Shown here one piece after another: positions 1-64,000 of a stretch of DNA of 64,000 bases. The stretch is taken from NCBI GenBank assembly GCA_025451235.1, contig JANWKT010000014.1, forward strand, positions 186,001-250,000. The letters are read 5' to 3'. Position numbers and translations under genes: made by a program. The DNA is from Flavobacteriales bacterium. Its GTDB lineage: Bacteria; Bacteroidota; Bacteroidia; CAIKAF01. Below the pieces are notes generated by a model that searched no databases, was not told where the DNA came from, and saw only the letters and a program-made list of their open reading frames with translations. The number at the start of each line of letters is the position of its first letter. Position 1 is the stretch's first letter.

Positions 1-1
1 A

Positions 2-1969
2 CAAGGCGTATTCAATACCAGGACCACAGACCATGTTTATATTGGTATTAAACCTGAAGCATCGATATTTGGTGACCGCAATGATGCAGTGATCGGATGG
101 GGGGATAATGGTGGGCCCTATTCTCCATTCGGACCTGAAAATCTTCGTTTTATTTTTTCTGTGGTGCAAACAATTCCTGGCATAGGTGGTAATGGACAAA
201 CTGGATATAATGGACAAGAAGCAGGTCGATTTACAGCTAATTGTATAGGTTGCCCTTTAGATAAGCCTTCATTTGGGATTGGGGATTTTGCTCCATCAGG
301 TCCTCAAGGGCCAGGCACAGCAGGATATATAGAAGCAACGCTTGATGTTGATGGAGATGCAAACATCCGTTCGGTACAGAACAATAATACATTAAATCAG
401 GTATTGGTGAGAGATCCTTTAGATAAAGGTAAAGTTTATTGGAGAGACGCTAACACTATTACGCCAGGGGGACTAGGTGTTTCAGCTGATAACGCCTTAA
501 GAATGAGTACCCCTGTTAATGTACAATGGGGCCAGGTGGCAGGATCATTGCCGCCTAATTCATCACAGTTGATTTTTGATACCGAAATACCCATGAACAA
601 CTTTAATATAGCATTCAGCAAGGTTGTTGCATCACAGGATTTCAGGGATAATAATGTAGTGATAGGAACTACAAACGCAACCGTGGTACCAAATGCAAGA
701 TTGGAAGTGATCAAAGATTTATCTATTGCTGATCCTGCGAATGTAAATCCAATAGGATTACGTGTTGAAAACAATGATTTGAATACAGGAGTGGGAGGAG
801 CGGGTGATGCATATGGCATTTATTCCAAAATGTTTGCTGATAACAAGGGAAATATTGGTGGATATTTTTGGGGAACTTCCACTAATATATCTTCAAATGG
901 TATTGATATTGGGAATATCGGACTAAAAGCCCATGCAGATGGAGGGTTTTCAAACAGAGGGGTGTATGGAAGCTCTTTTGGTCCTGCAGGAAGCTTATTC
1001 AATATGGGTGGTTATTTTCAGGGGGATGGGCCTACTACTGCTGATAATTATGGAATTAAAGCTGAAGGCGTAAATGGTGCCATAGCATATGGAGGCTGGT
1101 TCTCAGCTTATGGAGGAACTGTGAATCGTGCGGTATATGCAGAAGCTTTGGTTGCACCGAATAGTGATGCTTTGTATGTAAATGGAAATGCAACATTAGT
1201 TACGGGCACTGCAACAGGATTTGGTTCTGATTCAACTATGAAAACAAATTTTATCTCTATTAATAATGCTACAACTCTTTTGAACCAATTAAATCCATAT
1301 ACTTTCAATTACAGAGTAAACGATTTTCCAACATTGAATCTTGACAATGATCTTCACTATGGATTGGTTGCACAGAATGTGGAAACGGTGATACCAGAAT
1401 TGGTAGGAACATTTAATACACCGGAAGAAACCGATAGCTTAGGAAATATCATCATCGTCTCCCAAACCTTAAAAACTGTAAAATATACAGAGATCATTCC
1501 AATACTCATTGCAGGGTTTAATGAACAGCAGGAAAGAATAGATGAACAGGATTCTACCATTGCGGCCATGCAGCAACAGATGGAGGATATGATGGCTATG
1601 ATCACTAATTGCTGTAGCCAAGGGAATAATCTGCAAGCTCCAAATAACAATGGAAACAATACCAACTACGTTCCAAATACACATCAGACAGATGTAAGGT
1701 TATCAGATTCTTATTGTGTATTAGGCGAAAACAGCCCGAACCCGTTCCGTGATCATACTGTGATCAACTATAACTTAGCAGAATCTATTCAATCTGCTCA
1801 AATTGTTTTTTACAATACACTGGGTCAGGTAATAAAAGTGGTGGAGGTTGATCAACGTGGTGAAGGAAGATTAAATGTATACGGGGAAGACCTGAGAAGT
1901 GGTATGTATACCTATTCCTTAATCATTGACGGAAATGTTTGTGAAACTAAAAAAATGATCAAAGAATAA
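2..1969 (+). CDS. Surface protein with S74 chaperone domain and T9SS sorting domain (5' end missing)
   Basis: The reading frame is open from the first bases of the window, so the gene starts upstream; the GTG at 89 is not its real start. The visible part has a long glycine- and asparagine-rich region. A peptidase S74 (intramolecular chaperone of endosialidase) domain follows, beginning at about 1217 with GFGSDSTMKTN and including a GLVAQNVE motif. A short coiled coil (ERIDEQDSTIAAMQQQ) comes next. The last ~80 residues are a T9SS C-terminal sorting domain (ENSPNPF...LRSGMYTYSL). S74 domains trimerise fibrous proteins and can self-cleave; sorting domains direct export through the T9SS to the cell surface. 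The passenger function is unknown. A (tacgaac) palindrome follows the stop. Confidence 0.85.
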   Translation, partial: QGVFNTRTTDHVYIGIKPEASIFGDRNDAVIGWGDNGGPYSPFGPENLRFIFSVVQTIPGIGGNGQTGYNGQEAGRFTANCIGCPLDKPSFGIGDFAPSGPQGPGTAGYIEATLDVDGDANIRSVQNNNTLNQVLVRDPLDKGKVYWRDANTITPGGLGVSADNALRMSTPVNVQWGQVAGSLPPNSSQLIFDTEIPMNNFNIAFSKVVASQDFRDNNVVIGTTNATVVPNARLEVIKDLSIADPANVNPIGLRVENNDLNTGVGGAGDAYGIYSKMFADNKGNIGGYFWGTSTNISSNGIDIGNIGLKAHADGGFSNRGVYGSSFGPAGSLFNMGGYFQGDGPTTADNYGIKAEGVNGAIAYGGWFSAYGGTVNRAVYAEALVAPNSDALYVNGNATLVTGTATGFGSDSTMKTNFISINNATTLLNQLNPYTFNYRVNDFPTLNLDNDLHYGLVAQNVETVIPELVGTFNTPEETDSLGNIIIVSQTLKTVKYTEIIPILIAGFNEQQERIDEQDSTIAAMQQQMEDMMAMITNCCSQGNNLQAPNNNGNNTNYVPNTHQTDVRLSDSYCVLGENSPNPFRDHTVINYNLAESIQSAQIVFYNTLGQVIKVVEVDQRGEGRLNVYGEDLRSGMYTYSLIIDGNVCETKKMIKE

Positions 1970-1988
1970 TTTATCTTTTTATCTCCAC

Positions 1989-2086
1989 CGAAGTACGAAT
2001 AAAAAATACGAACTTACGAACTTACGAACTACGAACCATTCTAAGTAGGGTTCGTAGTTCGTAGGTTCGTACATGTTCGTACTTCG
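1989..2086. repeat. tacgaac palindromic repeat, copy A
   Basis: This imperfect inverted repeat is built from tacgaac-like units. The left arm (1989-2037) starts CGAAGTACGAATAAAAAA and the right arm (2049-2086) ends TTCGTACTTCG. It fills the gap between two convergent gene ends. A near-identical copy lies at 7986-8069, also between convergent ends, and a degenerate copy at 33798-33858. It may act as a bidirectional terminator or be a REP-like element; neither is shown. Confidence 0.85.
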
Positions 2087-2092
2087 TTGTGA

Positions 2093-3016
2093 TTAAAAAA
2101 GTTCCTGTAAACTTTTCCCTTCAATAATAAGTTGTATGGCTTTCGATATCAATTCAACACTGCTCACCACTTTAATTTTATCGGGCAAGTTTTGATGAGA
2201 AATAGTATCAGAAATATATAAGAGATCAATAGCCGAAGTACTAATGTTCTTTAATGCATCACCAGAAAGAACTCCATGCGTACAATAAGCATTCACTGTT
2301 TTGGCTCCTTGTTGTTTCAATAACTCCGAGGCTTTACAAATGGTTCCGCCTGTATCTATCATATCATCTACGATTACTACATCTTTTCCTTTTACGTCTC
2401 CAATAATTTCCATGCTGTTGATCTGGTTGGGGCTTAATCTTTCTTTATGGATCACGGCCATATCACAATTCAAAGCGGATTTATATGCTTTGATCCTTTT
2501 AAGTCCTCCAAAATCAGGACTGCAAAGACATAGGTTTTTGAGATCAAAATGTTTTTTAATATGTTCTATATAGTTGTTATGCATAGAAAGATGATCAATA
2601 GGTATTTTATAAAATCCCATAATGGCTGTGCTATGCATATCAAGGGTAATGACCCTGTCGGCACCGGCATGTTCTATAAAATCAGCGATCAGCCTGGATG
2701 ATATGGCAGAACGGGTATCGTCTTTTCTTTCCTGGCGGCTATGTGGCAAATAAGGGAGTACGCAAATGATCTCTTTGGCCGAAGCCCTTCTGGCCGCATC
2801 GATGGCAACGAACATTTCGAATAAATGATGATAGGGAAGTTGAACCTGGCCTACCAAAACAACAATGTCCCCTCTGATGGATTCATCAAACACCACATTG
2901 AGCTCACCATCCGAAAAAACATGGGTCTTCATTTTACCCAAGGGTGTTTTGCATTTGGAAGCCACCTCAGTGGAATAGGGTAGGGATCCGGAAAGAGAAA
3001 ATAATTTAAACTTCAT
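2093..3016 (-). CDS. prs: Ribose-phosphate pyrophosphokinase
   Basis: The enzyme makes 5-phosphoribosyl-1-pyrophosphate from ribose-5-phosphate and ATP, in the cytoplasm, for nucleotide, NAD, His and Trp synthesis. The 307-residue product has the usual family length. It has the pyrophosphokinase N-terminal fold (FSDGELNV, PYLPHSRQERKD) and a C-terminal phosphoribosyltransferase domain with the PRPP-binding loop VVIVDDMIDTGGTI. The flexible-loop region SRQERKDDTRSAIS is slightly variant but keeps Arg and Lys. It is the last gene of the surE-lpxB-prs operon and its start overlaps the end of lpxB by 4 nt, so the two are probably translationally coupled. Confidence 0.96.
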   Translation of the reverse strand: MKFKLFSLSGSLPYSTEVASKCKTPLGKMKTHVFSDGELNVVFDESIRGDIVVLVGQVQLPYHHLFEMFVAIDAARRASAKEIICVLPYLPHSRQERKDDTRSAISSRLIADFIEHAGADRVITLDMHSTAIMGFYKIPIDHLSMHNNYIEHIKKHFDLKNLCLCSPDFGGLKRIKAYKSALNCDMAVIHKERLSPNQINSMEIIGDVKGKDVVIVDDMIDTGGTICKASELLKQQGAKTVNAYCTHGVLSGDALKNISTSAIDLLYISDTISHQNLPDKIKVVSSVELISKAIQLIIEGKSLQELF

Positions 3017-4116
3017 AATAGGGTATTTTTTACAATTTCTGCTGCTCTTTCAGAAGCGCCTGAATCTGCTAGCACTTTTATTAAACTTTGGTAATCTTGT
3101 AAAATGGTCTCTCTTTTTTCTCCCACAATGGCTAAAAACTCTTTTTCCAGCCGCTGTGGATTCAAATCACGTTGAATAAGTTCTGTAACGGAAGGCTTGT
3201 CTAAAATAAGATTTACCAATGAGATATACTTTACTTTTACCAGTCTTTTTCCGGCCTGGTAATTAAATTCGCTGGTTTTATAACAAACCACCTGAGGAAC
3301 CATATGCAATGCCGTTTCTAAGGTAGCGGTGCCAGAGGTAACCAATGCGGCATAAGATGCTTTTAAAATATTATAGGTCTCGCCAAAATAAATATCGAAC
3401 GGACATCCGGCATATAATTGCTTATTTGCTCCCGGTGCGCCTGCAATAACAAAATCATAGTCTTGTTGATATTTTTCGGCCAGTCCGACCATCACTGGAA
3501 GTTTGGAAGATATTTCAGCAGTTCTACTTCCTGGTAACAAGGCTACTATTTTTTTATTGCCCGCCTTTGATTGCAGTTCCTGGATAAAATCAGTGTTGTA
3601 ATTAAATTGTCGAATAGCATCCAATAATGGATGTCCAACATAAGCCACTTCTACGCCAAATTTTTTGTAAAAATCTTTTTCAAAAGGCAGAATAGTGATC
3701 ATCTGATCTACATTTGCTTTGATCTGTTTTACCCTGGATTGTTTCCAGGCCCATATTTGGGGAGAAATATAATAGATCACCTTGATGCCCGCTTTTTTAC
3801 AATGACTGGCAATACGCAGATTAAAGCCTGGATAGTCAACCAGTAAAACGGCATCTGGTTTTTCTTTTTCAATTTCCTTTTTAACCTGTTTGATTTTTTT
3901 TAAGATGGTGCGTAGATGTTTGAATACATCTACAAATCCCATATAATTTACTTCCCTGTAATCATGCAGGATCTTTACTCCGGCATTTTTCATTAACGGA
4001 CCTCCCATGCCCATTACCTCAAAATCGCCTTTAGGAGCAAGTTTTAAAAGAAGGTTGGCGGCATGCATGTCGCCGGATGCTTCTCCTGTAATAACATATA
4101 TTTTCTTTTTACTCAA
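3013..4116 (-). CDS. lpxB: Lipid-A-disaccharide synthase
   Basis: LpxB joins UDP-2,3-diacylglucosamine and lipid X to form the lipid A disaccharide at the inner membrane. The 367-residue product has the family N-terminus (VITGEASGDMHAANLL), the MGMGGPLM motif, and the C-terminal nucleotide-sugar-binding region (LLPGSRTAEI, TSGTATLETAL). It overlaps prs by 4 nt downstream and the small membrane protein by 4 nt upstream. It indicates an LPS-bearing outer membrane, in agreement with the LptD-like gene at 8075. Confidence 0.96.
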   Translation of the reverse strand: MSKKKIYVITGEASGDMHAANLLLKLAPKGDFEVMGMGGPLMKNAGVKILHDYREVNYMGFVDVFKHLRTILKKIKQVKKEIEKEKPDAVLLVDYPGFNLRIASHCKKAGIKVIYYISPQIWAWKQSRVKQIKANVDQMITILPFEKDFYKKFGVEVAYVGHPLLDAIRQFNYNTDFIQELQSKAGNKKIVALLPGSRTAEISSKLPVMVGLAEKYQQDYDFVIAGAPGANKQLYAGCPFDIYFGETYNILKASYAALVTSGTATLETALHMVPQVVCYKTSEFNYQAGKRLVKVKYISLVNLILDKPSVTELIQRDLNPQRLEKEFLAIVGEKRETILQDYQSLIKVLADSGASERAAEIVKNTLL

Positions 4117-4421
4117 TAATGAAAGAATATAGATTGGATGGGTGAAATATGAAAAAGGTAAACATAGGCAGCTCCCCAGATAAAACCTGAAAAGAGAAAT
4201 CCCTTTCCTAATTCCTCCCGGCCTTCTTTTCTGAAAAATTTTCTGGCCAAAAGAAAACTGGAGATGATACAGATGGCAAACCTTACGTCGGAGGTTAAAA
4301 TGATCTCTCCATTCGAGGAGTATACCAAATACACGATGGTATCAACAATTCCCAATAAGAAAAGGGAAAGAATTAATCCGATAAGAATGCCAAAGGCAAA
4401 GGAATTTTTTAGTTTTTCCAT
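4113..4421 (-). CDS. Small membrane protein, unknown function
   Basis: The 102-residue protein has three or four predicted hydrophobic segments (FGILIGLILSLFLLGIVD, IVYLVYS, FAICIISSFLLA and a C-terminal segment). I recognise no family motif. It sits between surE and lpxB, with its stop overlapping the lpxB start by 4 nt and its ATG directly after the surE stop. This tight packing supports a real, co-translated gene. A role in envelope biogenesis would be a guess from context only. Confidence 0.75.
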   Translation of the reverse strand: MEKLKNSFAFGILIGLILSLFLLGIVDTIVYLVYSSNGEIILTSDVRFAICIISSFLLARKFFRKEGREELGKGFLFSGFIWGAAYVYLFHISPIQSIFFHY

Positions 4422-5201
4422 CTAATGGTTGGTATTAAAATCCCAGGCCTTTAAGGTTTCAAGGGTATTGTAGGAGGTAAAGTCTACTTGAATGGGTACA
4501 ATGGATATATAATCGTTAAACAAAGCCCATTCATCAGTATCCGATCCTTCATCCTGGTTTTTAAATATACCTGTAAGCCAATAATATTTCCCTCCTCGTG
4601 GATCGAGTCTTTCATCTAATTCTTCTATCCATAATGCACGGGCCTGTCGACATATTTTAATTCCTTTTATTTTTTCACTTGAAACGGCAGGAATATTTAC
4701 ATTCAGGCAGGTGTCTTTGGGCAGACCTTTTTGGAGCACCATGTTCACTATTTTTTTTACATAAGGTTTACAAGGTTCAAAATCTGCTTCGTACGAATGG
4801 TTGCAAAGTGAAAATCCAACAGAAGGAACTCCTTCAATACATCCTTCCATCGCGGCACTCATGGTTCCGCTATAAATAACATTGATCGATGAATTGGAGC
4901 CATGGTTGATACCTGAAACCACCAGGTCAGGCGTTCTCTTCGCCAATTTGTTCATGGCCATTTTTATGCAGTCAACCGGTGTGCCACTGCAACTGTATAT
5001 TTCCTTGTTATGGGTATGCGACAATGTATTTACCCGAATGGTAGCATTGATGGTAATGGCATGGCCCATTCCTGATTGCGGACTATCTGGTGCTACTACG
5101 ATAATGTCTCCAATCTCCTCGAGTACACTGATCAGCGCTTGGATCCCAGGAGCAAATACTCCATCATCATTACAAACAAGTATATAAGGTCTCTCCTTCA
5201 T
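4422..5201 (-). CDS. surE: 5'/3'-nucleotidase SurE
   Basis: SurE is a metal-dependent phosphatase acting on nucleoside monophosphates. The 259-residue product has the metal-binding NDDG motif near residue 11 (ILVCNDDGVFAPGI), the APDSPQSGMGHAIT loop, GTPVDCIKMA and SGINHGSN, all diagnostic. It opens the minus-strand operon surE-membrane protein-lpxB-prs. A consensus promoter box TAGGTTTG (5206-5213) ends only 4 nt before the ATG, which would give an almost leaderless transcript. Confidence 0.96.
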   Translation of the reverse strand: MKERPYILVCNDDGVFAPGIQALISVLEEIGDIIVVAPDSPQSGMGHAITINATIRVNTLSHTHNKEIYSCSGTPVDCIKMAMNKLAKRTPDLVVSGINHGSNSSINVIYSGTMSAAMEGCIEGVPSVGFSLCNHSYEADFEPCKPYVKKIVNMVLQKGLPKDTCLNVNIPAVSSEKIKGIKICRQARALWIEELDERLDPRGGKYYWLTGIFKNQDEGSDTDEWALFNDYISIVPIQVDFTSYNTLETLKAWDFNTNH

Positions 5202-5205
5202 AGAA

Positions 5206-5213
5206 CAAACCTA
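5206..5213 (-). promoter_or_regulatory. -7 box of the surE operon
   Basis: On the minus strand this reads TAGGTTTG, a perfect match to the Bacteroidota TAnnTTTG box, ending 4 nt before the surE ATG. Confidence 0.6.
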
Positions 5214-5460
5214 ATAATAAATCTCTTCTGCCGTTTCAATCAATTTGTGCAATTTTAGCTGATTTATTGACAAAATGTCAGTGACTTTTAGGGTGTCAAA
5301 ACCTAATAAGAATTTTTAAGATTTTCCGTTGAGACTCTTGTATAGCCTTGGATTGAAGGCTTTCGGCCATCTTGATCAGTAGCGGTTTTTTGAACCCATA
5401 AAAAAAGCCAATTTCGGATTTGTATTTGCTATGTCATAGATACAAAAAACTTATCGACTT

Positions 5461-6150
5461 ATGTTATTTCTAATTGTTATTGTCTTTATGGTGATCAGCA
5501 TCCTGGTAGGGGTGCAAATGAAACGTGCATTTAAGAAGTACAGCGAAATTCCGCTCAGATCAGGTCTTACCGGACGTGAGATTGCAGAAAAAATGCTGAG
5601 AGACAACGGAATATACGATGTGCAGGTGATCAGTGTACCCGGTATGCTTACCGACCATTATAACCCGGTGAATAAAACCGTTAATCTAAGTGAAGGGGTA
5701 TATAACAGCAATAGTATTGCTGCCGCTGCGGTGGCTGCCCATGAATGTGGACATGCTGTACAGCATGCTGTGCACTATCCTTTCCTGAAAATGAGAAGTA
5801 CGCTGGTACCGGTAACCATGGTGGCTAACCAGATCATGGGATTTGTGATGATGTTTGCTATTTTCGGCGGAATGGCCATGCATTGGTTTAGCAGTGATCT
5901 GATGCTCTATCTCATTATTGCTGCCCAGGGTGCCATTACCTTATTCACACTGATTACACTTCCGGTTGAATTTGACGCCAGTAAACGTGCTTTGGTTTGG
6001 CTCGAAGGCACAGGTTTAACCAGCAGCGAGGACCATAGTAAAGCCAAGCATGCTTTACGTTTGGCGGCCCAAACCTATGTGGTAGCAGCTTTAAGTGCTG
6101 TAACGGTGCTGCTGTATTTTGTACTGCGACTGGTAGGTAACCGTGATTAA
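5461..6150 (+). CDS. YugP-like neutral zinc metallopeptidase
   Basis: This integral membrane protease-like protein has 229 residues. It starts with an N-terminal transmembrane segment (LFLIVIVFMVISILVGV). The zinc-binding HExxH motif is HECGH at residues 94-98, with a likely third ligand in PVEFDAS at about residue 170. Two or three more hydrophobic segments lie in the C-terminal half (VTMVANQIMGFVMMFAIFGG, VVAALSAVTVLLYFVL). This matches the YugP/DUF2268-like membrane zinc peptidases (family Zn_peptidase_2). The substrate is unknown. It stands alone, with no operon partners. Confidence 0.88.
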   Translation: MLFLIVIVFMVISILVGVQMKRAFKKYSEIPLRSGLTGREIAEKMLRDNGIYDVQVISVPGMLTDHYNPVNKTVNLSEGVYNSNSIAAAAVAAHECGHAVQHAVHYPFLKMRSTLVPVTMVANQIMGFVMMFAIFGGMAMHWFSSDLMLYLIIAAQGAITLFTLITLPVEFDASKRALVWLEGTGLTSSEDHSKAKHALRLAAQTYVVAALSAVTVLLYFVLRLVGNRD

Positions 6151-6439
6151 CTAATACAAATAGGAAAGAGTTCAATGTTTAAAGTTTAAGGCTCAAAGTT
6201 TCAAAATCTTGAAAACTTTAAACCTTGAACTTTTTGAGTTTGCGCCAGGGATACCTGCCTACCGGTAGGCAGGGAAGCGATACCCCGGAAGCCAGCGATT
6301 TTAACCGCTGGATGAGGAGTTTAGCGAATAGCCCGGTGCGCTGTGGGTTGATGGGGCTGGGCTGTACGGGAGGCGCAGGCGCCCAGAACCCAACTCCAGC
6401 ACGCAGGAATGTAAAAAAAATGGCTTAACTTTGTAGGAA
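6151..6439. repeat. Intergenic repeats upstream of ribF
   Basis: Two repeat types fill this gap. Positions 6178-6238 hold an AT-rich inverted repeat of tttaaagttt / aaactttaaa type. Positions 6242-6352 hold a GC-rich repeat including a perfect palindrome CCTGCCTACCGGTAGGCAGG (6254-6273) and GAAGCGATACCCCGGA, partly shared with 46382-46434. A 67-codon frame here carries repeat-derived sequence and is not called as a gene. Confidence 0.65.
6426..6433 (+). promoter_or_regulatory. -7 box of ribF
   Basis: TAACTTTG matches TAnnTTTG and ends 6 nt before the ribF ATG at 6440. No clear -33 TTG is seen. Confidence 0.5.
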
Positions 6440-7369
6440 ATGAAGATTCATCAGGGTTTACATACAGCTCTTAATATTCCACATCCCATTGTAACTGCCG
6501 GTACATTCGATGGAGTGCATGCTGGGCATGGCAAGATTATTGAAAAATTGAAAGCATTGGCTGCCGAACACAAAGGTGAAACCGTTTTAATTACGTTTGA
6601 ACCCCATCCGAGATTGGTGCTTTTTCCAGAGGATAATGGATTGAAGCTATTATCCACATCGGAAGAAAGAAATGAATTATTAAGGGAAGCTGGGATCGAT
6701 CATTTGATCATTGTGCCATTTACCAAAGATTTTTCGAGGCTAAGCTCCAATGAATGGATCCATATGCTGGTAGAAAATTTGTTGTTACATACCTTGGTAA
6801 TAGGCTATGACCACCACTTTGGAAGGAATAGGGAAGGAAGTATTGGTCAACTGAAACAATTATCGAAAGAACTGGAGTTTAACCTGGTGGAGATACCTGC
6901 CCAGGATATTGACGATATTAGGGTAAGCAGCACCAAGATACGCCAGGCATTGATGGAAGGAGATGTTAAATCAGCGAATAGTTGTCTGGGCCACCCGTAT
7001 TCCTTTACTGGTATTGTAGTTGAAGGGAATAGGAAGGGGAGGGAAATTGGTTACCCTACCGCCAATCTTGAGATCCGGAACCCTTTAAAACTCATACCGG
7101 CTGATGGAGTGTATGCGGTAAATGCAGTAGTGGACAATAAAATCCACCAAGGCATGTTAAATATAGGATTTAGACCCACGGTGGATGGAAAAAAGCATGC
7201 AATTGAAGTACATATTTTCAATTTGGAGCAGAATTTGTACGGTACAGCTATAACTATACAGCTCATGAGCAGAATTCGTAACGAAATAAAGTTCGAAAAT
7301 ATAGATGCATTAAAATCCCAGTTGGATCACGATGCTAAAACGGCTATTAATGAATTGAATGCGGTATGA
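6440..7369 (+). CDS. ribF: Bifunctional riboflavin kinase / FAD synthetase
   Basis: RibF phosphorylates riboflavin to FMN and adenylates FMN to FAD. The 309-residue protein has an N-terminal nucleotidyltransferase domain (GTFDGVHAGH, about residues 20-30; SSTKIRQAL) and a C-terminal riboflavin kinase domain (GREIGYPTANLE and a C-terminal FRPTVDGK region). The length is normal for a bacterial bifunctional enzyme. Its stop overlaps the start of the leucine-rich-repeat gene in an ATGA, so the two are cotranscribed. Confidence 0.96.
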   Translation: MKIHQGLHTALNIPHPIVTAGTFDGVHAGHGKIIEKLKALAAEHKGETVLITFEPHPRLVLFPEDNGLKLLSTSEERNELLREAGIDHLIIVPFTKDFSRLSSNEWIHMLVENLLLHTLVIGYDHHFGRNREGSIGQLKQLSKELEFNLVEIPAQDIDDIRVSSTKIRQALMEGDVKSANSCLGHPYSFTGIVVEGNRKGREIGYPTANLEIRNPLKLIPADGVYAVNAVVDNKIHQGMLNIGFRPTVDGKKHAIEVHIFNLEQNLYGTAITIQLMSRIRNEIKFENIDALKSQLDHDAKTAINELNAV

Positions 7370-7977
7370 AAAAACAAGTACTGTTTTGTTTATTCTTATT
7401 TGTTGGATTCGCCATGTTTGCTCAATCAGGGGTAAATGCTCAGCCCGTAACTTATAGTGAGGAATCGGTATTTACTGATCTGAAGGCAGCTTTGGAATAC
7501 AAGGGCCAGGTAAAACATTTGAACCTGAGCAATCAGAAACTTAAAAAAATACCTAAGGAAGTATTTGAATTCCCCAATTTAAAGACCCTTGACCTGAGTA
7601 AAAATAAAATTACGGAACTGCCGGCCGACATAGGCCAGTTAACAAGACTGGAAGAGTTGATCATTACTTCCAATAAAATTGAGGATATACCCAAGGAGAT
7701 TGGCAATCTAAAAAGATTGAGGATTTTAAAAGCCAGGAACAATGCTTTATACTCAATACCCAAAGAAATAGGCCAATTGGTTAGATTGGAAAGTGTTGAT
7801 CTGAATGGAAATCCTATCTGGCGTTTACCCGAAGAATTTCGTTCCTGCACCAATTTAAAATTTTTAGATATTCGCAATACAGAGATCGATAAAGGTGAAT
7901 TACCTTATATTAAATCGATGTTCCCAGGAGTAGAGGTCTTCTTTACGGATGGTTGTAATTGCGGTCCAGGAAATTAA
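7366..7977 (+). CDS. Secreted leucine-rich-repeat protein
   Basis: The 203-residue protein has a signal peptide (KKQVLFCLFLFVGFAMFAQS) followed by five or six bacterial-type leucine-rich repeats (LKHLNLSNQKLKKIPKE, LKTLDLSKNKITELPADIG, LEELIITSNKIEDIPKEIG and so on, 23-residue period). It ends with a Cys-containing tail (DGCNCGPGN). LRR proteins form curved protein-binding solenoids; the partner is unknown. It overlaps ribF by 4 nt. A tacgaac palindrome follows the stop. Confidence 0.85.
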   Translation: MKKQVLFCLFLFVGFAMFAQSGVNAQPVTYSEESVFTDLKAALEYKGQVKHLNLSNQKLKKIPKEVFEFPNLKTLDLSKNKITELPADIGQLTRLEELIITSNKIEDIPKEIGNLKRLRILKARNNALYSIPKEIGQLVRLESVDLNGNPIWRLPEEFRSCTNLKFLDIRNTEIDKGELPYIKSMFPGVEVFFTDGCNCGPGN

Positions 7978-7985
7978 AAAGACAG

Positions 7986-8069
7986 CGAAGTACGAATAAA
8001 AAATACGAACCTACGAACTACGAATGCTTATTTACAAGGTTCGTAGGTTCGTAATAAGTTCGTACTTCG
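7986..8069. repeat. tacgaac palindromic repeat, copy B
   Basis: The left arm (7986-8024) begins CGAAGTACGAATAAAAAA, identical to copy A at 1989. The right arm (8040-8069) ends GTTCGTACTTCG. Like copy A it lies exactly between two convergent gene ends (stops at 7977 and 8075). Confidence 0.85.
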
Positions 8070-8074
8070 GCGTT

Positions 8075-10705
8075 CTAGAATATTCCCGAATTTCCACTTT
8101 GCCTTTGTAGCTTCAATACTTGTAACAGAGCTGATCTTACCTTGATCGTAAACATATAACTTTGGCGAATCCCAAAAGGGATCACCTCGAATGACATGTC
8201 CCAGCAATGCAGATCGCGGTAAACAGAGATCTTTGAAGTAGCGATCTGGTTATTTTGAATGTCATAGTTGAGGTTAAATCCTACTTTCCACTTGGGAGTA
8301 ACATTAAAGTCGCCCGAAAAATTAATGGCATGAGTCACCACTTCTTTATCCAGTTGCTTACTATAGGCAATATTATATCCTACCCCGAAAGTATAAGGTA
8401 CATTAAAATCCACGTAGTCATACATGGCTGGATTGTTAGCTACCATTTTTTCATTGTCGGTTAAGTTATTGGTAGCCCCGGCTGATCTTTTGGACTGGCC
8501 TTTAATGTTAAAAGTAAGGGCCAATGATGCATTGGTGAGTCGCATCACACCTTGTCCTTCCTTCCAGCTCAATACATCTACTTTTCGGGCTATTCCATCG
8601 GAATAAATTCTATACGCATAAGGGTCGAAGCCAAATGCGAAATTTAATCCGAGCATATTGAACAAAGTGGTCCGGCCACTAATGGCCAATGGAGATAAGT
8701 TCAGACTGTCTTTTGCAAAGTCGTATAACATAGAAAGGTTCAATACTTCGAGCAGCGGAATTTTTTTGGTACCGGTGATAGTATCTTTTTTATTCACCAC
8801 CTTCATTTCAATATTGTTGTTGATATTAAATCCCACCGTAGCACTCATACCTGAGGGTGATGCTCCGTAGATTCCTATTTGATTGGGGGAGTATGAAATA
8901 TACTGCCCTCCCGGGCCATAGTATCCTTGTATCTGGTCACCCAGGTCAGGGCGAAAATTACCGGTGATTGTTGGGGTCATTACATGCCGGATTGCTTTTA
9001 CCTTTCCTTTTTTGAAGGTATACATTCCATAAATAATAGTGGTTAACTGGGCAGTAGCATTCATTTCACGGGTAGAGAAAAATCCTCTCACCGTATCCTC
9101 CTGGATGGTCATGGTGGAGGCATCATAGAATTTATTGAGATTGGCAAAATGCCATTTTTCGATATAACTAACGGAAGGAGTGAGGGTAAAATATTTAAAG
9201 AGTTTTAAGTTGGTGCTCATGTTAACGGTTTGCTTGATACCATTGTTCATTCTCAACAATTCTCTTACCGGATCCTGCACCAATAAAGTATCGATGGTGC
9301 TAATATTGTTGGTAATGTTCATGGTATAACTCAATCCAATATTTTCGTACCAGCGCAGTTCACCCACTTGTTTTTTCCTTTTAAACGGATTGAACCGCAT
9401 CACGTTAAAAACTATATCGGGCAGGGTAATTGTAATGCTTCGGTTGGCTGTGTTTTGGGTATGCCTGGCTGAAAGTGTCAGGGTGATCGGTGTATTCCTG
9501 AAAGATTTGGAGAAAGAAATATTGGAGGCAAACTGGTTTTGCACAATGCCGCTTACCGTGCTTGAATTCAATTGGGAATAAGAAGTCCCTGAGGTAATAT
9601 TTACTTCCGCCTGGAAATTGATCGTTGGATTTGATTTGGCATCCTGACGATGAAGCCATCTGAATGAAAATGTATTGATCGGCCGGTATTCAGAGGCAAT
9701 TTCAGGATCACCCGATTGGAACCTCGAATAGCCCCCGCTGAGCTCCCCATTGAATTTATATTTTTTATTATACCTCAAACTAGCCCTCACCCCAAAACTT
9801 AAGCTGGTGTAAATATCTCCGGCAAGGATCAGGTCTACTTTATTGCTAATGGCAAAATAATATCCAAGGCCCTTCAGAAAAAATCCATAGGGAGCTATTT
9901 CCCCATACTGAGGTAAGATCAATCCGGAAGATTTTCCTTTTTCATTCGGGAAATACCCAAATGGGAGCATTAATGGAGTGGGAACATCTGCTATCTTAAA
10001 AATGGCGGGTCCGGTTACAACCACTTTATCTTTTACCACTTTTGCTCTCGTGGTTTGAATATAAAAATGAGGATGATCTGGCTCTGTACAGGTAGTGAAT
10101 TTGGCATTTTTTACATAGATCATATCGTTGCTGTCCTTTTTAGCAACTTCGGCATGAAGGTAAATTTCTCCCTGGTTGGTAAATGCTTCCTTAATCAACC
10201 CTCTTTTTGTTTCGAAATTATAACCGATCTCCTTGGCATCGAAGGATTGTTCCCCTTGTTTAAAATGAGGTTTTCCTGAGATCCTGCCCAATGAGTCTAT
10301 CGAGCCTTTGCCCCAAAGCTCTTTTTTATCCATATTGATCTCAATATAGTTGGCTTTGAGTTCAATGTCCTGATAATTGATCTGTGCGGTATCGTACAAA
10401 AACAGGATCTTGCCTTTGGCGTCAAAAACAATGGAATCCTGGGCATGATAATCCACTTTATCCTCCAACGGACTTTTTTTCCGTACTATTTTGGTTGAAT
10501 CCCCGTTAATTGTATTGGCTGAAGTATCCCTTAACACAAGAGAATCAGGAATTAAAGTGTTGGTTGTGGTATCAGCCTGCGTTTTGGTATTAGCGGTGTC
10601 TTTTTGGTTTTTAGGCTTGTTTCGATTAGAGAGCTGGCTCGTTTTACAGGCAGTTGTTATTAATCCTGTGGATAAAAATAATATGAACCAATACCTGAGT
10701 TGCAC
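8075..10705 (-). CDS. LptD-like LPS assembly outer-membrane protein
   Basis: The 876-residue protein is of the LptD/OstA type found in Bacteroidota and likely inserts LPS into the outer leaflet of the outer membrane. An N-terminal export signal ends in a possible lipobox (GLITTAC, residues 14-20). An OstA-like periplasmic domain follows (DSIVFDAKGKILFLY, LKANYIEINMDKKELWGKGSIDSLG, about residues 90-200). A long beta-barrel with repeated amphipathic strands fills the rest. The start codon is GTG at 10705; no in-frame ATG precedes the signal sequence. It fits with lpxB in this window. A lipobox on an LptD-type barrel is unusual, and Cys20 may not be lipidated. Confidence 0.86.
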   Translation of the reverse strand: MQLRYWFILFLSTGLITTACKTSQLSNRNKPKNQKDTANTKTQADTTTNTLIPDSLVLRDTSANTINGDSTKIVRKKSPLEDKVDYHAQDSIVFDAKGKILFLYDTAQINYQDIELKANYIEINMDKKELWGKGSIDSLGRISGKPHFKQGEQSFDAKEIGYNFETKRGLIKEAFTNQGEIYLHAEVAKKDSNDMIYVKNAKFTTCTEPDHPHFYIQTTRAKVVKDKVVVTGPAIFKIADVPTPLMLPFGYFPNEKGKSSGLILPQYGEIAPYGFFLKGLGYYFAISNKVDLILAGDIYTSLSFGVRASLRYNKKYKFNGELSGGYSRFQSGDPEIASEYRPINTFSFRWLHRQDAKSNPTINFQAEVNITSGTSYSQLNSSTVSGIVQNQFASNISFSKSFRNTPITLTLSARHTQNTANRSITITLPDIVFNVMRFNPFKRKKQVGELRWYENIGLSYTMNITNNISTIDTLLVQDPVRELLRMNNGIKQTVNMSTNLKLFKYFTLTPSVSYIEKWHFANLNKFYDASTMTIQEDTVRGFFSTREMNATAQLTTIIYGMYTFKKGKVKAIRHVMTPTITGNFRPDLGDQIQGYYGPGGQYISYSPNQIGIYGASPSGMSATVGFNINNNIEMKVVNKKDTITGTKKIPLLEVLNLSMLYDFAKDSLNLSPLAISGRTTLFNMLGLNFAFGFDPYAYRIYSDGIARKVDVLSWKEGQGVMRLTNASLALTFNIKGQSKRSAGATNNLTDNEKMVANNPAMYDYVDFNVPYTFGVGYNIAYSKQLDKEVVTHAINFSGDFNVTPKWKVGFNLNYDIQNNQIATSKISVYRDLHCWDMSFEVIPFGIRQSYMFTIKVRSALLQVLKLQRQSGNSGIF

Positions 10706-10769
10706 CTTGCGTATTTAAATTTGCATGTTAATTGCTGTATAATTACAAAACTAGGTAAAATTTACAATT

Positions 10770-11984
10770 ATGGGTTTCAGGGGAAATAAGGAATTAAAGG
10801 CTTGGGGGGCGGTGATCTTCGTCTTAGGCTTCATATTTGTTGGATTCTACAGTTCTTATGCAGGAAAAGATAACGCAGCTTATTCCCAAAAAGTATGGGA
10901 ACGCAGATCTCCCGGAACACAGGTGAAAACAGTGGTGATAGACCCCGGGCATGGAGGCAAGGACCCAGGATGTCATGGGGACTTTGCACATGAAAAAGAC
11001 ATTTGCCTGGCCATAGCCCTTAAACTGGGGAAATTAATTGAAGACCATTATAGCGATGTAAAGGTGGTATACACCCGTAAAACGGATGTTTTTGTTGAAC
11101 TACACAATAGGGCCAAGATCGCCAATGACAACAATGCCGACCTGTTTATCTGTATTCATGTGAATGCCGGGGGGGAGGGCAAGGCTTATGGTACCGAGAC
11201 CTGGGTAATGGGTTTGCATAAGACGGAAACTAACCTGGCGGTGGCGAAAAGAGAGAATTCGGTGATAGAGTATGAGGACGATTATGAAAAGCAATATGAA
11301 GGTTTTGACCCTAATACCCCCGAAGGAAGCATTCTTTTTTCCTTGTACCAAAGTGCCTATATGAACCAAAGCATTTCATTTGCTTCCAAGGTCCAACAAG
11401 AGGTGAAAAAACATGCCGGACGCCATGATAGAGGTGTTCGTCAGGCTGGATTTTTGGTATTGGTTTATACCGCCATGCCCGCGGTGTTGATCGAAACCGG
11501 ATTTGCCACCAATCCTGACGAGGAAAAGTTCCTGGCAGGAGAATCCGGACAGGTTAAAATGGCCCAAAGCATTTTTCAGGCATTTGCCAGCTATAAAAAG
11601 GAAATCGAGGGAACTGCCTATAAAGGGATGTCAAAAACCTATGTTCCGGGTAACAGCTCAGGCTATAAGGAAGAAAATACTGACAACGGCCAAAAAAATA
11701 ACGATCCGGAGATAACCAAACAGGAAGAGCCAATAAAAACGGATGAAATTATCTATAAGGTCCAGTTTTTGTCGAGCAAATCAAAAATTGAAGAGGGATC
11801 ATCCACTTTTACTTCCATTAAAAAGCTCAGTTATGTGTTTGAAAACGGCTGGTATAAGTATATGGCAGGTGAAACCAACGATTTTTCACTGGCTAAGACC
11901 ATAAAATCCGATTTAGTGAGTTTAGGATATAAAGATGCCTTTATTGTTTCCTTTAAGGGAAATGAAAAGGTAGGTTCTAAATAG
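10770..11984 (+). CDS. N-acetylmuramoyl-L-alanine amidase
   Basis: This periplasmic zinc amidase cleaves the stem peptide from muramic acid during cell separation. The 404-residue protein has an N-terminal membrane anchor or signal (AVIFVLGFIFVGFYSSYA) and an Amidase_3 domain with VVIDPGHGGKDPG (zinc His), HVNAG and VLIETGFATNPDEEKFL (catalytic Glu). A low-complexity linker leads to a C-terminal SPOR-like domain (about residues 325-395). SPOR domains bind denuded septal glycan, so a division role is likely. The degenerate EnvC-like protein at 30154 is a plausible activator. Confidence 0.92.
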   Translation: MGFRGNKELKAWGAVIFVLGFIFVGFYSSYAGKDNAAYSQKVWERRSPGTQVKTVVIDPGHGGKDPGCHGDFAHEKDICLAIALKLGKLIEDHYSDVKVVYTRKTDVFVELHNRAKIANDNNADLFICIHVNAGGEGKAYGTETWVMGLHKTETNLAVAKRENSVIEYEDDYEKQYEGFDPNTPEGSILFSLYQSAYMNQSISFASKVQQEVKKHAGRHDRGVRQAGFLVLVYTAMPAVLIETGFATNPDEEKFLAGESGQVKMAQSIFQAFASYKKEIEGTAYKGMSKTYVPGNSSGYKEENTDNGQKNNDPEITKQEEPIKTDEIIYKVQFLSSKSKIEEGSSTFTSIKKLSYVFENGWYKYMAGETNDFSLAKTIKSDLVSLGYKDAFIVSFKGNEKVGSK

Positions 11985-12064
11985 TTCACAAAAATTTAAC
12001 AGAATCACTAGTATTTCAAAAGTTTTTCATTTATTTGACATAGAAATCAATAAGCTGGATAATT

Positions 12065-13105
12065 GTGAAGATCTCACGTGAAGTAAAAATTGGGTTTGTA
12101 GTTATTCTTACCCTGGCAGTTTCAGTTTGGGGATTTAACTGGTTAAAAGGACATAATATCCTAAGCCCAAGCAAAGAATACTACGCTGTATATACCAATG
12201 TACAGGGATTGAGCACCAGTTCTCCGGTATTGGTGAATGGTTTCCAGGTAGGCTCAGTTACTAATATTGAACTCATGAAGGGTCATCCGGAACTGGTTCT
12301 GGTGACCTTTAAAATTACCAATAAAGGTTTTAAATTTCCTCTTGATTCGGAAGCCAAATTAGCTTCTCCCAGCTTATTGGGAGGAAAAGTGATAGAAATT
12401 GTGATGGGTGACTCTTCTAACGGGACCAACTTCGTTTATGCCCAACCAGGTGATACCATCGTAACCAGATATGAGCTCGACCTTCAAGGTCAGGTGAATG
12501 AACTGGTGGCCCCGTTAAAGGTGAAGGTGGGAAGTATTTTGAGTGCAATTGATTCCATCCTTGTTCCGATTCAAACGATCTTAAATGATGAAACTGCCCG
12601 AAAATTGGCAGAAGGTCTGGGCAGGATCCCAAAGATCATTGCTAACCTTGAAAGGATCACTTATAAAGTGGATACGCTGATCTCATCTGAGAAGAATAAG
12701 TTGTCGAGAATATTCTCCAACGTACAATCCATCACTGATAATCTAAAAAATAACAATGATAAAATTTCGGGGATATTAGATAACGTAGAGGAGATCACAG
12801 ATTCTTTGGCGAAATCGAATTTTAAAAAGGCCATTGCCAATGCCACCGACATTCTCGAAAAAGTGGACAATATTGTCACGAAAATTGATAATGGGGAAGG
12901 TACTTTAGGTGCCCTGATCAATGACGATAAACTCTATCTGCAAATTGATTCTGCCGCCAGAAACCTTAATTATCTTGTAGATGATATAGGTCAGAACCCC
13001 GAAAGGTACCTGCACTTCTCATTTATCCATATCAATAGGAAGGCATCCCGACCCAAAGAAAACACCAAGGGGAACAGAAGAAATGATAAGGATACCATTC
13101 ATTAA
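12065..13105 (+). CDS. MCE/MlaD family lipid-transport protein
   Basis: MlaD-type proteins bind phospholipids in the periplasm as part of ABC systems moving lipids between the membranes. The 346-residue product has a single N-terminal transmembrane segment (VKIGFVVILTLAVSVWGFNWL) and one MCE domain (about residues 38-115; YAVYTNVQGLSTSSPVLVNGFQVGSV). A long helical C-terminal region follows (about 150-300). The start is GTG at 12065, as no suitable ATG is present. No mlaE or mlaF partner lies in this window. Confidence 0.9.
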   Translation: MKISREVKIGFVVILTLAVSVWGFNWLKGHNILSPSKEYYAVYTNVQGLSTSSPVLVNGFQVGSVTNIELMKGHPELVLVTFKITNKGFKFPLDSEAKLASPSLLGGKVIEIVMGDSSNGTNFVYAQPGDTIVTRYELDLQGQVNELVAPLKVKVGSILSAIDSILVPIQTILNDETARKLAEGLGRIPKIIANLERITYKVDTLISSEKNKLSRIFSNVQSITDNLKNNNDKISGILDNVEEITDSLAKSNFKKAIANATDILEKVDNIVTKIDNGEGTLGALINDDKLYLQIDSAARNLNYLVDDIGQNPERYLHFSFIHINRKASRPKENTKGNRRNDKDTIH

Positions 13106-13132
13106 TGATTGCGATTCATTAAGCTGTTTTCT

Positions 13133-13140
13133 TACCTTTG
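13133..13140 (+). promoter_or_regulatory. Promoter of the Fe-S oxidoreductase operon
   Basis: TACCTTTG matches TAnnTTTG. A TTG at 13109-13111 lies 21 nt upstream, the expected -33 spacing. The ATG at 13161 is 20 nt downstream. Confidence 0.6.
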
Positions 13141-13160
13141 TTCTATAATTGCAAACCATC

Positions 13161-14498
13161 ATGATAAGCTCAATAATATTTATTGTAGTTTTTTTATCAG
13201 CATTTGCCTTTTTCGGGTTTAAGATCCTCAAGATCCGCAGGAATATATTACTGGGTAGGAATACTGATCTTTCGGGCAATAAAGGACAACGGATCAAGAC
13301 GATGTTAATGGTGGCTTTTGGCCAATCCAAGATGACGGCCCGTCCGATCCCTTTTATTATGCATTTTTTTATTTATGCTGCTTTTCTCATTACACAAATT
13401 GAGCTGATCGAAATTATGATTGACGGAAGTACAGGTCAGCATCGATATATATGGCATTTGGTGGAGGGGAGTTTTTTAGGCAGCATTTACACCTTTACCA
13501 TTAATTTTATTGAGATACTTTCGGTGTTGGCCTTTGTGGCCACTATTGTTTTTCTTTCACGCAGAAATATTATCAGGCTGGCCCGTTTTCAAAAACCTGA
13601 AATGAAAGGCTGGCCATCGAAGGATGCTAACATTATTTTGTTTGGAGAGATCACCCTGGTTACCTGCATTATGCTGATGAACAGTTCTGATGTTGCATTG
13701 CAAAGGCTGGGCGTATTTCATCCTACGGATACATTGATCATATCCAGGGCTATTGCAGATTTATGGGCGGGAATTCCCAAGGAGACTTTGCTCATCATGG
13801 AACGCATCGGTTGGTGGGGACATATCTTGGGGATCCTTGGTTTTATGGTGTATTTGCCTTTTTCGAAGCACTTCCATATTTTTCTTGCATTCCCTAATAC
13901 TTATTTCTCCAACTTATTACCCAAGGGACAGCTTACCAATCTTTCGGCAGTAACCAGTGAGGTAAAATTAATGTTGGATCCAACTGCTGATCCATATGCA
14001 GTACCGGCTCCTGATCAGAATGCGGCACCCGTAAAATTTGGTGCGAAAGATGTGCAGGACCTTACCTGGAAAAATTTAATGGATGCTTATTCATGTACGG
14101 AGTGTGGAAGATGTACTGCCGAATGTCCGGCCAATATCACCGGAAAAAAACTATCACCCAGGAAGATCATGATGGATACCCGTGATAGATTGGAGCAGGT
14201 AGGCAGAAATATTGATAAGCATGGAAAGGACCATCAGGATGGAAAATCATTGCTGTTTGATCATATTACCGAAGAGGAATTATGGGCCTGCACTTCGTGT
14301 AATGCTTGCGTACAGGCTTGCCCGGTTAACATCAATCCGTTAGAAATTATTATTGAACTCAGAAGAGATTTGATCATGGAGCAGTCAAAAGCTCCATCTT
14401 CGATCAATACAATGTTAAACAATATTCAAAACAATGGTGCTCCATGGCAGTTCTCTCCACAAGATAGAGCGAACTGGGCACAAGAGTTAAATACATAA
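13161..14498 (+). CDS. Membrane-bound 4Fe-4S oxidoreductase subunit (HdrC/NarI-like)
   Basis: The ATG at 13161 is preferred over an upstream TTG at 13149 because it lies right at the hydrophobic N-terminus and after the promoter. The 445-residue protein has about five transmembrane segments (residues 1-250), like nitrate reductase gamma/heme b membrane anchors. A C-terminal ferredoxin-like domain has two CxxCxxCxxxCP motifs (CTECGRCTAECP and CTSCNACVQACP) for two [4Fe-4S] clusters. With the CCG-domain protein at 14947 it should form a heterodisulfide-reductase-like complex exchanging electrons with the menaquinone pool. The electron donor and acceptor are unknown. Confidence 0.88.
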   Translation: MISSIIFIVVFLSAFAFFGFKILKIRRNILLGRNTDLSGNKGQRIKTMLMVAFGQSKMTARPIPFIMHFFIYAAFLITQIELIEIMIDGSTGQHRYIWHLVEGSFLGSIYTFTINFIEILSVLAFVATIVFLSRRNIIRLARFQKPEMKGWPSKDANIILFGEITLVTCIMLMNSSDVALQRLGVFHPTDTLIISRAIADLWAGIPKETLLIMERIGWWGHILGILGFMVYLPFSKHFHIFLAFPNTYFSNLLPKGQLTNLSAVTSEVKLMLDPTADPYAVPAPDQNAAPVKFGAKDVQDLTWKNLMDAYSCTECGRCTAECPANITGKKLSPRKIMMDTRDRLEQVGRNIDKHGKDHQDGKSLLFDHITEEELWACTSCNACVQACPVNINPLEIIIELRRDLIMEQSKAPSSINTMLNNIQNNGAPWQFSPQDRANWAQELNT

Positions 14499-14508
14499 AT
14501 CAGATAGT

Positions 14509-14934
14509 ATGAGCAACGATGAGAAATTAGTAGAACTAGTTGAGAATGGAAAAAAGGTGAGTCCGGTATTGCCTCCTGAAATTAAGAATTTTCTGATAGA
14601 TATTGATGGTACTGTTTGTGAAGATATTCCGAACGAAGAACCTGAGAGAATGGTATCGGCCCCTGCTTATCCGGAAGCGATCGAGATCATTAACAAATGG
14701 TTTGATGAGGGACATATCATTACTTTTTTTACTTCACGAACCGAAGAACACAGGTTGATCACAGAACAATATTTGCAGGAAACCGGGTTTAAATACCATG
14801 GTTTACTCATGGGTAAACCGAGAGGTGGAAATTATCATTGGATCGACAATCATATGGTACGTGCAACCAGATACGAAGGTAAGTTCACCGATCTGGTTAA
14901 AAAGCATGTTTCAATTGAGGTATTTGAAGATTAA
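14509..14934 (+). CDS. HAD-like hydrolase (small)
   Basis: The 141-residue protein has the HAD-superfamily motif I as FLIDIDGTVCED, motif II as FFTSRTEEH, and an aspartate-containing late motif in HWIDNHMVRATRY. It resembles proteins often labelled phosphoheptose isomerase in Bacteroidota, but no SIS domain is present, so that name is not used. It sits 10 nt after one Fe-S subunit and 12 nt before the other, so it is cotranscribed with them. The substrate is unknown. Confidence 0.72.
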   Translation: MSNDEKLVELVENGKKVSPVLPPEIKNFLIDIDGTVCEDIPNEEPERMVSAPAYPEAIEIINKWFDEGHIITFFTSRTEEHRLITEQYLQETGFKYHGLLMGKPRGGNYHWIDNHMVRATRYEGKFTDLVKKHVSIEVFED

Positions 14935-14946
14935 AAATATATATAC

Positions 14947-15741
14947 ATGGGTGCTACTCCGATAAAAGTTCCAACAATGGCCGAATTATTTGCAGCCGGA
15001 GAAACTGCGGATATTTTGTTCTGGGTAGGTTGCGCAGGGAGTTTTGATGACAGGGCAAAAAAAGTAACCAAGGCCATGGCTAAGATCCTGCATCATGTGG
15101 GTTTGAAATATGCTATTCTCGGAACGGAAGAAACCTGTACCGGGGATCCCGCAAAAAGGGCAGGGAACGAATTTTATTTCCAAATGCAAGCGTTGCAGAA
15201 TATTCAGGTGTTGAATATGTACGGAGTAAAAAAGATCGTGACCGCATGTCCACATTGTTTTAATACGCTTAAGAATGAATATCCGGAACTTGGAGGAGAC
15301 TATCAGGTGGTCCATCATTCACAGTTGCTTCAGGAATTGATCAATGCTGGAAAATTAAAAGTGGAGGGTGGATCCTTTAAAGGTAAAAAAATCACTTTTC
15401 ATGATCCTTGTTATTTGGGCAGAGCCAATGGTGTATATGAAGCTCCGAGAGAAGTGATATCAAAATTGGATATGGAGTTTACTGAAATGAAGCGAAGCAA
15501 GGCAAAAGGTCTTTGTTGTGGAGCTGGTGGGGCGCAAATGTTTAAGGAAGCAGAGCCTGGAAATAAAGAAGTGAATGTTGAAAGATCTGCGGAAGCTTTG
15601 GCCCTCCATCCAGATATTATTGCGGTGGGCTGCCCATTTTGTAATACCATGCTTACCGACGGAGTAAAACATTTTGAAAAAGAAGCAACCGTTAAAGTTT
15701 TTGATATGGCCGAGCTGATTGCTCAGGCGAATGATCTATGA
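14947..15741 (+). CDS. CCG-domain Fe-S oxidoreductase subunit (HdrB/GlpC-like)
   Basis: The 264-residue cytoplasmic protein has two cysteine-rich CCG domains: FWVGCAGSFDDR...TCTGDPAKR...CPHCFNTLKNEYP, and HDPCYLGRANGVYEAPR...LCCGAGGAQMF...CPFCNTML. In heterodisulfide reductase such domains hold noncubane [4Fe-4S] clusters. It is the expected partner of the membrane subunit at 13161, with the HAD-like gene between them. It overlaps the next gene in an ATGA. Confidence 0.88.
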   Translation: MGATPIKVPTMAELFAAGETADILFWVGCAGSFDDRAKKVTKAMAKILHHVGLKYAILGTEETCTGDPAKRAGNEFYFQMQALQNIQVLNMYGVKKIVTACPHCFNTLKNEYPELGGDYQVVHHSQLLQELINAGKLKVEGGSFKGKKITFHDPCYLGRANGVYEAPREVISKLDMEFTEMKRSKAKGLCCGAGGAQMFKEAEPGNKEVNVERSAEALALHPDIIAVGCPFCNTMLTDGVKHFEKEATVKVFDMAELIAQANDL

Positions 15742-16244
15742 TGTTGTTGAACGAAAAAATAAAATTACCAGGTCACTCAAGGATTTGGATCTATCAGGCC
15801 GACAGAAAACTCCTACCTGAAGAACAGGCGTTGATCTTGTCGAAAGGGAAAGAGTTTACCTCCTCATGGGCGGCACATGGCCATGAGCTCATGGCAGAAT
15901 TACATATTTTCTACGATCATTTTATTGTAATTATACTCGATGAGCAAGTGGAATCCGCTTCGGGATGCTCTATCGACAAGTCGGTCAAGTTTATTCTTGA
16001 CCTGCAAAAAGAGTCAGGAGTTAATTTCACCAACCGCCTGATTTCGGCTTTTTGGACGGGGGAAAGGGTAAAGCTTATGCCCTATGCGGATGTTAAAACC
16101 GGCCTCGAAAAAAAGGAAATTTTGCCTGATTCCTTGGTTTTTGACAATACCATCCAAACGGTTAATGACCTTATAAACAATTGGTTAAAGCCTTTAGAGC
16201 AGACTTGGCTGAAAAAGCTACTGGAGTCTCAAAATGTTGATTAA
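15738..16244 (+). CDS. Conserved Bacteroidota protein, unknown function
   Basis: The 168-residue soluble protein contains the conserved-looking motif ESASGCSIDKSVKFI and a central FYDHFIVIILDE strand. Similar Bacteroidota proteins are sometimes labelled ABC transporter ATPase, but no Walker A motif is present, so the label is not supported. Its start overlaps the stop of the CCG-domain gene by 4 nt, which puts it in the Fe-S operon. Confidence 0.75.
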   Translation: MMLLNEKIKLPGHSRIWIYQADRKLLPEEQALILSKGKEFTSSWAAHGHELMAELHIFYDHFIVIILDEQVESASGCSIDKSVKFILDLQKESGVNFTNRLISAFWTGERVKLMPYADVKTGLEKKEILPDSLVFDNTIQTVNDLINNWLKPLEQTWLKKLLESQNVD

Positions 16245-16270
16245 GCCCTTGTAGATTCCAAAATAAATGG

Positions 16271-16278
16271 TATATTTG
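16271..16278 (+). promoter_or_regulatory. Promoter of rpmE2
   Basis: TATATTTG is a perfect -7 box, with TTG at 16249-16251 exactly 19 nt upstream. The ATG at 16300 follows 21 nt later. This is the clearest promoter in the window along with the one at 35673. Confidence 0.75.
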
Positions 16279-16299
16279 CGGCTCGAAAATTGTAAAGAA

Positions 16300-16569
16300 A
16301 TGAAAGACGGAATTCACCCAAAAGAGTACAGATTGGTAGTTTTTAAAGATGTATCGAACGATTACTCTTTTATTACCAAATCGTGTGTAAATACCAAAGA
16401 TACCGTTGTTTGGGAAGATGGTAATGAATATCCATTGTTTAAAGTGGAGATCTCAAACACTTCTCATCCATATTTTACCGGTAAAATGAAACTGATCGAT
16501 ACTGCCGGTCGTGTGGACAAATTCACCACCCGTTATAAAAAGCATATCGACAAAAAAGCGACTAAATAA
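16300..16569 (+). CDS. rpmE2: 50S ribosomal protein L31 type B
   Basis: The 89-residue protein is ribosomal protein L31 of the zinc-independent B type ([24 protein letters not shown]...SHPYFTGK). It has one cysteine (KSCVNT), so the zinc-binding cysteine set of type A L31 is absent. The start at 16300 is preferred to 16267 because the promoter box lies between the two and the family begins MK-GIHP. A rho-independent terminator follows directly. Confidence 0.96.
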
Positions 16570-16590
16570 TAACAACTATACTTTTTTGAA

Positions 16591-16618
16591 AAGCCCCTTG
16601 ATCAGGGGCTTTTTTTTT
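16591..16618 (+). terminator. Rho-independent terminator after rpmE2
   Basis: An 8-bp stem AAGCCCCT / AGGGGCTT with a 5-nt loop is followed by eight T residues, 21 nt after the rpmE2 stop. Confidence 0.9.
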
Positions 16619-16655
16619 GATTCTTTTTTGGTTTACTTTGTATAAATACCATCGC

Positions 16656-17843
16656 ATGAATTTGATTTTCTTTGACGATCCTGAAATAGTCATTAACCTG
16701 AGGCCATTTACTTTTACCCGGCCGGTTTCTGATATTAGAATGGGTATATTAACCATTCGTGAAAAATGGCATCTCTTATTGAATGAAAAAAGATCATCCA
16801 ATTATACAGAACCTCATTTAAGTTCCAAATATCCCATGCATGTAGAAGGATTTAATCTTTGCATTAATTCCTTCCTGTTGCCTAACGATGCCCTGCTCCA
16901 AGCTATCAAGAGCCTTGCTACGAATCAGATGTTGTTCAAAGAGGATGTATGGCTGGCCGGGATATTTACCGATCAACTCCAATCTGATTTCGATGAATGC
17001 AACATGAAACCGTTTGAAGTGATCCAATATACCGGTGAGGTAGAATCTTTTTCAAATACATGGGATATTTTTTCATTATGCGGAAAAGAATTAGTTAAGG
17101 ATTTTAAATTACTTACTTCAGGCAGAAAATCACAGCCTCTCAGTTCAACCAATACGATCATTGGAGACCCTGCTTTGATCTTTCTGGAACCAGGAGCAAA
17201 AGTGGAGGCAAGTATTTTAAATACCAATGCCGGTCCGATATATATAGGTGCTGATGCGGAGATCATGGAAGGTTGTTCGGTTCGTGGACCACTTTCTCTT
17301 GGTGAACATAGCACCCTGAAGATGTCGGCAAAAATCTACGGACCTTCCAGTTTTGGGCCGTATTGTAAAATTGGAGGTGAAGTGAATAATTCTGTATTTT
17401 TTGGATATTCAAGTAAATCACATGATGGTTTTCTGGGAAATTCAGTCTTGGGTGAATGGTGCAACCTGGGGGCCGACACGAATAACTCGAATCTAAAAAA
17501 TACATATGCGGAGGTAAAACTTTGGCATTATGGGAAAAAATCTTTTGTAAAAACAGGATTGCAATTTTGTGGACTGATGATGGGTGACCATTCTAAATCC
17601 GGGATCAATACCATGTTCAATACAGGAACTGTAGTGGGTGTAAGTGCCAATATTTTCGGAACTGGATTTCCAAGAAATTATATTCCATCCTTTAGTTGGG
17701 GTGGAGCAGCAGGTTTTGTGCCTTATAAATTAAATGACGCCGTTGCAACAGCTAAATTGGTGTATGCAAGGAGGAATATGGTTTTTGATGAGGAGGAACT
17801 CAACATATTTAAGCATTTATTTTCTTTAGAGTATCCCGGTTAG
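16656..17843 (+). CDS. GlmU-like sugar-nucleotidyltransferase family protein
   Basis: From the ATG at 16656 the protein has 395 residues. The N-terminal part resembles a divergent nucleotidyltransferase (NLRPFTFTRPVSDIRMGILTIREKW). The C-terminal part is a left-handed beta-helix of hexapeptide repeats (IIGDPALIFLEPGAKVEASIL, GPIYIGADAEIMEGCSVRG, GSFGPYCKIGGEVNNSVFFGYS). The classical G-x-G-T-R-M pyrophosphorylase signature is absent, so the activity is uncertain. A near-consensus -7 sequence (TTACTTTG) precedes the start. Confidence 0.82.
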   Translation: MNLIFFDDPEIVINLRPFTFTRPVSDIRMGILTIREKWHLLLNEKRSSNYTEPHLSSKYPMHVEGFNLCINSFLLPNDALLQAIKSLATNQMLFKEDVWLAGIFTDQLQSDFDECNMKPFEVIQYTGEVESFSNTWDIFSLCGKELVKDFKLLTSGRKSQPLSSTNTIIGDPALIFLEPGAKVEASILNTNAGPIYIGADAEIMEGCSVRGPLSLGEHSTLKMSAKIYGPSSFGPYCKIGGEVNNSVFFGYSSKSHDGFLGNSVLGEWCNLGADTNNSNLKNTYAEVKLWHYGKKSFVKTGLQFCGLMMGDHSKSGINTMFNTGTVVGVSANIFGTGFPRNYIPSFSWGGAAGFVPYKLNDAVATAKLVYARRNMVFDEEELNIFKHLFSLEYPG

Positions 17844-17876
17844 TTTTTAGGTGGCCACGTCAGGTTGCTTCAGACT

Positions 17877-18017
17877 TCCCCCGGCCTTCGTCGGGGTCCG
17901 TCTTTTTTATTCCGGCAGGCCTCCATAAAAAGAGCTAATCCCTTCTCATCACAGCCGCATCTTCGCTCAAAAAAGTCTTACGTCTTATGTCCTAAAGCGC
18001 AGCGATCTTACGTCTTT
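17877..18017. repeat. GC-rich hairpin and TCTTACGTCTT direct repeats
   Basis: A GC-rich hairpin, CCCCGGC-CTTC-GTCGGGG, lies at about 17880-17897. Two copies of TCTTACGTCTTW lie at 17976-17987 and 18006-18017 on both sides of taaagcgcagcga. These look like dispersed intergenic repeats rather than a riboswitch. The rest of the gap shows nothing else. Confidence 0.5.
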
Positions 18018-18033
18018 TATATATCTTAGTACC

Positions 18034-18636
18034 ATGCAAGAAATTTGGGCGAAACTGCTCGAAACTACATGGATTGAAGCGGTTGCAATGATTTCAGGAT
18101 TATTGTTCCCTATTTTTGCAGCCTACGAGAAAAAAATATGCTGGCTGTTTGGGGGAATAAGTGCATTGACCTATGCCTGGGTATTGTATGAAGGGAAGCT
18201 GTATCAGGATGCTGTGCTGAGTATTTTTTATGTGGTGATGGCGGTGTATGGATACTTAATGTGGCAAGGTGTGATCAAGGCCAAAAAGCAACAGGTTAAA
18301 ATTTCGTATTCAAATCCTTTTACGGTTTTTATATATATTACTATTGGTTTGCAATACACCTTCCTGGGAGGGTATTGCTTCGACAATTTTACCGATGCAA
18401 GTTATCCGTATGTGGATGCTTTTGTTACCGGGTTTTCGTTGGTTGCTACCTGGCTCGAAGCAAAAAAGAAAATAGATAACTGGTATCTTTTCCTGGTAGC
18501 TGATGGAGTGGGGATATGGCTATTTTACCAAAAAGGACTCCTTCTTACCGCTATTCTTTATATTATATATTGTATTATCTGTTTATGGGGCATCTTTAGA
18601 TGGACAAAGCAAATAAAATTATCAAAATTGCAGTAA
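18034..18636 (+). CDS. pnuC: Nicotinamide riboside transporter PnuC
   Basis: PnuC takes up nicotinamide riboside by facilitated diffusion across the inner membrane. The 200-residue protein has about seven hydrophobic segments and the family regions FPIFAAYEKKICWLFGGISALTYAWVLYEGKLYQDA and WQGVIKAKK. The adjoining nicotinamide riboside kinase-like gene (overlap 37 nt) argues for nicotinamide riboside, not thiamine, as the substrate: trapping by phosphorylation drives uptake. Confidence 0.93.
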   Translation: MQEIWAKLLETTWIEAVAMISGLLFPIFAAYEKKICWLFGGISALTYAWVLYEGKLYQDAVLSIFYVVMAVYGYLMWQGVIKAKKQQVKISYSNPFTVFIYITIGLQYTFLGGYCFDNFTDASYPYVDAFVTGFSLVATWLEAKKKIDNWYLFLVADGVGIWLFYQKGLLLTAILYIIYCIICLWGIFRWTKQIKLSKLQ

Positions 18637-19151
18637 CAGGCCCTGAGTCATCAGGAAAGAGTTTTACTGCTGAGTACTTAGCGAGGGTATTTGATGGGTG
18701 GGTAGTACCCGAATTTGCCAGAGAATACCTGCTTCACCTTGACAGAGCCTATACTTACCAGGACATTGTTAATATTGCCAAAGCCCAACTGGATATTGAA
18801 AAAAAGGTAATGGTGGATGCCATTGAGGAAAAAGTGGATATTGTTTTTTTTGATTCCGAATTGATCAATACCAAAATATGGTGTGATGAAAAATATAATA
18901 AGTGTGAAGAGTTTATTATACAATCCATTTCTGAATCAAATTATGATCATTACTTATTGATGCGACCTGATATGGATTGGGTACCGGATCCATTGAGGGA
19001 AAACCCATTCGACCGCGATAGATTATTCGAGCTATATATTGAGCATCTTCATCGTTTTAAGAAAAGCTATACAGTTATTCAAGGAGAACTGGATGATAGA
19101 TTGAAACTCGCCATTTCAGTCGTAAAAACTTTTTCTTTGAAGCAGGGATAG
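18600..19151 (+). CDS. NadR-like nicotinamide riboside kinase
   Basis: The 183-residue P-loop kinase has Walker A GPESSGKS (residues 14-21), a PEFAREYL motif and a late LRENPFDRDRLFELY region, matching the kinase half of NadR. It phosphorylates nicotinamide riboside to NMN. The adenylyltransferase and HTH domains of full-length NadR are absent. It overlaps the 3' end of pnuC by 37 nt, so the two proteins are probably made together. Confidence 0.9.
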   Translation: MDKANKIIKIAVTGPESSGKSFTAEYLARVFDGWVVPEFAREYLLHLDRAYTYQDIVNIAKAQLDIEKKVMVDAIEEKVDIVFFDSELINTKIWCDEKYNKCEEFIIQSISESNYDHYLLMRPDMDWVPDPLRENPFDRDRLFELYIEHLHRFKKSYTVIQGELDDRLKLAISVVKTFSLKQG

Positions 19152-19169
19152 CAGCGGCCCAACAAAAAA

Positions 19170-20510
19170 TTATATAGCCACTTGGAACTGCAAAATAACA
19201 GAGCTCTTTCTTTCCATTTGCGTAAAATTTACATTTTCATACACAGGTCTGTTTTGGTAATTCAATGTCATTTTATACCGATGACTATCAAATAGAAAAT
19301 TAATACCTGCATCAAAAGTGGCCATCACATCATTCAACCGATCCCACTTAGCCACTTGTGTACAAAAATATGGCATCATAGTAAAAGTTTTTTTGCCAAA
19401 CCATTTTTTGGGCAACATCAGTCCGGTTTGTAAATATCCGGTATGTCCGGTTCCAATCATTGGAAAAGCATTTCCTGTTCCATTAATAGTTGGAGTACCA
19501 GCCGCTATGGATTGACCTGGATTCATGACCCCGATCTGGCGTAAATAACCCGGACCAAAATTATAATAGTTATAGGCTCCATACAATGAAAATGCCCAAT
19601 CCTTGTTTTTTCCCAAGTAGGTATCGTAAAAAACATCTGCTCCAACTAAGAACATGTTGGCAAATGTGGTGTCCGTTCCCGTTCTGCTATACCACATAGC
19701 ATCTTGTTGAAATTGAAATCCTGTTCCAATATTCAATACTTTTTTAGTTCCATGATATGTTCCAATGGCATAAGGGGTTTGGTTACTCTCCTGATCAAAA
19801 AATTGAAAGCTAAGGTAGCCACTGGGTTGAATAGATCGACCAATGGGAGTAAAATTGGCATATTGTGAAATATTGGAGTCAAATAAATTACTGGAAGTAA
19901 TCGTAAAGGGATCAGCCAGTATAAACCGGTAGTCGAATTTCCAAACTTTTCCTTTTATGTATACGGCAAGTTTTCTAAAAAACTGATCCGTGGCATCGTT
20001 GGTGCTTTGTTGATATAAGGGAGCATCAATACCCAGGAAGCTGGCTATCCCTGGAGAAGAGAACCTGCTATGACCTGTCCACGCAGCCAGACCAGTCCCC
20101 AGGGATAAGGAGAAGGTTTTTGTTTTTACCGGGGTGTATTCTACAATGGCGTCATGAAAAAAATCTCCGAATTTTCTCGGTGACAATGCGGTAAAATTAT
20201 TGATCCCGAATTGAACATAGATGAGGAACTTTTCATGGATCTGTCCTATCACCTGAAACCTCAACCTACGAATTCCTATATCAAATGTCTGGGGTTTATT
20301 TACACTGTTTACCATGGTGCCGGGATTGCTCTCATTGAACCTGATCCAAACCTGGTTAGCAATCGTAAACTTAAAATATTTTGAGCCTTCTTTATTCAAA
20401 TTGAATTTCAGTTCCTTTTTTTCATCCGGATCTGTGGTTTGAGCTGATACCATTATATGCATTGATAAGCATAACAAGGCCATTGCAATGATTTTATTTT
20501 TTATCATCAT
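19170..20510 (-). CDS. Outer-membrane porin (OprO/P-like)
   Basis: The 446-residue protein has a signal peptide (KIIAMALLCLSMHIMVSAQ) and a beta-barrel of alternating hydrophobic strands, with aromatic-rich segments and a final strand ending in FQVAI. It resembles phosphate-selective or general porins of the OprO/P type. It lies 80 nt after the SulP gene, but a perfect -7 box (20540-20547) sits in the gap, so it may be transcribed on its own. The solute is unknown; anion passage would fit the neighbour. Confidence 0.82.
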   Translation of the reverse strand: MMIKNKIIAMALLCLSMHIMVSAQTTDPDEKKELKFNLNKEGSKYFKFTIANQVWIRFNESNPGTMVNSVNKPQTFDIGIRRLRFQVIGQIHEKFLIYVQFGINNFTALSPRKFGDFFHDAIVEYTPVKTKTFSLSLGTGLAAWTGHSRFSSPGIASFLGIDAPLYQQSTNDATDQFFRKLAVYIKGKVWKFDYRFILADPFTITSSNLFDSNISQYANFTPIGRSIQPSGYLSFQFFDQESNQTPYAIGTYHGTKKVLNIGTGFQFQQDAMWYSRTGTDTTFANMFLVGADVFYDTYLGKNKDWAFSLYGAYNYYNFGPGYLRQIGVMNPGQSIAAGTPTINGTGNAFPMIGTGHTGYLQTGLMLPKKWFGKKTFTMMPYFCTQVAKWDRLNDVMATFDAGINFLFDSHRYKMTLNYQNRPVYENVNFTQMERKSSVILQFQVAI

Positions 20511-20539
20511 TCGTGCATTTATAAATATATCCCTTACAC

Positions 20540-20547
20540 CAAATATA
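20540..20547 (-). promoter_or_regulatory. -7 box of the porin gene
   Basis: On the minus strand this reads TATATTTG, 29 nt before the porin ATG at 20510. No clear -33 TTG is present. Confidence 0.5.
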
Positions 20548-20590
20548 TTTAATTTGGTTAAATAAGATAGCCGGTCAGTTGAAGATCGAA

Positions 20591-22297
20591 CTAGTTAATC
20601 CGATGCTCATGATTGGGATCATCCTTCCTGGACCTGCTCGCCGGCCCTGAATTTCGTTCTTTGATCTGTTTTCTTACCGCTTTTGGCAGGAACATGGTGC
20701 TGAATTCATGTTTCGAAATATGCTTATGCCGATCGACCCCGGTAAATTCGCACCGGCCCCCTTCTTTTACATATTCTTTCTGAAAATCCTTAAAAGTTTC
20801 CATAGAGGTATGGTCGACCAAGAAGCATTCCGACAGATCAATAAATATGGTTTGCTGCTTAGGTAGTTTTTCCAGTTTTTTCATAATAAAAGGAAGATTG
20901 GTAACTACTGCCCCCCCTCTAATGTATACAATAGTGCGATCTTTATCTTCCAGGAACTCCATGTCAGTTGTAAAAGTATTTCGGATCGGGAGTCCTCCCA
21001 GGTAATGTATGGCAAATTTAATAGCCAATCCTATACCCACACCAATTAAAAGATCCGTACATAAAATGGCGATTGTAGTGGAAGCCATCACCAGAAGTTG
21101 CCACCAACCTACTTTAAATATTTGTACAAACTCTTTGATGGAAGCCAGCTTATATCCAACACCGATCAAAATGGCAGCTAACGCAACGTTTGGAATTAAG
21201 GTGATAAAATCAACCATCAGGATGACGAAAATGATCAGAAAAATTCCATGAAAGAAATTGGCCCACCTGGTTTTGGCACCACTGGCTACGTTGGCACTGC
21301 TCCGGGCCACTTCTGATATCATCGGTAAACCACCCAGCATACCTGCTACAGTATTTCCAATTCCAACCGCGATCAGGTCTTTATTGGCTTTTGACTTTCG
21401 CTTGAAGCGATCCAATAAATCTACAGCCTTTACGGTAAGCAATGATTCAGTGCTACCAATTAATGAAAACATGAGCACATACTTGATAAAAACCCCGGGT
21501 CTTGAAAAACCATCGAAACTAACATTTTTGAAATTTACTTCTTTAAAAAGATTGCCAACTTCCAATAAACCTCCTTGTATGTTCTTGAAACCTAATAGGG
21601 CTGCAAGTGGTATAGAGAGGATAAGTACTGCCAGGGGGGCTGGAATTTTTTTCAAGGTTTTATGTACGATAATTGGCCATCCAAAAACGATCATGAGGCA
21701 GATAATTCCAATTACGAAGATGATCTGATGCTCGTGATTTTCCTGGAGCACCCTCACTGTTTCGGGCAAGGCCTTAAATAATTCGATAGGTTCTACCAAT
21801 GGTTTTCCTGCCATGGGACCTTCGGCATGTACTGGATTTACTCCCATCAAAAGATGTAATTGTTTGGATAGAATGATAAATCCGATTGCTCCCAACATAC
21901 CATGCACTACCGTATGTGGGAAGTAGTCCACCAACTTTCCAAGTTTTAAAACACCTAACAATACCTGCAGTATAGAAGCAACCACAATGGCTCCGCATGC
22001 CATTGACCATCCGGATAAACCCCCGCCAAATTCACTTACACATCCGGCCACAATGACGATCAATCCGGCTGCCGGACCTTTGATCGTTAACGGAGAGCCC
22101 GATAAGATCGCAACTATGGTACCGCCTATGATGGCAGTTAGAACCCCCATAATGGGAGGGAAGTCTGATGCTTTTGCAATTCCTAAGCTTAATGGTAATG
22201 CCAATAAGGAAACAATTAATCCTGAGGTGAGATCTGCTTTCCAGTTTTCTTTAAGGCCTTTTAGTCCATCCGCAGGAATTTTCATTTGAGTTTTCAT
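20591..22297 (-). CDS. SulP family inorganic anion transporter with STAS domain
   Basis: The 568-residue inner-membrane protein has about 12-14 transmembrane segments (PLSLGIAKASDFPP in TM1 and GSPLTIKGPAAGLIVIVAG) and a C-terminal STAS domain (about residues 440-540; FIDLSECFLVDHTSMETFKDF). SulP/SLC26 members carry sulfate, bicarbonate, chloride or oxalate. Sequence alone does not fix the substrate. The 21-nt gap to the hydrogenase-like operon contains no promoter motif, so it is very likely cotranscribed with it. The function is probably coupled to that complex (inference). Confidence 0.93.
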   Translation of the reverse strand: MKTQMKIPADGLKGLKENWKADLTSGLIVSLLALPLSLGIAKASDFPPIMGVLTAIIGGTIVAILSGSPLTIKGPAAGLIVIVAGCVSEFGGGLSGWSMACGAIVVASILQVLLGVLKLGKLVDYFPHTVVHGMLGAIGFIILSKQLHLLMGVNPVHAEGPMAGKPLVEPIELFKALPETVRVLQENHEHQIIFVIGIICLMIVFGWPIIVHKTLKKIPAPLAVLILSIPLAALLGFKNIQGGLLEVGNLFKEVNFKNVSFDGFSRPGVFIKYVLMFSLIGSTESLLTVKAVDLLDRFKRKSKANKDLIAVGIGNTVAGMLGGLPMISEVARSSANVASGAKTRWANFFHGIFLIIFVILMVDFITLIPNVALAAILIGVGYKLASIKEFVQIFKVGWWQLLVMASTTIAILCTDLLIGVGIGLAIKFAIHYLGGLPIRNTFTTDMEFLEDKDRTIVYIRGGAVVTNLPFIMKKLEKLPKQQTIFIDLSECFLVDHTSMETFKDFQKEYVKEGGRCEFTGVDRHKHISKHEFSTMFLPKAVRKQIKERNSGPASRSRKDDPNHEHRIN

Positions 22298-22318
22298 GAA
22301 CGATGTGATAAATATTAA

Positions 22319-23080
22319 TTATTGCGATTTTATTTTTCTGGTCAATGTAAGGATGCCATTGATAAATGTGAGGGGATGCACCGGATTTCCAGGTACAAAC
22401 AAGTCTATATGTTTTCCATCTAAAAAACTTCGATCCAAGGCAGGGCTTCCTGCAAAGATTCCACCGCTGATAGCATCCGTTCCAACCAGGATGAGCAACT
22501 TCGGATCGGGTACAGCATCATAACAAATTTGGGTGGCTTCTGCCATATTTTTTGATATTGGCCCTGTGATAACAATCCCATCAGCATGTCTTGGACTGGC
22601 TACCCAATCAATCCCAAATCTCATCATGTCAAAGTTTGGATTAACGGTTGCATTTAATTCCAGCTCACTGCTATTGTCACCTCCGGCACTTATTTCTCTT
22701 AACCTAAGTGACCTGCCGAACAACGATTTTATTTCTTTTCTGATAAGGGACTGGTCAATTTTCAGGGGTTTATCTTCTCCCACTTGAATGATCAGGTCTT
22801 CCCGTTTATTGGTGGCAGTTTTATAATCATTTACAAATTTGATTTTATCTGGAAAGCGGAACATACATTCACCGCAAAAAGTACATTTACCCATATCGAT
22901 CTGTATCCCACTTTCTACCGAGATGGCGTCTGTAGGACAACAGCTCACCAAGGCTTGCTCATCCACTCTTTTAAGCGAAATAACAGGTCTACCTTTAAAG
23001 GTAAAAGGCAAAACAGGTTTAGTAACATCCGGGATGAACTGCTTACCGTGCTTTCTTAATATTTTTATTTCTTTTAGCAT
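22319..23080 (-). CDS. Ferredoxin-NuoB/HyfI fusion small subunit, clusters mostly lost
   Basis: The 253-residue protein joins a ferredoxin domain (about residues 35-80) to a NuoB/HyfI-type small subunit. In HycG-type proteins the proximal cluster is held by CxxCxE, YGxC and PGCPP. Here the equivalents are GGDNSSELE (Asp135, Ser138), VGTDAISGG (Asp202) and VPGNPV (Asn232), so all four ligands are absent. In the ferredoxin part C66, C69, C72 and C47/C48 remain, but the first triplet and the last Cys of motif 2 (Phe76) are gone, so one [4Fe-4S] cluster is possible. SPRHADGIVITGP and SGGIF confirm the family. It is cotranscribed with the large subunit (12-nt gap). Confidence 0.88.
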   Translation of the reverse strand: MLKEIKILRKHGKQFIPDVTKPVLPFTFKGRPVISLKRVDEQALVSCCPTDAISVESGIQIDMGKCTFCGECMFRFPDKIKFVNDYKTATNKREDLIIQVGEDKPLKIDQSLIRKEIKSLFGRSLRLREISAGGDNSSELELNATVNPNFDMMRFGIDWVASPRHADGIVITGPISKNMAEATQICYDAVPDPKLLILVGTDAISGGIFAGSPALDRSFLDGKHIDLFVPGNPVHPLTFINGILTLTRKIKSQ

Positions 23081-23092
23081 GCTTTCTTTGAA

Positions 23093-24613
23093 TTATAAAT
23101 CATGACCACAATAGGATAGATTATAGCTCTTGTTATTGATAGGAAAATCGCTGATCTCAAGATTTCTCAGCGACAAGGCCAAAGCCCACCAATTGTGCTG
23201 GGAGGGGTCTTTGATTTTATAATAACTAATGTTCCCTTCATCATCGGTAATGGCCGAATGAACTATTTCACCTCTCCATCCTTCGGTAACCGATATTGTC
23301 ATACAATTTTTGGCTAGCCGTATTTCCTCATCCTTAATAGGTGCTGGAACTGAATTCTGGTAGTTCATTATTTCTGTAATTCTTCTCAGGTATTTAATGC
23401 TTTGAAGGATTTCATAATGTCTAACTTGTATTCTTGCATAAATATCCCCGGTATCAAAAACTACGGGATCATGATGGATTTCATGGTATCCGGCAAACGG
23501 ATGACTCCAGCGTGTATCTCTTTTTAACCCGGCCATTTTAGCCGTGGTTCCTACTGCTCCGATCATATATACTTGTTTTCTTGTCAGTGTTCCTATTTGC
23601 TGAAAACGAAGAATGATGTCGGAAAGGTTGAGCATTTTATCTGCAATGACGGTATATCTTTCCTCCAGGTCATCCAAATAAGAAAGGAGTTTTTCTTGTA
23701 GGTCTCTGGTAAAAGGATAATTCGTTCCTCCCGGACGAATAAGACCTTTGGCAAATCTGTTTCCACACCAGGTTTGTAAAAAATTAATGGTGGGAGTTCG
23801 GAGTACACCAAGGGCAGCATTTCCGAGTTGGTAGGCAGCACCTGTACATAAATTGGAAAGATCAAAAATATGCATGCCGATCCTTTCGATTTCAAGAGCA
23901 ATTACTCTTTCATAATTTAATTTTTCCCGGATTTTTAAACCAGCCAGAGATTCGATGGCTTGAGAATAAGCAAGGGCATGGCCAACAGCGCTATCCCCAG
24001 CTATTTGTTCAGCCAGGGTAGCTCTCTGGATGAGTTTTTTCTTTTCCAGGAACAATGTTTCAATTCCACGATGCTGCCATCCTAATTGAACTTCCAGGTG
24101 CAATACTTTTTCACCATTACACAAAAACCTAAAATGACCTGGTTCGATAATTCCGGCATGAATGGGGCCAACACCTATTTCATGCAACTCATCCGTTTCT
24201 ATTTTATAGAATGGATAATCGGTTATCTTATCCATGCCTTGGATTTTCATATCATGTGAAAACCGAATCGGTTTTAAAAAATGATTGTCGGCAAACTCAA
24301 CTCCATATTTTTCATGGATCTCCCTTTCGAATGAATGAAATACATCATATTTAGGCATCATCGAATAAACTTTTAGAGGAGAACCTGCTGGAATGAGATG
24401 GGATATGATGGATATCGATTTATTTTGATCATCCGCGATGGCGCAAATGAATTTAAGCCCCTCCGATGTTGGATAAGCCAGGTAGGTGAGGATATGAAAA
24501 TCCTGCGACCTCAACAAAAAGGTAATCACCTCAAAAAACTTAGAATATGGGACCACCGGAATATCAGAGATCCTTACGGGTAGATTGTTTTTAGTTTCAA
24601 GTAATTTTTCCAT
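23093..24613 (-). CDS. NuoCD/HyfG-like large subunit without Ni-Fe ligands
   Basis: The ATG at 24613 was chosen because the upstream ATG lies inside the previous gene. The 506-residue protein fuses a NuoC-like domain (about residues 20-120, FEREIHEKYGV) to a NuoD/hydrogenase large subunit. The first CxxC of group 4 hydrogenases (RVCGIC) is replaced by QIAGDS (residues 203-208). At the C-terminus, DPCxxC is replaced by LSYCGHDL, leaving one Cys (502). HRGIE, RRITE-like segments and TEGWRGE remain. A hydrogenase activity is therefore unlikely. Ehr-type relatives are known to lack these ligands. Confidence 0.9.
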   Translation of the reverse strand: MEKLLETKNNLPVRISDIPVVPYSKFFEVITFLLRSQDFHILTYLAYPTSEGLKFICAIADDQNKSISIISHLIPAGSPLKVYSMMPKYDVFHSFEREIHEKYGVEFADNHFLKPIRFSHDMKIQGMDKITDYPFYKIETDELHEIGVGPIHAGIIEPGHFRFLCNGEKVLHLEVQLGWQHRGIETLFLEKKKLIQRATLAEQIAGDSAVGHALAYSQAIESLAGLKIREKLNYERVIALEIERIGMHIFDLSNLCTGAAYQLGNAALGVLRTPTINFLQTWCGNRFAKGLIRPGGTNYPFTRDLQEKLLSYLDDLEERYTVIADKMLNLSDIILRFQQIGTLTRKQVYMIGAVGTTAKMAGLKRDTRWSHPFAGYHEIHHDPVVFDTGDIYARIQVRHYEILQSIKYLRRITEIMNYQNSVPAPIKDEEIRLAKNCMTISVTEGWRGEIVHSAITDDEGNISYYKIKDPSQHNWWALALSLRNLEISDFPINNKSYNLSYCGHDL

Positions 24614-24617
24614 ACTT

Positions 24618-26039
24618 TTAAGGTAAAGTTGATACTGCCATTTCAATATGCTGGACTACCAGGTCTGGTTTTACAATTCCCAGGTAAAATACCACTACAA
24701 TTACCGCCAGTTGTATAGCCGATTCAAAGTTGCTTTTGCCCTTTTCATTGATCTCCTTTACTTCCGGTTTTCCCATAAGGATATGAAATACCCTCACCGA
24801 TAATCCATAAATAATAAATAACATCATGATGCCGATAACAATGGCCAACCACCAATATTGCGAATCAATGATGCTCCTGAAAATGAGAATTTCGCTGATG
24901 AACATACAGGATGGAGGAAATCCGATGATAGAAATAAAGCTCAGAAAGATCACAAGGCCACCCATAGGATTTATTTTTAGGTAAGCACCCATGTGGGCAT
25001 AATCCTTGTCTTTATAGATCCTGTGCATTTGGCTAAATTGAAAGAACAGGGTAGATTTAACCAACGAATGAATAATGAGATGCAGAATGGCTGCAAAGTA
25101 ACCCAAACCTCCGCATGCAAAAGTAATGATCACCAAAGCCGCATGTTCCATGCTGGAATACGCCATTAAACGTTTCACATTTCTTACTTTTAGCATATAA
25201 GCGACTACGAAGATCAATGATATCATCCCGATGATGATCAATACATTGTTCATCCAGCTAAATATGGAAGAGGGAGAGAATGCTTCATAGAATCTGTAAA
25301 TCGCAACGAAGCCAGAATTCATCACGACGGAAGATAACTTTGCACCTACCGGTGAAGGAGAAACATCTTTAGCATCAATATCCACATTGAATAAGGGTAC
25401 TAGCCCCATTTTTACACTGAACCCGGTGAGGATAAATATAAAACAGGCTTTTAGCCAGAAGGGATTGATGGCGGCAATTTTCTCTTTTATATTTTCATAA
25501 AACAATTCTTTAACCCCTATTTCAGTGGCACCAATACTGAGAAATAGAACTCCGGCAAATGCTATTGCGATACCAATAGAACATATAAATACATATTTCC
25601 AGGTTCCTTCTAAGGCATGCGTGGTCCGGTCATGATATATTAATAAAGAAAGTGCCAGGGTGGTGGCCTCCATAAACGCCCAAAGAACTCCAAAGTGATT
25701 GGCCAATAAGACTCCTGCAACCGACATGTTGAAAAGAATTCGTCCGAGGTTATGAAGTGAGATACTTTTCGGCAGGTCACCACGTGATTTATTATAGTTG
25801 TAATAATGAATGGTAGAAATTAAATCGACAATGGCTTGTATGATCAGGAAAATGATGCCAATCGCATCAGGTTTAAAATAGGTGGCCTCGGTTTCTCCAA
25901 TATGTACGTATGCGTAGCCTGCAAAGAAACAAAGGAACAAGGAATAGATGAACGTGATAAAATGACTGATGGCCGGCCTTTTGATCATGTAGGCCAGAAA
26001 GGCAAATATTACACTGGAAATTAAGAAGGCAACAATCAT
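24618..26039 (-). CDS. HyfF-like proton-translocating membrane subunit
   Basis: The 473-residue NuoN/HyfF-like protein has about 14 transmembrane segments. It keeps the residues expected for ion translocation: the Glu in WAFMEATTLALS, the Lys in SVKMGLVPLF, and the Lys in HSLVKSTLF. The motif LMAYSSMEHAAL is typical of antiporter-type subunits. It lies between the HyfE-like gene (2-nt gap upstream) and the large subunit (4-nt gap downstream). Confidence 0.9.
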   Translation of the reverse strand: MIVAFLISSVIFAFLAYMIKRPAISHFITFIYSLFLCFFAGYAYVHIGETEATYFKPDAIGIIFLIIQAIVDLISTIHYYNYNKSRGDLPKSISLHNLGRILFNMSVAGVLLANHFGVLWAFMEATTLALSLLIYHDRTTHALEGTWKYVFICSIGIAIAFAGVLFLSIGATEIGVKELFYENIKEKIAAINPFWLKACFIFILTGFSVKMGLVPLFNVDIDAKDVSPSPVGAKLSSVVMNSGFVAIYRFYEAFSPSSIFSWMNNVLIIIGMISLIFVVAYMLKVRNVKRLMAYSSMEHAALVIITFACGGLGYFAAILHLIIHSLVKSTLFFQFSQMHRIYKDKDYAHMGAYLKINPMGGLVIFLSFISIIGFPPSCMFISEILIFRSIIDSQYWWLAIVIGIMMLFIIYGLSVRVFHILMGKPEVKEINEKGKSNFESAIQLAVIVVVFYLGIVKPDLVVQHIEMAVSTLP

Positions 26040-26041
26040 TT

Positions 26042-26680
26042 CTAATCTTTTAATTTGGTTAACTCAGTTTCGTCGGTCGAATTAAAGTAATCCCTGATCT
26101 TATTGAAGAACATTCCCATGATCAGGATGGTAGAAAAAATATCAAGTAATATGGCGCCATTTACCAGGATAGGCATATCCCCACCAACAGAAAGTGCAAT
26201 CAGGAATATTCCATTTTCGATGATCATATACGAAACCAGGTGAGTGATAATATCTCTATGATTGATACCCAGGTAAAGCCCAATCATAATGGAGGAGATA
26301 GCTGCTGTGAAATATTTTATTTCAAGATGTTCATCGTGTATGTTTTCGACGATGGCAAATGAAATAATCACAATAATAGTTGCGATGATCACCGAAATAT
26401 AAGGTTTGAGATACATCCCGCTGTTTTTTGTTTTATTGGTACGTTTAATGACCCTTTGCATAAAAAGCGGAACGAAAATCGCTTTAAAGAACAAGGTCTC
26501 CACTAAAACGAAAACCAAATGTGCCCAATCGGCTTCCTTTAATTCACTAATCGCAACTAAGAAAATGATCAATCCCTGGATAAAAAGCACCTTCACATAG
26601 GTTTTTAATAACTCTATCTTCACCAAATAAATGAGTGAAACGATGTAGAGTAGAATGACCAGGTTGATTAAATAACTCAT
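26042..26680 (-). CDS. HyfE-like membrane subunit
   Basis: The 212-residue protein has six or seven transmembrane segments and resembles the hydrogenase-4 component E family (NuoK-like). Recognisable parts include HLVSYMIIENGIFLIALSVGGDMPILVNGAILLDIF. The gene order (HyfB, C, E, F, G, I) is as in hyf operons. It overlaps the HyfC-like gene by 4 nt. Confidence 0.86.
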   Translation of the reverse strand: MSYLINLVILLYIVSLIYLVKIELLKTYVKVLFIQGLIIFLVAISELKEADWAHLVFVLVETLFFKAIFVPLFMQRVIKRTNKTKNSGMYLKPYISVIIATIIVIISFAIVENIHDEHLEIKYFTAAISSIMIGLYLGINHRDIITHLVSYMIIENGIFLIALSVGGDMPILVNGAILLDIFSTILIMGMFFNKIRDYFNSTDETELTKLKD

Positions 26681-27591
26681 ACTACATTACTTTTAATGAT
26701 GATAATAACTATGTATAGAACAGCCGCTATTGCCGAAATACTTATAATGTACTGGGGGTTTCTTGCCATTTTATTTCTTGGCTTGAAAGATTCAAAAACT
26801 CCGATGCTGATGGCCAGCATAAATTGAAATACCATAAACAAAGGGATTTTATAATATAATGCAAGATGCCCTGGAATAACAAGATTGCATATCAATGACC
26901 CAAAGACAGCAAACTTGAAAGCTGAGGTAAGCTTGATCAAACCTAAATCAAAACCACTATGATCCAGCACCATTACCTCATGTACCATGGTTAACTCGAG
27001 GTGGGTGTTTGGATCATCTGTAGGGATTCTGCTATTTTCAATTAAAAGGAACATGAACAATATCAGTATCGAAATGGTGATCACAACGATCACAGATGCT
27101 ATGTGTTCGTTTTCGTAGATGGAAAGAAAAATGTCGTGAAAATTCGTATGACCCGTAAATATGCAAAGTGTTCCCATGAGAAGAAAAAAGGCAGGCTCAA
27201 GTAAAGCGTTGTACAACACTTCCCTATTGGCGCCCATTCCCTCGAATCCACTGGAAACATCCAATGCTGCGACGACCAGAATAAATCTTCCTAATCCGAG
27301 TAAGTATAGCATAAAAACGAAATCTCCGTCAAAAGAGAAAAAGGAAGGTTCGCCGGCAAATGGAATTAACAAAAAAGCGGTTAATACACAAGCAAAATTT
27401 ACCGAAGCCGAAATTTGAAACACGAAGCTGGATGAGTTACTGTATACACTTCCTTTTTTCAATAGTCGCCATGCATCGAAAATAAACTGATATATCTTGG
27501 GCCCTTTTCGTCCGGATAAAATAGCTTTTGTTTTATCAATGGTACCAGGATAAAGAAATGCGCAAATTAAAACCAAAAAGAAGGCTAACAT
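26677..27591 (-). CDS. HyfC/NuoH-like membrane subunit
   Basis: The 304-residue protein has about eight transmembrane segments and the NuoH/HyfC loop ENSRIPTDDPNTHLELTMVHEVMVLDHSG. That loop contains the acidic residues lining the channel that links the soluble arm to the membrane arm in complex I and group 4 hydrogenases. This linker is intact even though the redox subunits have lost their metal ligands. It lies 1 nt after the HyfB-like gene. Confidence 0.9.
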   Translation of the reverse strand: MLAFFLVLICAFLYPGTIDKTKAILSGRKGPKIYQFIFDAWRLLKKGSVYSNSSSFVFQISASVNFACVLTAFLLIPFAGEPSFFSFDGDFVFMLYLLGLGRFILVVAALDVSSGFEGMGANREVLYNALLEPAFFLLMGTLCIFTGHTNFHDIFLSIYENEHIASVIVVITISILILFMFLLIENSRIPTDDPNTHLELTMVHEVMVLDHSGFDLGLIKLTSAFKFAVFGSLICNLVIPGHLALYYKIPLFMVFQFMLAISIGVFESFKPRNKMARNPQYIISISAIAAVLYIVIIIIKSNVV

Positions 27592-27592
27592 C

Positions 27593-29608
27593 TTATATAA
27601 AATTAAATGCGGTTAACAATGCTATTAAAATCAAAAAGGCCAACGGATAGATAAGGTAATGCTGTATCCTACCTGTTTGAGCCAAACCGATTTTTGGTAT
27701 TTTTTGTAAAAGGAAATGGATAGGTCTCAGAATACTGTATTCCTCCAGCCGATCCTTGGTTTCCGTAGAAAATTTTCGTTCTCCAGGAAATATTTCCTCC
27801 TCTTTATAAAGTTGGAATGTGTTGGTTTCTTTTAACAACGGACTTACAATATGCTTTAATGGAGCGGCATAGGAAGTAGATGTATATTGATGTTTAGCAT
27901 CCCCTGCGCTATAGCCGCAACCCCAGGTGGGGCCATAGGATACCTTTACTTTCTTTTGCTGCCAATAGCGTATACCCAGGACGATAAATAGGATAGTAAC
28001 AAGAATAAAACTCAACAAACCGAATTTTTCGAAGACGGTCATTTGTGTTTCGAAGACCTCTTTATCCAGAGGCATATATTTAAATGCAGATAGTGCATGA
28101 GAAATTTCCGGTAAAAGAACGACCGGAGCCAGGCCTAATCCTAACATTAAAAACGTATTTAAAAAAGCTGGGAATAGCATCGTTCTTGGCGGTTCGTGTA
28201 AAGGTTGTGGATAAGTTTTTCTTGAAGTGCCTAAGAAGGATAATCCAAATGCTTTGGTAAGTGCATATACGCAGATCCCACCTGATATTGCCATCACAAT
28301 AATTGCCAGGATGGAAACAATGGAAACGAAGAAATTCCCACTGGCAATGGCTTTAAAAATGCCTTTATAGATAAGAAATTCTGAAACGAACCCGTTAAGT
28401 GGTGGTAAAGCGCATAACGCCAAACTTCCGATGAGAAAAAAAGCGGCCGTATAAGGCATCTTCTTGGCAAGTCCCCCCAGCTCATTGATATTTCTGGTTT
28501 CCGTAATTTTCTCAATATTTCCCGACAACATGAATAACATGGATTTATAGAGAGAATGATTAAGTACGTGAAAAATTGCACCTGTAAGGCCCAATACTGC
28601 CAGGGCATTGATATGAAATGCTTTTCCTAAGATGGATAATGATATTCCTAGGCATATGATCCCTATATTTTCAATAGAGGAATATGCCAATAGTTTTTTT
28701 ATATCCCTTTGAAAAACGGCCATTGAAATAGAAAATAAAATAGTGATCATAGAAATGATGGCCATGGTTAATCCAATCTCATATAATTGATATTGCACAT
28801 GAGTGAGGACCCTCAGAATTCCGTATATGCCCATTTTTATCATTACTCCGCTCATCATGCCAGAAACATAGGCTGGGGCAGCAGGGTGTGCATGTGGTAA
28901 CCAGGTATGAAATGGAATAAGTCCTGCTTTTATACTGAATCCAATAAAAAATACAAGGAACAATGGAAAGTTATTGTTGGACGAAAAATAATAAGGTAAA
29001 GCATCAAACCCCCATATCCCTGTTTGCTTATTGGCAATTAAGAATCCTGCCAATAAGAATAAAAAACCAATATGCATTTGAACCAGGTAGTTAATAGCTA
29101 TTTTCATAATCTTGGCTTTTTCGCCATGAAATGCTACTAGCACAAAGGATGAAAGTGACATCAGCTCCCAAATAAAAAGAAACATAAAGCCATCCTTCAA
29201 CATGGTGAGGAGGAGCATGCATAAGTATAACAGGAACAACGAAAAATAATGCATACTCATGCCTAAAGGACTTTTAACCCCCAGGTATCTTTTCAAATAT
29301 CCATGAGAATATACAAATGCTCCCAACGAGACAACATTGATCATGAGTATGAATAATGCCGTGATCTGATCTATAAATAGTTGAGGGATCAGGCTCCAAA
29401 AGCTGAAAACCTGCTCTGATATATTGAACGAAAGAGAGGTAACTTTTTCTTGGTGCGAAAAAATTACTCCCAATGCCCAGAAACTGGTAACAGTCATAAT
29501 GGCAAGGATCGGCAGCATGATGGCATAGTATTTCAATTTTATTGGAAAGAGAAATACCAGTAAAGACAATACAATGGCCGATTGAAATATGATTAAATCA
29601 ATTTGCAT
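27593..29608 (-). CDS. HyfB/NuoL-like proton-translocating membrane subunit
   Basis: The 671-residue protein has about 16 transmembrane segments and is the first gene of the operon. The translocation residues are present: Glu in FIWELMSLSSF, Lys in SIKAGLIPFHTWLPHAHPAAPA, and Lys in NHSLYKSMLF. The LLAYSSIENIGI motif and the C-terminal cytoplasmic or lateral extension match HyfB length. Only two antiporter-type subunits (this one and the HyfF-like) are encoded, with no HyfD and no separate HyfA. No hyp maturation gene lies in the window. Confidence 0.92.
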   Translation of the reverse strand: MQIDLIIFQSAIVLSLLVFLFPIKLKYYAIMLPILAIMTVTSFWALGVIFSHQEKVTSLSFNISEQVFSFWSLIPQLFIDQITALFILMINVVSLGAFVYSHGYLKRYLGVKSPLGMSMHYFSLFLLYLCMLLLTMLKDGFMFLFIWELMSLSSFVLVAFHGEKAKIMKIAINYLVQMHIGFLFLLAGFLIANKQTGIWGFDALPYYFSSNNNFPLFLVFFIGFSIKAGLIPFHTWLPHAHPAAPAYVSGMMSGVMIKMGIYGILRVLTHVQYQLYEIGLTMAIISMITILFSISMAVFQRDIKKLLAYSSIENIGIICLGISLSILGKAFHINALAVLGLTGAIFHVLNHSLYKSMLFMLSGNIEKITETRNINELGGLAKKMPYTAAFFLIGSLALCALPPLNGFVSEFLIYKGIFKAIASGNFFVSIVSILAIIVMAISGGICVYALTKAFGLSFLGTSRKTYPQPLHEPPRTMLFPAFLNTFLMLGLGLAPVVLLPEISHALSAFKYMPLDKEVFETQMTVFEKFGLLSFILVTILFIVLGIRYWQQKKVKVSYGPTWGCGYSAGDAKHQYTSTSYAAPLKHIVSPLLKETNTFQLYKEEEIFPGERKFSTETKDRLEEYSILRPIHFLLQKIPKIGLAQTGRIQHYLIYPLAFLILIALLTAFNFI

Positions 29609-29685
29609 ACAAATGCATCTTAGTATTTGAATAATTAAAAACTAATTAAAATATGTAATCCAGTAATCAGGAGAAAAATGAATGA

Positions 29686-30039
29686 TCAAATAAGAATAGA
29701 TCTGACCTGGATAAAAATGGGGATAGAATGATTGTATGAAATATTGGAGACTTGATGAATATAATTTGCCCCTAATATATTTTTAATATACTTATTTTCA
29801 AGAAGTACATTTTCAAAATCCGGAAATTTAAATTCAATATTTGACTTACTTTCTGTATCTTCAGATTCGCTTGAAACCTCAATAAATATAGGGGTTCTGT
29901 TATGATTGTAGTCGTTCGAATGTGTGGATGGATCATGAATGGTGGTGACGCATCTCCAATCTGTATTTTTTTCTATCTGAGCAAAAAAGCTGCTCAAAAA
30001 AATACTGAATAAAATAAAAATGGCAATAAACTTTTTCAT
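29686..30039 (-). CDS. Small secreted protein, unknown function
   Basis: The product of 117 residues starts at the ATG at 30039, chosen because the signal peptide KKFIAIFILFSIFLSSFFAQ follows it; an earlier ATG at 30057 is possible. The mature part is short, with an acidic Ser/Glu/Asp stretch (SSESEDTESK). No family is recognised. A -7 box lies at 30072-30079. The position directly upstream of the hydrogenase-like operon on the same strand may be chance. Confidence 0.6.
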   Translation of the reverse strand: MKKFIAIFILFSIFLSSFFAQIEKNTDWRCVTTIHDPSTHSNDYNHNRTPIFIEVSSESEDTESKSNIEFKFPDFENVLLENKYIKNILGANYIHQVSNISYNHSIPIFIQVRSILI

Positions 30040-30071
30040 GATTTTGACAATACTCAAAACATACTACACAA

Positions 30072-30079
30072 CAAAGGTA
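30072..30079 (-). promoter_or_regulatory. -7 box of the small secreted protein gene
   Basis: On the minus strand this reads TACCTTTG, matching TAnnTTTG, 32 nt before the ATG at 30039. Confidence 0.45.
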
Positions 30080-30153
30080 TATTTAAAGCAAATGCCTGCA
30101 TACAGATTTTATCAAATCTGTATTTTCACTTAGTATAGCTTAACTCATGCCTA

Positions 30154-31398
30154 TTATTTAATCAGCCAGCTGGTAGGATTTTGTGTTGCTGATCCATAAC
30201 GAACCTGAAAATTAATATAGGTTTCGCCTTCTGAATTGGTAGCTGCCGTACCAATTTTTTGTTCCGTGCCCACATCATTACCTTTGGAAACACTCACTTG
30301 TGACAAATGTGAGTAAACTGTCAAATAGTCTCCATGCCTTATGATGACCACGTTTTCGTATCCATCTACTTTAAATATTCCACTGATGGTTCCTTTATAT
30401 ACAGCCCTTACGGCTCCTCCTGGATCGGTTGAAATATTGATCCCATCGTTTTTTACTTCTACTTTGTCGAGTACCGGATGTTGATGAACTCCATACTTAC
30501 CTGTAATTACACCCTTCGTAACCGGCCAACTTAGTTTTCCTTTGTTCGATTCAAACCCGTTTGAATTTGAGCTTCCCTGAGTATTGGTCACTTCTGTTTT
30601 AGTATTCGTTGTTTTTGTATTAGAATTCTTCGAATTAGAGTTCGTTTTGGTTTCTTTTTTCTTCACCGAAGGGAGTTTTTCGATAATAGAATTGATTTTT
30701 GAAGCCAAAGCATCTCTTTCTTTTTCCTGTTTTTTAACCTGTGCCAGCAACTCTTTTTCCTTTTTCTTCAGTTTCTTCAACACTTCATCCTTTTCCTTCT
30801 TCTCACTCTCAAGCATTTTCAGTTCATTATTCTTTTCATTGATCGTCAACTCTTTCTCGACCTTCGAATTTCTGAGTTGGCCAATTTTGGAAAGAAGCTC
30901 ATTTTTACTATAAGCCAGCGATTTTGACTGGACCAGCCTCAATTCATTTATTTGCTTATAATAACGATACCTTCTCACTGCCTGGTTAAAGCTTTTCGCG
31001 GATAGAATAAACATCCATGTAGAGGTGGTATGCCTGGTTTTCCATGCCTGGACCACCATTTTTGAATAACTTTTCTTTAATGTTACGAGCTGATCTTCCA
31101 ACGAACTGACCTGTTTCTGGTTTATATTCATTTCTTCAGCGATCAGTTGAAGTTCTTGGGTATAGTTATTTACCAGTTCTTCCCTTGACTCAATGCTTGT
31201 ATTGATCTTTTCTATTTGCTGCAAGGAAGCGTCCTGATTTTTTTTGTTCTTTTTGATCAAAGACTGTGTATAATTGATATCCTTCTGAAGTTTTTTCTTT
31301 TTGTTCTGAAGTTGGGTCTTATTTTGGGAGTATGCAACAGAAGATAAAGCCAAACAAAGGAGGATGCCGATATGTATTGTGTATTTTACAGCTTTCAT
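30154..31398 (-). CDS. EnvC-like murein hydrolase activator, degenerate M23 domain
   Basis: The ATG at 31398 precedes the signal peptide KYTIHIGILLCLALSSVAYS; the earlier ATG at 31416 lies upstream of the promoter box and is rejected. The 414-residue protein has a long coiled coil (about residues 25-240), a Ser/Asn/Thr linker and a C-terminal LytM/M23 fold. The zinc-ligand positions are altered (NDGINI where HKGIDI is usual, INFQVR where a His is usual), as in EnvC, which activates amidases without being catalytic. The amidase at 10770 is a plausible target. Confidence 0.88.
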   Translation of the reverse strand: MKAVKYTIHIGILLCLALSSVAYSQNKTQLQNKKKKLQKDINYTQSLIKKNKKNQDASLQQIEKINTSIESREELVNNYTQELQLIAEEMNINQKQVSSLEDQLVTLKKSYSKMVVQAWKTRHTTSTWMFILSAKSFNQAVRRYRYYKQINELRLVQSKSLAYSKNELLSKIGQLRNSKVEKELTINEKNNELKMLESEKKEKDEVLKKLKKKEKELLAQVKKQEKERDALASKINSIIEKLPSVKKKETKTNSNSKNSNTKTTNTKTEVTNTQGSSNSNGFESNKGKLSWPVTKGVITGKYGVHQHPVLDKVEVKNDGINISTDPGGAVRAVYKGTISGIFKVDGYENVVIIRHGDYLTVYSHLSQVSVSKGNDVGTEQKIGTAATNSEGETYINFQVRYGSATQNPTSWLIK

Positions 31399-31402
31399 AC
31401 TA

Positions 31403-31410
31403 CAAATATA
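31403..31410 (-). promoter_or_regulatory. -7 box of the EnvC-like gene
   Basis: On the minus strand this reads TATATTTG and ends 4 nt before the ATG at 31398. Transcription would begin at or very near the start codon. Confidence 0.6.
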
Positions 31411-31516
31411 GTACACCCGCTATTGCCAATAGTTCAGGGTGCTCTATACTATTAACGTATAATAGTTAATAAATAGTATATGGCTAACTCAAAAATGCAG
31501 GTTTTAACGACGATTT

Positions 31517-31990
31517 AATAGAACACGGATGACGCAGATGTTACGGATTTAAACGGATTGTAACTTCTTCCTATCATTGGTGAAAATTTTCCTTTTAAAC
31601 TGTGGGGATTTGCCAAAATTCAAAAGAAGCCCAATTTCTATTTCAGTTGCTTTTAAATAGTTAATTAATTGCAGTTCATGCTCCTCTGCCAGGTTTTCTG
31701 CTGCTTTCAGCTCAAGAATAATGGAGTCATTTACCATAATATCTGCATAATACTCACCAACAATTTGAGTATTGTAATATACTTGTATGGGTCTTTGCTT
31801 GATACAAAACAGGCCCATGGCCCTTAATTCCATAAATAATGCGTTTTCGTAAACTTTCTCTAAAAAGCCAAATCCCAACTCATTATATACTTTATAAAAT
31901 GCCCGTATAATTTTCTCGGTTAGGTCTTTATTTTGAAGCTCCATTTTTATCCGTTTTTATCCGTAACATCTGCGTCATCCGTGTTCTATT
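31517..31990. mobile_element. GxxExxY gene unit bounded by 42-bp terminal inverted repeats
   Basis: The left end (31517-31558) reads aatagaacacggatgacgca and onward; the right end (31949-31990) is its reverse complement. The outer 32 bp are identical, followed by 2 mismatches and 8 more matching bases. The single gene inside starts 4 nt inside the right repeat's inner edge and stops inside the left repeat. The unit lies 3 nt after the stop of the S24 regulator. No transposase is present, so if mobile it must be moved in trans. No target duplication is evident. Confidence 0.7.
31549..31944 (-). CDS. GxxExxY protein
   Basis: The 131-residue protein belongs to the GxxExxY family, a PD-(D/E)XK-nuclease-like fold. 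The signature is GFLEKVYENAL. The core nuclease-like residues are in YYADIMVNDSIILELKAAENL (Asp, Glu, Lys). Its cellular role is unknown. The gene is embedded in long inverted repeats, and its C-terminal codons (QSV and stop) lie inside the left repeat, so the reading frame and the repeat have evolved together. Confidence 0.9.
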   Translation of the reverse strand: MELQNKDLTEKIIRAFYKVYNELGFGFLEKVYENALFMELRAMGLFCIKQRPIQVYYNTQIVGEYYADIMVNDSIILELKAAENLAEEHELQLINYLKATEIEIGLLLNFGKSPQFKRKIFTNDRKKLQSV

Positions 31991-31993
31991 GTA

Positions 31994-32821
31994 TTATTCA
32001 GGCGCCTTATTATTTGGCAGATTCTCAATCTTTTGCTGCATATTCAATATATCTTTTTGCAGGTTTTGTAAGGCTTTGGTCAGATCCTTATCGCTGTCTT
32101 CCTGCAATTCGAGGTTTTCACTCATATAGTTCACAAATTTCCAGATTTCTAGGATATCACTGATATGAACATCATAAGGTGAATACATGGGATTGGTGCT
32201 ACAGAGGGTAAGAGTTTGGGTTTCCTGGATCTTATTATAAGCTATTTTAAATACGACCCCTTCATCTTTGGTGACAATAATATATGGCTGACCATTTTTT
32301 ATACTTTCCCAGTTCTGTACATACTCTCCTGTAACATAGCTTCCATCAGCCACAGGAGGCATAGAATCTCCACTGATTTGAAAAGCCCTGTATTTTTTAC
32401 TCTTACTTAAAAAGGGAAGTTGAAAAGTAGGTAATACCCTGATATATTCCGGATCTGCATAACCAGCAGTATAACCGGCCTTGGCCTTCATAGGTACCAA
32501 CTCCACATTGTCATTGTTCTCACTATCAATGGTAGTGGCCAATATCCTGAGTTTTTTACCGGTAATATCAGTATCAAATCCTTTTTCCAGTTCGCTCAGG
32601 TAAAATTCCGAAATGGTCATGAGGTCTAGGGTAATGAGTTTATCAATGGTGATTTTAAAAAACCTGGAAAAACGGGTGAGGGTTTCAAGGCTTGGTTCAA
32701 CGGTTCCCAATTCATAAGCACTCAAGGTGGACCTTTTTAAACCAAGTGCTCCTGCCATTTCTTCCTGTGAACGCTTTTTGCGTTTACGGAGCAATTGAAT
32801 ATTTTTAGCAAAGTATATCAT
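31994..32821 (-). CDS. XRE-type regulator with S24 peptidase-like domain
   Basis: The 275-residue protein has an N-terminal HTH_3 DNA-binding domain (about residues 6-60; RSQEEMAGALGLKRSTLSAYELGTVEPS) and a C-terminal LexA/CI-like S24 domain (about 105-225). The nucleophile Ser is in ISGDSMPP and the general-base Lys in VVFKIAYNK; Ala-Gly sites for self-cleavage occur in MKAKAGYTAGYADP. A helical tail follows. The layout is that of a stress- or damage-responsive repressor. It likely binds the half-site array at 32864-32892 in its own promoter (inference). Confidence 0.87.
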   Translation of the reverse strand: MIYFAKNIQLLRKRKKRSQEEMAGALGLKRSTLSAYELGTVEPSLETLTRFSRFFKITIDKLITLDLMTISEFYLSELEKGFDTDITGKKLRILATTIDSENNDNVELVPMKAKAGYTAGYADPEYIRVLPTFQLPFLSKSKKYRAFQISGDSMPPVADGSYVTGEYVQNWESIKNGQPYIIVTKDEGVVFKIAYNKIQETQTLTLCSTNPMYSPYDVHISDILEIWKFVNYMSENLELQEDSDKDLTKALQNLQKDILNMQQKIENLPNNKAPE

Positions 32822-32838
32822 AAAAAAATTATTTATAG

Positions 32839-32846
32839 CAAATGTA
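32839..32846 (-). promoter_or_regulatory. Promoter of the S24 regulator
   Basis: On the minus strand this reads TACATTTG, with TTG (32867-32869 on the plus strand as CAA) 20 nt upstream. It is a complete Bacteroidota-type promoter. Confidence 0.65.
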
Positions 32847-32863
32847 TACTCCGTCGACTAAAT

Positions 32864-32892
32864 TGTCAATAGTACTGACAGTAAACTTGTCA
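32864..32892. promoter_or_regulatory. Putative operator: three TGTCA/TGACA half-sites, 12-bp spacing
   Basis: TGTCA at 32864, TGACA at 32876 and TGTCA at 32888 are exactly 12 bp apart, overlapping the -33 region of the regulator promoter. The first two form the palindrome TGTCA-N7-TGACA. The array lies between the regulator and the divergent phosphodiesterase gene. Confidence 0.4.
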
Positions 32893-32919
32893 AAAAATTA
32901 TTAATATATTGGTATTCAA

Positions 32920-33768
32920 TTGAATAAAATTATTAAAATATTGTATTTCTCTGCCTTTTTCTTACAGACTTTATGGGGGCAGCCGGCCATACCTTGCGGA
33001 CATTCGCATAACGATTATATGCAAAGCAGACCTTTATATACAGCTATTGAATTAGGATATGGAAGCATAGAAATTGATGTTTGTCTGGATAAAAACAATC
33101 AGCTAAAAGTATCACATGATCCCGTTGTGCTTTCTTCAAAAAAAACGATCGAGGAAATGTATTTTGAACCGATCGTAAAAATGATTGAACAGAAGGATAC
33201 GGTTTTTAGGTACAATAATAATTATCCCCTAATACTAATGATAGATATTAAAACAAATGGAGATAGCGCATATAAATATTTGAAGCCGGTGCTTGATAAA
33301 TATGAACCATATATTACCCAATACAATTACAAAAAAGATTCCGTTATCAAAGCTCCTCTTAAAATTTGTTTATCTGGGAATAAGCCAACTACACCTGTAG
33401 TGGAAGCGGAAGAATGGCAACTGGTAAAAAATGATGTAAGTATGCCTTATCCTGTGCACCAGGAGTTTCTTGATTTTGCAGCCTCTGTGTACATGTTGGA
33501 TGTGTTGTTTACCATTGAAAGAAGAAGCGTACCATATTTTAAATTTTTAAAGTATAATGGGATTGGTGAGCCTGGCAAGAGAGACCAACTGGCTTTGGAA
33601 TGGTATGTAACTGCCACACATAAAAAAAATAAACAGGTGCGGTTTTATGCGGCAGGTAATAATAAAAAAATTTGGAAATACTTATTGGATGGAGGAGTGG
33701 ATTGGATCAATATTGATCACCTGAAAAAGTTTGCCCGATTTTACAAAGGTTATTTGAAAACTAAATAG
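32920..33768 (+). CDS. Secreted PI-PLC / glycerophosphodiester phosphodiesterase-like protein
   Basis: The 282-residue protein has a signal peptide (KIIKILYFSAFFLQTLWG) and a TIM-barrel phosphodiesterase motif series: PCGHSHNDYMQSRPL, SIEIDV and VSHDPV (His, Glu, Asp and His). No ATG precedes the signal peptide, so TTG at 32920 is taken as the start. The family hydrolyses phosphodiester lipids or their head groups. It is divergent from the S24 regulator, with the putative operator between them. Confidence 0.86.
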   Translation: MNKIIKILYFSAFFLQTLWGQPAIPCGHSHNDYMQSRPLYTAIELGYGSIEIDVCLDKNNQLKVSHDPVVLSSKKTIEEMYFEPIVKMIEQKDTVFRYNNNYPLILMIDIKTNGDSAYKYLKPVLDKYEPYITQYNYKKDSVIKAPLKICLSGNKPTTPVVEAEEWQLVKNDVSMPYPVHQEFLDFAASVYMLDVLFTIERRSVPYFKFLKYNGIGEPGKRDQLALEWYVTATHKKNKQVRFYAAGNNKKIWKYLLDGGVDWINIDHLKKFARFYKGYLKTK

Positions 33769-33797
33769 TGTAAGGGATAGAGTGTTTTTTTTCAAGC

Positions 33798-33858
33798 CTG
33801 CGAACCACAGTTGGAGCGGATCGTAGTTCATAGGTTCGCATGGTTTTATTCGTACTTC
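33798..33858. repeat. Degenerate tacgaac repeat, copy C
   Basis: Sequence such as TGCGAACC, GTAGTTCATAGGTTCG and TTCGTACTTC resembles copies A and B but pairs poorly. It lies between two same-strand genes (33768 and 33908), so a terminator role there would be one-directional. Confidence 0.5.
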
Positions 33859-33884
33859 TATGGAGTAGTTCCAAAAAGTTTTAG

Positions 33885-33892
33885 TACGTTTG
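33885..33892 (+). promoter_or_regulatory. -7 box of galE
   Basis: TACGTTTG matches TAnnTTTG, 15 nt before the galE ATG at 33908. The -33 TTG is not evident. Confidence 0.5.
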
Positions 33893-33907
33893 TATATTAC
33901 TCATCAG

Positions 33908-34927
33908 ATGAAAGTATTGGTTACCGGGGGAACCGGTTTTATAGGATCGCATACCATTGTAGAACTCTATGCTGCAGGAATGGATGTGGTGAACGTAGAT
34001 AATCTTTCTAATTCAGAAGCATTCATTAATGATCGGGTAAATGCAATTACCGGTAAACACTCCACTTTTATCAATGCCGATATAACGAATGAAGATAACT
34101 TAAGAAATATTTTTCGCAATCATTCGATTGATGCTGTTATCCACTTTGCAGCTTTTAAAAGCGTAAATGAATCGGTTGAGAAACCACTGGAATATTATAA
34201 AAATAATATTGGGGCTACCATTACTCTTTTAAAAATAATGGATGAATTTAAAGTAACCCAACTTGTATTTTCATCTTCGTGTACTGTATACGGACAACCG
34301 GATGAATTACCGGTTACTGAAGACTCACCTATAAAAGAAGCCGCTACACCCTATGGATATACCAAGCAGGTTTGCGAACAGATCATTATGGATTTTGCGC
34401 ATGCAAATGCCGGTTTTTACAGTGTTATCCTGCGTTATTTTAATCCAGTGGGTGCACACAACAGTGGTACCATTGGTGAGCTTCCAAGGGGAGTTCCCAA
34501 TAACCTGGGCCCCTATATTACACAAACGGCGGCCGGCATAAGAGAAGTATTGAAAATATTCGGAAATGATTACGATACCCCTGATGGAACTTGCGTAAGG
34601 GATTTTATTCATGTATGTGATCTGGCCAAAGCACATGTGGCGGCATTACAAAAGCTCATCAAAGAAAAACCAACACAATCTGTATTGGTTTATAATGTGG
34701 GAACAGGTAAGGGAAATACAGTGCTTGAGGTGGTAAAGGCTTTTGAAAAAGCTACCGGAATTTCGGTTAACTATACCATTACTGGAAGAAGGGAGGGGGA
34801 TATCGAAAAGATCTGGGCCAATGCTGCTAAAGCAGAAAAAGAACTTCACTGGAAGGCCGAAAGATCATTGGAAGAAGCCATGCTGCATGCATGGTTATGG
34901 GAAAAAAATTACCGGAATATTCTTTGA
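33908..34927 (+). CDS. galE: UDP-glucose 4-epimerase
   Basis: GalE interconverts UDP-glucose and UDP-galactose in the cytoplasm using bound NAD+. The 339-residue protein has the Rossmann motif GGTGFIGSH, the SSSCTVYG segment, the catalytic YGYTK (Tyr and Lys) and RYFNPVGAHNSGTIGE. The start at 33908 is preferred over 33890 because the family begins MKVLVTGGTGFIGS and the -7 box overlaps the earlier ATG. It stands alone. Confidence 0.96.
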   Translation: MKVLVTGGTGFIGSHTIVELYAAGMDVVNVDNLSNSEAFINDRVNAITGKHSTFINADITNEDNLRNIFRNHSIDAVIHFAAFKSVNESVEKPLEYYKNNIGATITLLKIMDEFKVTQLVFSSSCTVYGQPDELPVTEDSPIKEAATPYGYTKQVCEQIIMDFAHANAGFYSVILRYFNPVGAHNSGTIGELPRGVPNNLGPYITQTAAGIREVLKIFGNDYDTPDGTCVRDFIHVCDLAKAHVAALQKLIKEKPTQSVLVYNVGTGKGNTVLEVVKAFEKATGISVNYTITGRREGDIEKIWANAAKAEKELHWKAERSLEEAMLHAWLWEKNYRNIL

Positions 34928-34996
34928 AAGTTTGATGCTATCCTGTTTGACGTTCAGATGAGAATTAACCTTTTCAAACCTCAAACTTTGACCACC

Positions 34997-35338
34997 CTAA
35001 TGCCCTCCTCCCTTTTGGCAGCAACCGGGCAAGTTGTCATGAGCTATTTTGTTAGCTACTATTTCATCCGCATCATAGCCTAAACTGCTAATATAAAGAC
35101 GTAATTTATCTTCGTTGGTCTTGGCCGATCGGAACTTAATGGTTAATATTTTTGTTTCTACATCCAATGTTGCCTGCACCACTCCTTTTTGGGTATATAG
35201 GCCATTTTCGATCCTGGTTTTACACATGTCACATTGGGCCGAAGTTTTTATACTCACTTCAGAAACGGTATTTTTTTGAGCAAAGGTGCCTGCTGAAATA
35301 AACAAAGTGGCAGCCATTAAAAAGATGAAAGATTTCAT
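34997..35338 (-). CDS. Secreted HMA-domain metal-binding protein
   Basis: The 113-residue protein has a signal peptide (KSFIFLMAATLFISAGTFAQ) and a heavy-metal-associated domain with the binding motif QCDMCKTRI. A C-terminal tail, LPGCCQKGGGH, adds two more cysteines and a His. It would bind Cu or a similar soft metal in the periplasm. Its divergent neighbour encodes a small protein with paired cysteines (SCCK, SCCS). Confidence 0.85.
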   Translation of the reverse strand: MKSFIFLMAATLFISAGTFAQKNTVSEVSIKTSAQCDMCKTRIENGLYTQKGVVQATLDVETKILTIKFRSAKTNEDKLRLYISSLGYDADEIVANKIAHDNLPGCCQKGGGH

Positions 35339-35357
35339 AGTGATTCAATCTATATTT

Positions 35358-35365
35358 CAAATTTA
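35358..35365 (-). promoter_or_regulatory. -7 box of the HMA-protein gene
   Basis: On the minus strand this reads TAAATTTG, 19 nt before the ATG at 35338. Confidence 0.5.
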
Positions 35366-35672
35366 CGCGAAAATTGGGTGGATAGTTGACGGTTTAACAA
35401 TCATTAATTTCAATATTTGGCTACCTTGGTCGTTTTCCGCTGAATACAGGATCTTGCAAAAAAGCAAATGCAAGGCCTGGCCTGGGCTCAATGCCTATCG
35501 CCATGCTCGTCCGGCATTTGTGAATTTTTTCCAAAAATCCTGTATGCCGCTTCACCCGAACCCCGCCTTTGGCGGGGCGAGAGCATGAGTTCCTATAAAA
35601 AAACAAATAATGGGGCGAATAATCGGCGGTGGACGGGGGGCATAATATTCTTGCTCCGAATCATTTATTTCG

Positions 35673-35680
35673 TATATTTG
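35673..35680 (+). promoter_or_regulatory. Promoter of the Cys-rich secreted protein gene
   Basis: TATATTTG with TTG at 35651-35653, 19 nt upstream, is a full consensus promoter; the ATG at 35701 follows 20 nt later. Confidence 0.75.
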
Positions 35681-35700
35681 ACTATCAAATTGTAAACAAA

Positions 35701-36012
35701 ATGAAAAAACTCATTCTAGCCTCCGTATTCGTATTAGGTTCAGTTTTGGCAGTTTCTGCTCAAACAACAAAATCATGTAATGGTTCAGAAACCAAATCAT
35801 CTTGCTGTAAAAGCAGCAATTCATCCAGTATAAATTCTACCAGCACAACAAAATCATGCTGTAGCAAAGGCGATCATTCATCTACCAATGCACAAAGCAA
35901 TGCCAATACTACTTCTTCAGCGGCAGCAGCTATCACCACTACTACAACTACAACAACATCTACCAGTGGTGCTTCTGAAGGAACTCCGGCTACAACGCCC
36001 AAAAAAGATTAA
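35701..36012 (+). CDS. Small secreted Ser/Thr/Cys-rich protein
   Basis: The 103-residue protein has a signal peptide (KKLILASVFVLGSVLAVSAQ) and a disordered, Ser/Thr/Ala-rich mature part with paired cysteines (SSCCKSS, SCCSKGD). I recognise no family. The position next to the HMA-domain gene suggests metal binding (inference). The start at 35701 is well supported by the promoter at 35673 and the terminator at 36037. Confidence 0.75.
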   Translation: MKKLILASVFVLGSVLAVSAQTTKSCNGSETKSSCCKSSNSSSINSTSTTKSCCSKGDHSSTNAQSNANTTSSAAAAITTTTTTTTSTSGASEGTPATTPKKD

Positions 36013-36036
36013 TACTAAATCACATATTTCTATAAG

Positions 36037-36067
36037 ATCCTGTTCTTGAAAAAGGGCAGGATTTTTT
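36037..36067 (+). terminator. Rho-independent terminator (convergent)
   Basis: A 9-bp stem ATCCTGTTC / GGGCAGGAT (two G-T pairs) and 8-nt loop is followed by six T residues. It lies between the Cys-rich protein gene and the end of the murF-alr gene on the other strand. Confidence 0.75.
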
Positions 36068-38531
36068 ATTCCTGGGTGTAGATCCTACGTACCCTGAGAG
36101 AAATGGAGGTAAGCACTTCATAGGAAATCGTTTCCATAGACCTGGCAAATACTTCAATGGGGTGATTTTCCCCAATGATCTCCACACGGTCACCTACCGA
36201 GGCATTGATTTCTGAAACGTCAATCATGGTCATATCCATACAAACCCTGCCTACTACCAGCGCAGGTTGCCCATTTACATACATTTTGCCTTTACCGTTC
36301 CCTAAGCTCCTTCTGTATCCATCCGCATAACCGATAGGCACGGTAGCTATCACCATGTCTTTTTCTGCCAGATAACTTCTTCCATAACCCACCGATTCCC
36401 CTTTTTTAACCGAAGTAATCTGAGCAATGGTAGAATATAGAGCAATCACCGGTTGTAATTTTGCCTGTTCTTCCGCATCGGCACCCACTCCATATAATCC
36501 TACCCCCAACCTGATCATGTCGAAAGCTGCTTCCTTGAACCTACTAGCCCCGGCCGAGTTGGCAATATGTTTTAAAACAGGTTTCCCAATGGTCTTTTCT
36601 ACTTCTGACGATATTTTTTTGAAGAGTTCAATTTGTTGTAAAGTAAATTCATCCATTTCCGGTTCATCAGAAGCGGCCAAGTGAGAAAATATAGATTTGA
36701 TATGAACCTCTTTTTCTTTTTTGAGGATATCTAGTAATGTTTTGATCGTATCGGGGTTGAATCCCAGCCGATGCATACCTGTGTCTATTTCAATATGAAC
36801 AGGTGGAATACTTCCACTGTTCTTTTTATGTTCCAGTAATTGGGTTAGGTTTTCAAAATTATAAATAACCGGTTCCAGTTTCCTTTCTACCAGCAATTCA
36901 TAGCTGGTGGCTTCAGCATTCATTACCATTATGGGTAATTTTATTCCGTGGTTCCGCAATTCAATTCCTTCATCTGCATAAGCAACCGCGAGGTAATCGA
37001 TATGATGGAAATTGAGTATATGTGCAATTTCATGGGTACCAGTTCCATATCCTGAAGCCTTCACCATAGCCATGATCCGTGTACCTGCAGGGATATGTTT
37101 TCTATAATAGTTCAAATTATGCACCATGGCGTTCAGGTTCACCTCAAGGATGGTATCATGAACTTTATTCTCCAGCCTGGTTACAATTTTTTCCATTTCA
37201 AATATCCTGGCCCCTTTTACTAAAATGGCCTCATTATGAAAATTGAATTGGGATAAATGGTTCAAAAAATCACCTGCATTATTAAAAAAATGAGATCCAT
37301 CTGGGAAAACCTGCTTGTATTCACCAATTTCTGTACCGATCCCTATGATCCTGGATACCTTTTTTTGCTGAAGTATGTCAGAAATATTTTTATACAATTC
37401 TTCCTTTTTCGTTTTTGATTGGGCAATGTCTGATAGAATAATGGTTTTTTTATCAAATTGATAAAGGGAATCCAAACTATCCACTGCTATTTTAAAAGAA
37501 TCAAAATCGTTGCTATAGGTGTCATCAATAATAAAACAATTGTTCTTTCCGGTTTTAAAGGAAAGCCTCATGTTTATCCGGGGTAATAATTTCATTTGTT
37601 CGACCATTAAAGCCGTGTCGATACCAATATATTTGGCCGTAATAAAAACATGTATGGCATTTTCCAGTGAAGCAGGATCTGTAAACGGAATGGTAAAGCT
37701 AAAATTCTCATCACCAGAAGTAATGAATATCTCTGTATTTCCATGGGTCTTAATAAAGGATACATGATAATGCGAAGTATTGCCGCTTCCCCAGGAAATC
37801 ACTTTTTTTCGCGGATATAATTCCTTCACCATGGCTTCTATGGCAGGATCATCGTTTCGTAAAACGATACATTCTGCTCCTTTGAACAAAAGAAGTTTTT
37901 CGCTGATCTTTTCACTGATATTGGCAAAGTTTTCTTCATGGGCCGTACCGATATTGGTAAAAATCCCGATTGTGGGTCGAATGATCGGTTCCAACTTTTG
38001 CATTTCTCCTTTTTCAGAAATCCCGGCTTCGAAGATCCCTATTTCATTTTCAGGCTGAAGGTTCCATACCGAAATAGGAACTCCTACCTGCGAATTATAG
38101 CTTTTGGGGTTTTTGCAAACATTATAAGGGGCAGATAGTATGTGGCTCAGCCAATCTTTAACAATCGTTTTACCATTACTTCCTACAATTCCAACAATGG
38201 GGATATTGAATTGTTCCCGGTGATGGCCCGCCAGTTTTTGCAAAGCCGATAAGGTATCTTTCACCAGGATGAAACAACAACCGGGATGTTGATCCATTAT
38301 AACAGGATCGGAAATGATGAAATGTTGGATCCCGCTTTCAATCGCCTTTTGGATGTATTGATGACCATCATGGTGTGGACCTTTGACGGCAAAAAATATG
38401 GAGGACCCAGGGAAAATAATTTTTCGGCTATCGATCACCAGGTACAGGATCTTATCAGAATGGGAGGTACCGTAGACAGTACCCCCAACTATTTCTGCTA
38501 TTTGTTGAATAGTATATTTCTCCCCCTTCAT
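36066..38531 (-). CDS. MurF-alanine racemase fusion
   Basis: The 821-residue bifunctional enzyme makes the D-Ala-containing pentapeptide of peptidoglycan. The N-terminal MurF half (about residues 1-450) has the P-loop [10 protein letters not shown] and the later [11 protein letters not shown] region. The C-terminal half (about 455-821) is a PLP-dependent alanine racemase with the Lys in [10 protein letters not shown] and the [10 protein letters not shown] segment. This fusion is a known Bacteroidota arrangement. It is transcribed after tdk with a 4-nt overlap, which is less expected. Confidence 0.94.
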
Positions 38532-39103
38532 ATTTTATTTTTCGCGAAACAATCTCTGCACAAGGGTTTATAGCTATCGGTTTCACCCAGCATCACCAGT
38601 TCAGCATGATCGGTTATTCGGTAGGAATGATTGGCTATATGTCCGCAATCCACGCAAATGGCATGTACTTTGGTTACAAATTCGGCAACCGCCATTAGCT
38701 TTGGCATGATTCCAAAAGGTTTTCCGGTATAATCCATATCCAGGCCGGCGACTACTACCCTTACCCCGCTATTGGCTAAAGCATTGCAAACATCTACCAG
38801 GCCATCATCAAAAAACTGGGCTTCATCGATGCCCACTACATCCATATTATCGGCCAATAGTAAAATATTTCCTGACAGCGGCACCGGGGTCGAAGAAATG
38901 GCATTGCCCTCATGTGAAACCACATCTTCCACATGGTATCTGGTATCCATTTCAGGTTTGAATATCTCTACTTTAAGTTTTGCTATTTTGGCCCTTTTTA
39001 ACCTCCTGATTAGCTCTTCGGTTTTACCAGAGAACATAGAACCACATATAACCTCGATCCAGCCCCTTTTTTCACCTTGTTTTAATGTGTTTTCAACAAA
39101 CAT
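38528..39103 (-). CDS. tdk: Thymidine kinase (type II)
   Basis: The 191-residue enzyme phosphorylates thymidine for salvage. It has the P-loop [14 protein letters not shown], the catalytic Glu in [10 protein letters not shown], and the zinc-binding cysteines CVDCG and CRDC. Its stop overlaps the start of the murF-alr gene by 4 nt. The palindromic element at 39141 lies upstream of its start. Confidence 0.96.
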
Positions 39104-39140
39104 AGTTTTCCAGCCAATATTTCGTAATTTTCGGCAGTAA

Positions 39141-39302
39141 ATACCAACTTGCGTTCTGAAATGGACTATAGAAACTTAGGGGTTTTTGGGCTGAGGCAAT
39201 GAAAAAAACGATTGCATGGCGGCTTCCATGGAAGAGTTTTTTGAAGCCGGCTCAGCCAAAAATAACAAGTTGATAAGTGCATTTTGGAACGCAAATTGGT
39301 AT
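39141..39302. repeat. Palindromic MITE-like element with 27-bp inverted ends
   Basis: The left end (39141-39167, ATACCAACTTGCGTTCTGAA...) and the right end (39276-39302) pair as inverted repeats, 23 of 27 positions matching. Inside, TTTTTGGGCTGAG pairs with CTCAGCCAAAAA, and CGGCTTC (39219-39225) with GAAGCCG (39244-39250). The whole element can fold into one long imperfect hairpin. No gene is supported in it. It lies between tdk and the coiled-coil protein gene. Confidence 0.6.
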
Positions 39303-39361
39303 AATAACATACAAATGTATAATAAAACCGTTGTTTTTATAGTTGAACCAGCATATTAACT

Positions 39362-40255
39362 ATGACTAAAGCTGAATTATTAAGAGAAATTGGCGTCCAT
39401 CTTAAAAAGGTAGTAGATATTTACAACCAACTGGCCAAAAACCCCGACGCTTTTACCCCTGGAGAAATTGATATGATGGTGAACAATGCTGCTAAGATCA
39501 TTGAATTTGCAGCCGTTATCAAACATCAGCCGGCCTCTTCCACCAATACGGATGAACAGATAAAGCTCAGGGATCTGGAGGATAAACTAAGGGCTTTGGG
39601 TGAGCAATTAAAAACCAAGGAAATCGAGATCGAAAAACTAAACAGATCCAACCTGGAGCTCGAAAAAAAGGTGGAAGAAAATAAACATCTGGCAGATGCA
39701 TTGAGCATTCATATTCCCGAAATAACCGATTCGATTGATTCCAATTCTACCCTTGCCAAAACTGATTTATTAAACGAGACGCTGGTGAACCAAGTGGTGG
39801 AAGTAGAGAAGAATGAAACAGTGAACACCCCTTCTTTTTTATCCCCACAAGAAAAAGAAAAACCCAAAGAGGAAAAAAAACAGGAACCTGTATTGCAAAG
39901 TATCGTTTCTAAATACGAAGGTGAATCCAGTGAATACAATAAAAAAACCATTATCTCTACATTGAATGAATCGGTGATTGATGGTTCTCAGGAAAATATT
40001 GCCGATAAAATGATGAATACGAAAGTGGTGGATTTGAAAAAAGCCATTCCTCTTCACGATAAATTCCATTACACCAATGAATTGTTTGGTAAAAACAGCG
40101 AACACTATAATCAGTTCTTAGATGCCATGAATACTAAACAAACATGGAAGGAAGCCGAAAGCCTGCTTGCACAAGCAGCTTCCATGTATAAATGGGAGCC
40201 TGAAAATAAAACAGCCCTTCAGTTTATTGCGCTGATACAACGAAGGTTTAATTAA
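39362..40255 (+). CDS. Coiled-coil protein conserved in Bacteroidota, unknown function
   Basis: The 297-residue protein has no signal peptide or membrane segment. It has a helical N-terminus, a long coiled coil (about residues 55-120) and an acidic, Lys/Glu-rich linker. A C-terminal domain (about 225-297) begins LHDKFHYTNELFGKNSEHYNQ, resembling a short domain found at the C-terminus of other Bacteroidota proteins. It ends 3 nt before the M28 peptidase gene. The function is unknown. Confidence 0.8.
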   Translation: MTKAELLREIGVHLKKVVDIYNQLAKNPDAFTPGEIDMMVNNAAKIIEFAAVIKHQPASSTNTDEQIKLRDLEDKLRALGEQLKTKEIEIEKLNRSNLELEKKVEENKHLADALSIHIPEITDSIDSNSTLAKTDLLNETLVNQVVEVEKNETVNTPSFLSPQEKEKPKEEKKQEPVLQSIVSKYEGESSEYNKKTIISTLNESVIDGSQENIADKMMNTKVVDLKKAIPLHDKFHYTNELFGKNSEHYNQFLDAMNTKQTWKEAESLLAQAASMYKWEPENKTALQFIALIQRRFN

Positions 40256-40258
40256 TCC

Positions 40259-41560
40259 ATGAGAAATTTTATCTCCATCCTTGTTCTCGTATTATTTGCT
40301 TCATCGGCCAAAAGCCAGAATGCAAATAATGGTTTTGATATCCAGGCATATGGAAGGTGGGTTGTAGATACGCTATCATCTCCTTATTTTAAAGGGAGAG
40401 GTTATATTAAAGAGGGAGATAACCTGGCCGCTTATTTTGTGGCTTCCGAATTTCATAAATGCGGATTAAAGAAATTTACCGGAGCCAGAAATTATTATCA
40501 GAATTTTAATTTCCCTGTAAATGCTTTCCCGAGAGATGTTTTTGTTGCCATTGATGACCAATACCTGATCTGTGGACGTGATTTTGTTCCTGAGGCAGGT
40601 TGCCCTGATATTAAAGGTGCATGGAACCTGGTATGGCTCGATAGCGCCACGGTAGCCAATGAGGATGCCTATAAGAGTTTTGCCCGGAGAGATTTTTCTA
40701 CGTATTTTATTGTGATTGATGACAGAGGGGTTACCGATCCTGACCAGCAGAAAATATTTAAGAATATTGCTTTAAATCCTTTCGGGGCAAAAGGACTCAT
40801 CTATATCCGAAATAAGATCACCTGGAGCGTAGCTACCGAATTGTCTCCGTTCCCCATCATTGAGGTAGTAAGAGGAAATATTTCTAAAGACTCCAAAAAA
40901 ATGCGGCTATTGGTTGATTCTAAGTTTATAGATGATTATCCTTCAAGGAATGTGATCGGTTATGTGGAAGGAAAGGAAAAACCGGATTCTTTTATCGTGA
41001 TCAGTGCACACTATGATCACCTGGGCAAAATTGGAAGAATAGTTTATTTCCCCGGTGCCAATGACAATGCAAGTGGAATAGGAATGATGCTGAGCCTGGC
41101 CAAATGGTTTAGCATGCCTGCGAATAAACCGAAATATTCTATTGCCTTTATTGGTTTTGGAGCGGAGGAGGCTGGTCTGATCGGATCTACCCGGTACACC
41201 ATGTATCCCGTATTTCCATTGTCCCAAATAAAATTTTTATTCAATGTAGATATTATGGGAACTGGTGATGAAGGGATCACCGTTGTGAATTCCACTGAGT
41301 TCAAAAAAGAATTTGAATTATTAGATAGTATCAATATTAAAAATAAATACCTGGTCCAAATTAAAAAAAGAGGTCCGGCAGCGAACAGTGATCATTATCC
41401 GTTTTACCAGAATAAGGTGAGGTGTTTTTTCGCTTATACCATGGGAGGAGTAAAGTTTTACCACGATATTGATGACCGAAGTGAAACTTTGCCTTTGAAT
41501 GAATTTCAGGATATTCATTATTTATTGCGTGATTTTATCAATCAACTTCAAATAAAATAA
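40259..41560 (+). CDS. Secreted M28 family metallopeptidase
   Basis: The 433-residue protein has a signal peptide (RNFISILVLVLFASSAKSQ) and an M28 aminopeptidase-type domain in the C-terminal half. The dizinc ligands and catalytic Glu are present: VISAHYDHLG, PGANDNASG, GAEEAGLIGS, NVDIMGTGDEG and SDHYPF. It likely trims peptides in the periplasm or outside. It sits 3 nt after the coiled-coil protein gene and 3 nt before rsmI, so the three form an operon. Confidence 0.92.
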   Translation: MRNFISILVLVLFASSAKSQNANNGFDIQAYGRWVVDTLSSPYFKGRGYIKEGDNLAAYFVASEFHKCGLKKFTGARNYYQNFNFPVNAFPRDVFVAIDDQYLICGRDFVPEAGCPDIKGAWNLVWLDSATVANEDAYKSFARRDFSTYFIVIDDRGVTDPDQQKIFKNIALNPFGAKGLIYIRNKITWSVATELSPFPIIEVVRGNISKDSKKMRLLVDSKFIDDYPSRNVIGYVEGKEKPDSFIVISAHYDHLGKIGRIVYFPGANDNASGIGMMLSLAKWFSMPANKPKYSIAFIGFGAEEAGLIGSTRYTMYPVFPLSQIKFLFNVDIMGTGDEGITVVNSTEFKKEFELLDSINIKNKYLVQIKKRGPAANSDHYPFYQNKVRCFFAYTMGGVKFYHDIDDRSETLPLNEFQDIHYLLRDFINQLQIK

Positions 41561-41563
41561 TTC

Positions 41564-42235
41564 TTGGCCCGCCTTTTTATCATACCCACTCCCATCGGGA
41601 ATCTCGAAGATATTACCCATAGAGCATTAAGACTTTTAAAAGAAGTGGATATGTTGTATGCCGAAGACACCCGAACTACAGGTAACCTCTTGAAACATTT
41701 TGGAATTGACAGGAAGATCGTTGCCTTCCATCAGCATAATGAGCATAAAGTGCTGCAAAGGATTGTAGATGAAATTCAAACCATAGAAACGGCTGGTTTG
41801 GTGAGTGATGCCGGAACCCCTGGTATTTCTGACCCGGGTTTTTTGCTGATCCGCGAATGTGTGAAGAATGGAATTGAAGTGGAATGCCTTCCTGGGCCAA
41901 CTGCATTTGTTCCAGCATTGGTCCAATCGGGTTTTCCTTGTGATAGTTTTATATATGATGGATTCTTACCCCATAAAAAAGGAAGGCAAACCAAGTGGAA
42001 AGAAATCGCTGTTTCCGAAAGGACCTTTGTGGTATATGAATCTCCTCACCGCATCCTCAAAGCTTTGGAAGAAGCGAAAGAATTTTTACCTGAAGAAAGA
42101 CAAATGGCGGTGTGCAGGGAGATCTCCAAATTATTTCACGAAACAAAAAGAGGAACGGCGGCCGAACTCCTTCAATATTATACAGACCATCCACCCAAGG
42201 GTGAAATTGTTATCGTGATATCTCCTCAGTTTTAG
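41564..42235 (+). CDS. rsmI: 16S rRNA 2'-O-methyltransferase RsmI
   Basis: RsmI methylates the 2'-hydroxyl of C1402 in 16S rRNA. The 223-residue protein has the tetrapyrrole-methylase-like fold: LFIIPTPIGNLEDITHRAL, VSDAGTPGISDPGFLL and LPGPTAFVPALVQSG. It is shorter than E. coli RsmI (286 residues) because the C-terminal extension is missing, as is common in Bacteroidota. The start codon is TTG at 41564, as no ATG lies near the conserved N-terminus. Confidence 0.94.
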   Translation: MARLFIIPTPIGNLEDITHRALRLLKEVDMLYAEDTRTTGNLLKHFGIDRKIVAFHQHNEHKVLQRIVDEIQTIETAGLVSDAGTPGISDPGFLLIRECVKNGIEVECLPGPTAFVPALVQSGFPCDSFIYDGFLPHKKGRQTKWKEIAVSERTFVVYESPHRILKALEEAKEFLPEERQMAVCREISKLFHETKRGTAAELLQYYTDHPPKGEIVIVISPQF

Positions 42236-42331
42236 AGGATATGTAAATCTTACAAGATTTTCCTATTACTATATAATCTTTTTTTACCTATCCGCAGCTA
42301 ATTTTACTTCGAATATTAAAAAAATAATACC

Positions 42332-42949
42332 ATGAAGAAATTATATATACCCATATTGATGCTCCTAATAGTTGGAACATTGCAAAGCTGTAATAAAGAC
42401 CCATTGGAAAGTGCAAAGTATGATGACCTGCGATTAACTATGCGGGATCTTTGGAGCGACCATGCCCTGTGGACACGAAATGTTATTATCTGCATCGTGG
42501 ATGATGCACCTGGAACAACAGATGCTGTTAATCGCCTTTTGCAGAACCAGGAGGATATAGGAAATGCCGTTAAGCCTTATTATGGAGATGCGAATGGGAA
42601 TACGCTTACTAATCTGCTGAAAGATCATATTACCACTGCCGCTGATTTGATCATAGCCGCAAAAAATGGAGATACCCCTGGTTATAATGTAGCTTACGCT
42701 GCCTGGTATGCAAATGCTGATGATATTGCTGAATTTTTGCATGGTGCGAATCCTGAGCACTGGCATCTTGATCATTGGAAAGCGATGATGAAGAGTCATT
42801 TGGATAATACCCTAGATGAAGTTGTAGCGAGGTTAGATGGCAATTATGTTGCCGATGTAATCGCCTATGATATCATTGTTGATGAAATGCAAATGATGGC
42901 CGATGAACTTTCGGAAGGAATTGCATTACAGCATCCTGATAAATTTTAA
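42332..42949 (+). CDS. Lipoprotein, helical, unknown function
   Basis: The 205-residue protein has a lipoprotein signal with lipobox LQSC (Cys20). The mature part looks all-helical, with conserved-looking motifs LWSDHALWTRNVIICIVDD and LLQNQEDIGNAVKPYYGD. Similar sequences occur in other bacteria without known function. It is monocistronic, flanked downstream by a hairpin at 42971. Confidence 0.78.
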   Translation: MKKLYIPILMLLIVGTLQSCNKDPLESAKYDDLRLTMRDLWSDHALWTRNVIICIVDDAPGTTDAVNRLLQNQEDIGNAVKPYYGDANGNTLTNLLKDHITTAADLIIAAKNGDTPGYNVAYAAWYANADDIAEFLHGANPEHWHLDHWKAMMKSHLDNTLDEVVARLDGNYVADVIAYDIIVDEMQMMADELSEGIALQHPDKF

Positions 42950-42970
42950 TACATCCTTTCCCATTCTTTG

Positions 42971-43007
42971 AATCACAAGGTGCGGTAATCGACTTTGTGG
43001 TTCTTTT
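42971..43007 (+). terminator. Possible terminator after the lipoprotein gene
   Basis: AATCACAAGG (42971-42980) pairs with CTTTGTGGTT (42993-43002) with a 12-nt loop, followed by a short T-run. The stem includes two G-T pairs, and the T-run is weak. Confidence 0.4.
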
Positions 43008-43131
43008 GTTATTCAGCCGGTTAAAAAGGCCGCAAAGGTCCTTTAAGACCCTTTAACATTTTCTTCCCCGCAGGTTAAAGTAAAATGCAATTTGCTTCGT
43101 CATCCTTTGTATAACAACTAAAAATACAATT

Positions 43132-43488
43132 ATGGCAAAGCAAATTTTTAAATCGATACTTATAGGTATCCTGATGGGTGTGGCGCTCTTTATGTTGCCC
43201 TTCTTCCTGCTTAAATTCTTTATTTTCTTTTTAATTATCGGGGCCATCTGCCGCCTATGGTGGGGCGGAAGCCGGCGCAGAGGATGGGGATGGAAAGGAT
43301 ACCAATATGCCTCGACCGACCAGATCCGTAATATGAGTGAAGAAGAGTATAAATCTTATAAAGAAAAAATGAATTCTTCTTCCTGCAACTATTATCATGG
43401 TTGTGGTGGTTATTACAACAACTGTGGCGATTGGGAAAGATGGGAAAAGAAGGATGATAAAAATGAAACAACTAATAACCAAAAATAA
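43132..43488 (+). CDS. Small membrane protein with His/Cys-rich tail
   Basis: The 118-residue protein has two hydrophobic segments (about residues 7-43) and a basic loop (GGSRRRGWGWKG). Its soluble tail contains CNYYHGCGGYYNNCGD, suggestive of metal binding. I recognise no family. It lies 6 nt before the next small gene, and the two precede an Hsp20 gene, so it may belong to a stress- or metal-related group. Confidence 0.65.
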   Translation: MAKQIFKSILIGILMGVALFMLPFFLLKFFIFFLIIGAICRLWWGGSRRRGWGWKGYQYASTDQIRNMSEEEYKSYKEKMNSSSCNYYHGCGGYYNNCGDWERWEKKDDKNETTNNQK

Positions 43489-43494
43489 AAAACC

Positions 43495-43725
43495 ATGAGA
43501 AGAGGAGTTCAAGTATTCATCGTAGCAGTGGTTGCCATTGCAACCAACGTAGGATTGCGGGCAGCTTTCTGGAGCCAGTGCGGAAACGGGTATTGTGGTC
43601 CAAATAACTACAACCATCACAGGCATTGGCAACATGGCAATTGTGGCAACCAAACGAACAATTGTGCCAATCCATGGGGATGTGGCACCACCAATTCAGC
43701 TGGTTCAACCGATACCATTAAGTAA
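43495..43725 (+). CDS. Small Cys/His-rich exported protein
   Basis: The 76-residue protein has an N-terminal hydrophobic segment (VQVFIVAVVAIATNVGL). The short tail is rich in Cys, His, Asn and Trp (CGNGYCGPNNYNHHRHWQHGNCGNQTNNC). Composition resembles the neighbour at 43132, and both may bind metals in the periplasm. It begins 6 nt after the previous stop. Confidence 0.6.
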   Translation: MRRGVQVFIVAVVAIATNVGLRAAFWSQCGNGYCGPNNYNHHRHWQHGNCGNQTNNCANPWGCGTTNSAGSTDTIK

Positions 43726-43735
43726 TCAAAAGAAT

Positions 43736-43760
43736 AGCCCTGACCTTTTGGGACAGGGCT
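43736..43760. other. Stem-loop between the Cys/His gene and the hsp20 gene
   Basis: AGCCCTGACC pairs with GGACAGGGCT around TTTTG (7-bp outer stem, one mismatch). It lacks a T-run, so it may be a transcript-processing or weak attenuation site. Confidence 0.35.
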
Positions 43761-43811
43761 ACTCAACAAAAACTACAAGGGTGTACGCCCTGACCATATA
43801 AATTAAAAGTT

Positions 43812-44267
43812 ATGTATCACACATGTTCAACAGAAAGAGGAACCGCAGCGGGCTGCGGACCTCACAGTCAACCCGGATGGCGAAGCCGGACGGGGTATGG
43901 TTCTCATTATTATGGAGAATCATCGGGTAGATCCTTTTCTTCAGTTTACAGGGCACCGGTAAGTATTTATAAAACTGAAAAAACATATGAATTACTTCTT
44001 TTTGCACCTGGAAGGGTGAAAGAGAATTTCCATGTCCAGGTGGAAGGCAATGAATTGTCCATTACTTATAAACCCACGGATGACACCTCCCATATTGAAT
44101 GGGTTCGCAGGGAATATAGCAGAGGGAGTTTCAGACGGGTATTTAAAGTAGATGATACCATCGACCTGGAAAATATTTCAGCGAAATATGAAGCAGGGGT
44201 ATTGCAATTGAGTTTGGCAATCAAACCTGGAAGTGAACCGGTTAAAAAAGAAGTATCCATTCAGTAG
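43812..44267 (+). CDS. Small heat-shock protein (Hsp20/alpha-crystallin)
   Basis: The 151-residue protein has an alpha-crystallin domain (about residues 52-151; YELLLFAPGRVKENFHVQVEGNELSITYK and the C-terminal strand region YEAGVLQLSLAIKP). Small heat-shock proteins bind unfolding proteins. The N-terminus (CSTERGTAAGCGPHSQPGWRSR) is unusually Gly/Arg/Cys-rich. It is preceded by two small Cys/His-rich genes and followed by a strong terminator. Confidence 0.9.
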   Translation: MYHTCSTERGTAAGCGPHSQPGWRSRTGYGSHYYGESSGRSFSSVYRAPVSIYKTEKTYELLLFAPGRVKENFHVQVEGNELSITYKPTDDTSHIEWVRREYSRGSFRRVFKVDDTIDLENISAKYEAGVLQLSLAIKPGSEPVKKEVSIQ

Positions 44268-44307
44268 AAAAAAGGTATCCAAAACTATTTTTTTGGATAC
44301 CTTTTTT
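44268..44307. terminator. Bidirectional rho-independent terminator
   Basis: A long stem AAAAAAGGTATCCAAAA / TTTTTGGATACCTTTTTT with a T-run on the plus strand and an A-run on the other side. It lies between the convergent hsp20 and phosphoglucomutase genes and can serve both. Confidence 0.88.
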
Positions 44308-44311
44308 ATTT

Positions 44312-45706
44312 TTAGAAGTTAAGCACAGTATTGGTAGCAGTATCCAATAGTTTTTTTACCGATGCTTCGTCCTTACTCTCTGCATATACCCTTAATACCG
44401 GTTCGGTACCTGAGGCACGGATGAGTAACCATTGATCATTTTCGAAATGGTATTTATACCCATCCATATCTTCTGTTTTTAAAACCTGGTAGTTTCCGAA
44501 GGATGGAATACCCTCTTTGCATTTTGCAAGCACACGTTGTTTCAATTCCTCGGTTATATGCAGATCATTCCTGTCGTATTTAAATGAACCCACAATTTCA
44601 TACACTTCTTCGATTAATTCAGCCAGGGTCTTTCCGGTCTTGGCCATAAATTCCCAAATGATCAATCCCATCCATATCCCATCTCTTTCGGGAATATGAC
44701 CTTTGATGGCAATTCCCCCACTTTCTTCACCCCCTAATAAAACATCCTCGTTTAAAATATAACCTGTAATATGTTTAAACCCAATCTTGGTGGTAGTTTG
44801 CTCGAGTCCGTAATGCTTGCAAAGTTTGCTTATTTTTTCGGTGGTAGAAAATGCAGTTACCACTTTACCGGTTTGATTTTTATATTTTACCAGGTAATGG
44901 ATGAGCAATAAAATAATATGGTGCGAATCGATAAAATTTCCTTGGTCATCAAACAAGCCGATCCTATCCGCATCTCCATCGGTAGCTAATCCGCAATCGA
45001 TTGCTTCGGATATTTTAATAAAATCGGCAAATTCTTGGAGGTTCCTTAAAATAGGTTCAGGAGCCGTACCGTTGAATCCAGGATTAGGATCACAATGCAG
45101 CAATTCTATTTCGGGGAATAATTCGTTCATTACCGACATGCCTGCTCCATACATGGCATCGTATCCCCATTGAAAATCAGAATTGTAAATGGTATCCAGA
45201 TCGAAAGAAGCCTTTACATGATCGATATACATTTTCTGAAGATCTATCTTGACAAATTTTTCGTTGTTCTCTAATGATATACCGGAGGTATAGGAAATAC
45301 TTTCCGGGATCATCATTTCAATATCCGAAATATCTTCTGGTAACAAGGGTCCGCCATAATTTCCTTTTAATTTATATCCGCTGTATTCAGGAGGATTATG
45401 GGAGGCAGTGATCACAATTCCAAGGTCGGCATTTTGCCTTAAGGTGCCCAAGGATACCATAGGAGTGCTTACAAAAACATCGCTATAATATACTTTAATC
45501 CCATTCGCTATAAAAACTTTTGAAGCTTCTTCTAAAAACAATTTGCCGGCAAACCTGCAATCATGACCAATAACAATGGCTGGATAGTTATTTTTTTTCT
45601 TCAGCCATTTGCAAACGGCCTCCGTAACTCTTTTAACATTGTCGACCGTAAAATCTTTAGCAATGATGGCTCTCCATCCGTCGGTCCCAAATTGAATCTT
45701 ATACAT
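44312..45706 (-). CDS. Phosphoglucomutase/phosphomannomutase family protein
   Basis: The 464-residue phosphohexomutase interconverts hexose-1- and 6-phosphates. It has the phosphoserine loop TASHNPPEYSGYK, the metal-binding DGDADRIGLFD, the sugar-specificity loop GGEESGG, and the phosphate-binding RASGTEPVLRVY. Whether glucose, mannose or glucosamine is the substrate cannot be read off. A -7 box lies at 45726-45733. Confidence 0.94.
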   Translation of the reverse strand: MYKIQFGTDGWRAIIAKDFTVDNVKRVTEAVCKWLKKKNNYPAIVIGHDCRFAGKLFLEEASKVFIANGIKVYYSDVFVSTPMVSLGTLRQNADLGIVITASHNPPEYSGYKLKGNYGGPLLPEDISDIEMMIPESISYTSGISLENNEKFVKIDLQKMYIDHVKASFDLDTIYNSDFQWGYDAMYGAGMSVMNELFPEIELLHCDPNPGFNGTAPEPILRNLQEFADFIKISEAIDCGLATDGDADRIGLFDDQGNFIDSHHIILLLIHYLVKYKNQTGKVVTAFSTTEKISKLCKHYGLEQTTTKIGFKHITGYILNEDVLLGGEESGGIAIKGHIPERDGIWMGLIIWEFMAKTGKTLAELIEEVYEIVGSFKYDRNDLHITEELKQRVLAKCKEGIPSFGNYQVLKTEDMDGYKYHFENDQWLLIRASGTEPVLRVYAESKDEASVKKLLDTATNTVLNF

Positions 45707-45725
45707 ATTTTTTAATAATGCTGGG

Positions 45726-45733
45726 CAAAGATA
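45726..45733 (-). promoter_or_regulatory. -7 box of the phosphoglucomutase gene
   Basis: On the minus strand this reads TATCTTTG, 19 nt before the ATG at 45706. Confidence 0.5.
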
Positions 45734-45754
45734 AGTTTTTTTTATTCTGATCTT

Positions 45755-45846
45755 GGCAGGATGCTGCCTTCAGGCTGCCTGAGTGCCCGCCTGCTGCGGG
45801 CAGCTGCAGGCGGCGCCTGTCAGACCTGCAGGCCATCAGCACCTGC
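45755..45846. repeat. GC-rich repeat island
   Basis: This segment is much richer in G+C than its surroundings, with overlapping inverted units (GCCCGCCTGCTGCGGGC, CTGCAGGC / GCCTGCAG). It sits between the phosphoglucomutase promoter and the end of the thioredoxin-like gene and codes for nothing recognisable. Confidence 0.6.
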
Positions 45847-45861
45847 AGTTTCGTGCTTCCA

Positions 45862-46281
45862 TTATTTTTTTACAAAAGCCAGGAAGTTTTCGGTTTTTAA
45901 ATAGCCAAGTCCCACTTCTCTAACAGACCCATCTTTCTCCAGAATGATATAAGCAGGAAAGGATTGGATACCATATTTGCTGGCGATAAAGGTGCCTTCT
46001 CCTTTTTCCATATCATAAGTAAGATTAATATAGTTGGCATTCATATAATCCGAAACTTCTTTTTCCAATAAAGTGGATTTTTCCATTTTACGACAATATC
46101 CACACCAATCAGTATGGCAATAAATAAATATAGGTTTATGTTGTTTGCTTGCTTCCGCCATTGCCTGATCCAGATTTCCGGTAAAATATTGGATCCCGGT
46201 TCCTGGATTTTTGGGGCGGGGGGTACAAGCCACAAATAAAGCTGTGCAAACAATAAATAAGGTAAATATTTTTGCTTTCAT
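45862..46281 (-). CDS. Thioredoxin-fold lipoprotein
   Basis: The 139-residue protein has a lipobox (ALFVAC, Cys19) and a thioredoxin fold with active site WCGYC (HTDWCGYCRKME), so it should act on disulfides in the periplasm, facing the membrane. The cis-Pro region is SFPAYIILEKDG. The -7 box at 46289 supports the ATG at 46281. Confidence 0.9.
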   Translation of the reverse strand: MKAKIFTLFIVCTALFVACTPRPKNPGTGIQYFTGNLDQAMAEASKQHKPIFIYCHTDWCGYCRKMEKSTLLEKEVSDYMNANYINLTYDMEKGEGTFIASKYGIQSFPAYIILEKDGSVREVGLGYLKTENFLAFVKK

Positions 46282-46288
46282 GTAACCA

Positions 46289-46296
46289 CAAAGTTA
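46289..46296 (-). promoter_or_regulatory. -7 box of the thioredoxin-like lipoprotein gene
   Basis: On the minus strand this reads TAACTTTG, 7 nt before the ATG at 46281. Confidence 0.5.
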
Positions 46297-46349
46297 GCCA
46301 ATAATCATACGAAATGTTGGTGGGAAATGGTCTTTAGATTTTTTTACGA

Positions 46350-46434
46350 TTTGCGGCAGCGCTGCATAGGGCTTGGTCTGGGAAGAGCCGAGACGGCAGC
46401 GAAGCGTACCCCGGAGCATAGCGTTAGTCCGCCC
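46350..46434. repeat. Dispersed repeat next to the malic enzyme stop
   Basis: The sequence includes GGCAGCGCTGC, GCCGAGACGGC and GCGAAGCGTACCCCGGAGC. The last resembles GAAGCGATACCCCGGAAGC at 6275-6293. It runs up to the malic enzyme stop codon (46434-46436 on the plus strand). Confidence 0.55.
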
Positions 46435-47624
46435 TAAGCTAACCTATCTTCATCCTTAATGGCATCCTGAACGGCCAATGCAACTTCGTGTGCCACTCTT
46501 AAATTCAGGGTAGACGGTACTACTTTATCCAACGCCATGTTGTAAACACTGTTAGCAATTGCTTGTGCAGCTGCTAACTTCATGGCTGTGGTAATTCTTT
46601 TTGCTTTTCCATCCAATGCCCCTCTAAATATTCCTGGAAATGCCAATACATTATTGATCTGGTTGGGTAGATCACTTCTACCTGTACCCACAATGGCTGC
46701 TCCTCCTTTTAATGCCTCTTCGGGCATGATCTCTGGAACAGGATTGGCCAATGCGAAAATGATGGATTCTTTGTTCATAGTCCGGATATCATCGGCTGTT
46801 AGAAGATTGGCCTGGCTTACACCAATAAATACATCCGCACCTCTTAAAGCATCTTGAACGGTTCCTTTTGTATTGTTAGGATTGGTCCAGCTTAATATTT
46901 CTTTTTTAGTATCATTTAAGTCGTCTCTGTCTTTATGTACCACCCCTTTTGTATCGCAAAGGATCACTTCTTTTACGCAAATGGCCGGATCGTTAGATTC
47001 TGCAGCAGTAGCACTACGCAATAATTTAGCGATGGCAATACCTGCTGCCCCGGCCCCATTGATCACAATTTTCAGGTCTTTTAAATCGCGGTTAAGCAGC
47101 TTGCAGGCATTAATGATCCCCGCTAATACCACTACAGCTGTTCCATGCTGGTCATCATGAAAAACCGGAATTCCCAGATCCTGCAATCTATCCTCTACCT
47201 CAAAACATCTTGGAGCCGAAATATCTTCCAGGTTAATCCCTCCGAATACGGGAGATATTAATCGAATGGTTTCAATCAATTTTTCTGTTTCCTGGGTGTC
47301 GATACAAATAGGAAATGCATCAATACCGGCGAATTTTTTAAACAACATGGCTTTTCCTTCCATTACTGGAATGGAGGCGGAGGCACCTATATTACCCAAG
47401 CCCAACACTGCACTTCCATCAGATACCACCGCTACTGTATTTCTTTTGATCGTATATTTCCAAACATCCATTGGATTAGCCGCAATGCGTAAGCAAGGCT
47501 CTGCTACTCCGGGGGAATATAGGAGGGCAAGGTCTTCCTTGCTTTGAATATCCATTTTGGGTTGAATGCGGATCTTGCCGCGAAGTTTTTCATGAAGAAA
47601 AAGTGACTGTTCGAAATAATCCAT
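46434..47624 (-). CDS. NADP-dependent malic enzyme (short form)
   Basis: The enzyme decarboxylates malate to pyruvate, making NADPH. The 396-residue protein has LLYSPGVAEPCL, the catalytic Lys in VMEGKAMLFKKF, FHDDQHGTAVV and the Rossmann motif GAGAAGIA. It lacks the C-terminal phosphotransacetylase-like domain of long bacterial malic enzymes. A -7 box lies at 47645-47652. Confidence 0.94.
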   Translation of the reverse strand: MDYFEQSLFLHEKLRGKIRIQPKMDIQSKEDLALLYSPGVAEPCLRIAANPMDVWKYTIKRNTVAVVSDGSAVLGLGNIGASASIPVMEGKAMLFKKFAGIDAFPICIDTQETEKLIETIRLISPVFGGINLEDISAPRCFEVEDRLQDLGIPVFHDDQHGTAVVVLAGIINACKLLNRDLKDLKIVINGAGAAGIAIAKLLRSATAAESNDPAICVKEVILCDTKGVVHKDRDDLNDTKKEILSWTNPNNTKGTVQDALRGADVFIGVSQANLLTADDIRTMNKESIIFALANPVPEIMPEEALKGGAAIVGTGRSDLPNQINNVLAFPGIFRGALDGKAKRITTAMKLAAAQAIANSVYNMALDKVVPSTLNLRVAHEVALAVQDAIKDEDRLA

Positions 47625-47644
47625 ATAACCAATCTTAAAGTGTG

Positions 47645-47652
47645 CAAAGGTA
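47645..47652 (-). promoter_or_regulatory. -7 box of the malic enzyme gene
   Basis: On the minus strand this reads TACCTTTG, 20 nt before the ATG at 47624. Confidence 0.5.
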
Positions 47653-47766
47653 TATACAAAATTGAGAATCAGCTATGAAGGTTATGCATGCAGAGTATTT
47701 TTAAAGACCAAATGCTGCTGCGAAGCACAAGGGGCATGTTGCTTCGCAATGTAAAAAGGCAAAAAA

Positions 47767-48570
47767 CTAGTATTTTTCAGGGTGATTGGTTTTTTTTGCC
47801 TTTTGCTCTTTGCCTCTTTCGTTTTGGTTTAGCTTATTTAACCCCTGATATTTCCAGAGAGCCTCGCAATATTGCTGCTTTCCAATTTTCCATCCATAAT
47901 ACCCATCCAGGAACCCCCATTTTAGGAAATAATGCCTGATGAACCTTGCATATGCCTTCACATAAACTAATAAAGGAGATATTTTTTTACCCTCTTTATG
48001 TAAATATTCAGCAGCCAAGGCTGAGTATTTTTTTGTTTTTTCAAACAACTCTTCGGTATTTTTATAGCTATAATGTAGCAATTTCCCTTTTAGCGTTAAA
48101 ATATTAGTTGATTGAACCTGTAAGCTCTCATGAACGCCTTTCCCCTGCCATGTCCCTTTTTCCTTTTTGATGAGCCTGATTTTTTTATCCGATGACCAGG
48201 AACCGTATTTTATGTTTTTGTCACCAATAAAGGAGGTCCGGCCCAGCACATATCCGTCATACGGAAATCCCTTTTCTTTTTGATCCTGAATATCTTTTTG
48301 CAGGTTATCATCCAACCTTTCATCTGCATCTAATGATAGAACATAAGGATGATTACATTGTGATAATACGAAATTTTTCTGGTCCACGTACCCTTTAAAT
48401 GCATGTGTAATTGTATGCGCTCCTAAGCTCCTGGCTATTTCTATTGTTTTATCGCTGGATCCCGAGTCTACCACGATGATTTCGTCGGCCACTTTCAACA
48501 CAGTTTTGATACAGGCTTCTATATGGGCTTCTTCATTTAAAGTGATAATAGCAACAGAAAGTTTACTCAT
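47767..48570 (-). CDS. Family 2 glycosyltransferase
   Basis: The 267-residue GT-A enzyme has SVAIITLNEEAHIEACI, the nucleotide-binding VVDSGSSDKTIEIA and the metal-binding LSLDADERL. Proteins of this kind act in LPS-core or surface-glycan synthesis (WaaE/KdtX-like); the acceptor is unknown. The C-terminal helices (KAYARFIRHYFLKWGF) are membrane-associated in character. It follows tsaC by 4 nt, so they are cotranscribed. Confidence 0.88.
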   Translation of the reverse strand: MSKLSVAIITLNEEAHIEACIKTVLKVADEIIVVDSGSSDKTIEIARSLGAHTITHAFKGYVDQKNFVLSQCNHPYVLSLDADERLDDNLQKDIQDQKEKGFPYDGYVLGRTSFIGDKNIKYGSWSSDKKIRLIKKEKGTWQGKGVHESLQVQSTNILTLKGKLLHYSYKNTEELFEKTKKYSALAAEYLHKEGKKISPLLVYVKAYARFIRHYFLKWGFLDGYYGWKIGKQQYCEALWKYQGLNKLNQNERGKEQKAKKTNHPEKY

Positions 48571-48574
48571 GGGG

Positions 48575-49531
48575 TCATTTTTCGGCAGCGGAACGTTTTA
48601 TTCGATCGTTAATAGAAACTCCAATGCCCGATTCCGGAACCATTTCTATAAATATTCGCACCAATCCTTTTCTATCCAGCAGTCGCAAGCCTGCATATAA
48701 TCTTCTGGCCGCTTCAAACAGATCACCTTTTTCTGAAAGGATGAATTTATTTTTTACCTGCATCCCCTTCGGTAATTCTTTCCAGGCAATATAACCTTCA
48801 TTATCCCTTATTTCTCTAATAAACCGGGTAATGATCTCCACATCTGCATTCGGTGAATAATGGGAGGTGAGCATTCCCGGTGCTTTGGGATTGGAAACAC
48901 TATGGTTTTGAGTTCTTACCTCCCCACAAACTTCAACGATCATTTCTTCGGTCACCGCTCCTTTGCGATAAATAACCGGTATGCCCTTCTCAAACCCCAC
49001 AATGGTTGACTCAATTCCAACTTGCGATTCACCGCCATCCAAAATATAAGGGATTTTATCCCTTAATTGGTCGAATACGTGCTCAGCCGTGGTAGGCGAA
49101 ACATAGCCGAAAGGGTTAGCACTTGGGGCGGCCAAGGGGAAATTGAGCATTTCAAGTAGTTGAAGGGTAAGGTCATGCTGCGGAACCCGAAGTCCTACGG
49201 TATCAAGTCCTGAGGTAACTTCGTAAGGGATTTCTTTTCTTTTAGGTAAAACAAGGGTCAAGGGACCAGGCCAAAACCTCCTGGCCAGCATTTCAGCATT
49301 CTCCGGAAACTCCGTTACCCATTTCATGGCAGACCTCATCGAATCTACATGTACGATCAAAGGATCAAATTCAGGGCGGTCCTTGATTTTAAAAATTTGA
49401 GCAGCAGCGCTTTTATCAAGTGCATTGGCAGCCAGACCGTATACGGTTTCCGTAGGAATAGCTACGCATTTTCCATCATTCAAAAGCTGGGCGGCCAGTT
49501 CCAGGTCCGTATCAATTAATGCCTGCATCAT
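48575..49531 (-). CDS. L-threonylcarbamoyladenylate synthase (Sua5/YrdC type)
   Basis: The enzyme makes the threonylcarbamoyl-AMP used for the t6A37 modification of ANN-decoding tRNAs. The 318-residue protein has a YrdC domain (IPTETVYGLAANALD, SANPFGYVSPTTAEHV) and the C-terminal Sua5 domain joined by a KAPGMLTSHYSP linker. Two adjacent ATGs (49531, 49528) are possible starts. It shares an intergenic region with pheT and is followed by a glycosyltransferase gene. Confidence 0.94.
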   Translation of the reverse strand: MMQALIDTDLELAAQLLNDGKCVAIPTETVYGLAANALDKSAAAQIFKIKDRPEFDPLIVHVDSMRSAMKWVTEFPENAEMLARRFWPGPLTLVLPKRKEIPYEVTSGLDTVGLRVPQHDLTLQLLEMLNFPLAAPSANPFGYVSPTTAEHVFDQLRDKIPYILDGGESQVGIESTIVGFEKGIPVIYRKGAVTEEMIVEVCGEVRTQNHSVSNPKAPGMLTSHYSPNADVEIITRFIREIRDNEGYIAWKELPKGMQVKNKFILSEKGDLFEAARRLYAGLRLLDRKGLVRIFIEMVPESGIGVSINDRIKRSAAEK

Positions 49532-49534
49532 CTA

Positions 49535-49542
49535 CAAATGTA
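49535..49542 (-). promoter_or_regulatory. -7 box of the tsaC-type gene
   Basis: On the minus strand this reads TACATTTG, 3 nt before the ATG at 49531 and 6 nt before the next ATG. Confidence 0.5.
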
Positions 49543-49605
49543 GTAATTTGGGTGAAAATATTATCTTTACCCTCCCTTTTAAAACAGGGGTTTTTAACCG
49601 TAGAT

Positions 49606-52059
49606 ATGAAGATTTCACTCAACTGGCTAAACGAATATTTATCCAAAAAAATATCTGCCGAACAGGCTGAAGAAATTTTAACAAATGTTGGATTGGAAGT
49701 AGAGGGTGTGGAAGTTTTTGAAAGCATTAAAGGTGGATTAGCAGGGGTGGTGGTTGGGGAGGTGAAAGAAAAATCAAAACATCCGGACGCCGATCGTTTA
49801 TCGGTGACTAAAGTGGATATTGGATCGGGAGAACTTTTGCAAATTGTTTGCGGAGCCCCCAATGTTGACGCAGGTCAAAAAGTAATGGTGGCTACGGTAG
49901 GCACCACTTTATATCCTGGTGGAGAAAAACTGGAAATAAAAAAATCCAAGATACGTGGAGTTGAATCTCAAGGAATGATCTGCGCTGAAGATGAAATGGG
50001 AGTTGGAACTTCTCACGATGGAATTATGATATTGCCTGCTGATACAAAAAAAGGAATGCAAGCGTCCCATTATTTTCAAGTGGAGAATGATTATTCACTG
50101 GAATTAAATATTACCCCGAATCGTTGCGATGCTACTTCGCATGTGGGGGTTGCCAGAGATGTAGTGGCTTACCAAAGTCTACAAGACCCCACCGCAAAAT
50201 TGAGTTATCCTCCAACGCCTACTTTGAAAAAAGAAACCAATGAGTTGGTTGAGTTGGTGGTTGAAAATGTGGAAGCATGCCCAAGATATTCAGGAATAGT
50301 TGTGAATCATTTGAAGGTTGGACCTTCTCCGCAATGGCTTCAAAATAAGTTATTGGCAGTAGGATTAAGACCTATCAACAACGTAGTGGATATTACCAAT
50401 TTTGTTCAGTTTGAACTAGGTCATCCATTGCATGCTTTTGATTTGGCTAAAGTGGATGGAGGAAAGATCGTGGTAAAAAACGTACCTGCACAAACTCCTT
50501 TCATTACGTTGGATGATATAGAACGAAAACTCAATGCGGATGACCTCATGATCTGCTCCGCCACCAAACCCATGTGTATTGCTGGTATTTTTGGAGGAAA
50601 AGAATCCGGAGTTAGTGGAACTACTACCTCTGTATTTATTGAATCAGCTTATTTTAATCCGGTGTCCATCCGAAAAACAGCCAAAAGTCATGGATTGCAT
50701 ACGGACGCTTCTTTCCGCTTTGAAAGAGGAACGGATCCGAACATTACCATCACCGCAGTTCAAAGAGCTGCCCAATTATTGGTAGAGATCGCCGGAGGTA
50801 AAATAGCTTCTGAAACATTGGATGTTTACCCGAAAAAAATTGAAAATAAAACAGTCACCCTTTCATACACTAAAGTATTTTCTTTATTAGGTATAGAAAT
50901 TGCGAAGGAGAAGATCAAGAGTATCTTGAAGGCGGTTGGAATTGAAATAGAAAAAGAGGGATCCGATGAGCTCCGTTTAAAAATTCCTGCTTATAAGGTG
51001 GATGTAACCCGTGATGTAGATGTGATTGAAGAGATCATCCGCATCTATGGATTCAATGAGATCGAAATTCATCCGGATCTAAAAGCATTTTTCTCTGGTG
51101 CTGGAGTGAAGAGCCATACGGTCTATAGAAGAAAATTAACTGAACAGTTGATTGGAAATGGGTTTTTTGAAATATTGACCAATTCATTGTTGAATTCGAA
51201 ATATCAGGAAAAACTAAACGGAGAGGTTCCCCCGACTACCGTTCATGTTTTAAATCCAATTAGCTCTGAACTGGACATTCTTCGGAATGATTTTATTTAT
51301 TCTGGACTTGAAGTAGTGGCCCATAACCTCAATCATAAATCAACCTCCATTAAGATATTCGAGTTCGGTAAAACCTACCGCTATGCTGATAAAACCGGTG
51401 AGAGCTTCAGAGACCATTATACTGAACAAAACATATTGGGAGTTTGGGAATGTGGCAATGTAAACCGGGAAATGTGGTACGGTAAGGATGAGTCAGCCGA
51501 CTTTTACCATATCAAAGGAGTGGTGGAAACCACCTTGGAGATGCTAAAGGTACCACATCGTTCACCCGCCCAGGTAAAACATCTTTTTTATAAAAACGCC
51601 TTTGCCGTTAGTGGATTTAAGAATGAGGCTGCCCCTTTGGCGGTTTTTGGTGAAGTGAGTTCAGCCTTGCTGAAGATAATGGACATTAAACATCCGGTTT
51701 ATTATGCGGAGTTTAATTGGGACCTCATTTTACAACAGATCCCAGCAAACCATCCTTCTTTTGGTCAGTTGCCTAAATATCCAAGCGTTCGTCGCGATTT
51801 GGCGTTGGTGTTGGATAAACATATTGAATACCTATCCTTAAAAGAAACCTCATTTAAAACAGAAAAACAATTATTACAGGAAGTAAATATTTTTGATGTA
51901 TATGAGGGCAAGGGAATTCCTGAAGGAAAAAAATCATATGCATTGAGTTTTATTTTCCGGGATAAGAACAAAACACTAACAGATGCTGATATCGACAAAT
52001 GCATGCAAAAGTTGATCGATCAGTTTAAAAATGAATTTAACGCAGAAATCAGGTCCTAA
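49606..52059 (+). CDS. pheT: Phenylalanine-tRNA ligase beta subunit
   Basis: PheT forms the alpha2beta2 phenylalanyl-tRNA synthetase. The 817-residue protein has a tRNA-binding EMAP-like domain (residues 40-150), B3/B4 and B5 domains, and a C-terminal ferredoxin-fold anticodon-binding domain (LPKYPSVRRDLALVLD). The ATG at 49606 is chosen because the family starts MKISLNWLNEYL; an ATG at 49519 would add 29 unrelated residues. It is not next to pheS. The AAA+ ATPase gene follows 12 nt later. Confidence 0.97.
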   Translation: MKISLNWLNEYLSKKISAEQAEEILTNVGLEVEGVEVFESIKGGLAGVVVGEVKEKSKHPDADRLSVTKVDIGSGELLQIVCGAPNVDAGQKVMVATVGTTLYPGGEKLEIKKSKIRGVESQGMICAEDEMGVGTSHDGIMILPADTKKGMQASHYFQVENDYSLELNITPNRCDATSHVGVARDVVAYQSLQDPTAKLSYPPTPTLKKETNELVELVVENVEACPRYSGIVVNHLKVGPSPQWLQNKLLAVGLRPINNVVDITNFVQFELGHPLHAFDLAKVDGGKIVVKNVPAQTPFITLDDIERKLNADDLMICSATKPMCIAGIFGGKESGVSGTTTSVFIESAYFNPVSIRKTAKSHGLHTDASFRFERGTDPNITITAVQRAAQLLVEIAGGKIASETLDVYPKKIENKTVTLSYTKVFSLLGIEIAKEKIKSILKAVGIEIEKEGSDELRLKIPAYKVDVTRDVDVIEEIIRIYGFNEIEIHPDLKAFFSGAGVKSHTVYRRKLTEQLIGNGFFEILTNSLLNSKYQEKLNGEVPPTTVHVLNPISSELDILRNDFIYSGLEVVAHNLNHKSTSIKIFEFGKTYRYADKTGESFRDHYTEQNILGVWECGNVNREMWYGKDESADFYHIKGVVETTLEMLKVPHRSPAQVKHLFYKNAFAVSGFKNEAAPLAVFGEVSSALLKIMDIKHPVYYAEFNWDLILQQIPANHPSFGQLPKYPSVRRDLALVLDKHIEYLSLKETSFKTEKQLLQEVNIFDVYEGKGIPEGKKSYALSFIFRDKNKTLTDADIDKCMQKLIDQFKNEFNAEIRS

Positions 52060-52071
52060 AATTACAGAACT

Positions 52072-54720
52072 ATGCCATTGTTTGGAGGAAAAAAAGAAGA
52101 ATTAGATGCTTTATTCAAATTTAAAGATCTTAAAATTTATTGTGATAACAATTCACTTGCGCAGGATGGACGTTTTTACAGAACGGTGTTTGATGAATCG
52201 GAAGTGAATTATTTATATTTCGAAATAACACTTTTCAATAAAAAATTCGATGAAGGAGATTGGGATGCAAAAGGTAAGATCATTTGCCATTTATTGGAGA
52301 ATGGAGTAAAGGGCAAAGAAATGTGTAATCTCGAGATCAAGCTGGATGCCAAGAAGGATGTAAACGTAATTACCTGCCGTGAAGGTTGGGGAATGGAGAA
52401 TAAAGGAGCTTATTGGAAAAAAGGAGTTTATATTGTAGAAGCATGGGTAGAGGATAAAATGATCGGCTCCAAAAGTTTTTACCTGGAAGATGATGGAGTG
52501 ATCAACGCCAGCAGTAATCCTTATTTTACTTTGGACCATGTAAAGTTATTTAATGCAACTTATAATCCACCTACCGCGGATCGCAGAAAATACCTCACCG
52601 AATTTAAATGGGATGCAACCCAATACATCTGGGTGGAATATAAGATCACCAATAAGCTCAGTACTGCCTGGAATTTCGAAGTATACCTGAATTTTTATGA
52701 AAAGGCAGGTTTGCAGAAAAGTCAATTATATAAGTATTATGCCGTTCAACCAGGCAAAAAAGATTTTGTATACACTTTTGATTCCGGATGGGGACACGAT
52801 CAATCTGGTACATGGAAGCCAGGAGAGTATGTGATCCACATTGTTTGCATGGGGGCTTTGATAGCTGCTATTCCATTTACCGTAGGAGATAAAGAAGTGG
52901 AAGGGAATGCGGAGGTAATATTTGCCGCCTCCAATTCAAATGTGGCAACTTCTGCGATCAAAAAAACTGCAGCTGCGGTTAATGATGATCCGGTAACTGT
53001 TGAAGAAGCATTGAAGGAAATTGATGAGTTGATTGGTCTGACCAATATCAAGAACGAGATCAAAGAGCAGATCAATTATTTGAATTTTGCTAAACTCCGA
53101 AAAGAAAAAGGAGTGGAAGAGGATACCATCATTAATTTACATTCGGTATTTACCGGGAACCCGGGTACAGGTAAAACCACCATTGTAAATATGTTAGGCA
53201 AGGTGTATAAATCCATGGGCCTATTGTCAAAAGGACATGTCATTGAAGTAGATCGAGCTGATCTGATAGGGGAGTACATTGGCCAAACGGCTCCTCGTGT
53301 AAAAAAACAGATCGATGCTGCCCGTGGTGGGATCTTATTTGTTGACGAGGCATATGCCTTGGCTCGTAAAGGGGATACCGATGGAAAAGATTATGGCCGC
53401 GAGGTAATTGAAATATTGTTGAAGGAAATGAGTGATGGGGCAGGAGATATTGCCATCATGGTGGCGGGTTACCCCGAAGAAATGGGACATTTTCTCAATT
53501 CAAATCCAGGATTAAAATCCCGTTTCGGGCAATATTTTCATTTCGAAGATTATTTACCAGATGAGTTGATGCAGATAGCTCAGCTAACCGCTACTAAAAA
53601 GAATGTCAATTTAAGTGAAAATGCGGTGAAGGTGTTAGATAAAAAATTGGTGGAACTATATCGCGACAGGGATCGTAATTTTGGCAATGCACGTTTAGTT
53701 ACTTCCATCATTTCAGAATCAAAACAGAACATGGCCGTCCGTTGCATGAGTGATCCGAATGTTAAAGATCTTACCAAAGAGCAACTGTCGACCATTGAAG
53801 GTCAGGATATTTTGGAAAGCTTTGCAGATGATGTAGGCAAAAAACTCAAATTAGCGGTTGATGATGAGTTGCTCAAAATCTCATTGGAGGAATTGAACCA
53901 GTTGGTAGGATTGAACAATATCAAACAGGAGGTGCTGGAATTGGCCAAGCTGGTAAAATACTATAGGGATATCGGTCGCGACGTGTTGAATAAATTCAGT
54001 TTGCATGCAGTGTTCCTGGGAAATCCAGGAACAGGAAAAACTACCGTTGCCCGGATCATGGCAAAAATATATAAAGCTTTAGGTTTGCTCGAAAGAGGAC
54101 ATTTGGTGGAGGTAGACCGTGAGGAACTGGTGGCGGGTTATGTAGGACAAACAGCCATTAAAACCAAAGAAGTGTTGGACCGTGCCATGGGTGGGGTGTT
54201 GTTTATCGATGAGGCCTATGCTTTGGTAGGTGAAGGAAATGACCTGGGTCATGAAGCGGTGGAAACCATTTTAAAAATAATGGAAGATAAGCGTGGACAG
54301 TTTTCGGTGATCGTGGCTGGATATACCGGGGAGATGATAGAGTTTTTGGAAAGCAATCCTGGTTTGAAAAGCCGTTTTGATAATTCGTACGAATTTGCTG
54401 ATTATAGCATGGACGATCTTTATCAGATCGCTGTTAACTTGTTGGAAAAGGAAAACCTTACACCTGATGAAGAGGCTGCTGCACATATCAAATCTTATTT
54501 ACAATTCTTGTATGATCGTCGTGACAAGCATTTCGGTAATGCAAGGGAAGTTCGGAAGATAGTTGAAAAATCTGTTCGTGCCCAACATTTGCGCATGGCA
54601 TCTTTGGATAAAGCTGCTCGTACCGAAAAAATGATCTTTACTTTAACACTCGACGATGTGGATGAGTTCAAGCTGGAAGATTCATTGAAGAAAAAAGGAA
54701 TTGGTTTCGGAGGTTCTTAA
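52072..54720 (+). CDS. Tandem CbxX-type AAA+ ATPase with two N-terminal beta domains
   Basis: The 882-residue cytoplasmic protein has two similar N-terminal beta-sandwich-like domains (about 10-140 and 150-285; WGMENKGAYWKKGVYIVEAW and WGHDQSGTWKPGEYVIHIV are parallel). Two CbxX/CfqX-like AAA+ modules follow. Walker A is GNPGTGKT at about residues 362-369 and 650-657; Walker B is LFVDEAYAL and LFIDEAYAL. Both modules also keep late GNAR arginine motifs. CbxX ATPases remodel Rubisco or serve type VII secretion (EccA-like). Neither system is seen here, so the target is unknown. It lies 12 nt after pheT. Confidence 0.86.
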   Translation: MPLFGGKKEELDALFKFKDLKIYCDNNSLAQDGRFYRTVFDESEVNYLYFEITLFNKKFDEGDWDAKGKIICHLLENGVKGKEMCNLEIKLDAKKDVNVITCREGWGMENKGAYWKKGVYIVEAWVEDKMIGSKSFYLEDDGVINASSNPYFTLDHVKLFNATYNPPTADRRKYLTEFKWDATQYIWVEYKITNKLSTAWNFEVYLNFYEKAGLQKSQLYKYYAVQPGKKDFVYTFDSGWGHDQSGTWKPGEYVIHIVCMGALIAAIPFTVGDKEVEGNAEVIFAASNSNVATSAIKKTAAAVNDDPVTVEEALKEIDELIGLTNIKNEIKEQINYLNFAKLRKEKGVEEDTIINLHSVFTGNPGTGKTTIVNMLGKVYKSMGLLSKGHVIEVDRADLIGEYIGQTAPRVKKQIDAARGGILFVDEAYALARKGDTDGKDYGREVIEILLKEMSDGAGDIAIMVAGYPEEMGHFLNSNPGLKSRFGQYFHFEDYLPDELMQIAQLTATKKNVNLSENAVKVLDKKLVELYRDRDRNFGNARLVTSIISESKQNMAVRCMSDPNVKDLTKEQLSTIEGQDILESFADDVGKKLKLAVDDELLKISLEELNQLVGLNNIKQEVLELAKLVKYYRDIGRDVLNKFSLHAVFLGNPGTGKTTVARIMAKIYKALGLLERGHLVEVDREELVAGYVGQTAIKTKEVLDRAMGGVLFIDEAYALVGEGNDLGHEAVETILKIMEDKRGQFSVIVAGYTGEMIEFLESNPGLKSRFDNSYEFADYSMDDLYQIAVNLLEKENLTPDEEAAAHIKSYLQFLYDRRDKHFGNAREVRKIVEKSVRAQHLRMASLDKAARTEKMIFTLTLDDVDEFKLEDSLKKKGIGFGGS

Positions 54721-54767
54721 TTTATTTGGACTGCTATCCGTAACAAAAAAAATTATATATTTAAAAT

Positions 54768-55142
54768 ATGAGACCTTATCTCCTCATTCTTTCCTTTATT
54801 TTTCTCAGTATTTCATTTTCTTCAGCACAAAAACCTGAATGTAAAAAATGGAAAAACGGCGAATTTTATATGCTTACCAAGGAAGGCGATCGAATAGAAA
54901 TTGTTAGGCAAGGCAATAAACAGGTGGAATATGACGTAAAAACAGGAACCAAAATGCCGTTAAAGGTAAAATGGCTCAATACTTGCACCTATCAACTTCT
55001 TCCCTGGAAAAAGACCAAAGGCGATAACCTGATCATTACCGTTACTATTGTTGAAACCCATGAAAATTATTGCATGATCGATGTGAAATCAAATTTGTTC
55101 GACATGAATATGCGTGAACCTTTTTACAGAAAAGTAAAATAA
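54768..55142 (+). CDS. Small secreted protein, unknown function
   Basis: The 124-residue protein has a signal peptide (RPYLLILSFIFLSISFSSAQ) and a short beta-rich mature part starting KPECKKWKNGEFYMLTKEGD, with three cysteines. No family is recognised. A near-consensus -7 sequence (TATATTTA) precedes the ATG. It is convergent with the GIN-domain gene. Confidence 0.72.
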   Translation: MRPYLLILSFIFLSISFSSAQKPECKKWKNGEFYMLTKEGDRIEIVRQGNKQVEYDVKTGTKMPLKVKWLNTCTYQLLPWKKTKGDNLIITVTIVETHENYCMIDVKSNLFDMNMREPFYRKVK

Positions 55143-55149
55143 TTTTTTG

Positions 55150-55827
55150 CTAGTAGCATCCCAATGCCTGCAACAACGATCCGCTTCCTGTGATCGAAAA
55201 ATTAAGGGTAGGAGATCCCACATATTGGATCTGCCCACTTCCCGAAATTTGAGCATTCAATTTACCCAAAGGTTGGGTAGACAAGATTCCGGACCCCAGC
55301 ATAAAAGCATTCACGGTGTCTGCTTCCATGGCGCATAAACGTGTAAGTCCTGACCCCGCTGAATAGGCATTTAAATAAGTGGCATCTCCAAACAAAGAAA
55401 TGGTACCTGATCCGTTGTTCGTTACTTCCAACAGGTTGGAGGTGATGGAATCATTTGCCACAATACTTCCGTTGCTGCTCAATTTAATGGAGGAATAATT
55501 TGGGGCCGTTACATATACTACTATATTATTTTGATCAAATACATAATCAGGAGCCACCCCGATAGTAATTTTATTGGATCCCTTTTCAATTTCAACATGA
55601 GGAACGAGGTTTTCATAGCCTTGTATGGTAACTGCGTAGGTGGGTTCCTCTATAAGATATACTGTAAAGTCACTGTTAAGCTCTACTTCTGAAAATGGGT
55701 CTGAAGTGAGGGTATCGGTTACTTCTATGATATCTCCTTTGCCTACAACCAGGTTATGACAACTACTCAGCAGCGGAACGAAAAGTAATAAGAGCCAGAT
55801 AGTTTTGATGTTGAAAATTGATTTCAT
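55150..55827 (-). CDS. GIN-domain (DUF2807) lipoprotein
   Basis: The 225-residue protein has a lipoprotein signal with lipobox LLSSC (about Cys22) and a right-handed beta-helix-like GIN domain with repeats of the type SGSGxI (TNNGSGTISLFG, SAGSGLTRL, MLGSGILST, ISGSGQIQYVG, ITGSGSLLQ). The start at 55827 is chosen over 55857 by the signal peptide and the -7 box ending 3 nt before it. Such proteins are widespread in Bacteroidota; the function is unknown. Confidence 0.88.
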   Translation of the reverse strand: MKSIFNIKTIWLLLLFVPLLSSCHNLVVGKGDIIEVTDTLTSDPFSEVELNSDFTVYLIEEPTYAVTIQGYENLVPHVEIEKGSNKITIGVAPDYVFDQNNIVVYVTAPNYSSIKLSSNGSIVANDSITSNLLEVTNNGSGTISLFGDATYLNAYSAGSGLTRLCAMEADTVNAFMLGSGILSTQPLGKLNAQISGSGQIQYVGSPTLNFSITGSGSLLQALGCY

Positions 55828-55830
55828 ACT

Positions 55831-55838
55831 CAAATATA
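55831..55838 (-). promoter_or_regulatory. -7 box of the GIN-domain lipoprotein gene
   Basis: On the minus strand this reads TATATTTG, ending 3 nt before the ATG at 55827. Confidence 0.6.
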
Positions 55839-55930
55839 AGGAAAATAACCAATACACCCTGGTTTGGGCTACGTAAAAATACGTAGCCTTTTGCGTAAAA
55901 CTGGTAAATACGAGGGGGGAGGAGATCCGC

Positions 55931-55938
55931 TAAATTTG
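55931..55938 (+). promoter_or_regulatory. -7 box of a possible small gene
   Basis: TAAATTTG matches TAnnTTTG, 21 nt before the ATG at 55960. No -33 TTG is evident at the usual spacing. Confidence 0.45.
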
Positions 55939-55959
55939 CATAACAAAAATATCAGAAAT

Positions 55960-56121
55960 ATGAAACATGTACTCTTTATCTTCAATTTGATCTCCAGGTT
56001 CTTTAACAGGATCATCAAAAGTTTCACTTCTGATTTTATATTAGGTACTCCTGCAGTGGATTGCCTCCCTTTACCCGATGATGGGTTAGATCTTTTTCCT
56101 CATGTACAATCGCCTTATTAG
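55960..56121 (+). CDS. Possible 53-residue small protein
   Basis: A 53-codon frame starts at the ATG at 55960 (MKHVLFIFNLISRFFNRIIKSF). It has a perfect -7 box 21 nt upstream and ends just before the convergent zinc-ribbon gene. The N-terminus is amphipathic and could be membrane-associated; the tail is acidic. No family is recognised, and it could be non-coding. Confidence 0.4.
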   Translation: MKHVLFIFNLISRFFNRIIKSFTSDFILGTPAVDCLPLPDDGLDLFPHVQSPY

Positions 56122-56125
56122 TTCA

Positions 56126-56347
56126 TTATAGCTTCTGAGGATTCTCAGCATAGCTTTTAACTACGAGTCCGCAATTTTTGCAGATGACCATCACCTTGGT
56201 AGTAGCTCTTGAATAAGCTTCCATTCCCAACACCGATGTTTTTTTATGAATGGCCCCTTCGCTGGCTGTATAACCTAGCACCATTTCTTTTCCACCACAA
56301 TCAGAGCAAACTGTTTTGGATTTAATATCATTAAAGTTTTGAGGCAT
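56126..56347 (-). CDS. Small zinc-ribbon protein
   Basis: The 73-residue protein starts at the ATG at 56347 (MPQNFNDIKSK); an ATG at 56365 would overlap the previous gene. Two CxxC pairs (VCSDCGGKE and ICKNCGLVV) form a zinc ribbon. Its stop is close to the 53-residue frame on the opposite strand. The function is unknown. Confidence 0.75.
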   Translation of the reverse strand: MPQNFNDIKSKTVCSDCGGKEMVLGYTASEGAIHKKTSVLGMEAYSRATTKVMVICKNCGLVVKSYAENPQKL

Positions 56348-56358
56348 ACCTGAATTTA

Positions 56359-57840
56359 TTACCAAACCAATTTCTTCACATATTCTTTTTGAATACCGAT
56401 CACTCTTACCACATAGATACCGGATGATAACTCTAGTGTAATAATATTGGAATTGAAAGGTTCCTGGTAAACTACTTTGCCCAAGGCATCATATACGAAC
56501 ACTTGTTGGGCTTCGTCTCCCCCTAACTGGATATACAATTGCCCTTGTTGGTTATAAATAGAATAAGAGGTGTTTTCTTCTTCCAAACCTGTATCTACTA
56601 CGATATAAGTATCAGAACTTGAACAACCATTCGCATTGGTCACCACTACATCATAAGTTCCGTTAGCAGTAGCTGTATAACTTGAGCTCGTGGCTCCACC
56701 AATTGGATTTGAATTGAAGTACCATTGATAGGTAGTATAGATAGCACTTACCGAAAGTTGGCTTCCGGTTTGGATAATGGTAGGAACAACAGGAAGGGAT
56801 AAAGTATCCAGGGTTACTTCTTCGCTTCTGAAAACACAACCGGTGATATCAGTTATTTCCACCCAATAATTGCCGGCAGCTGTTGCATTGATCGACTGAG
56901 TTAGTGCAGAGGTACTCCATAAGTAGGCAGGTGCTCCTGCAGGAGTGGCAGTAAATGTTACATTGGAACCTAAACATACGGTAGTATCGCCTGGATTAAT
57001 AAAAGCATAAGGAATATTACTCAAGTAAATACTGTCACCCACCCCAAATGTTCCAATATTAGGAATACCTGCATAGGAAACAATGTTCGGATCAATGCTG
57101 CTCACATTGGTAGGGCAATTGTCTAATTCAACATAATTCGAACCATTGTGCCGAATGCCTACAGCATAAGGTTGTACAAAATCGACCGCATTTTTTGTAT
57201 CATTCCATTGCATGGTGATATTGATCAGGTTTCCACCAGCCACTATATCATTCACCGAATAGCTCATCAAGCCCACATGTGTGGTAAGAGGAATTCCGGT
57301 TGAAGTTCCATCATCCGGCAATAAATCCCAGGCTTGTACCCTAAACGTATCGGCAGTCCCCATTTCGGTGAGGGTTACCGGAAAATATTCGGGATCAAAT
57401 CCTACATGAAATGTAAATGGGCTGGTATCTAGTTTTCTTTGAATATATCCTGAGCCGTTGGTTTGCAAATAGCCCATGAGGTTGCCGGTATGGAATGAAT
57501 TATCCGCCAGGTAAACATTTTGGTCTTGCAGGTAAATAATCCCACTGGCCATGTCCAGGGTATCATTTACCCATATTGGATCCGTGAGTAGGACATCTGC
57601 ACTGTTGGTAACCCTTAGGTTATTCATATTGGCCGAGCTTCCTCCCATGTTCTGTGGGTTGTCTCCATTCATTACCATGAACCCATCTCCATCGATGGAT
57701 TGATTGATCACGGCATCTCCCTTGATTTCTATGGAAGCTCCTGTATTGATCTGTACAGTGCTCTCTGTATAAAAATATCCTTGTGCTGTGAGTATAAAAG
57801 GAGTGAATATGAAAAAAATACTAATAAGAGGTCTTAACAT
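56359..57840 (-). CDS. T9SS-sorted surface protein
   Basis: The 493-residue protein has a signal peptide (LRPLISIFFIFTPFILTAQ). It has a beta-rich body with an immunoglobulin/PKD-like segment (TTYQWYFNSNPIGGATSSSYTATANGTYDVVVTNANGC) and a C-terminal sorting domain (YNQQGQLYIQL...LSSGIYVVRVIGIQKEYVKKLVW). An earlier in-frame ATG at 58179 is rejected because its extra 113 codons lie opposite mltG. The function is unknown, probably surface-exposed or secreted. Confidence 0.88.
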   Translation of the reverse strand: MLRPLISIFFIFTPFILTAQGYFYTESTVQINTGASIEIKGDAVINQSIDGDGFMVMNGDNPQNMGGSSANMNNLRVTNSADVLLTDPIWVNDTLDMASGIIYLQDQNVYLADNSFHTGNLMGYLQTNGSGYIQRKLDTSPFTFHVGFDPEYFPVTLTEMGTADTFRVQAWDLLPDDGTSTGIPLTTHVGLMSYSVNDIVAGGNLINITMQWNDTKNAVDFVQPYAVGIRHNGSNYVELDNCPTNVSSIDPNIVSYAGIPNIGTFGVGDSIYLSNIPYAFINPGDTTVCLGSNVTFTATPAGAPAYLWSTSALTQSINATAAGNYWVEITDITGCVFRSEEVTLDTLSLPVVPTIIQTGSQLSVSAIYTTYQWYFNSNPIGGATSSSYTATANGTYDVVVTNANGCSSSDTYIVVDTGLEEENTSYSIYNQQGQLYIQLGGDEAQQVFVYDALGKVVYQEPFNSNIITLELSSGIYVVRVIGIQKEYVKKLVW

Positions 57841-57891
57841 ACACTTTCTGGATTCCTTATAAGTTTTAAATTTACAAAAAAATCCAATTAA

Positions 57892-58917
57892 TTGAGAAAA
57901 ATAACCATATTTTTTTTCCTGACCTGTTTCCTGACCAGCTGCGGATTCTATAAAGACCGTTTCAAAGGCAATGTGGAGATCAACGATAGTGCCGAGGTAT
58001 ATGTTTGTTTGCCTACCCAGGCCCCTATCGATACGCTCCTGGTTCGCATTAAAAATACCGGAACTCTCAAAGACATGGCTTCTTTTGAAAAGACGGCTAG
58101 AAAGGGTGACCTGGCTAAAAAATATAAGCCCGGCCGCTACCAACTGAAAAACGGAATGACCAACCATGAGCTGGTACAATTATTTAAAAGTGGGAAACAA
58201 ACCCCAGTAAAAGTTACTTTTCATTACGCCCGGACAGTTAATCACCTTGCTGGTAAGTTGAACCGGAAATTGGAGGCTGATTCCATTGGGTTGGTCAAAT
58301 TCTGGAATGACCATACAAAAATGAAAGAACTATATGGCATAGAACCACCCCAGATCCCTATGCTATTTTTACCCAATACCTATGAGTTTTATTGGAATAC
58401 GGATGCCCGAGAGTTTACGGATAAAATGTTCAAGGAGTATGAAAAATTCTGGAACGATGAGCGAAAAGCGAAAGCAGAAAAACTGGGACTAACACCGGCC
58501 CAAGTGGTTACTTTAGCCTCCATCGTTCAAAGTGAGCAAACAAAATATAAAGAGGAGTGGCCTATAATTGCCAAACTCTATTTGAACAGATTGAAAACAG
58601 GAATGTTCTTACAAGCAGACCCAACAGTGATTTATGCGATCGGAGATTTTACGATCACCCGTGTGTTGGAACGACATTTGGCTTTTGAGTCGCCGTACAA
58701 TACATATTTACATACAGGACTACCTCCCGGACCAATCATGATCACCGAAGGGGAATGTATAGATGCAGTTTTGAACCCAGATGATAACGATTTTATTTAT
58801 ATGTGTGCCAAGGAGGATTTTTCCGGACGGCATAATTTCACCGCCTCGTATGCGGAGCATAATAGAAATGCTGCAAAATACAGAACGGCCTTATCTAGAT
58901 GGGAAAGGGAACATTAA
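57892..58917 (+). CDS. mltG: Endolytic transglycosylase MltG
   Basis: MltG cuts nascent glycan strands in the periplasm and sets their length. The 341-residue protein has a lipoprotein-like signal (FLTSC, Cys17), where most MltG proteins have a transmembrane anchor, followed by a LysM-like region and the YceG domain with catalytic Glu in ASIVQSEQ. Other family segments are FLPNTYEFYWNT, RLKTGMFLQADPTVIYA and SPYNTYLHTGLPPGPI. The start is TTG at 57892. Confidence 0.93.
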   Translation: MRKITIFFFLTCFLTSCGFYKDRFKGNVEINDSAEVYVCLPTQAPIDTLLVRIKNTGTLKDMASFEKTARKGDLAKKYKPGRYQLKNGMTNHELVQLFKSGKQTPVKVTFHYARTVNHLAGKLNRKLEADSIGLVKFWNDHTKMKELYGIEPPQIPMLFLPNTYEFYWNTDAREFTDKMFKEYEKFWNDERKAKAEKLGLTPAQVVTLASIVQSEQTKYKEEWPIIAKLYLNRLKTGMFLQADPTVIYAIGDFTITRVLERHLAFESPYNTYLHTGLPPGPIMITEGECIDAVLNPDDNDFIYMCAKEDFSGRHNFTASYAEHNRNAAKYRTALSRWEREH

Positions 58918-58919
58918 GT

Positions 58920-58970
58920 TAGATGTTAGATGTCGGAGACATCTGATATCTGTACTCTGGCATCTGAATT
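58920..58970. repeat. atctgacatct-type repeat between convergent genes
   Basis: The gap holds TTAGATG repeats and a hairpin AGATGTC-GGA-GACATCT (58928-58944). It lies between convergent stops. There is no T-run, so a terminator is not supported. Confidence 0.5.
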
Positions 58971-58972
58971 AG

Positions 58973-60364
58973 TTAGAACTTAACCGATACCAAATTCCCT
59001 GTTTTCAGATCAAATATTCTAATAGCATCTGCACTTGCAAAGGAAGGCGATTTATCCTGATCAACCACCCCGCAAACAATTAGATAACTATCCGTAGCTA
59101 AAGCAAAACTCACTTTAAAACTCATGGCTGCGTTCGTCTGCCAAAGCTGTTTTCCGTTGATATCCACCCTGCTCACCAATAGCTTGCCTTTATTTCCAAT
59201 AATATCCCTGCTGAAAATAATAAAGCCGTCTGGATTTTTTGCTTTATAGGTCAGAGCGGTTTTAAAATCGATCATGATTCCACCTTGCAGATATCTTTCT
59301 TTGAATCCTTCCGTCTTTGTTACCTTTAGTCGGTCCCAATTGGAGGAAGCTTTTTTGTTTTCTTGTAATGTCATTTTATATAAGGTTACCTTATCAGATT
59401 CCGATCCAACGGAAGAAGGATTGGAGGGATCGAAATTTTCATCGTTGGGTTCCTCTTTGGTGAGTACGAAACCAAAGCCTCGAAGCGTATCCTTGGTGGT
59501 GGCCCAATCACTGATGTCATTGGCAAAGAAATCATCAAAGCCTTCCATTTTTCTTAATCGATCCATTTGGGCATTGAATATATCTCTCGAATTTTGTTCT
59601 AATCTCTGCAGTGAATCCCGAATAGCATATAACCCAGTTCGTTCTTCATTCAGCTTTTCATAATTGGCTCGGTCTTGTCTGTATAGCTCATTCAGAGAAT
59701 CCATTCTCATTTCCAGGGCCTCCTGTTGTGCTTTGATACCCTTACTGAATTCATCAAAGCTACCTTCCCTTTCATCTATCAATTCGGCATCAAGGTCGTC
59801 TAGCATGATCTTGTATTTATCCCCGTCTTGTGCAGTAACAGTAATATAGCCTAAGTTCACATGGGCATCGTAATATTGGTTTTCGGCTGGCATTTTACCT
59901 TTGAGTTCCGGATTTTTATTTTCGATATCCTCTAGCTTCACTACTTGCTCCAGCGAATTCATATCATAAGCCCTGAGATAATTGGCAAAAACCCACAAAC
60001 GGTCTTTATAACCTCCAAAACATTGCATGCCGCCATTTTTGATCCTTCTCTGATTCATTAACTTTTTCTTTTGAACCATTTTTCCGGTAGCCAGGTCGAT
60101 TTTTTCCAGGTAATAGGTGGTTGTATAAGACTTGTGAACGATGCCGTTTTTATTTGAATAGCTATTGGTTTTGCTATAAGATTTTACGATCACCATCGTT
60201 TTTTGGTCATCAGTAATTCCTGGCCAACCCATCATACCATAAGTATCCCATTGGGATAAACAGCTTCTGATCAAAAATATAAATCCAATAACGATTCCTC
60301 CGATGATTACCATTCCCCAAAGGGCGGTACGAAGTCCGCAACCAACTGCTTTTTTCTGGTCCAT
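58973..60364 (-). CDS. Membrane-anchored protein, unknown function
   Basis: The 463-residue protein has one transmembrane segment (residues 12-33; LWGMVIIGGIVIGFIFLIRSC). A large extracytoplasmic domain has repeats resembling a beta-propeller (DLATGKMVQKKK, DSYLIVCGVVDQDK, IFDLKTGNLVSVKF). A central helical, coiled-coil-like stretch (about 205-270; FSKGIKAQQEALEMRMDSLNELYRQDR) interrupts it. No family is recognised. It stands alone. Confidence 0.78.
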   Translation of the reverse strand: MDQKKAVGCGLRTALWGMVIIGGIVIGFIFLIRSCLSQWDTYGMMGWPGITDDQKTMVIVKSYSKTNSYSNKNGIVHKSYTTTYYLEKIDLATGKMVQKKKLMNQRRIKNGGMQCFGGYKDRLWVFANYLRAYDMNSLEQVVKLEDIENKNPELKGKMPAENQYYDAHVNLGYITVTAQDGDKYKIMLDDLDAELIDEREGSFDEFSKGIKAQQEALEMRMDSLNELYRQDRANYEKLNEERTGLYAIRDSLQRLEQNSRDIFNAQMDRLRKMEGFDDFFANDISDWATTKDTLRGFGFVLTKEEPNDENFDPSNPSSVGSESDKVTLYKMTLQENKKASSNWDRLKVTKTEGFKERYLQGGIMIDFKTALTYKAKNPDGFIIFSRDIIGNKGKLLVSRVDINGKQLWQTNAAMSFKVSFALATDSYLIVCGVVDQDKSPSFASADAIRIFDLKTGNLVSVKF

Positions 60365-60511
60365 GATGTAGGTGATTAGTAGGGTAAATATAATAATTTA
60401 GGATTCAGGAATAAGGGTTTAGGATTTTTCCAGGTTACTTATTACTCTAAATATGGCTTACGTATTCTTAAGTTCCAATAAATTGTACTCGCCAAAAAGA
60501 GGGGCTAAAAT

Positions 60512-61654
60512 TTAAGCATTCACCACTCCACGGCTGATCACGATCCTTTGCACCTCACTGGTACCTTCGTAGATCTGGGTGATTTTTGCATCACGCATTA
60601 ACCGTTCAACATGGTATTCCTTTACATATCCATACCCCCCATGCACCTGAACTGCTTCGGTAGTAACCCACATGGCGGTTTCACTTGCGAATAGTTTGGC
60701 CATAGAACTGGCATGGTCGAAATTCATACCCTGGTCTTTTAACCAGGCAGATTTATAGATCAACAACCGCGCAGCTTCAATCCTGGTAGCCATATCTGCT
60801 AACTTAAATGCGACAGCCTGATGTTCTGAGATCGGCTTGCCAAATGCTTTACGCTCTTTACTGTATTGTAAGGCCAGCTCATAAGCTCCCTGGGCAATAC
60901 CCAAGGCTTGTGCAGCAATACCTATGCGCCCTCCAGCCAATGTTTTCATCGCAAATTTAAAACCAAAGCCATCTTCACCAACACGGTTTTCTTTTGGGAC
61001 TTTTACGTCTGTAAATTGTAAAGAACAGGTATCACTGGCACGGATCCCCATTTTATTTTCTTTTGGGCCTTTAACAAATCCCGGCATTCCCTCTTCAACG
61101 ATCAAACAGTTGATCCCCTTATGCCCTTTGGAAGCATCCGTTTGGGCAATCACTAAATAATATTTGGCATTCACCCCGTTGGTGATCCAGTTTTTGGTAC
61201 CGTTTAACAGGTAGTGGTCTCCTTTATCAATAGCAGTGGTCCTTTGTGAGGTAGCGTCGCTACCCGCCTCGGGTTCTGACAAGCAGAAGGCGCCAATACA
61301 TTCACCGCTGGCCAATGGTTTTAAATATTTTTGTTTTTGCTCTTCGGTTCCGAATGCATCAAGTCCATAACAAACCAGTGAATTATTTACCGAAACCACC
61401 ACGGAGGCGGCAGCTTCTATTTTTGATAGCTCTTCCATCACCAATACATAGGAAAGTGAATCCATACCGGCTCCTCCGTATTTTGGATCTATCATCATTC
61501 CCATGAAACCCAGTTCCCCGAGTTTTTTGACCTGTTCGTAGGGAAAGATCATTTTATCATCGCGTTCAAGAACTCCAGGCAATAATTGTTCACGGGCAAA
61601 ATCCCTGGCAGCTTGCTGGATCATTTTATGCTCTTCCGAGAGTTCGAAGTACAT
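60512..61654 (-). CDS. Acyl-CoA dehydrogenase
   Basis: The 380-residue FAD enzyme oxidises acyl-CoA to enoyl-CoA in fatty-acid or branched-chain amino-acid breakdown. Segments: MIDPKYGGAGMDSLSYVLVMEEL, CLSEPEAGSDATSQRTTA, NGTKNWITNG, LAGGRIGIAAQALGIAQGAYE and the C-terminal IYEGTSEVQRIVISR, with the catalytic Glu in the last. Chain-length preference cannot be read off. No electron-transfer flavoprotein gene is in this window. Confidence 0.95.
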   Translation of the reverse strand: MYFELSEEHKMIQQAARDFAREQLLPGVLERDDKMIFPYEQVKKLGELGFMGMMIDPKYGGAGMDSLSYVLVMEELSKIEAAASVVVSVNNSLVCYGLDAFGTEEQKQKYLKPLASGECIGAFCLSEPEAGSDATSQRTTAIDKGDHYLLNGTKNWITNGVNAKYYLVIAQTDASKGHKGINCLIVEEGMPGFVKGPKENKMGIRASDTCSLQFTDVKVPKENRVGEDGFGFKFAMKTLAGGRIGIAAQALGIAQGAYELALQYSKERKAFGKPISEHQAVAFKLADMATRIEAARLLIYKSAWLKDQGMNFDHASSMAKLFASETAMWVTTEAVQVHGGYGYVKEYHVERLMRDAKITQIYEGTSEVQRIVISRGVVNA

Positions 61655-61771
61655 AGTGGTGAGTTTATCGGTTTAAATTTTTTGTTTACTTTAGGAGCAC
61701 CATTTGTTTTAAATATATGCAGGTGCATCGTAATAGCGGGCTAAGATATATGTTTTATCCAAGGAAAGAAA

Positions 61772-62830
61772 ATGAAGATTTATAAAGTTTTAGGGGTCAT
61801 GAGTGGGACTTCCCTGGATGGGTTGGATATAGCTTATTGTGAGCTTGTTATGGATAAAAAATGGAATTATAAAATACTGGCCTACACCACCATTCCTTAT
61901 TCTGAAAAAAGAGAAAAAATACTTAAAAATGCTGCTTTCTTATCTGCCGAAGAACTAAGAGCCCTCGACGCTAAGTATGGAAAATATATCGGAGAGGAAT
62001 GCAAAAAATTTATTGCCCAACATCAAATACAACCCGATCTTATCTGTTCGCACGGCCATACTGTTTTTCATCAGCCTCAGAAAGAATTTACCTTACAGGT
62101 GGGTAATGGATCTTATATTTATGCCGAAACCGGTCTACCGGTTATATGCGATTTCAGGACCCAGGATGTAGCTTTAGGCGGACAAGGTGCTCCACTCGTG
62201 CCGATCGGAGATGAATTATTGTTTTCAACTTTTGATGCATGCCTCAATCTGGGAGGTTTTGCTAATATTTCTGCGCAAGAAAATGGAAATAGGATTGCCT
62301 GGGATATTTGTGCTGTGAATACCGTGCTGAACCATTATGCCGGAAAAACAGGATTGAAATTTGATGAAGGAGGTAAAATGGCTAAGGCCGGAAGTTTTTT
62401 TGCAAAACTGTTTCAGGACCTTCAACAAATGAACTATTATACCCAGCTCCCTCCCAAATCTCTTGGAATGGAATGGGTGAATAGCGAATTGATGCATTTA
62501 TTGGAAAAATACCCATTGTCGGTCGAGGATCTATTGCATACCTATACAAGGCATATTGCCTGCCAAGTTGGAAAGGCCATTGACGAAGCTGGAGCTAAAA
62601 AAGTTTTGATCACTGGTGGAGGGGTCTATAACGATTTCCTACTCGAGAAAATTAAAGAAGAGACCGATGCCATTGTTACCGTTCCTGATGATGCAACGAT
62701 ACAATACAAGGAGGCCCTGATCTTTGCCCTGTTGGGTGTTTTGAAATATAGAAAGGAAATCAATGTGCTTAGATCTGTTACAGGAGCCAGGGAAGACCAT
62801 AGCAGCGGAGTTATTTATGGACAAGTATAA
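61772..62830 (+). CDS. anmK: Anhydro-N-acetylmuramic acid kinase
   Basis: AnmK phosphorylates 1,6-anhydro-MurNAc from recycled peptidoglycan. The 352-residue protein has the ATP-binding GVMSGTSLDGLDIA at the N-terminus, SHGHTVFHQP, GGFANIS and VLITGGGVYNDFLLEKI. With murF-alr, mltG and the amidase it is one of several peptidoglycan genes in this window. It is transcribed away from the acyl-CoA dehydrogenase. Confidence 0.95.
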   Translation: MKIYKVLGVMSGTSLDGLDIAYCELVMDKKWNYKILAYTTIPYSEKREKILKNAAFLSAEELRALDAKYGKYIGEECKKFIAQHQIQPDLICSHGHTVFHQPQKEFTLQVGNGSYIYAETGLPVICDFRTQDVALGGQGAPLVPIGDELLFSTFDACLNLGGFANISAQENGNRIAWDICAVNTVLNHYAGKTGLKFDEGGKMAKAGSFFAKLFQDLQQMNYYTQLPPKSLGMEWVNSELMHLLEKYPLSVEDLLHTYTRHIACQVGKAIDEAGAKKVLITGGGVYNDFLLEKIKEETDAIVTVPDDATIQYKEALIFALLGVLKYRKEINVLRSVTGAREDHSSGVIYGQV

Positions 62831-62874
62831 CATTCTGTAAAAATTAGCTGGAATAAAAAACGGATATTTGACCT

Positions 62875-64000
62875 ATGAAAAAAACATTCACCCTTTTCAT
62901 TCTTTTTCAGTGTTCGTTTATTTTTTCACAAAAAACATGGGAGCATTATATGCTCATGACCAATGATAGCTTAAGGGCTAACCCCATTTATGCCGAAACT
63001 GTGCTGGATGCAGTGGTGCCTGTTGTGAAGGATACTGTTTTCTGGCCGGAAACCCAACGACTCAGGATAGTTTTTGGAGATGTATTGGAAGGATTGTTGG
63101 GTTTGAGATGGGAAGCTATTCATTTGAAACGAACCAAACTAGTAGGACAATCTTGTAAAGAAATTGATCCTTATGACGGTCCTTTCACTCGGGAATACGA
63201 TATAAATTTTTTCATCGTTCCCCATTTACCCAATTATGTAGATTCGGTGGCGAATTGGTGGGACAGGGCCGGCAAAGAAGGACGTGACCTCTTTCATTCC
63301 ATCAGGTCCGACAGAAATATTGAGATCCCAGATAAATTAAAAATGGGTGAGAACTGGTATTTATATGTGGAATGCGAAAATACCCCCATCAAATCAAAAA
63401 GGGAATTAATGGATTCGGTGTTCTTTCCATGCAAGAAAAATGAACCAGGCCTCTTGGAACATAAAAATTTCGGATTTATTTATACCTGTATTGGACTGTA
63501 TGGTCCTGCAGTAATGGATTGCAACCATAGTTGCAAACCGGAGATCCATCCGTATGAATGGTTATGGTGGCTCAAACCCGACTCAACGCATTCCACCAGA
63601 AAAGAATGGTATATAGGATTGCACCGCGATTGGAGTGGAAGATTCCGTGATTGGAGCACAAGCCCAAGGATCGGAAAGATCAAAATCCCTTTTTTATTCA
63701 GATCAGATGCTAATATAAAAATGCAAATAGATCTGTTAGCTTATGATGAGCTGGTTACCTCTAAATATGAATCGTATTTTGAGGATTCCCAATGGCTGCT
63801 GAACACTTCTTATTCCATTGATGTATTAAGGCATCAAGTGGAGCTGAATGTAACCGGGGTTCCGGAAAATACGGTGAAGTACAGGATCTACAATGCCGAT
63901 ATTATCCGGATCAATGGAAAAGAATATATCAGGGGCTGGTTGGAACTGGGAGTGGCGGCTAAAAACCTGGCTGAGTTTAGGGTAACCTATGATCCGATGG
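62875..64000 (+). CDS. Secreted protein, unknown function (3' end missing)
   Basis: From the ATG at 62875 (MKKTFTLFILFQCSFIFSQK) the frame stays open to the window end, about 375 residues, so the 3' end is cut off. A signal peptide is clear. The mature part has motifs such as NPIYAETVLDAVVP, CNHSCKPEIHPYEWLWWLKP and RDWSGRFRDWSTSPRIGKIKIPF, rich in Trp. No family is recognised. A near-consensus -7 sequence (GATATTTG) precedes it. Confidence 0.75.
   Translation, partial: MKKTFTLFILFQCSFIFSQKTWEHYMLMTNDSLRANPIYAETVLDAVVPVVKDTVFWPETQRLRIVFGDVLEGLLGLRWEAIHLKRTKLVGQSCKEIDPYDGPFTREYDINFFIVPHLPNYVDSVANWWDRAGKEGRDLFHSIRSDRNIEIPDKLKMGENWYLYVECENTPIKSKRELMDSVFFPCKKNEPGLLEHKNFGFIYTCIGLYGPAVMDCNHSCKPEIHPYEWLWWLKPDSTHSTRKEWYIGLHRDWSGRFRDWSTSPRIGKIKIPFLFRSDANIKMQIDLLAYDELVTSKYESYFEDSQWLLNTSYSIDVLRHQVELNVTGVPENTVKYRIYNADIIRINGKEYIRGWLELGVAAKNLAEFRVTYDPM

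Follow-up and report, generated by a model that had tools for sequence, protein, structure and literature searches.

The window analysed here, a 64,000-nucleotide stretch of a Flavobacteriales bacterium contig (JANWKT010000014.1), carries on its minus strand a tightly packed set of genes for a hydrogenase 4-like complex and an anion transporter. In the direction of transcription, these encode a HyfB-like antiporter subunit of the NuoL/M type (671 aa, 27593..29608; NCBIfam hydrogenase 4 subunit B, 2.6e-139), a HyfC-like subunit of the NuoH type (304 aa, 26677..27591; Pfam NADHdh, 2.7e-27; FHL HycD, 4e-19), a HyfE-like subunit of the NuoK type, the start of which overlaps the HyfC stop (212 aa, 26042..26680; NCBIfam hydrogenase 4 membrane subunit, 2.9e-19), a HyfF-like antiporter subunit of the NuoN type (473 aa, 24618..26039; Pfam Proton_antipo_M, 2.6e-36; alignment to 6u8y_H), a HyfG-like large subunit of the NuoC/NuoD-HycE type (506 aa, 23093..24613; Pfam Complex1_49kDa, 3.6e-29; alignment to FHL HycE, 7z0s_E), a ferredoxin-HyfI fusion (253 aa, 22319..23080; Pfam Oxidored_q6, 3.5e-18; alignments and ligand table), and a SulP anion transporter with a STAS-like tail (568 aa, 20591..22297; Pfam Sulfate_transp, 3.9e-60) that its context and tree place in a DAB-associated SulP subfamily. 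For HyfG, the most plausible start is the ATG at 24613; a longer TTG start at 24646 overlaps HyfF. The initial annotation had described seven minus-strand genes, HyfB-C-E-F-G-I-SulP, between 29608 and 20591, and their content, order, strand and coordinates were all correct, as was the 21-nt gap between HyfI and SulP. Its remark that this gap is devoid of a promoter motif is uninformative; a sigma-70-like match (22345-22318) does overlap the gap, yet such matches occur at chance level (40 matches versus 40.0 expected). A Bacteroidota-type promoter pattern was likewise no commoner than chance in the promoter scan, and the terminator scan gave a match count not above chance.

Neighbouring ends of the seven genes overlap or lie at most 25 nt apart. 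An eighth co-directional gene, which starts 80 nt after SulP and is followed by a convergent gene, encodes an outer-membrane barrel (446 aa, minus strand, 19170..20510) with a predicted signal helix followed by beta strands; it matches no Pfam family, its match to an NCBIfam porin model is weak (3.6e-7, below the cut-off), and its structure model is beta-rich with low confidence (mean pLDDT 46). Judging from the gene spacing, the operon genes probably share one transcript. Upstream of HyfB, a small exported or membrane-anchored ORF of about 117 aa (minus strand, 29686..30039) is probably, although tentatively, the first gene of the unit; it shows 36% identity to a 132-aa ORF adjoining HyfB in the same genus. 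In DAB operons, small ORFs of similar build stand before DabA, and their similarity to that of the window is weak.

With regard to the membrane arm, ion-translocation residues had been described as intact, and this description stands for the positions inspected in HyfB and HyfC, which align with FHL and MBH subunits; in HyfB, for which FHL HycC and MBH MbhH are the closest solved chains, these include the transmembrane Glu and Lys positions of the ion path. In HyfF, by contrast, the Lys of TM8 is replaced by Asn (alignment to 6u8y_H).

The proposal that nearly all redox-metal ligands are missing similarly proved right in most but not all parts; none of the four Ni-Fe, four N2 and four N6a ligands is present, whereas the [4Fe-4S] ligand set of N6b is complete and invariant in 90 of 90 homologues. 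Both the cluster names and the ligand assignments follow established knowledge of complex I structure. Aligned with FHL HycE (7z0s_E), HyfG has Ala and Ser/Thr at the L1 Ni-Fe cysteines and Ser and Gly at the L2 cysteines; the latter two, at the third and fourth ligand positions, are fixed across the HyfG family alignment. Ni-Fe ligands are lacking in every homologue examined, the four-cysteine set (L1 CxxC, L2 CxxC) occurs in none, and the window complex falls outside the [NiFe] group 4 hydrogenases. HyfG nevertheless has conserved motifs, IAGD[ST]xxGH at L1 and SYCGHDL at the C-terminus. In the ferredoxin-HyfI fusion, the ligands of N6b, the cluster next to N2, are provided by CxxCxxC of motif II and the last Cys of motif I. 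The window lacks the N6a ligands, as do 53 of 60 N2-less members, and the N2 cysteines of these 60 are replaced by Asp (58 members), a variable second residue (Cys in 46), Asp (56) and Asn (57); the window reads D-S-D-N, with Ser as the second residue. All four N2 cysteines (CCCC) persist in the remaining 30 homologues, so the N2-containing Fe-S chain found in Ehr relatives outside Bacteroidota does not occur in the window. Conservation of Asp-x-Asp-Asn at the N2 site indicates that the replacement is under selection rather than a sign of decay. As judged from the ligand positions, the electron wire is interrupted on both sides of the sole remaining cluster, N6b.

About 90 Hyf loci were gathered by a phylum search, a family search and a genome-contig scan, and 77 of these had enough downstream DNA for SulP linkage to be tested. 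Besides the window, SulP directly follows HyfI in four of these 77 loci (L043, from the same genus, L033, L048 and L081), far more than expected by chance (a probability of about 4e-7 at most, even if each genome had 5 SulPs); linkage beyond this genome is thus real, even if patchy, as most members of the window's N2-less Hyf clade have no adjoining SulP. A distant SulP lies upstream of the Hyf locus in L036 and L037, and a SulP-STAS-EIIA fusion sits between HyfG and HyfI in L042. The window groups with L043, L048 and L081 in a supported clade of the Hyf tree; the branch of L033 lies close to the base of the Bacteroidota group. L033, which is 57% identical, shows the gene order of the window, B-C-E-F-G-I-SulP-OMP, with all twelve Fe-S cysteines intact. 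Pairing with SulP hence does not depend on redox loss, and the suggested tie between ligand loss and SulP was not borne out; a relative with metal-binding cysteines and the same gene order is precisely what the initial annotation had named as evidence against its proposal.

The SulP itself exceeds the cut-off of Pfam Sulfate_transp (PF00916) (204 versus 23.2 bits), misses those of the NCBIfam sulP model (184 versus 380 bits) and the BicA equivalog (117 versus 880 bits), and has an acidic residue for coupling, the Glu of GSTESLLT. In a survey of 292 genomes, we compared the ten SulPs closest to that of the window with 89 more distant ones. Two of the ten are Hyf-linked (the window and G101), seven have DabA within 8 kb and one (G190) has it about 100 kb away, whereas not one of the 89 more distant SulPs has DabA nearby (Fisher p = 6e-10 for close versus distant SulPs; p = 5e-5 within DabA-bearing genomes); six of the seven DabA neighbours (PF10070) were confirmed by Pfam and all seven by genome search. 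Hyf-linked and DAB-linked members interleave in one well-supported clade of the SulP tree, which calls for a minimum of three partner switches between Hyf and DAB, and a single Hyf-linked SulP clade is rejected (AU test p = 6e-32, at a cost of 368 log units); the Hyf-linked SulP of L048, for example, shares 73% identity with a DAB-linked one. The barrel gene is conserved together with SulP, coming after it next to Hyf and also in several DAB operons, with homologues beside DAB-SulP in three loci (L154, L155 and L163). Within the window's own family, G307, G304 and G296 carry DabA-DabB-SulP (the SulP of G296 being of a distant type), and the window genus carries Hyf-SulP. The parallel with DAB systems, initially a guess, is therefore strongly supported, as the window SulP's subfamily otherwise adjoins DabA-DabB. 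Both systems also occur together. In the Cyclobacteriaceae MAG G314, contig ends overlap by about 60 identical bases inside HyfB, and DabA-DabB almost certainly lies divergently, head to head with the Hyf-SulP-barrel operon at a distance of about 2 kb. For G346, an identical contig size of 71,544 bases suggests that DAB and Hyf-SulP are both carried on a single contig. Mutual exclusion of Hyf and DAB was considered when none of 14 Hyf genomes had DabA, and was rejected when three of 50 further ones, including both SulP-linked genomes, proved to have it.

Other genes of inorganic-carbon metabolism are present in part. In the window genome, beta-carbonic anhydrase is encoded twice, once in fusion with another SulP, and the enzyme occurs in about half of 50 Hyf carriers (a sample of carriers alone). 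DabA (PF10070) was found neither in the window operon nor in the genome, the operon contains no carbonic-anhydrase gene, and a RuBisCO large subunit was not found in the genome. A gene of 222-229 aa before HyfB in Ignavibacteria-type loci was considered as a carbonic anhydrase and rejected; it encodes an HTH and PTS EIIA protein.

Given the observed gene order and ligand states and a SulP-barrel cassette that has switched partners between Hyf and DAB, we consider an inorganic-carbon role for the operon somewhat probable. The best overall explanation, to which we give about an even chance, is that an Ehr-type complex holds the position of DAB in an inorganic-carbon (CO2/HCO3-) uptake module; position and cassette sharing suggest that the task of the Hyf complex is most likely DAB-like, while we infer the substrate and that a proton (or Na+) gradient is coupled to the complex. 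DAB2, a complex of a NuoL-like protein and a Zn carbonic anhydrase, carries out one-way CO2 hydration driven by proton-motive force (PMC13144422), and certain SulPs carry bicarbonate and rescue E. coli that lacks carbonic anhydrase (PMC12628692). In the mechanism that we propose, the porin-like barrel would let the anion through the outer membrane and SulP would most likely import bicarbonate across the inner membrane, while protons (or Na+) flowing through HyfB, HyfF and HyfC would power a reaction of a non-redox kind in the remodelled soluble arm. This reaction would probably be the hydration of CO2 to bicarbonate, in one direction only. As the electron path is incomplete, an ion gradient would be the natural energy source, and N6b, the only cluster left, would have a structural or regulatory role. 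The reaction could take place in the HyfG pocket that once held Ni-Fe, where IAGD..GH offers a conserved Asp and His and SYCGHDL a Cys, a His and an Asp, or alternatively at the Asp-x-Asp-Asn of HyfI. That DAB-like chemistry in this specific sense takes place in the complex is a tentative proposal, and we regard as rather unlikely its fullest form, a third kind of energy-coupled inorganic-carbon pump in which CO2 is hydrated on an Ehr/hydrogenase-4 scaffold, at the dead Ni-Fe pocket or the Asp-x-Asp-Asn site, by ion flow through the membrane arm. With two beta-carbonic-anhydrase genes and no RuBisCO, the carbon would serve anaplerosis or pH control rather than RuBisCO-based autotrophy.

Several observations count against a carbon pump, including the lack of an adjoining SulP at most N2-less Hyf loci, the absence of DabA and carbonic-anhydrase genes from the operon and of RuBisCO from the genome, the carbonic anhydrases of the carriers and of the window genome itself, which are not short of this enzyme, and the presence of the HyfG pocket residues, for the most part, in N2-containing relatives too. 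In addition, the cassette of L033 is paired with a complex that keeps all Fe-S ligands, and hence a pump driven by redox chemistry could serve just as well. This pairing also favours the main rival, in which the complex, redox-silent or weakly redox, would translocate ions in the manner of Mrp or complex I and maintain a proton or Na+ gradient or pH, with SulP and the barrel importing bicarbonate on that gradient and no CO2 chemistry in the complex. Retention of the HyfB and HyfC ion-path residues and the coupling Glu of SulP agree with such a role; however, loss of N6a and N2 leaves no complete electron path to power pumping, and the strict conservation of the HyfG pocket, in which an Asp, a Ser, a Gly and an Asp are invariant, is what one would expect of a site that still hosts a reaction. 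We consider this reading doubtful.

The patchiness of the SulP linkage, with most carriers in the same clade lacking SulP and with SulP and Hyf trees that disagree, could also mean that an Ehr complex of unrelated function (e.g., a ferredoxin-linked or sensory module using N6b) acquired the SulP cassette alongside and has only a transcript in common with it. This is unlikely, as the four downstream SulPs in 77 loci, well above chance, all come from one SulP subfamily, and as G314 and G346 have DAB and Hyf-SulP in one locus or contig. Import of sulfate or another anion by SulP, with the complex energising uptake, is very improbable; while the family name and the Pfam model refer to sulfate permeases, the operon contains no sulfur-assimilation gene, the closest SulP relatives are DAB-linked, and the sulP cut-off of NCBIfam was missed, as was that of BicA. 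Sulfate, which had been suggested as a possible substrate, is thus not supported.

Among known systems, Ehr complexes without Ni-Fe ligands have been described in, e.g., Nitrospira and Riflemargulisbacteria, with function unknown (PMC10284858, PMC6349859), and Acidithiobacillus hydrogenase-like large subunits have the motif pair SGD[TS].. and NLSYSGHDL, with no growth on hydrogen (PMC6002666). The window complex, as initially proposed, is Ehr-like in combining group 4 hydrogenase-type subunits with an absence of Ni-Fe ligands, and its HyfG has the motif pair in common with the Acidithiobacillus proteins; by contrast, its clade has also lost N2 (with Asp-x-Asp-Asn instead) and N6a, and in its lineage a DAB-type SulP and an outer-membrane barrel are presumably encoded on the same transcript. 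The open-access literature that we searched yielded no report of the N2 replacement, of Ehr-SulP linkage or of DAB-SulP linkage. Like the energy-coupled inorganic-carbon pumps DAB/DAC (DabA-DabB), the system comprises a NuoL-like membrane subunit and a soluble subunit, with an adjoining SulP-barrel cassette in Bacteroidota, but it has no DabA, five further complex I-type subunits and no recognisable carbonic-anhydrase fold. It resembles FHL, Hyf and MBH in subunit set and in fold by sequence, with HycE, HycG, HycC and HycD among the best solved relatives, but has no Ni-Fe, N2 or N6a ligands and no formate dehydrogenase, and its large subunit has no maturation peptide and stops at the L2 motif. 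Lacking the NADH module (NuoEFG) and N2 ligands, the operon does not encode a respiratory complex I; a separate NuoB is found elsewhere in the window genome. The SulP belongs to the PF00916 family, as does BicA, yet represents a distant, DAB-associated subfamily with Glu at the cation site, where BicA has Asp. In cyanobacterial NDH-1MS, likewise related to complex I, membrane energy is proposed to power the hydration of CO2; with CupA/CupB it presumably has a different subunit set, and all eight genes of the window operon carry other assignments, none being recognisable as of the CupA/CupB type. Ehr complexes occur in many phyla without an established function, and the link to a DAB-type cassette gives one lineage a concrete, testable role, suggesting that a "dead" hydrogenase family helps cells to take up inorganic carbon. 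Asp-x-Asp-Asn in place of N2 would then be a natural experiment in which a redox pump has been turned non-redox, and complex I relatives that power CO2 capture would extend beyond cyanobacterial NDH-1MS and DAB.

In Ehr loci of the Ignavibacteria type, HyfB is preceded by a gene encoding an HTH-PTS EIIA-like protein (L034, 18904-19572; L036, 2457-3131; L037, 2534-3208; L038, 16011-16700; and L039, 2400-3071), and in a further locus, L042, the operon itself contains a SulP-STAS-EIIA fusion gene; together, these two arrangements hint at PTS-type regulation of Ehr/SulP.

Elsewhere in the window, a LutB/HdrB-like redox pair, located upstream on the other strand (13149-15741), comprises a Fer4-dicluster protein and, after it, a CCG-domain protein, and an NAD salvage pair consists of a small P-loop kinase gene overlapped by that of a PnuC-type nicotinamide mononucleotide transporter (18034-19151). 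MurF and alanine racemase are fused in one protein (36066-38531), and a tandem AAA protein carries CbxX-type lid domains (AAA_lid_6; 52072-54720); the genome lacks RuBisCO.

The window genome encodes another SulP, joined to a beta-carbonic anhydrase domain (L162, G000:C19, 7617-9866). In L048, where SulP directly follows HyfI, a 186-aa protein is encoded between the SulP and barrel genes (8183-8743); its match to beta-carbonic anhydrase is sub-threshold (E 1e-4, below the curated cut-off). Small, fast-evolving ORFs (window, 29686-30039; L043, from the same genus, 2501-2899; L165, 4726-5118; L168, 3617-3973) adjoin Hyf-SulP operons and DabA operons alike; each has a hydrophobic segment at its N-terminus, their C-terminal ends often resemble one another, and the similarity among them is weak.
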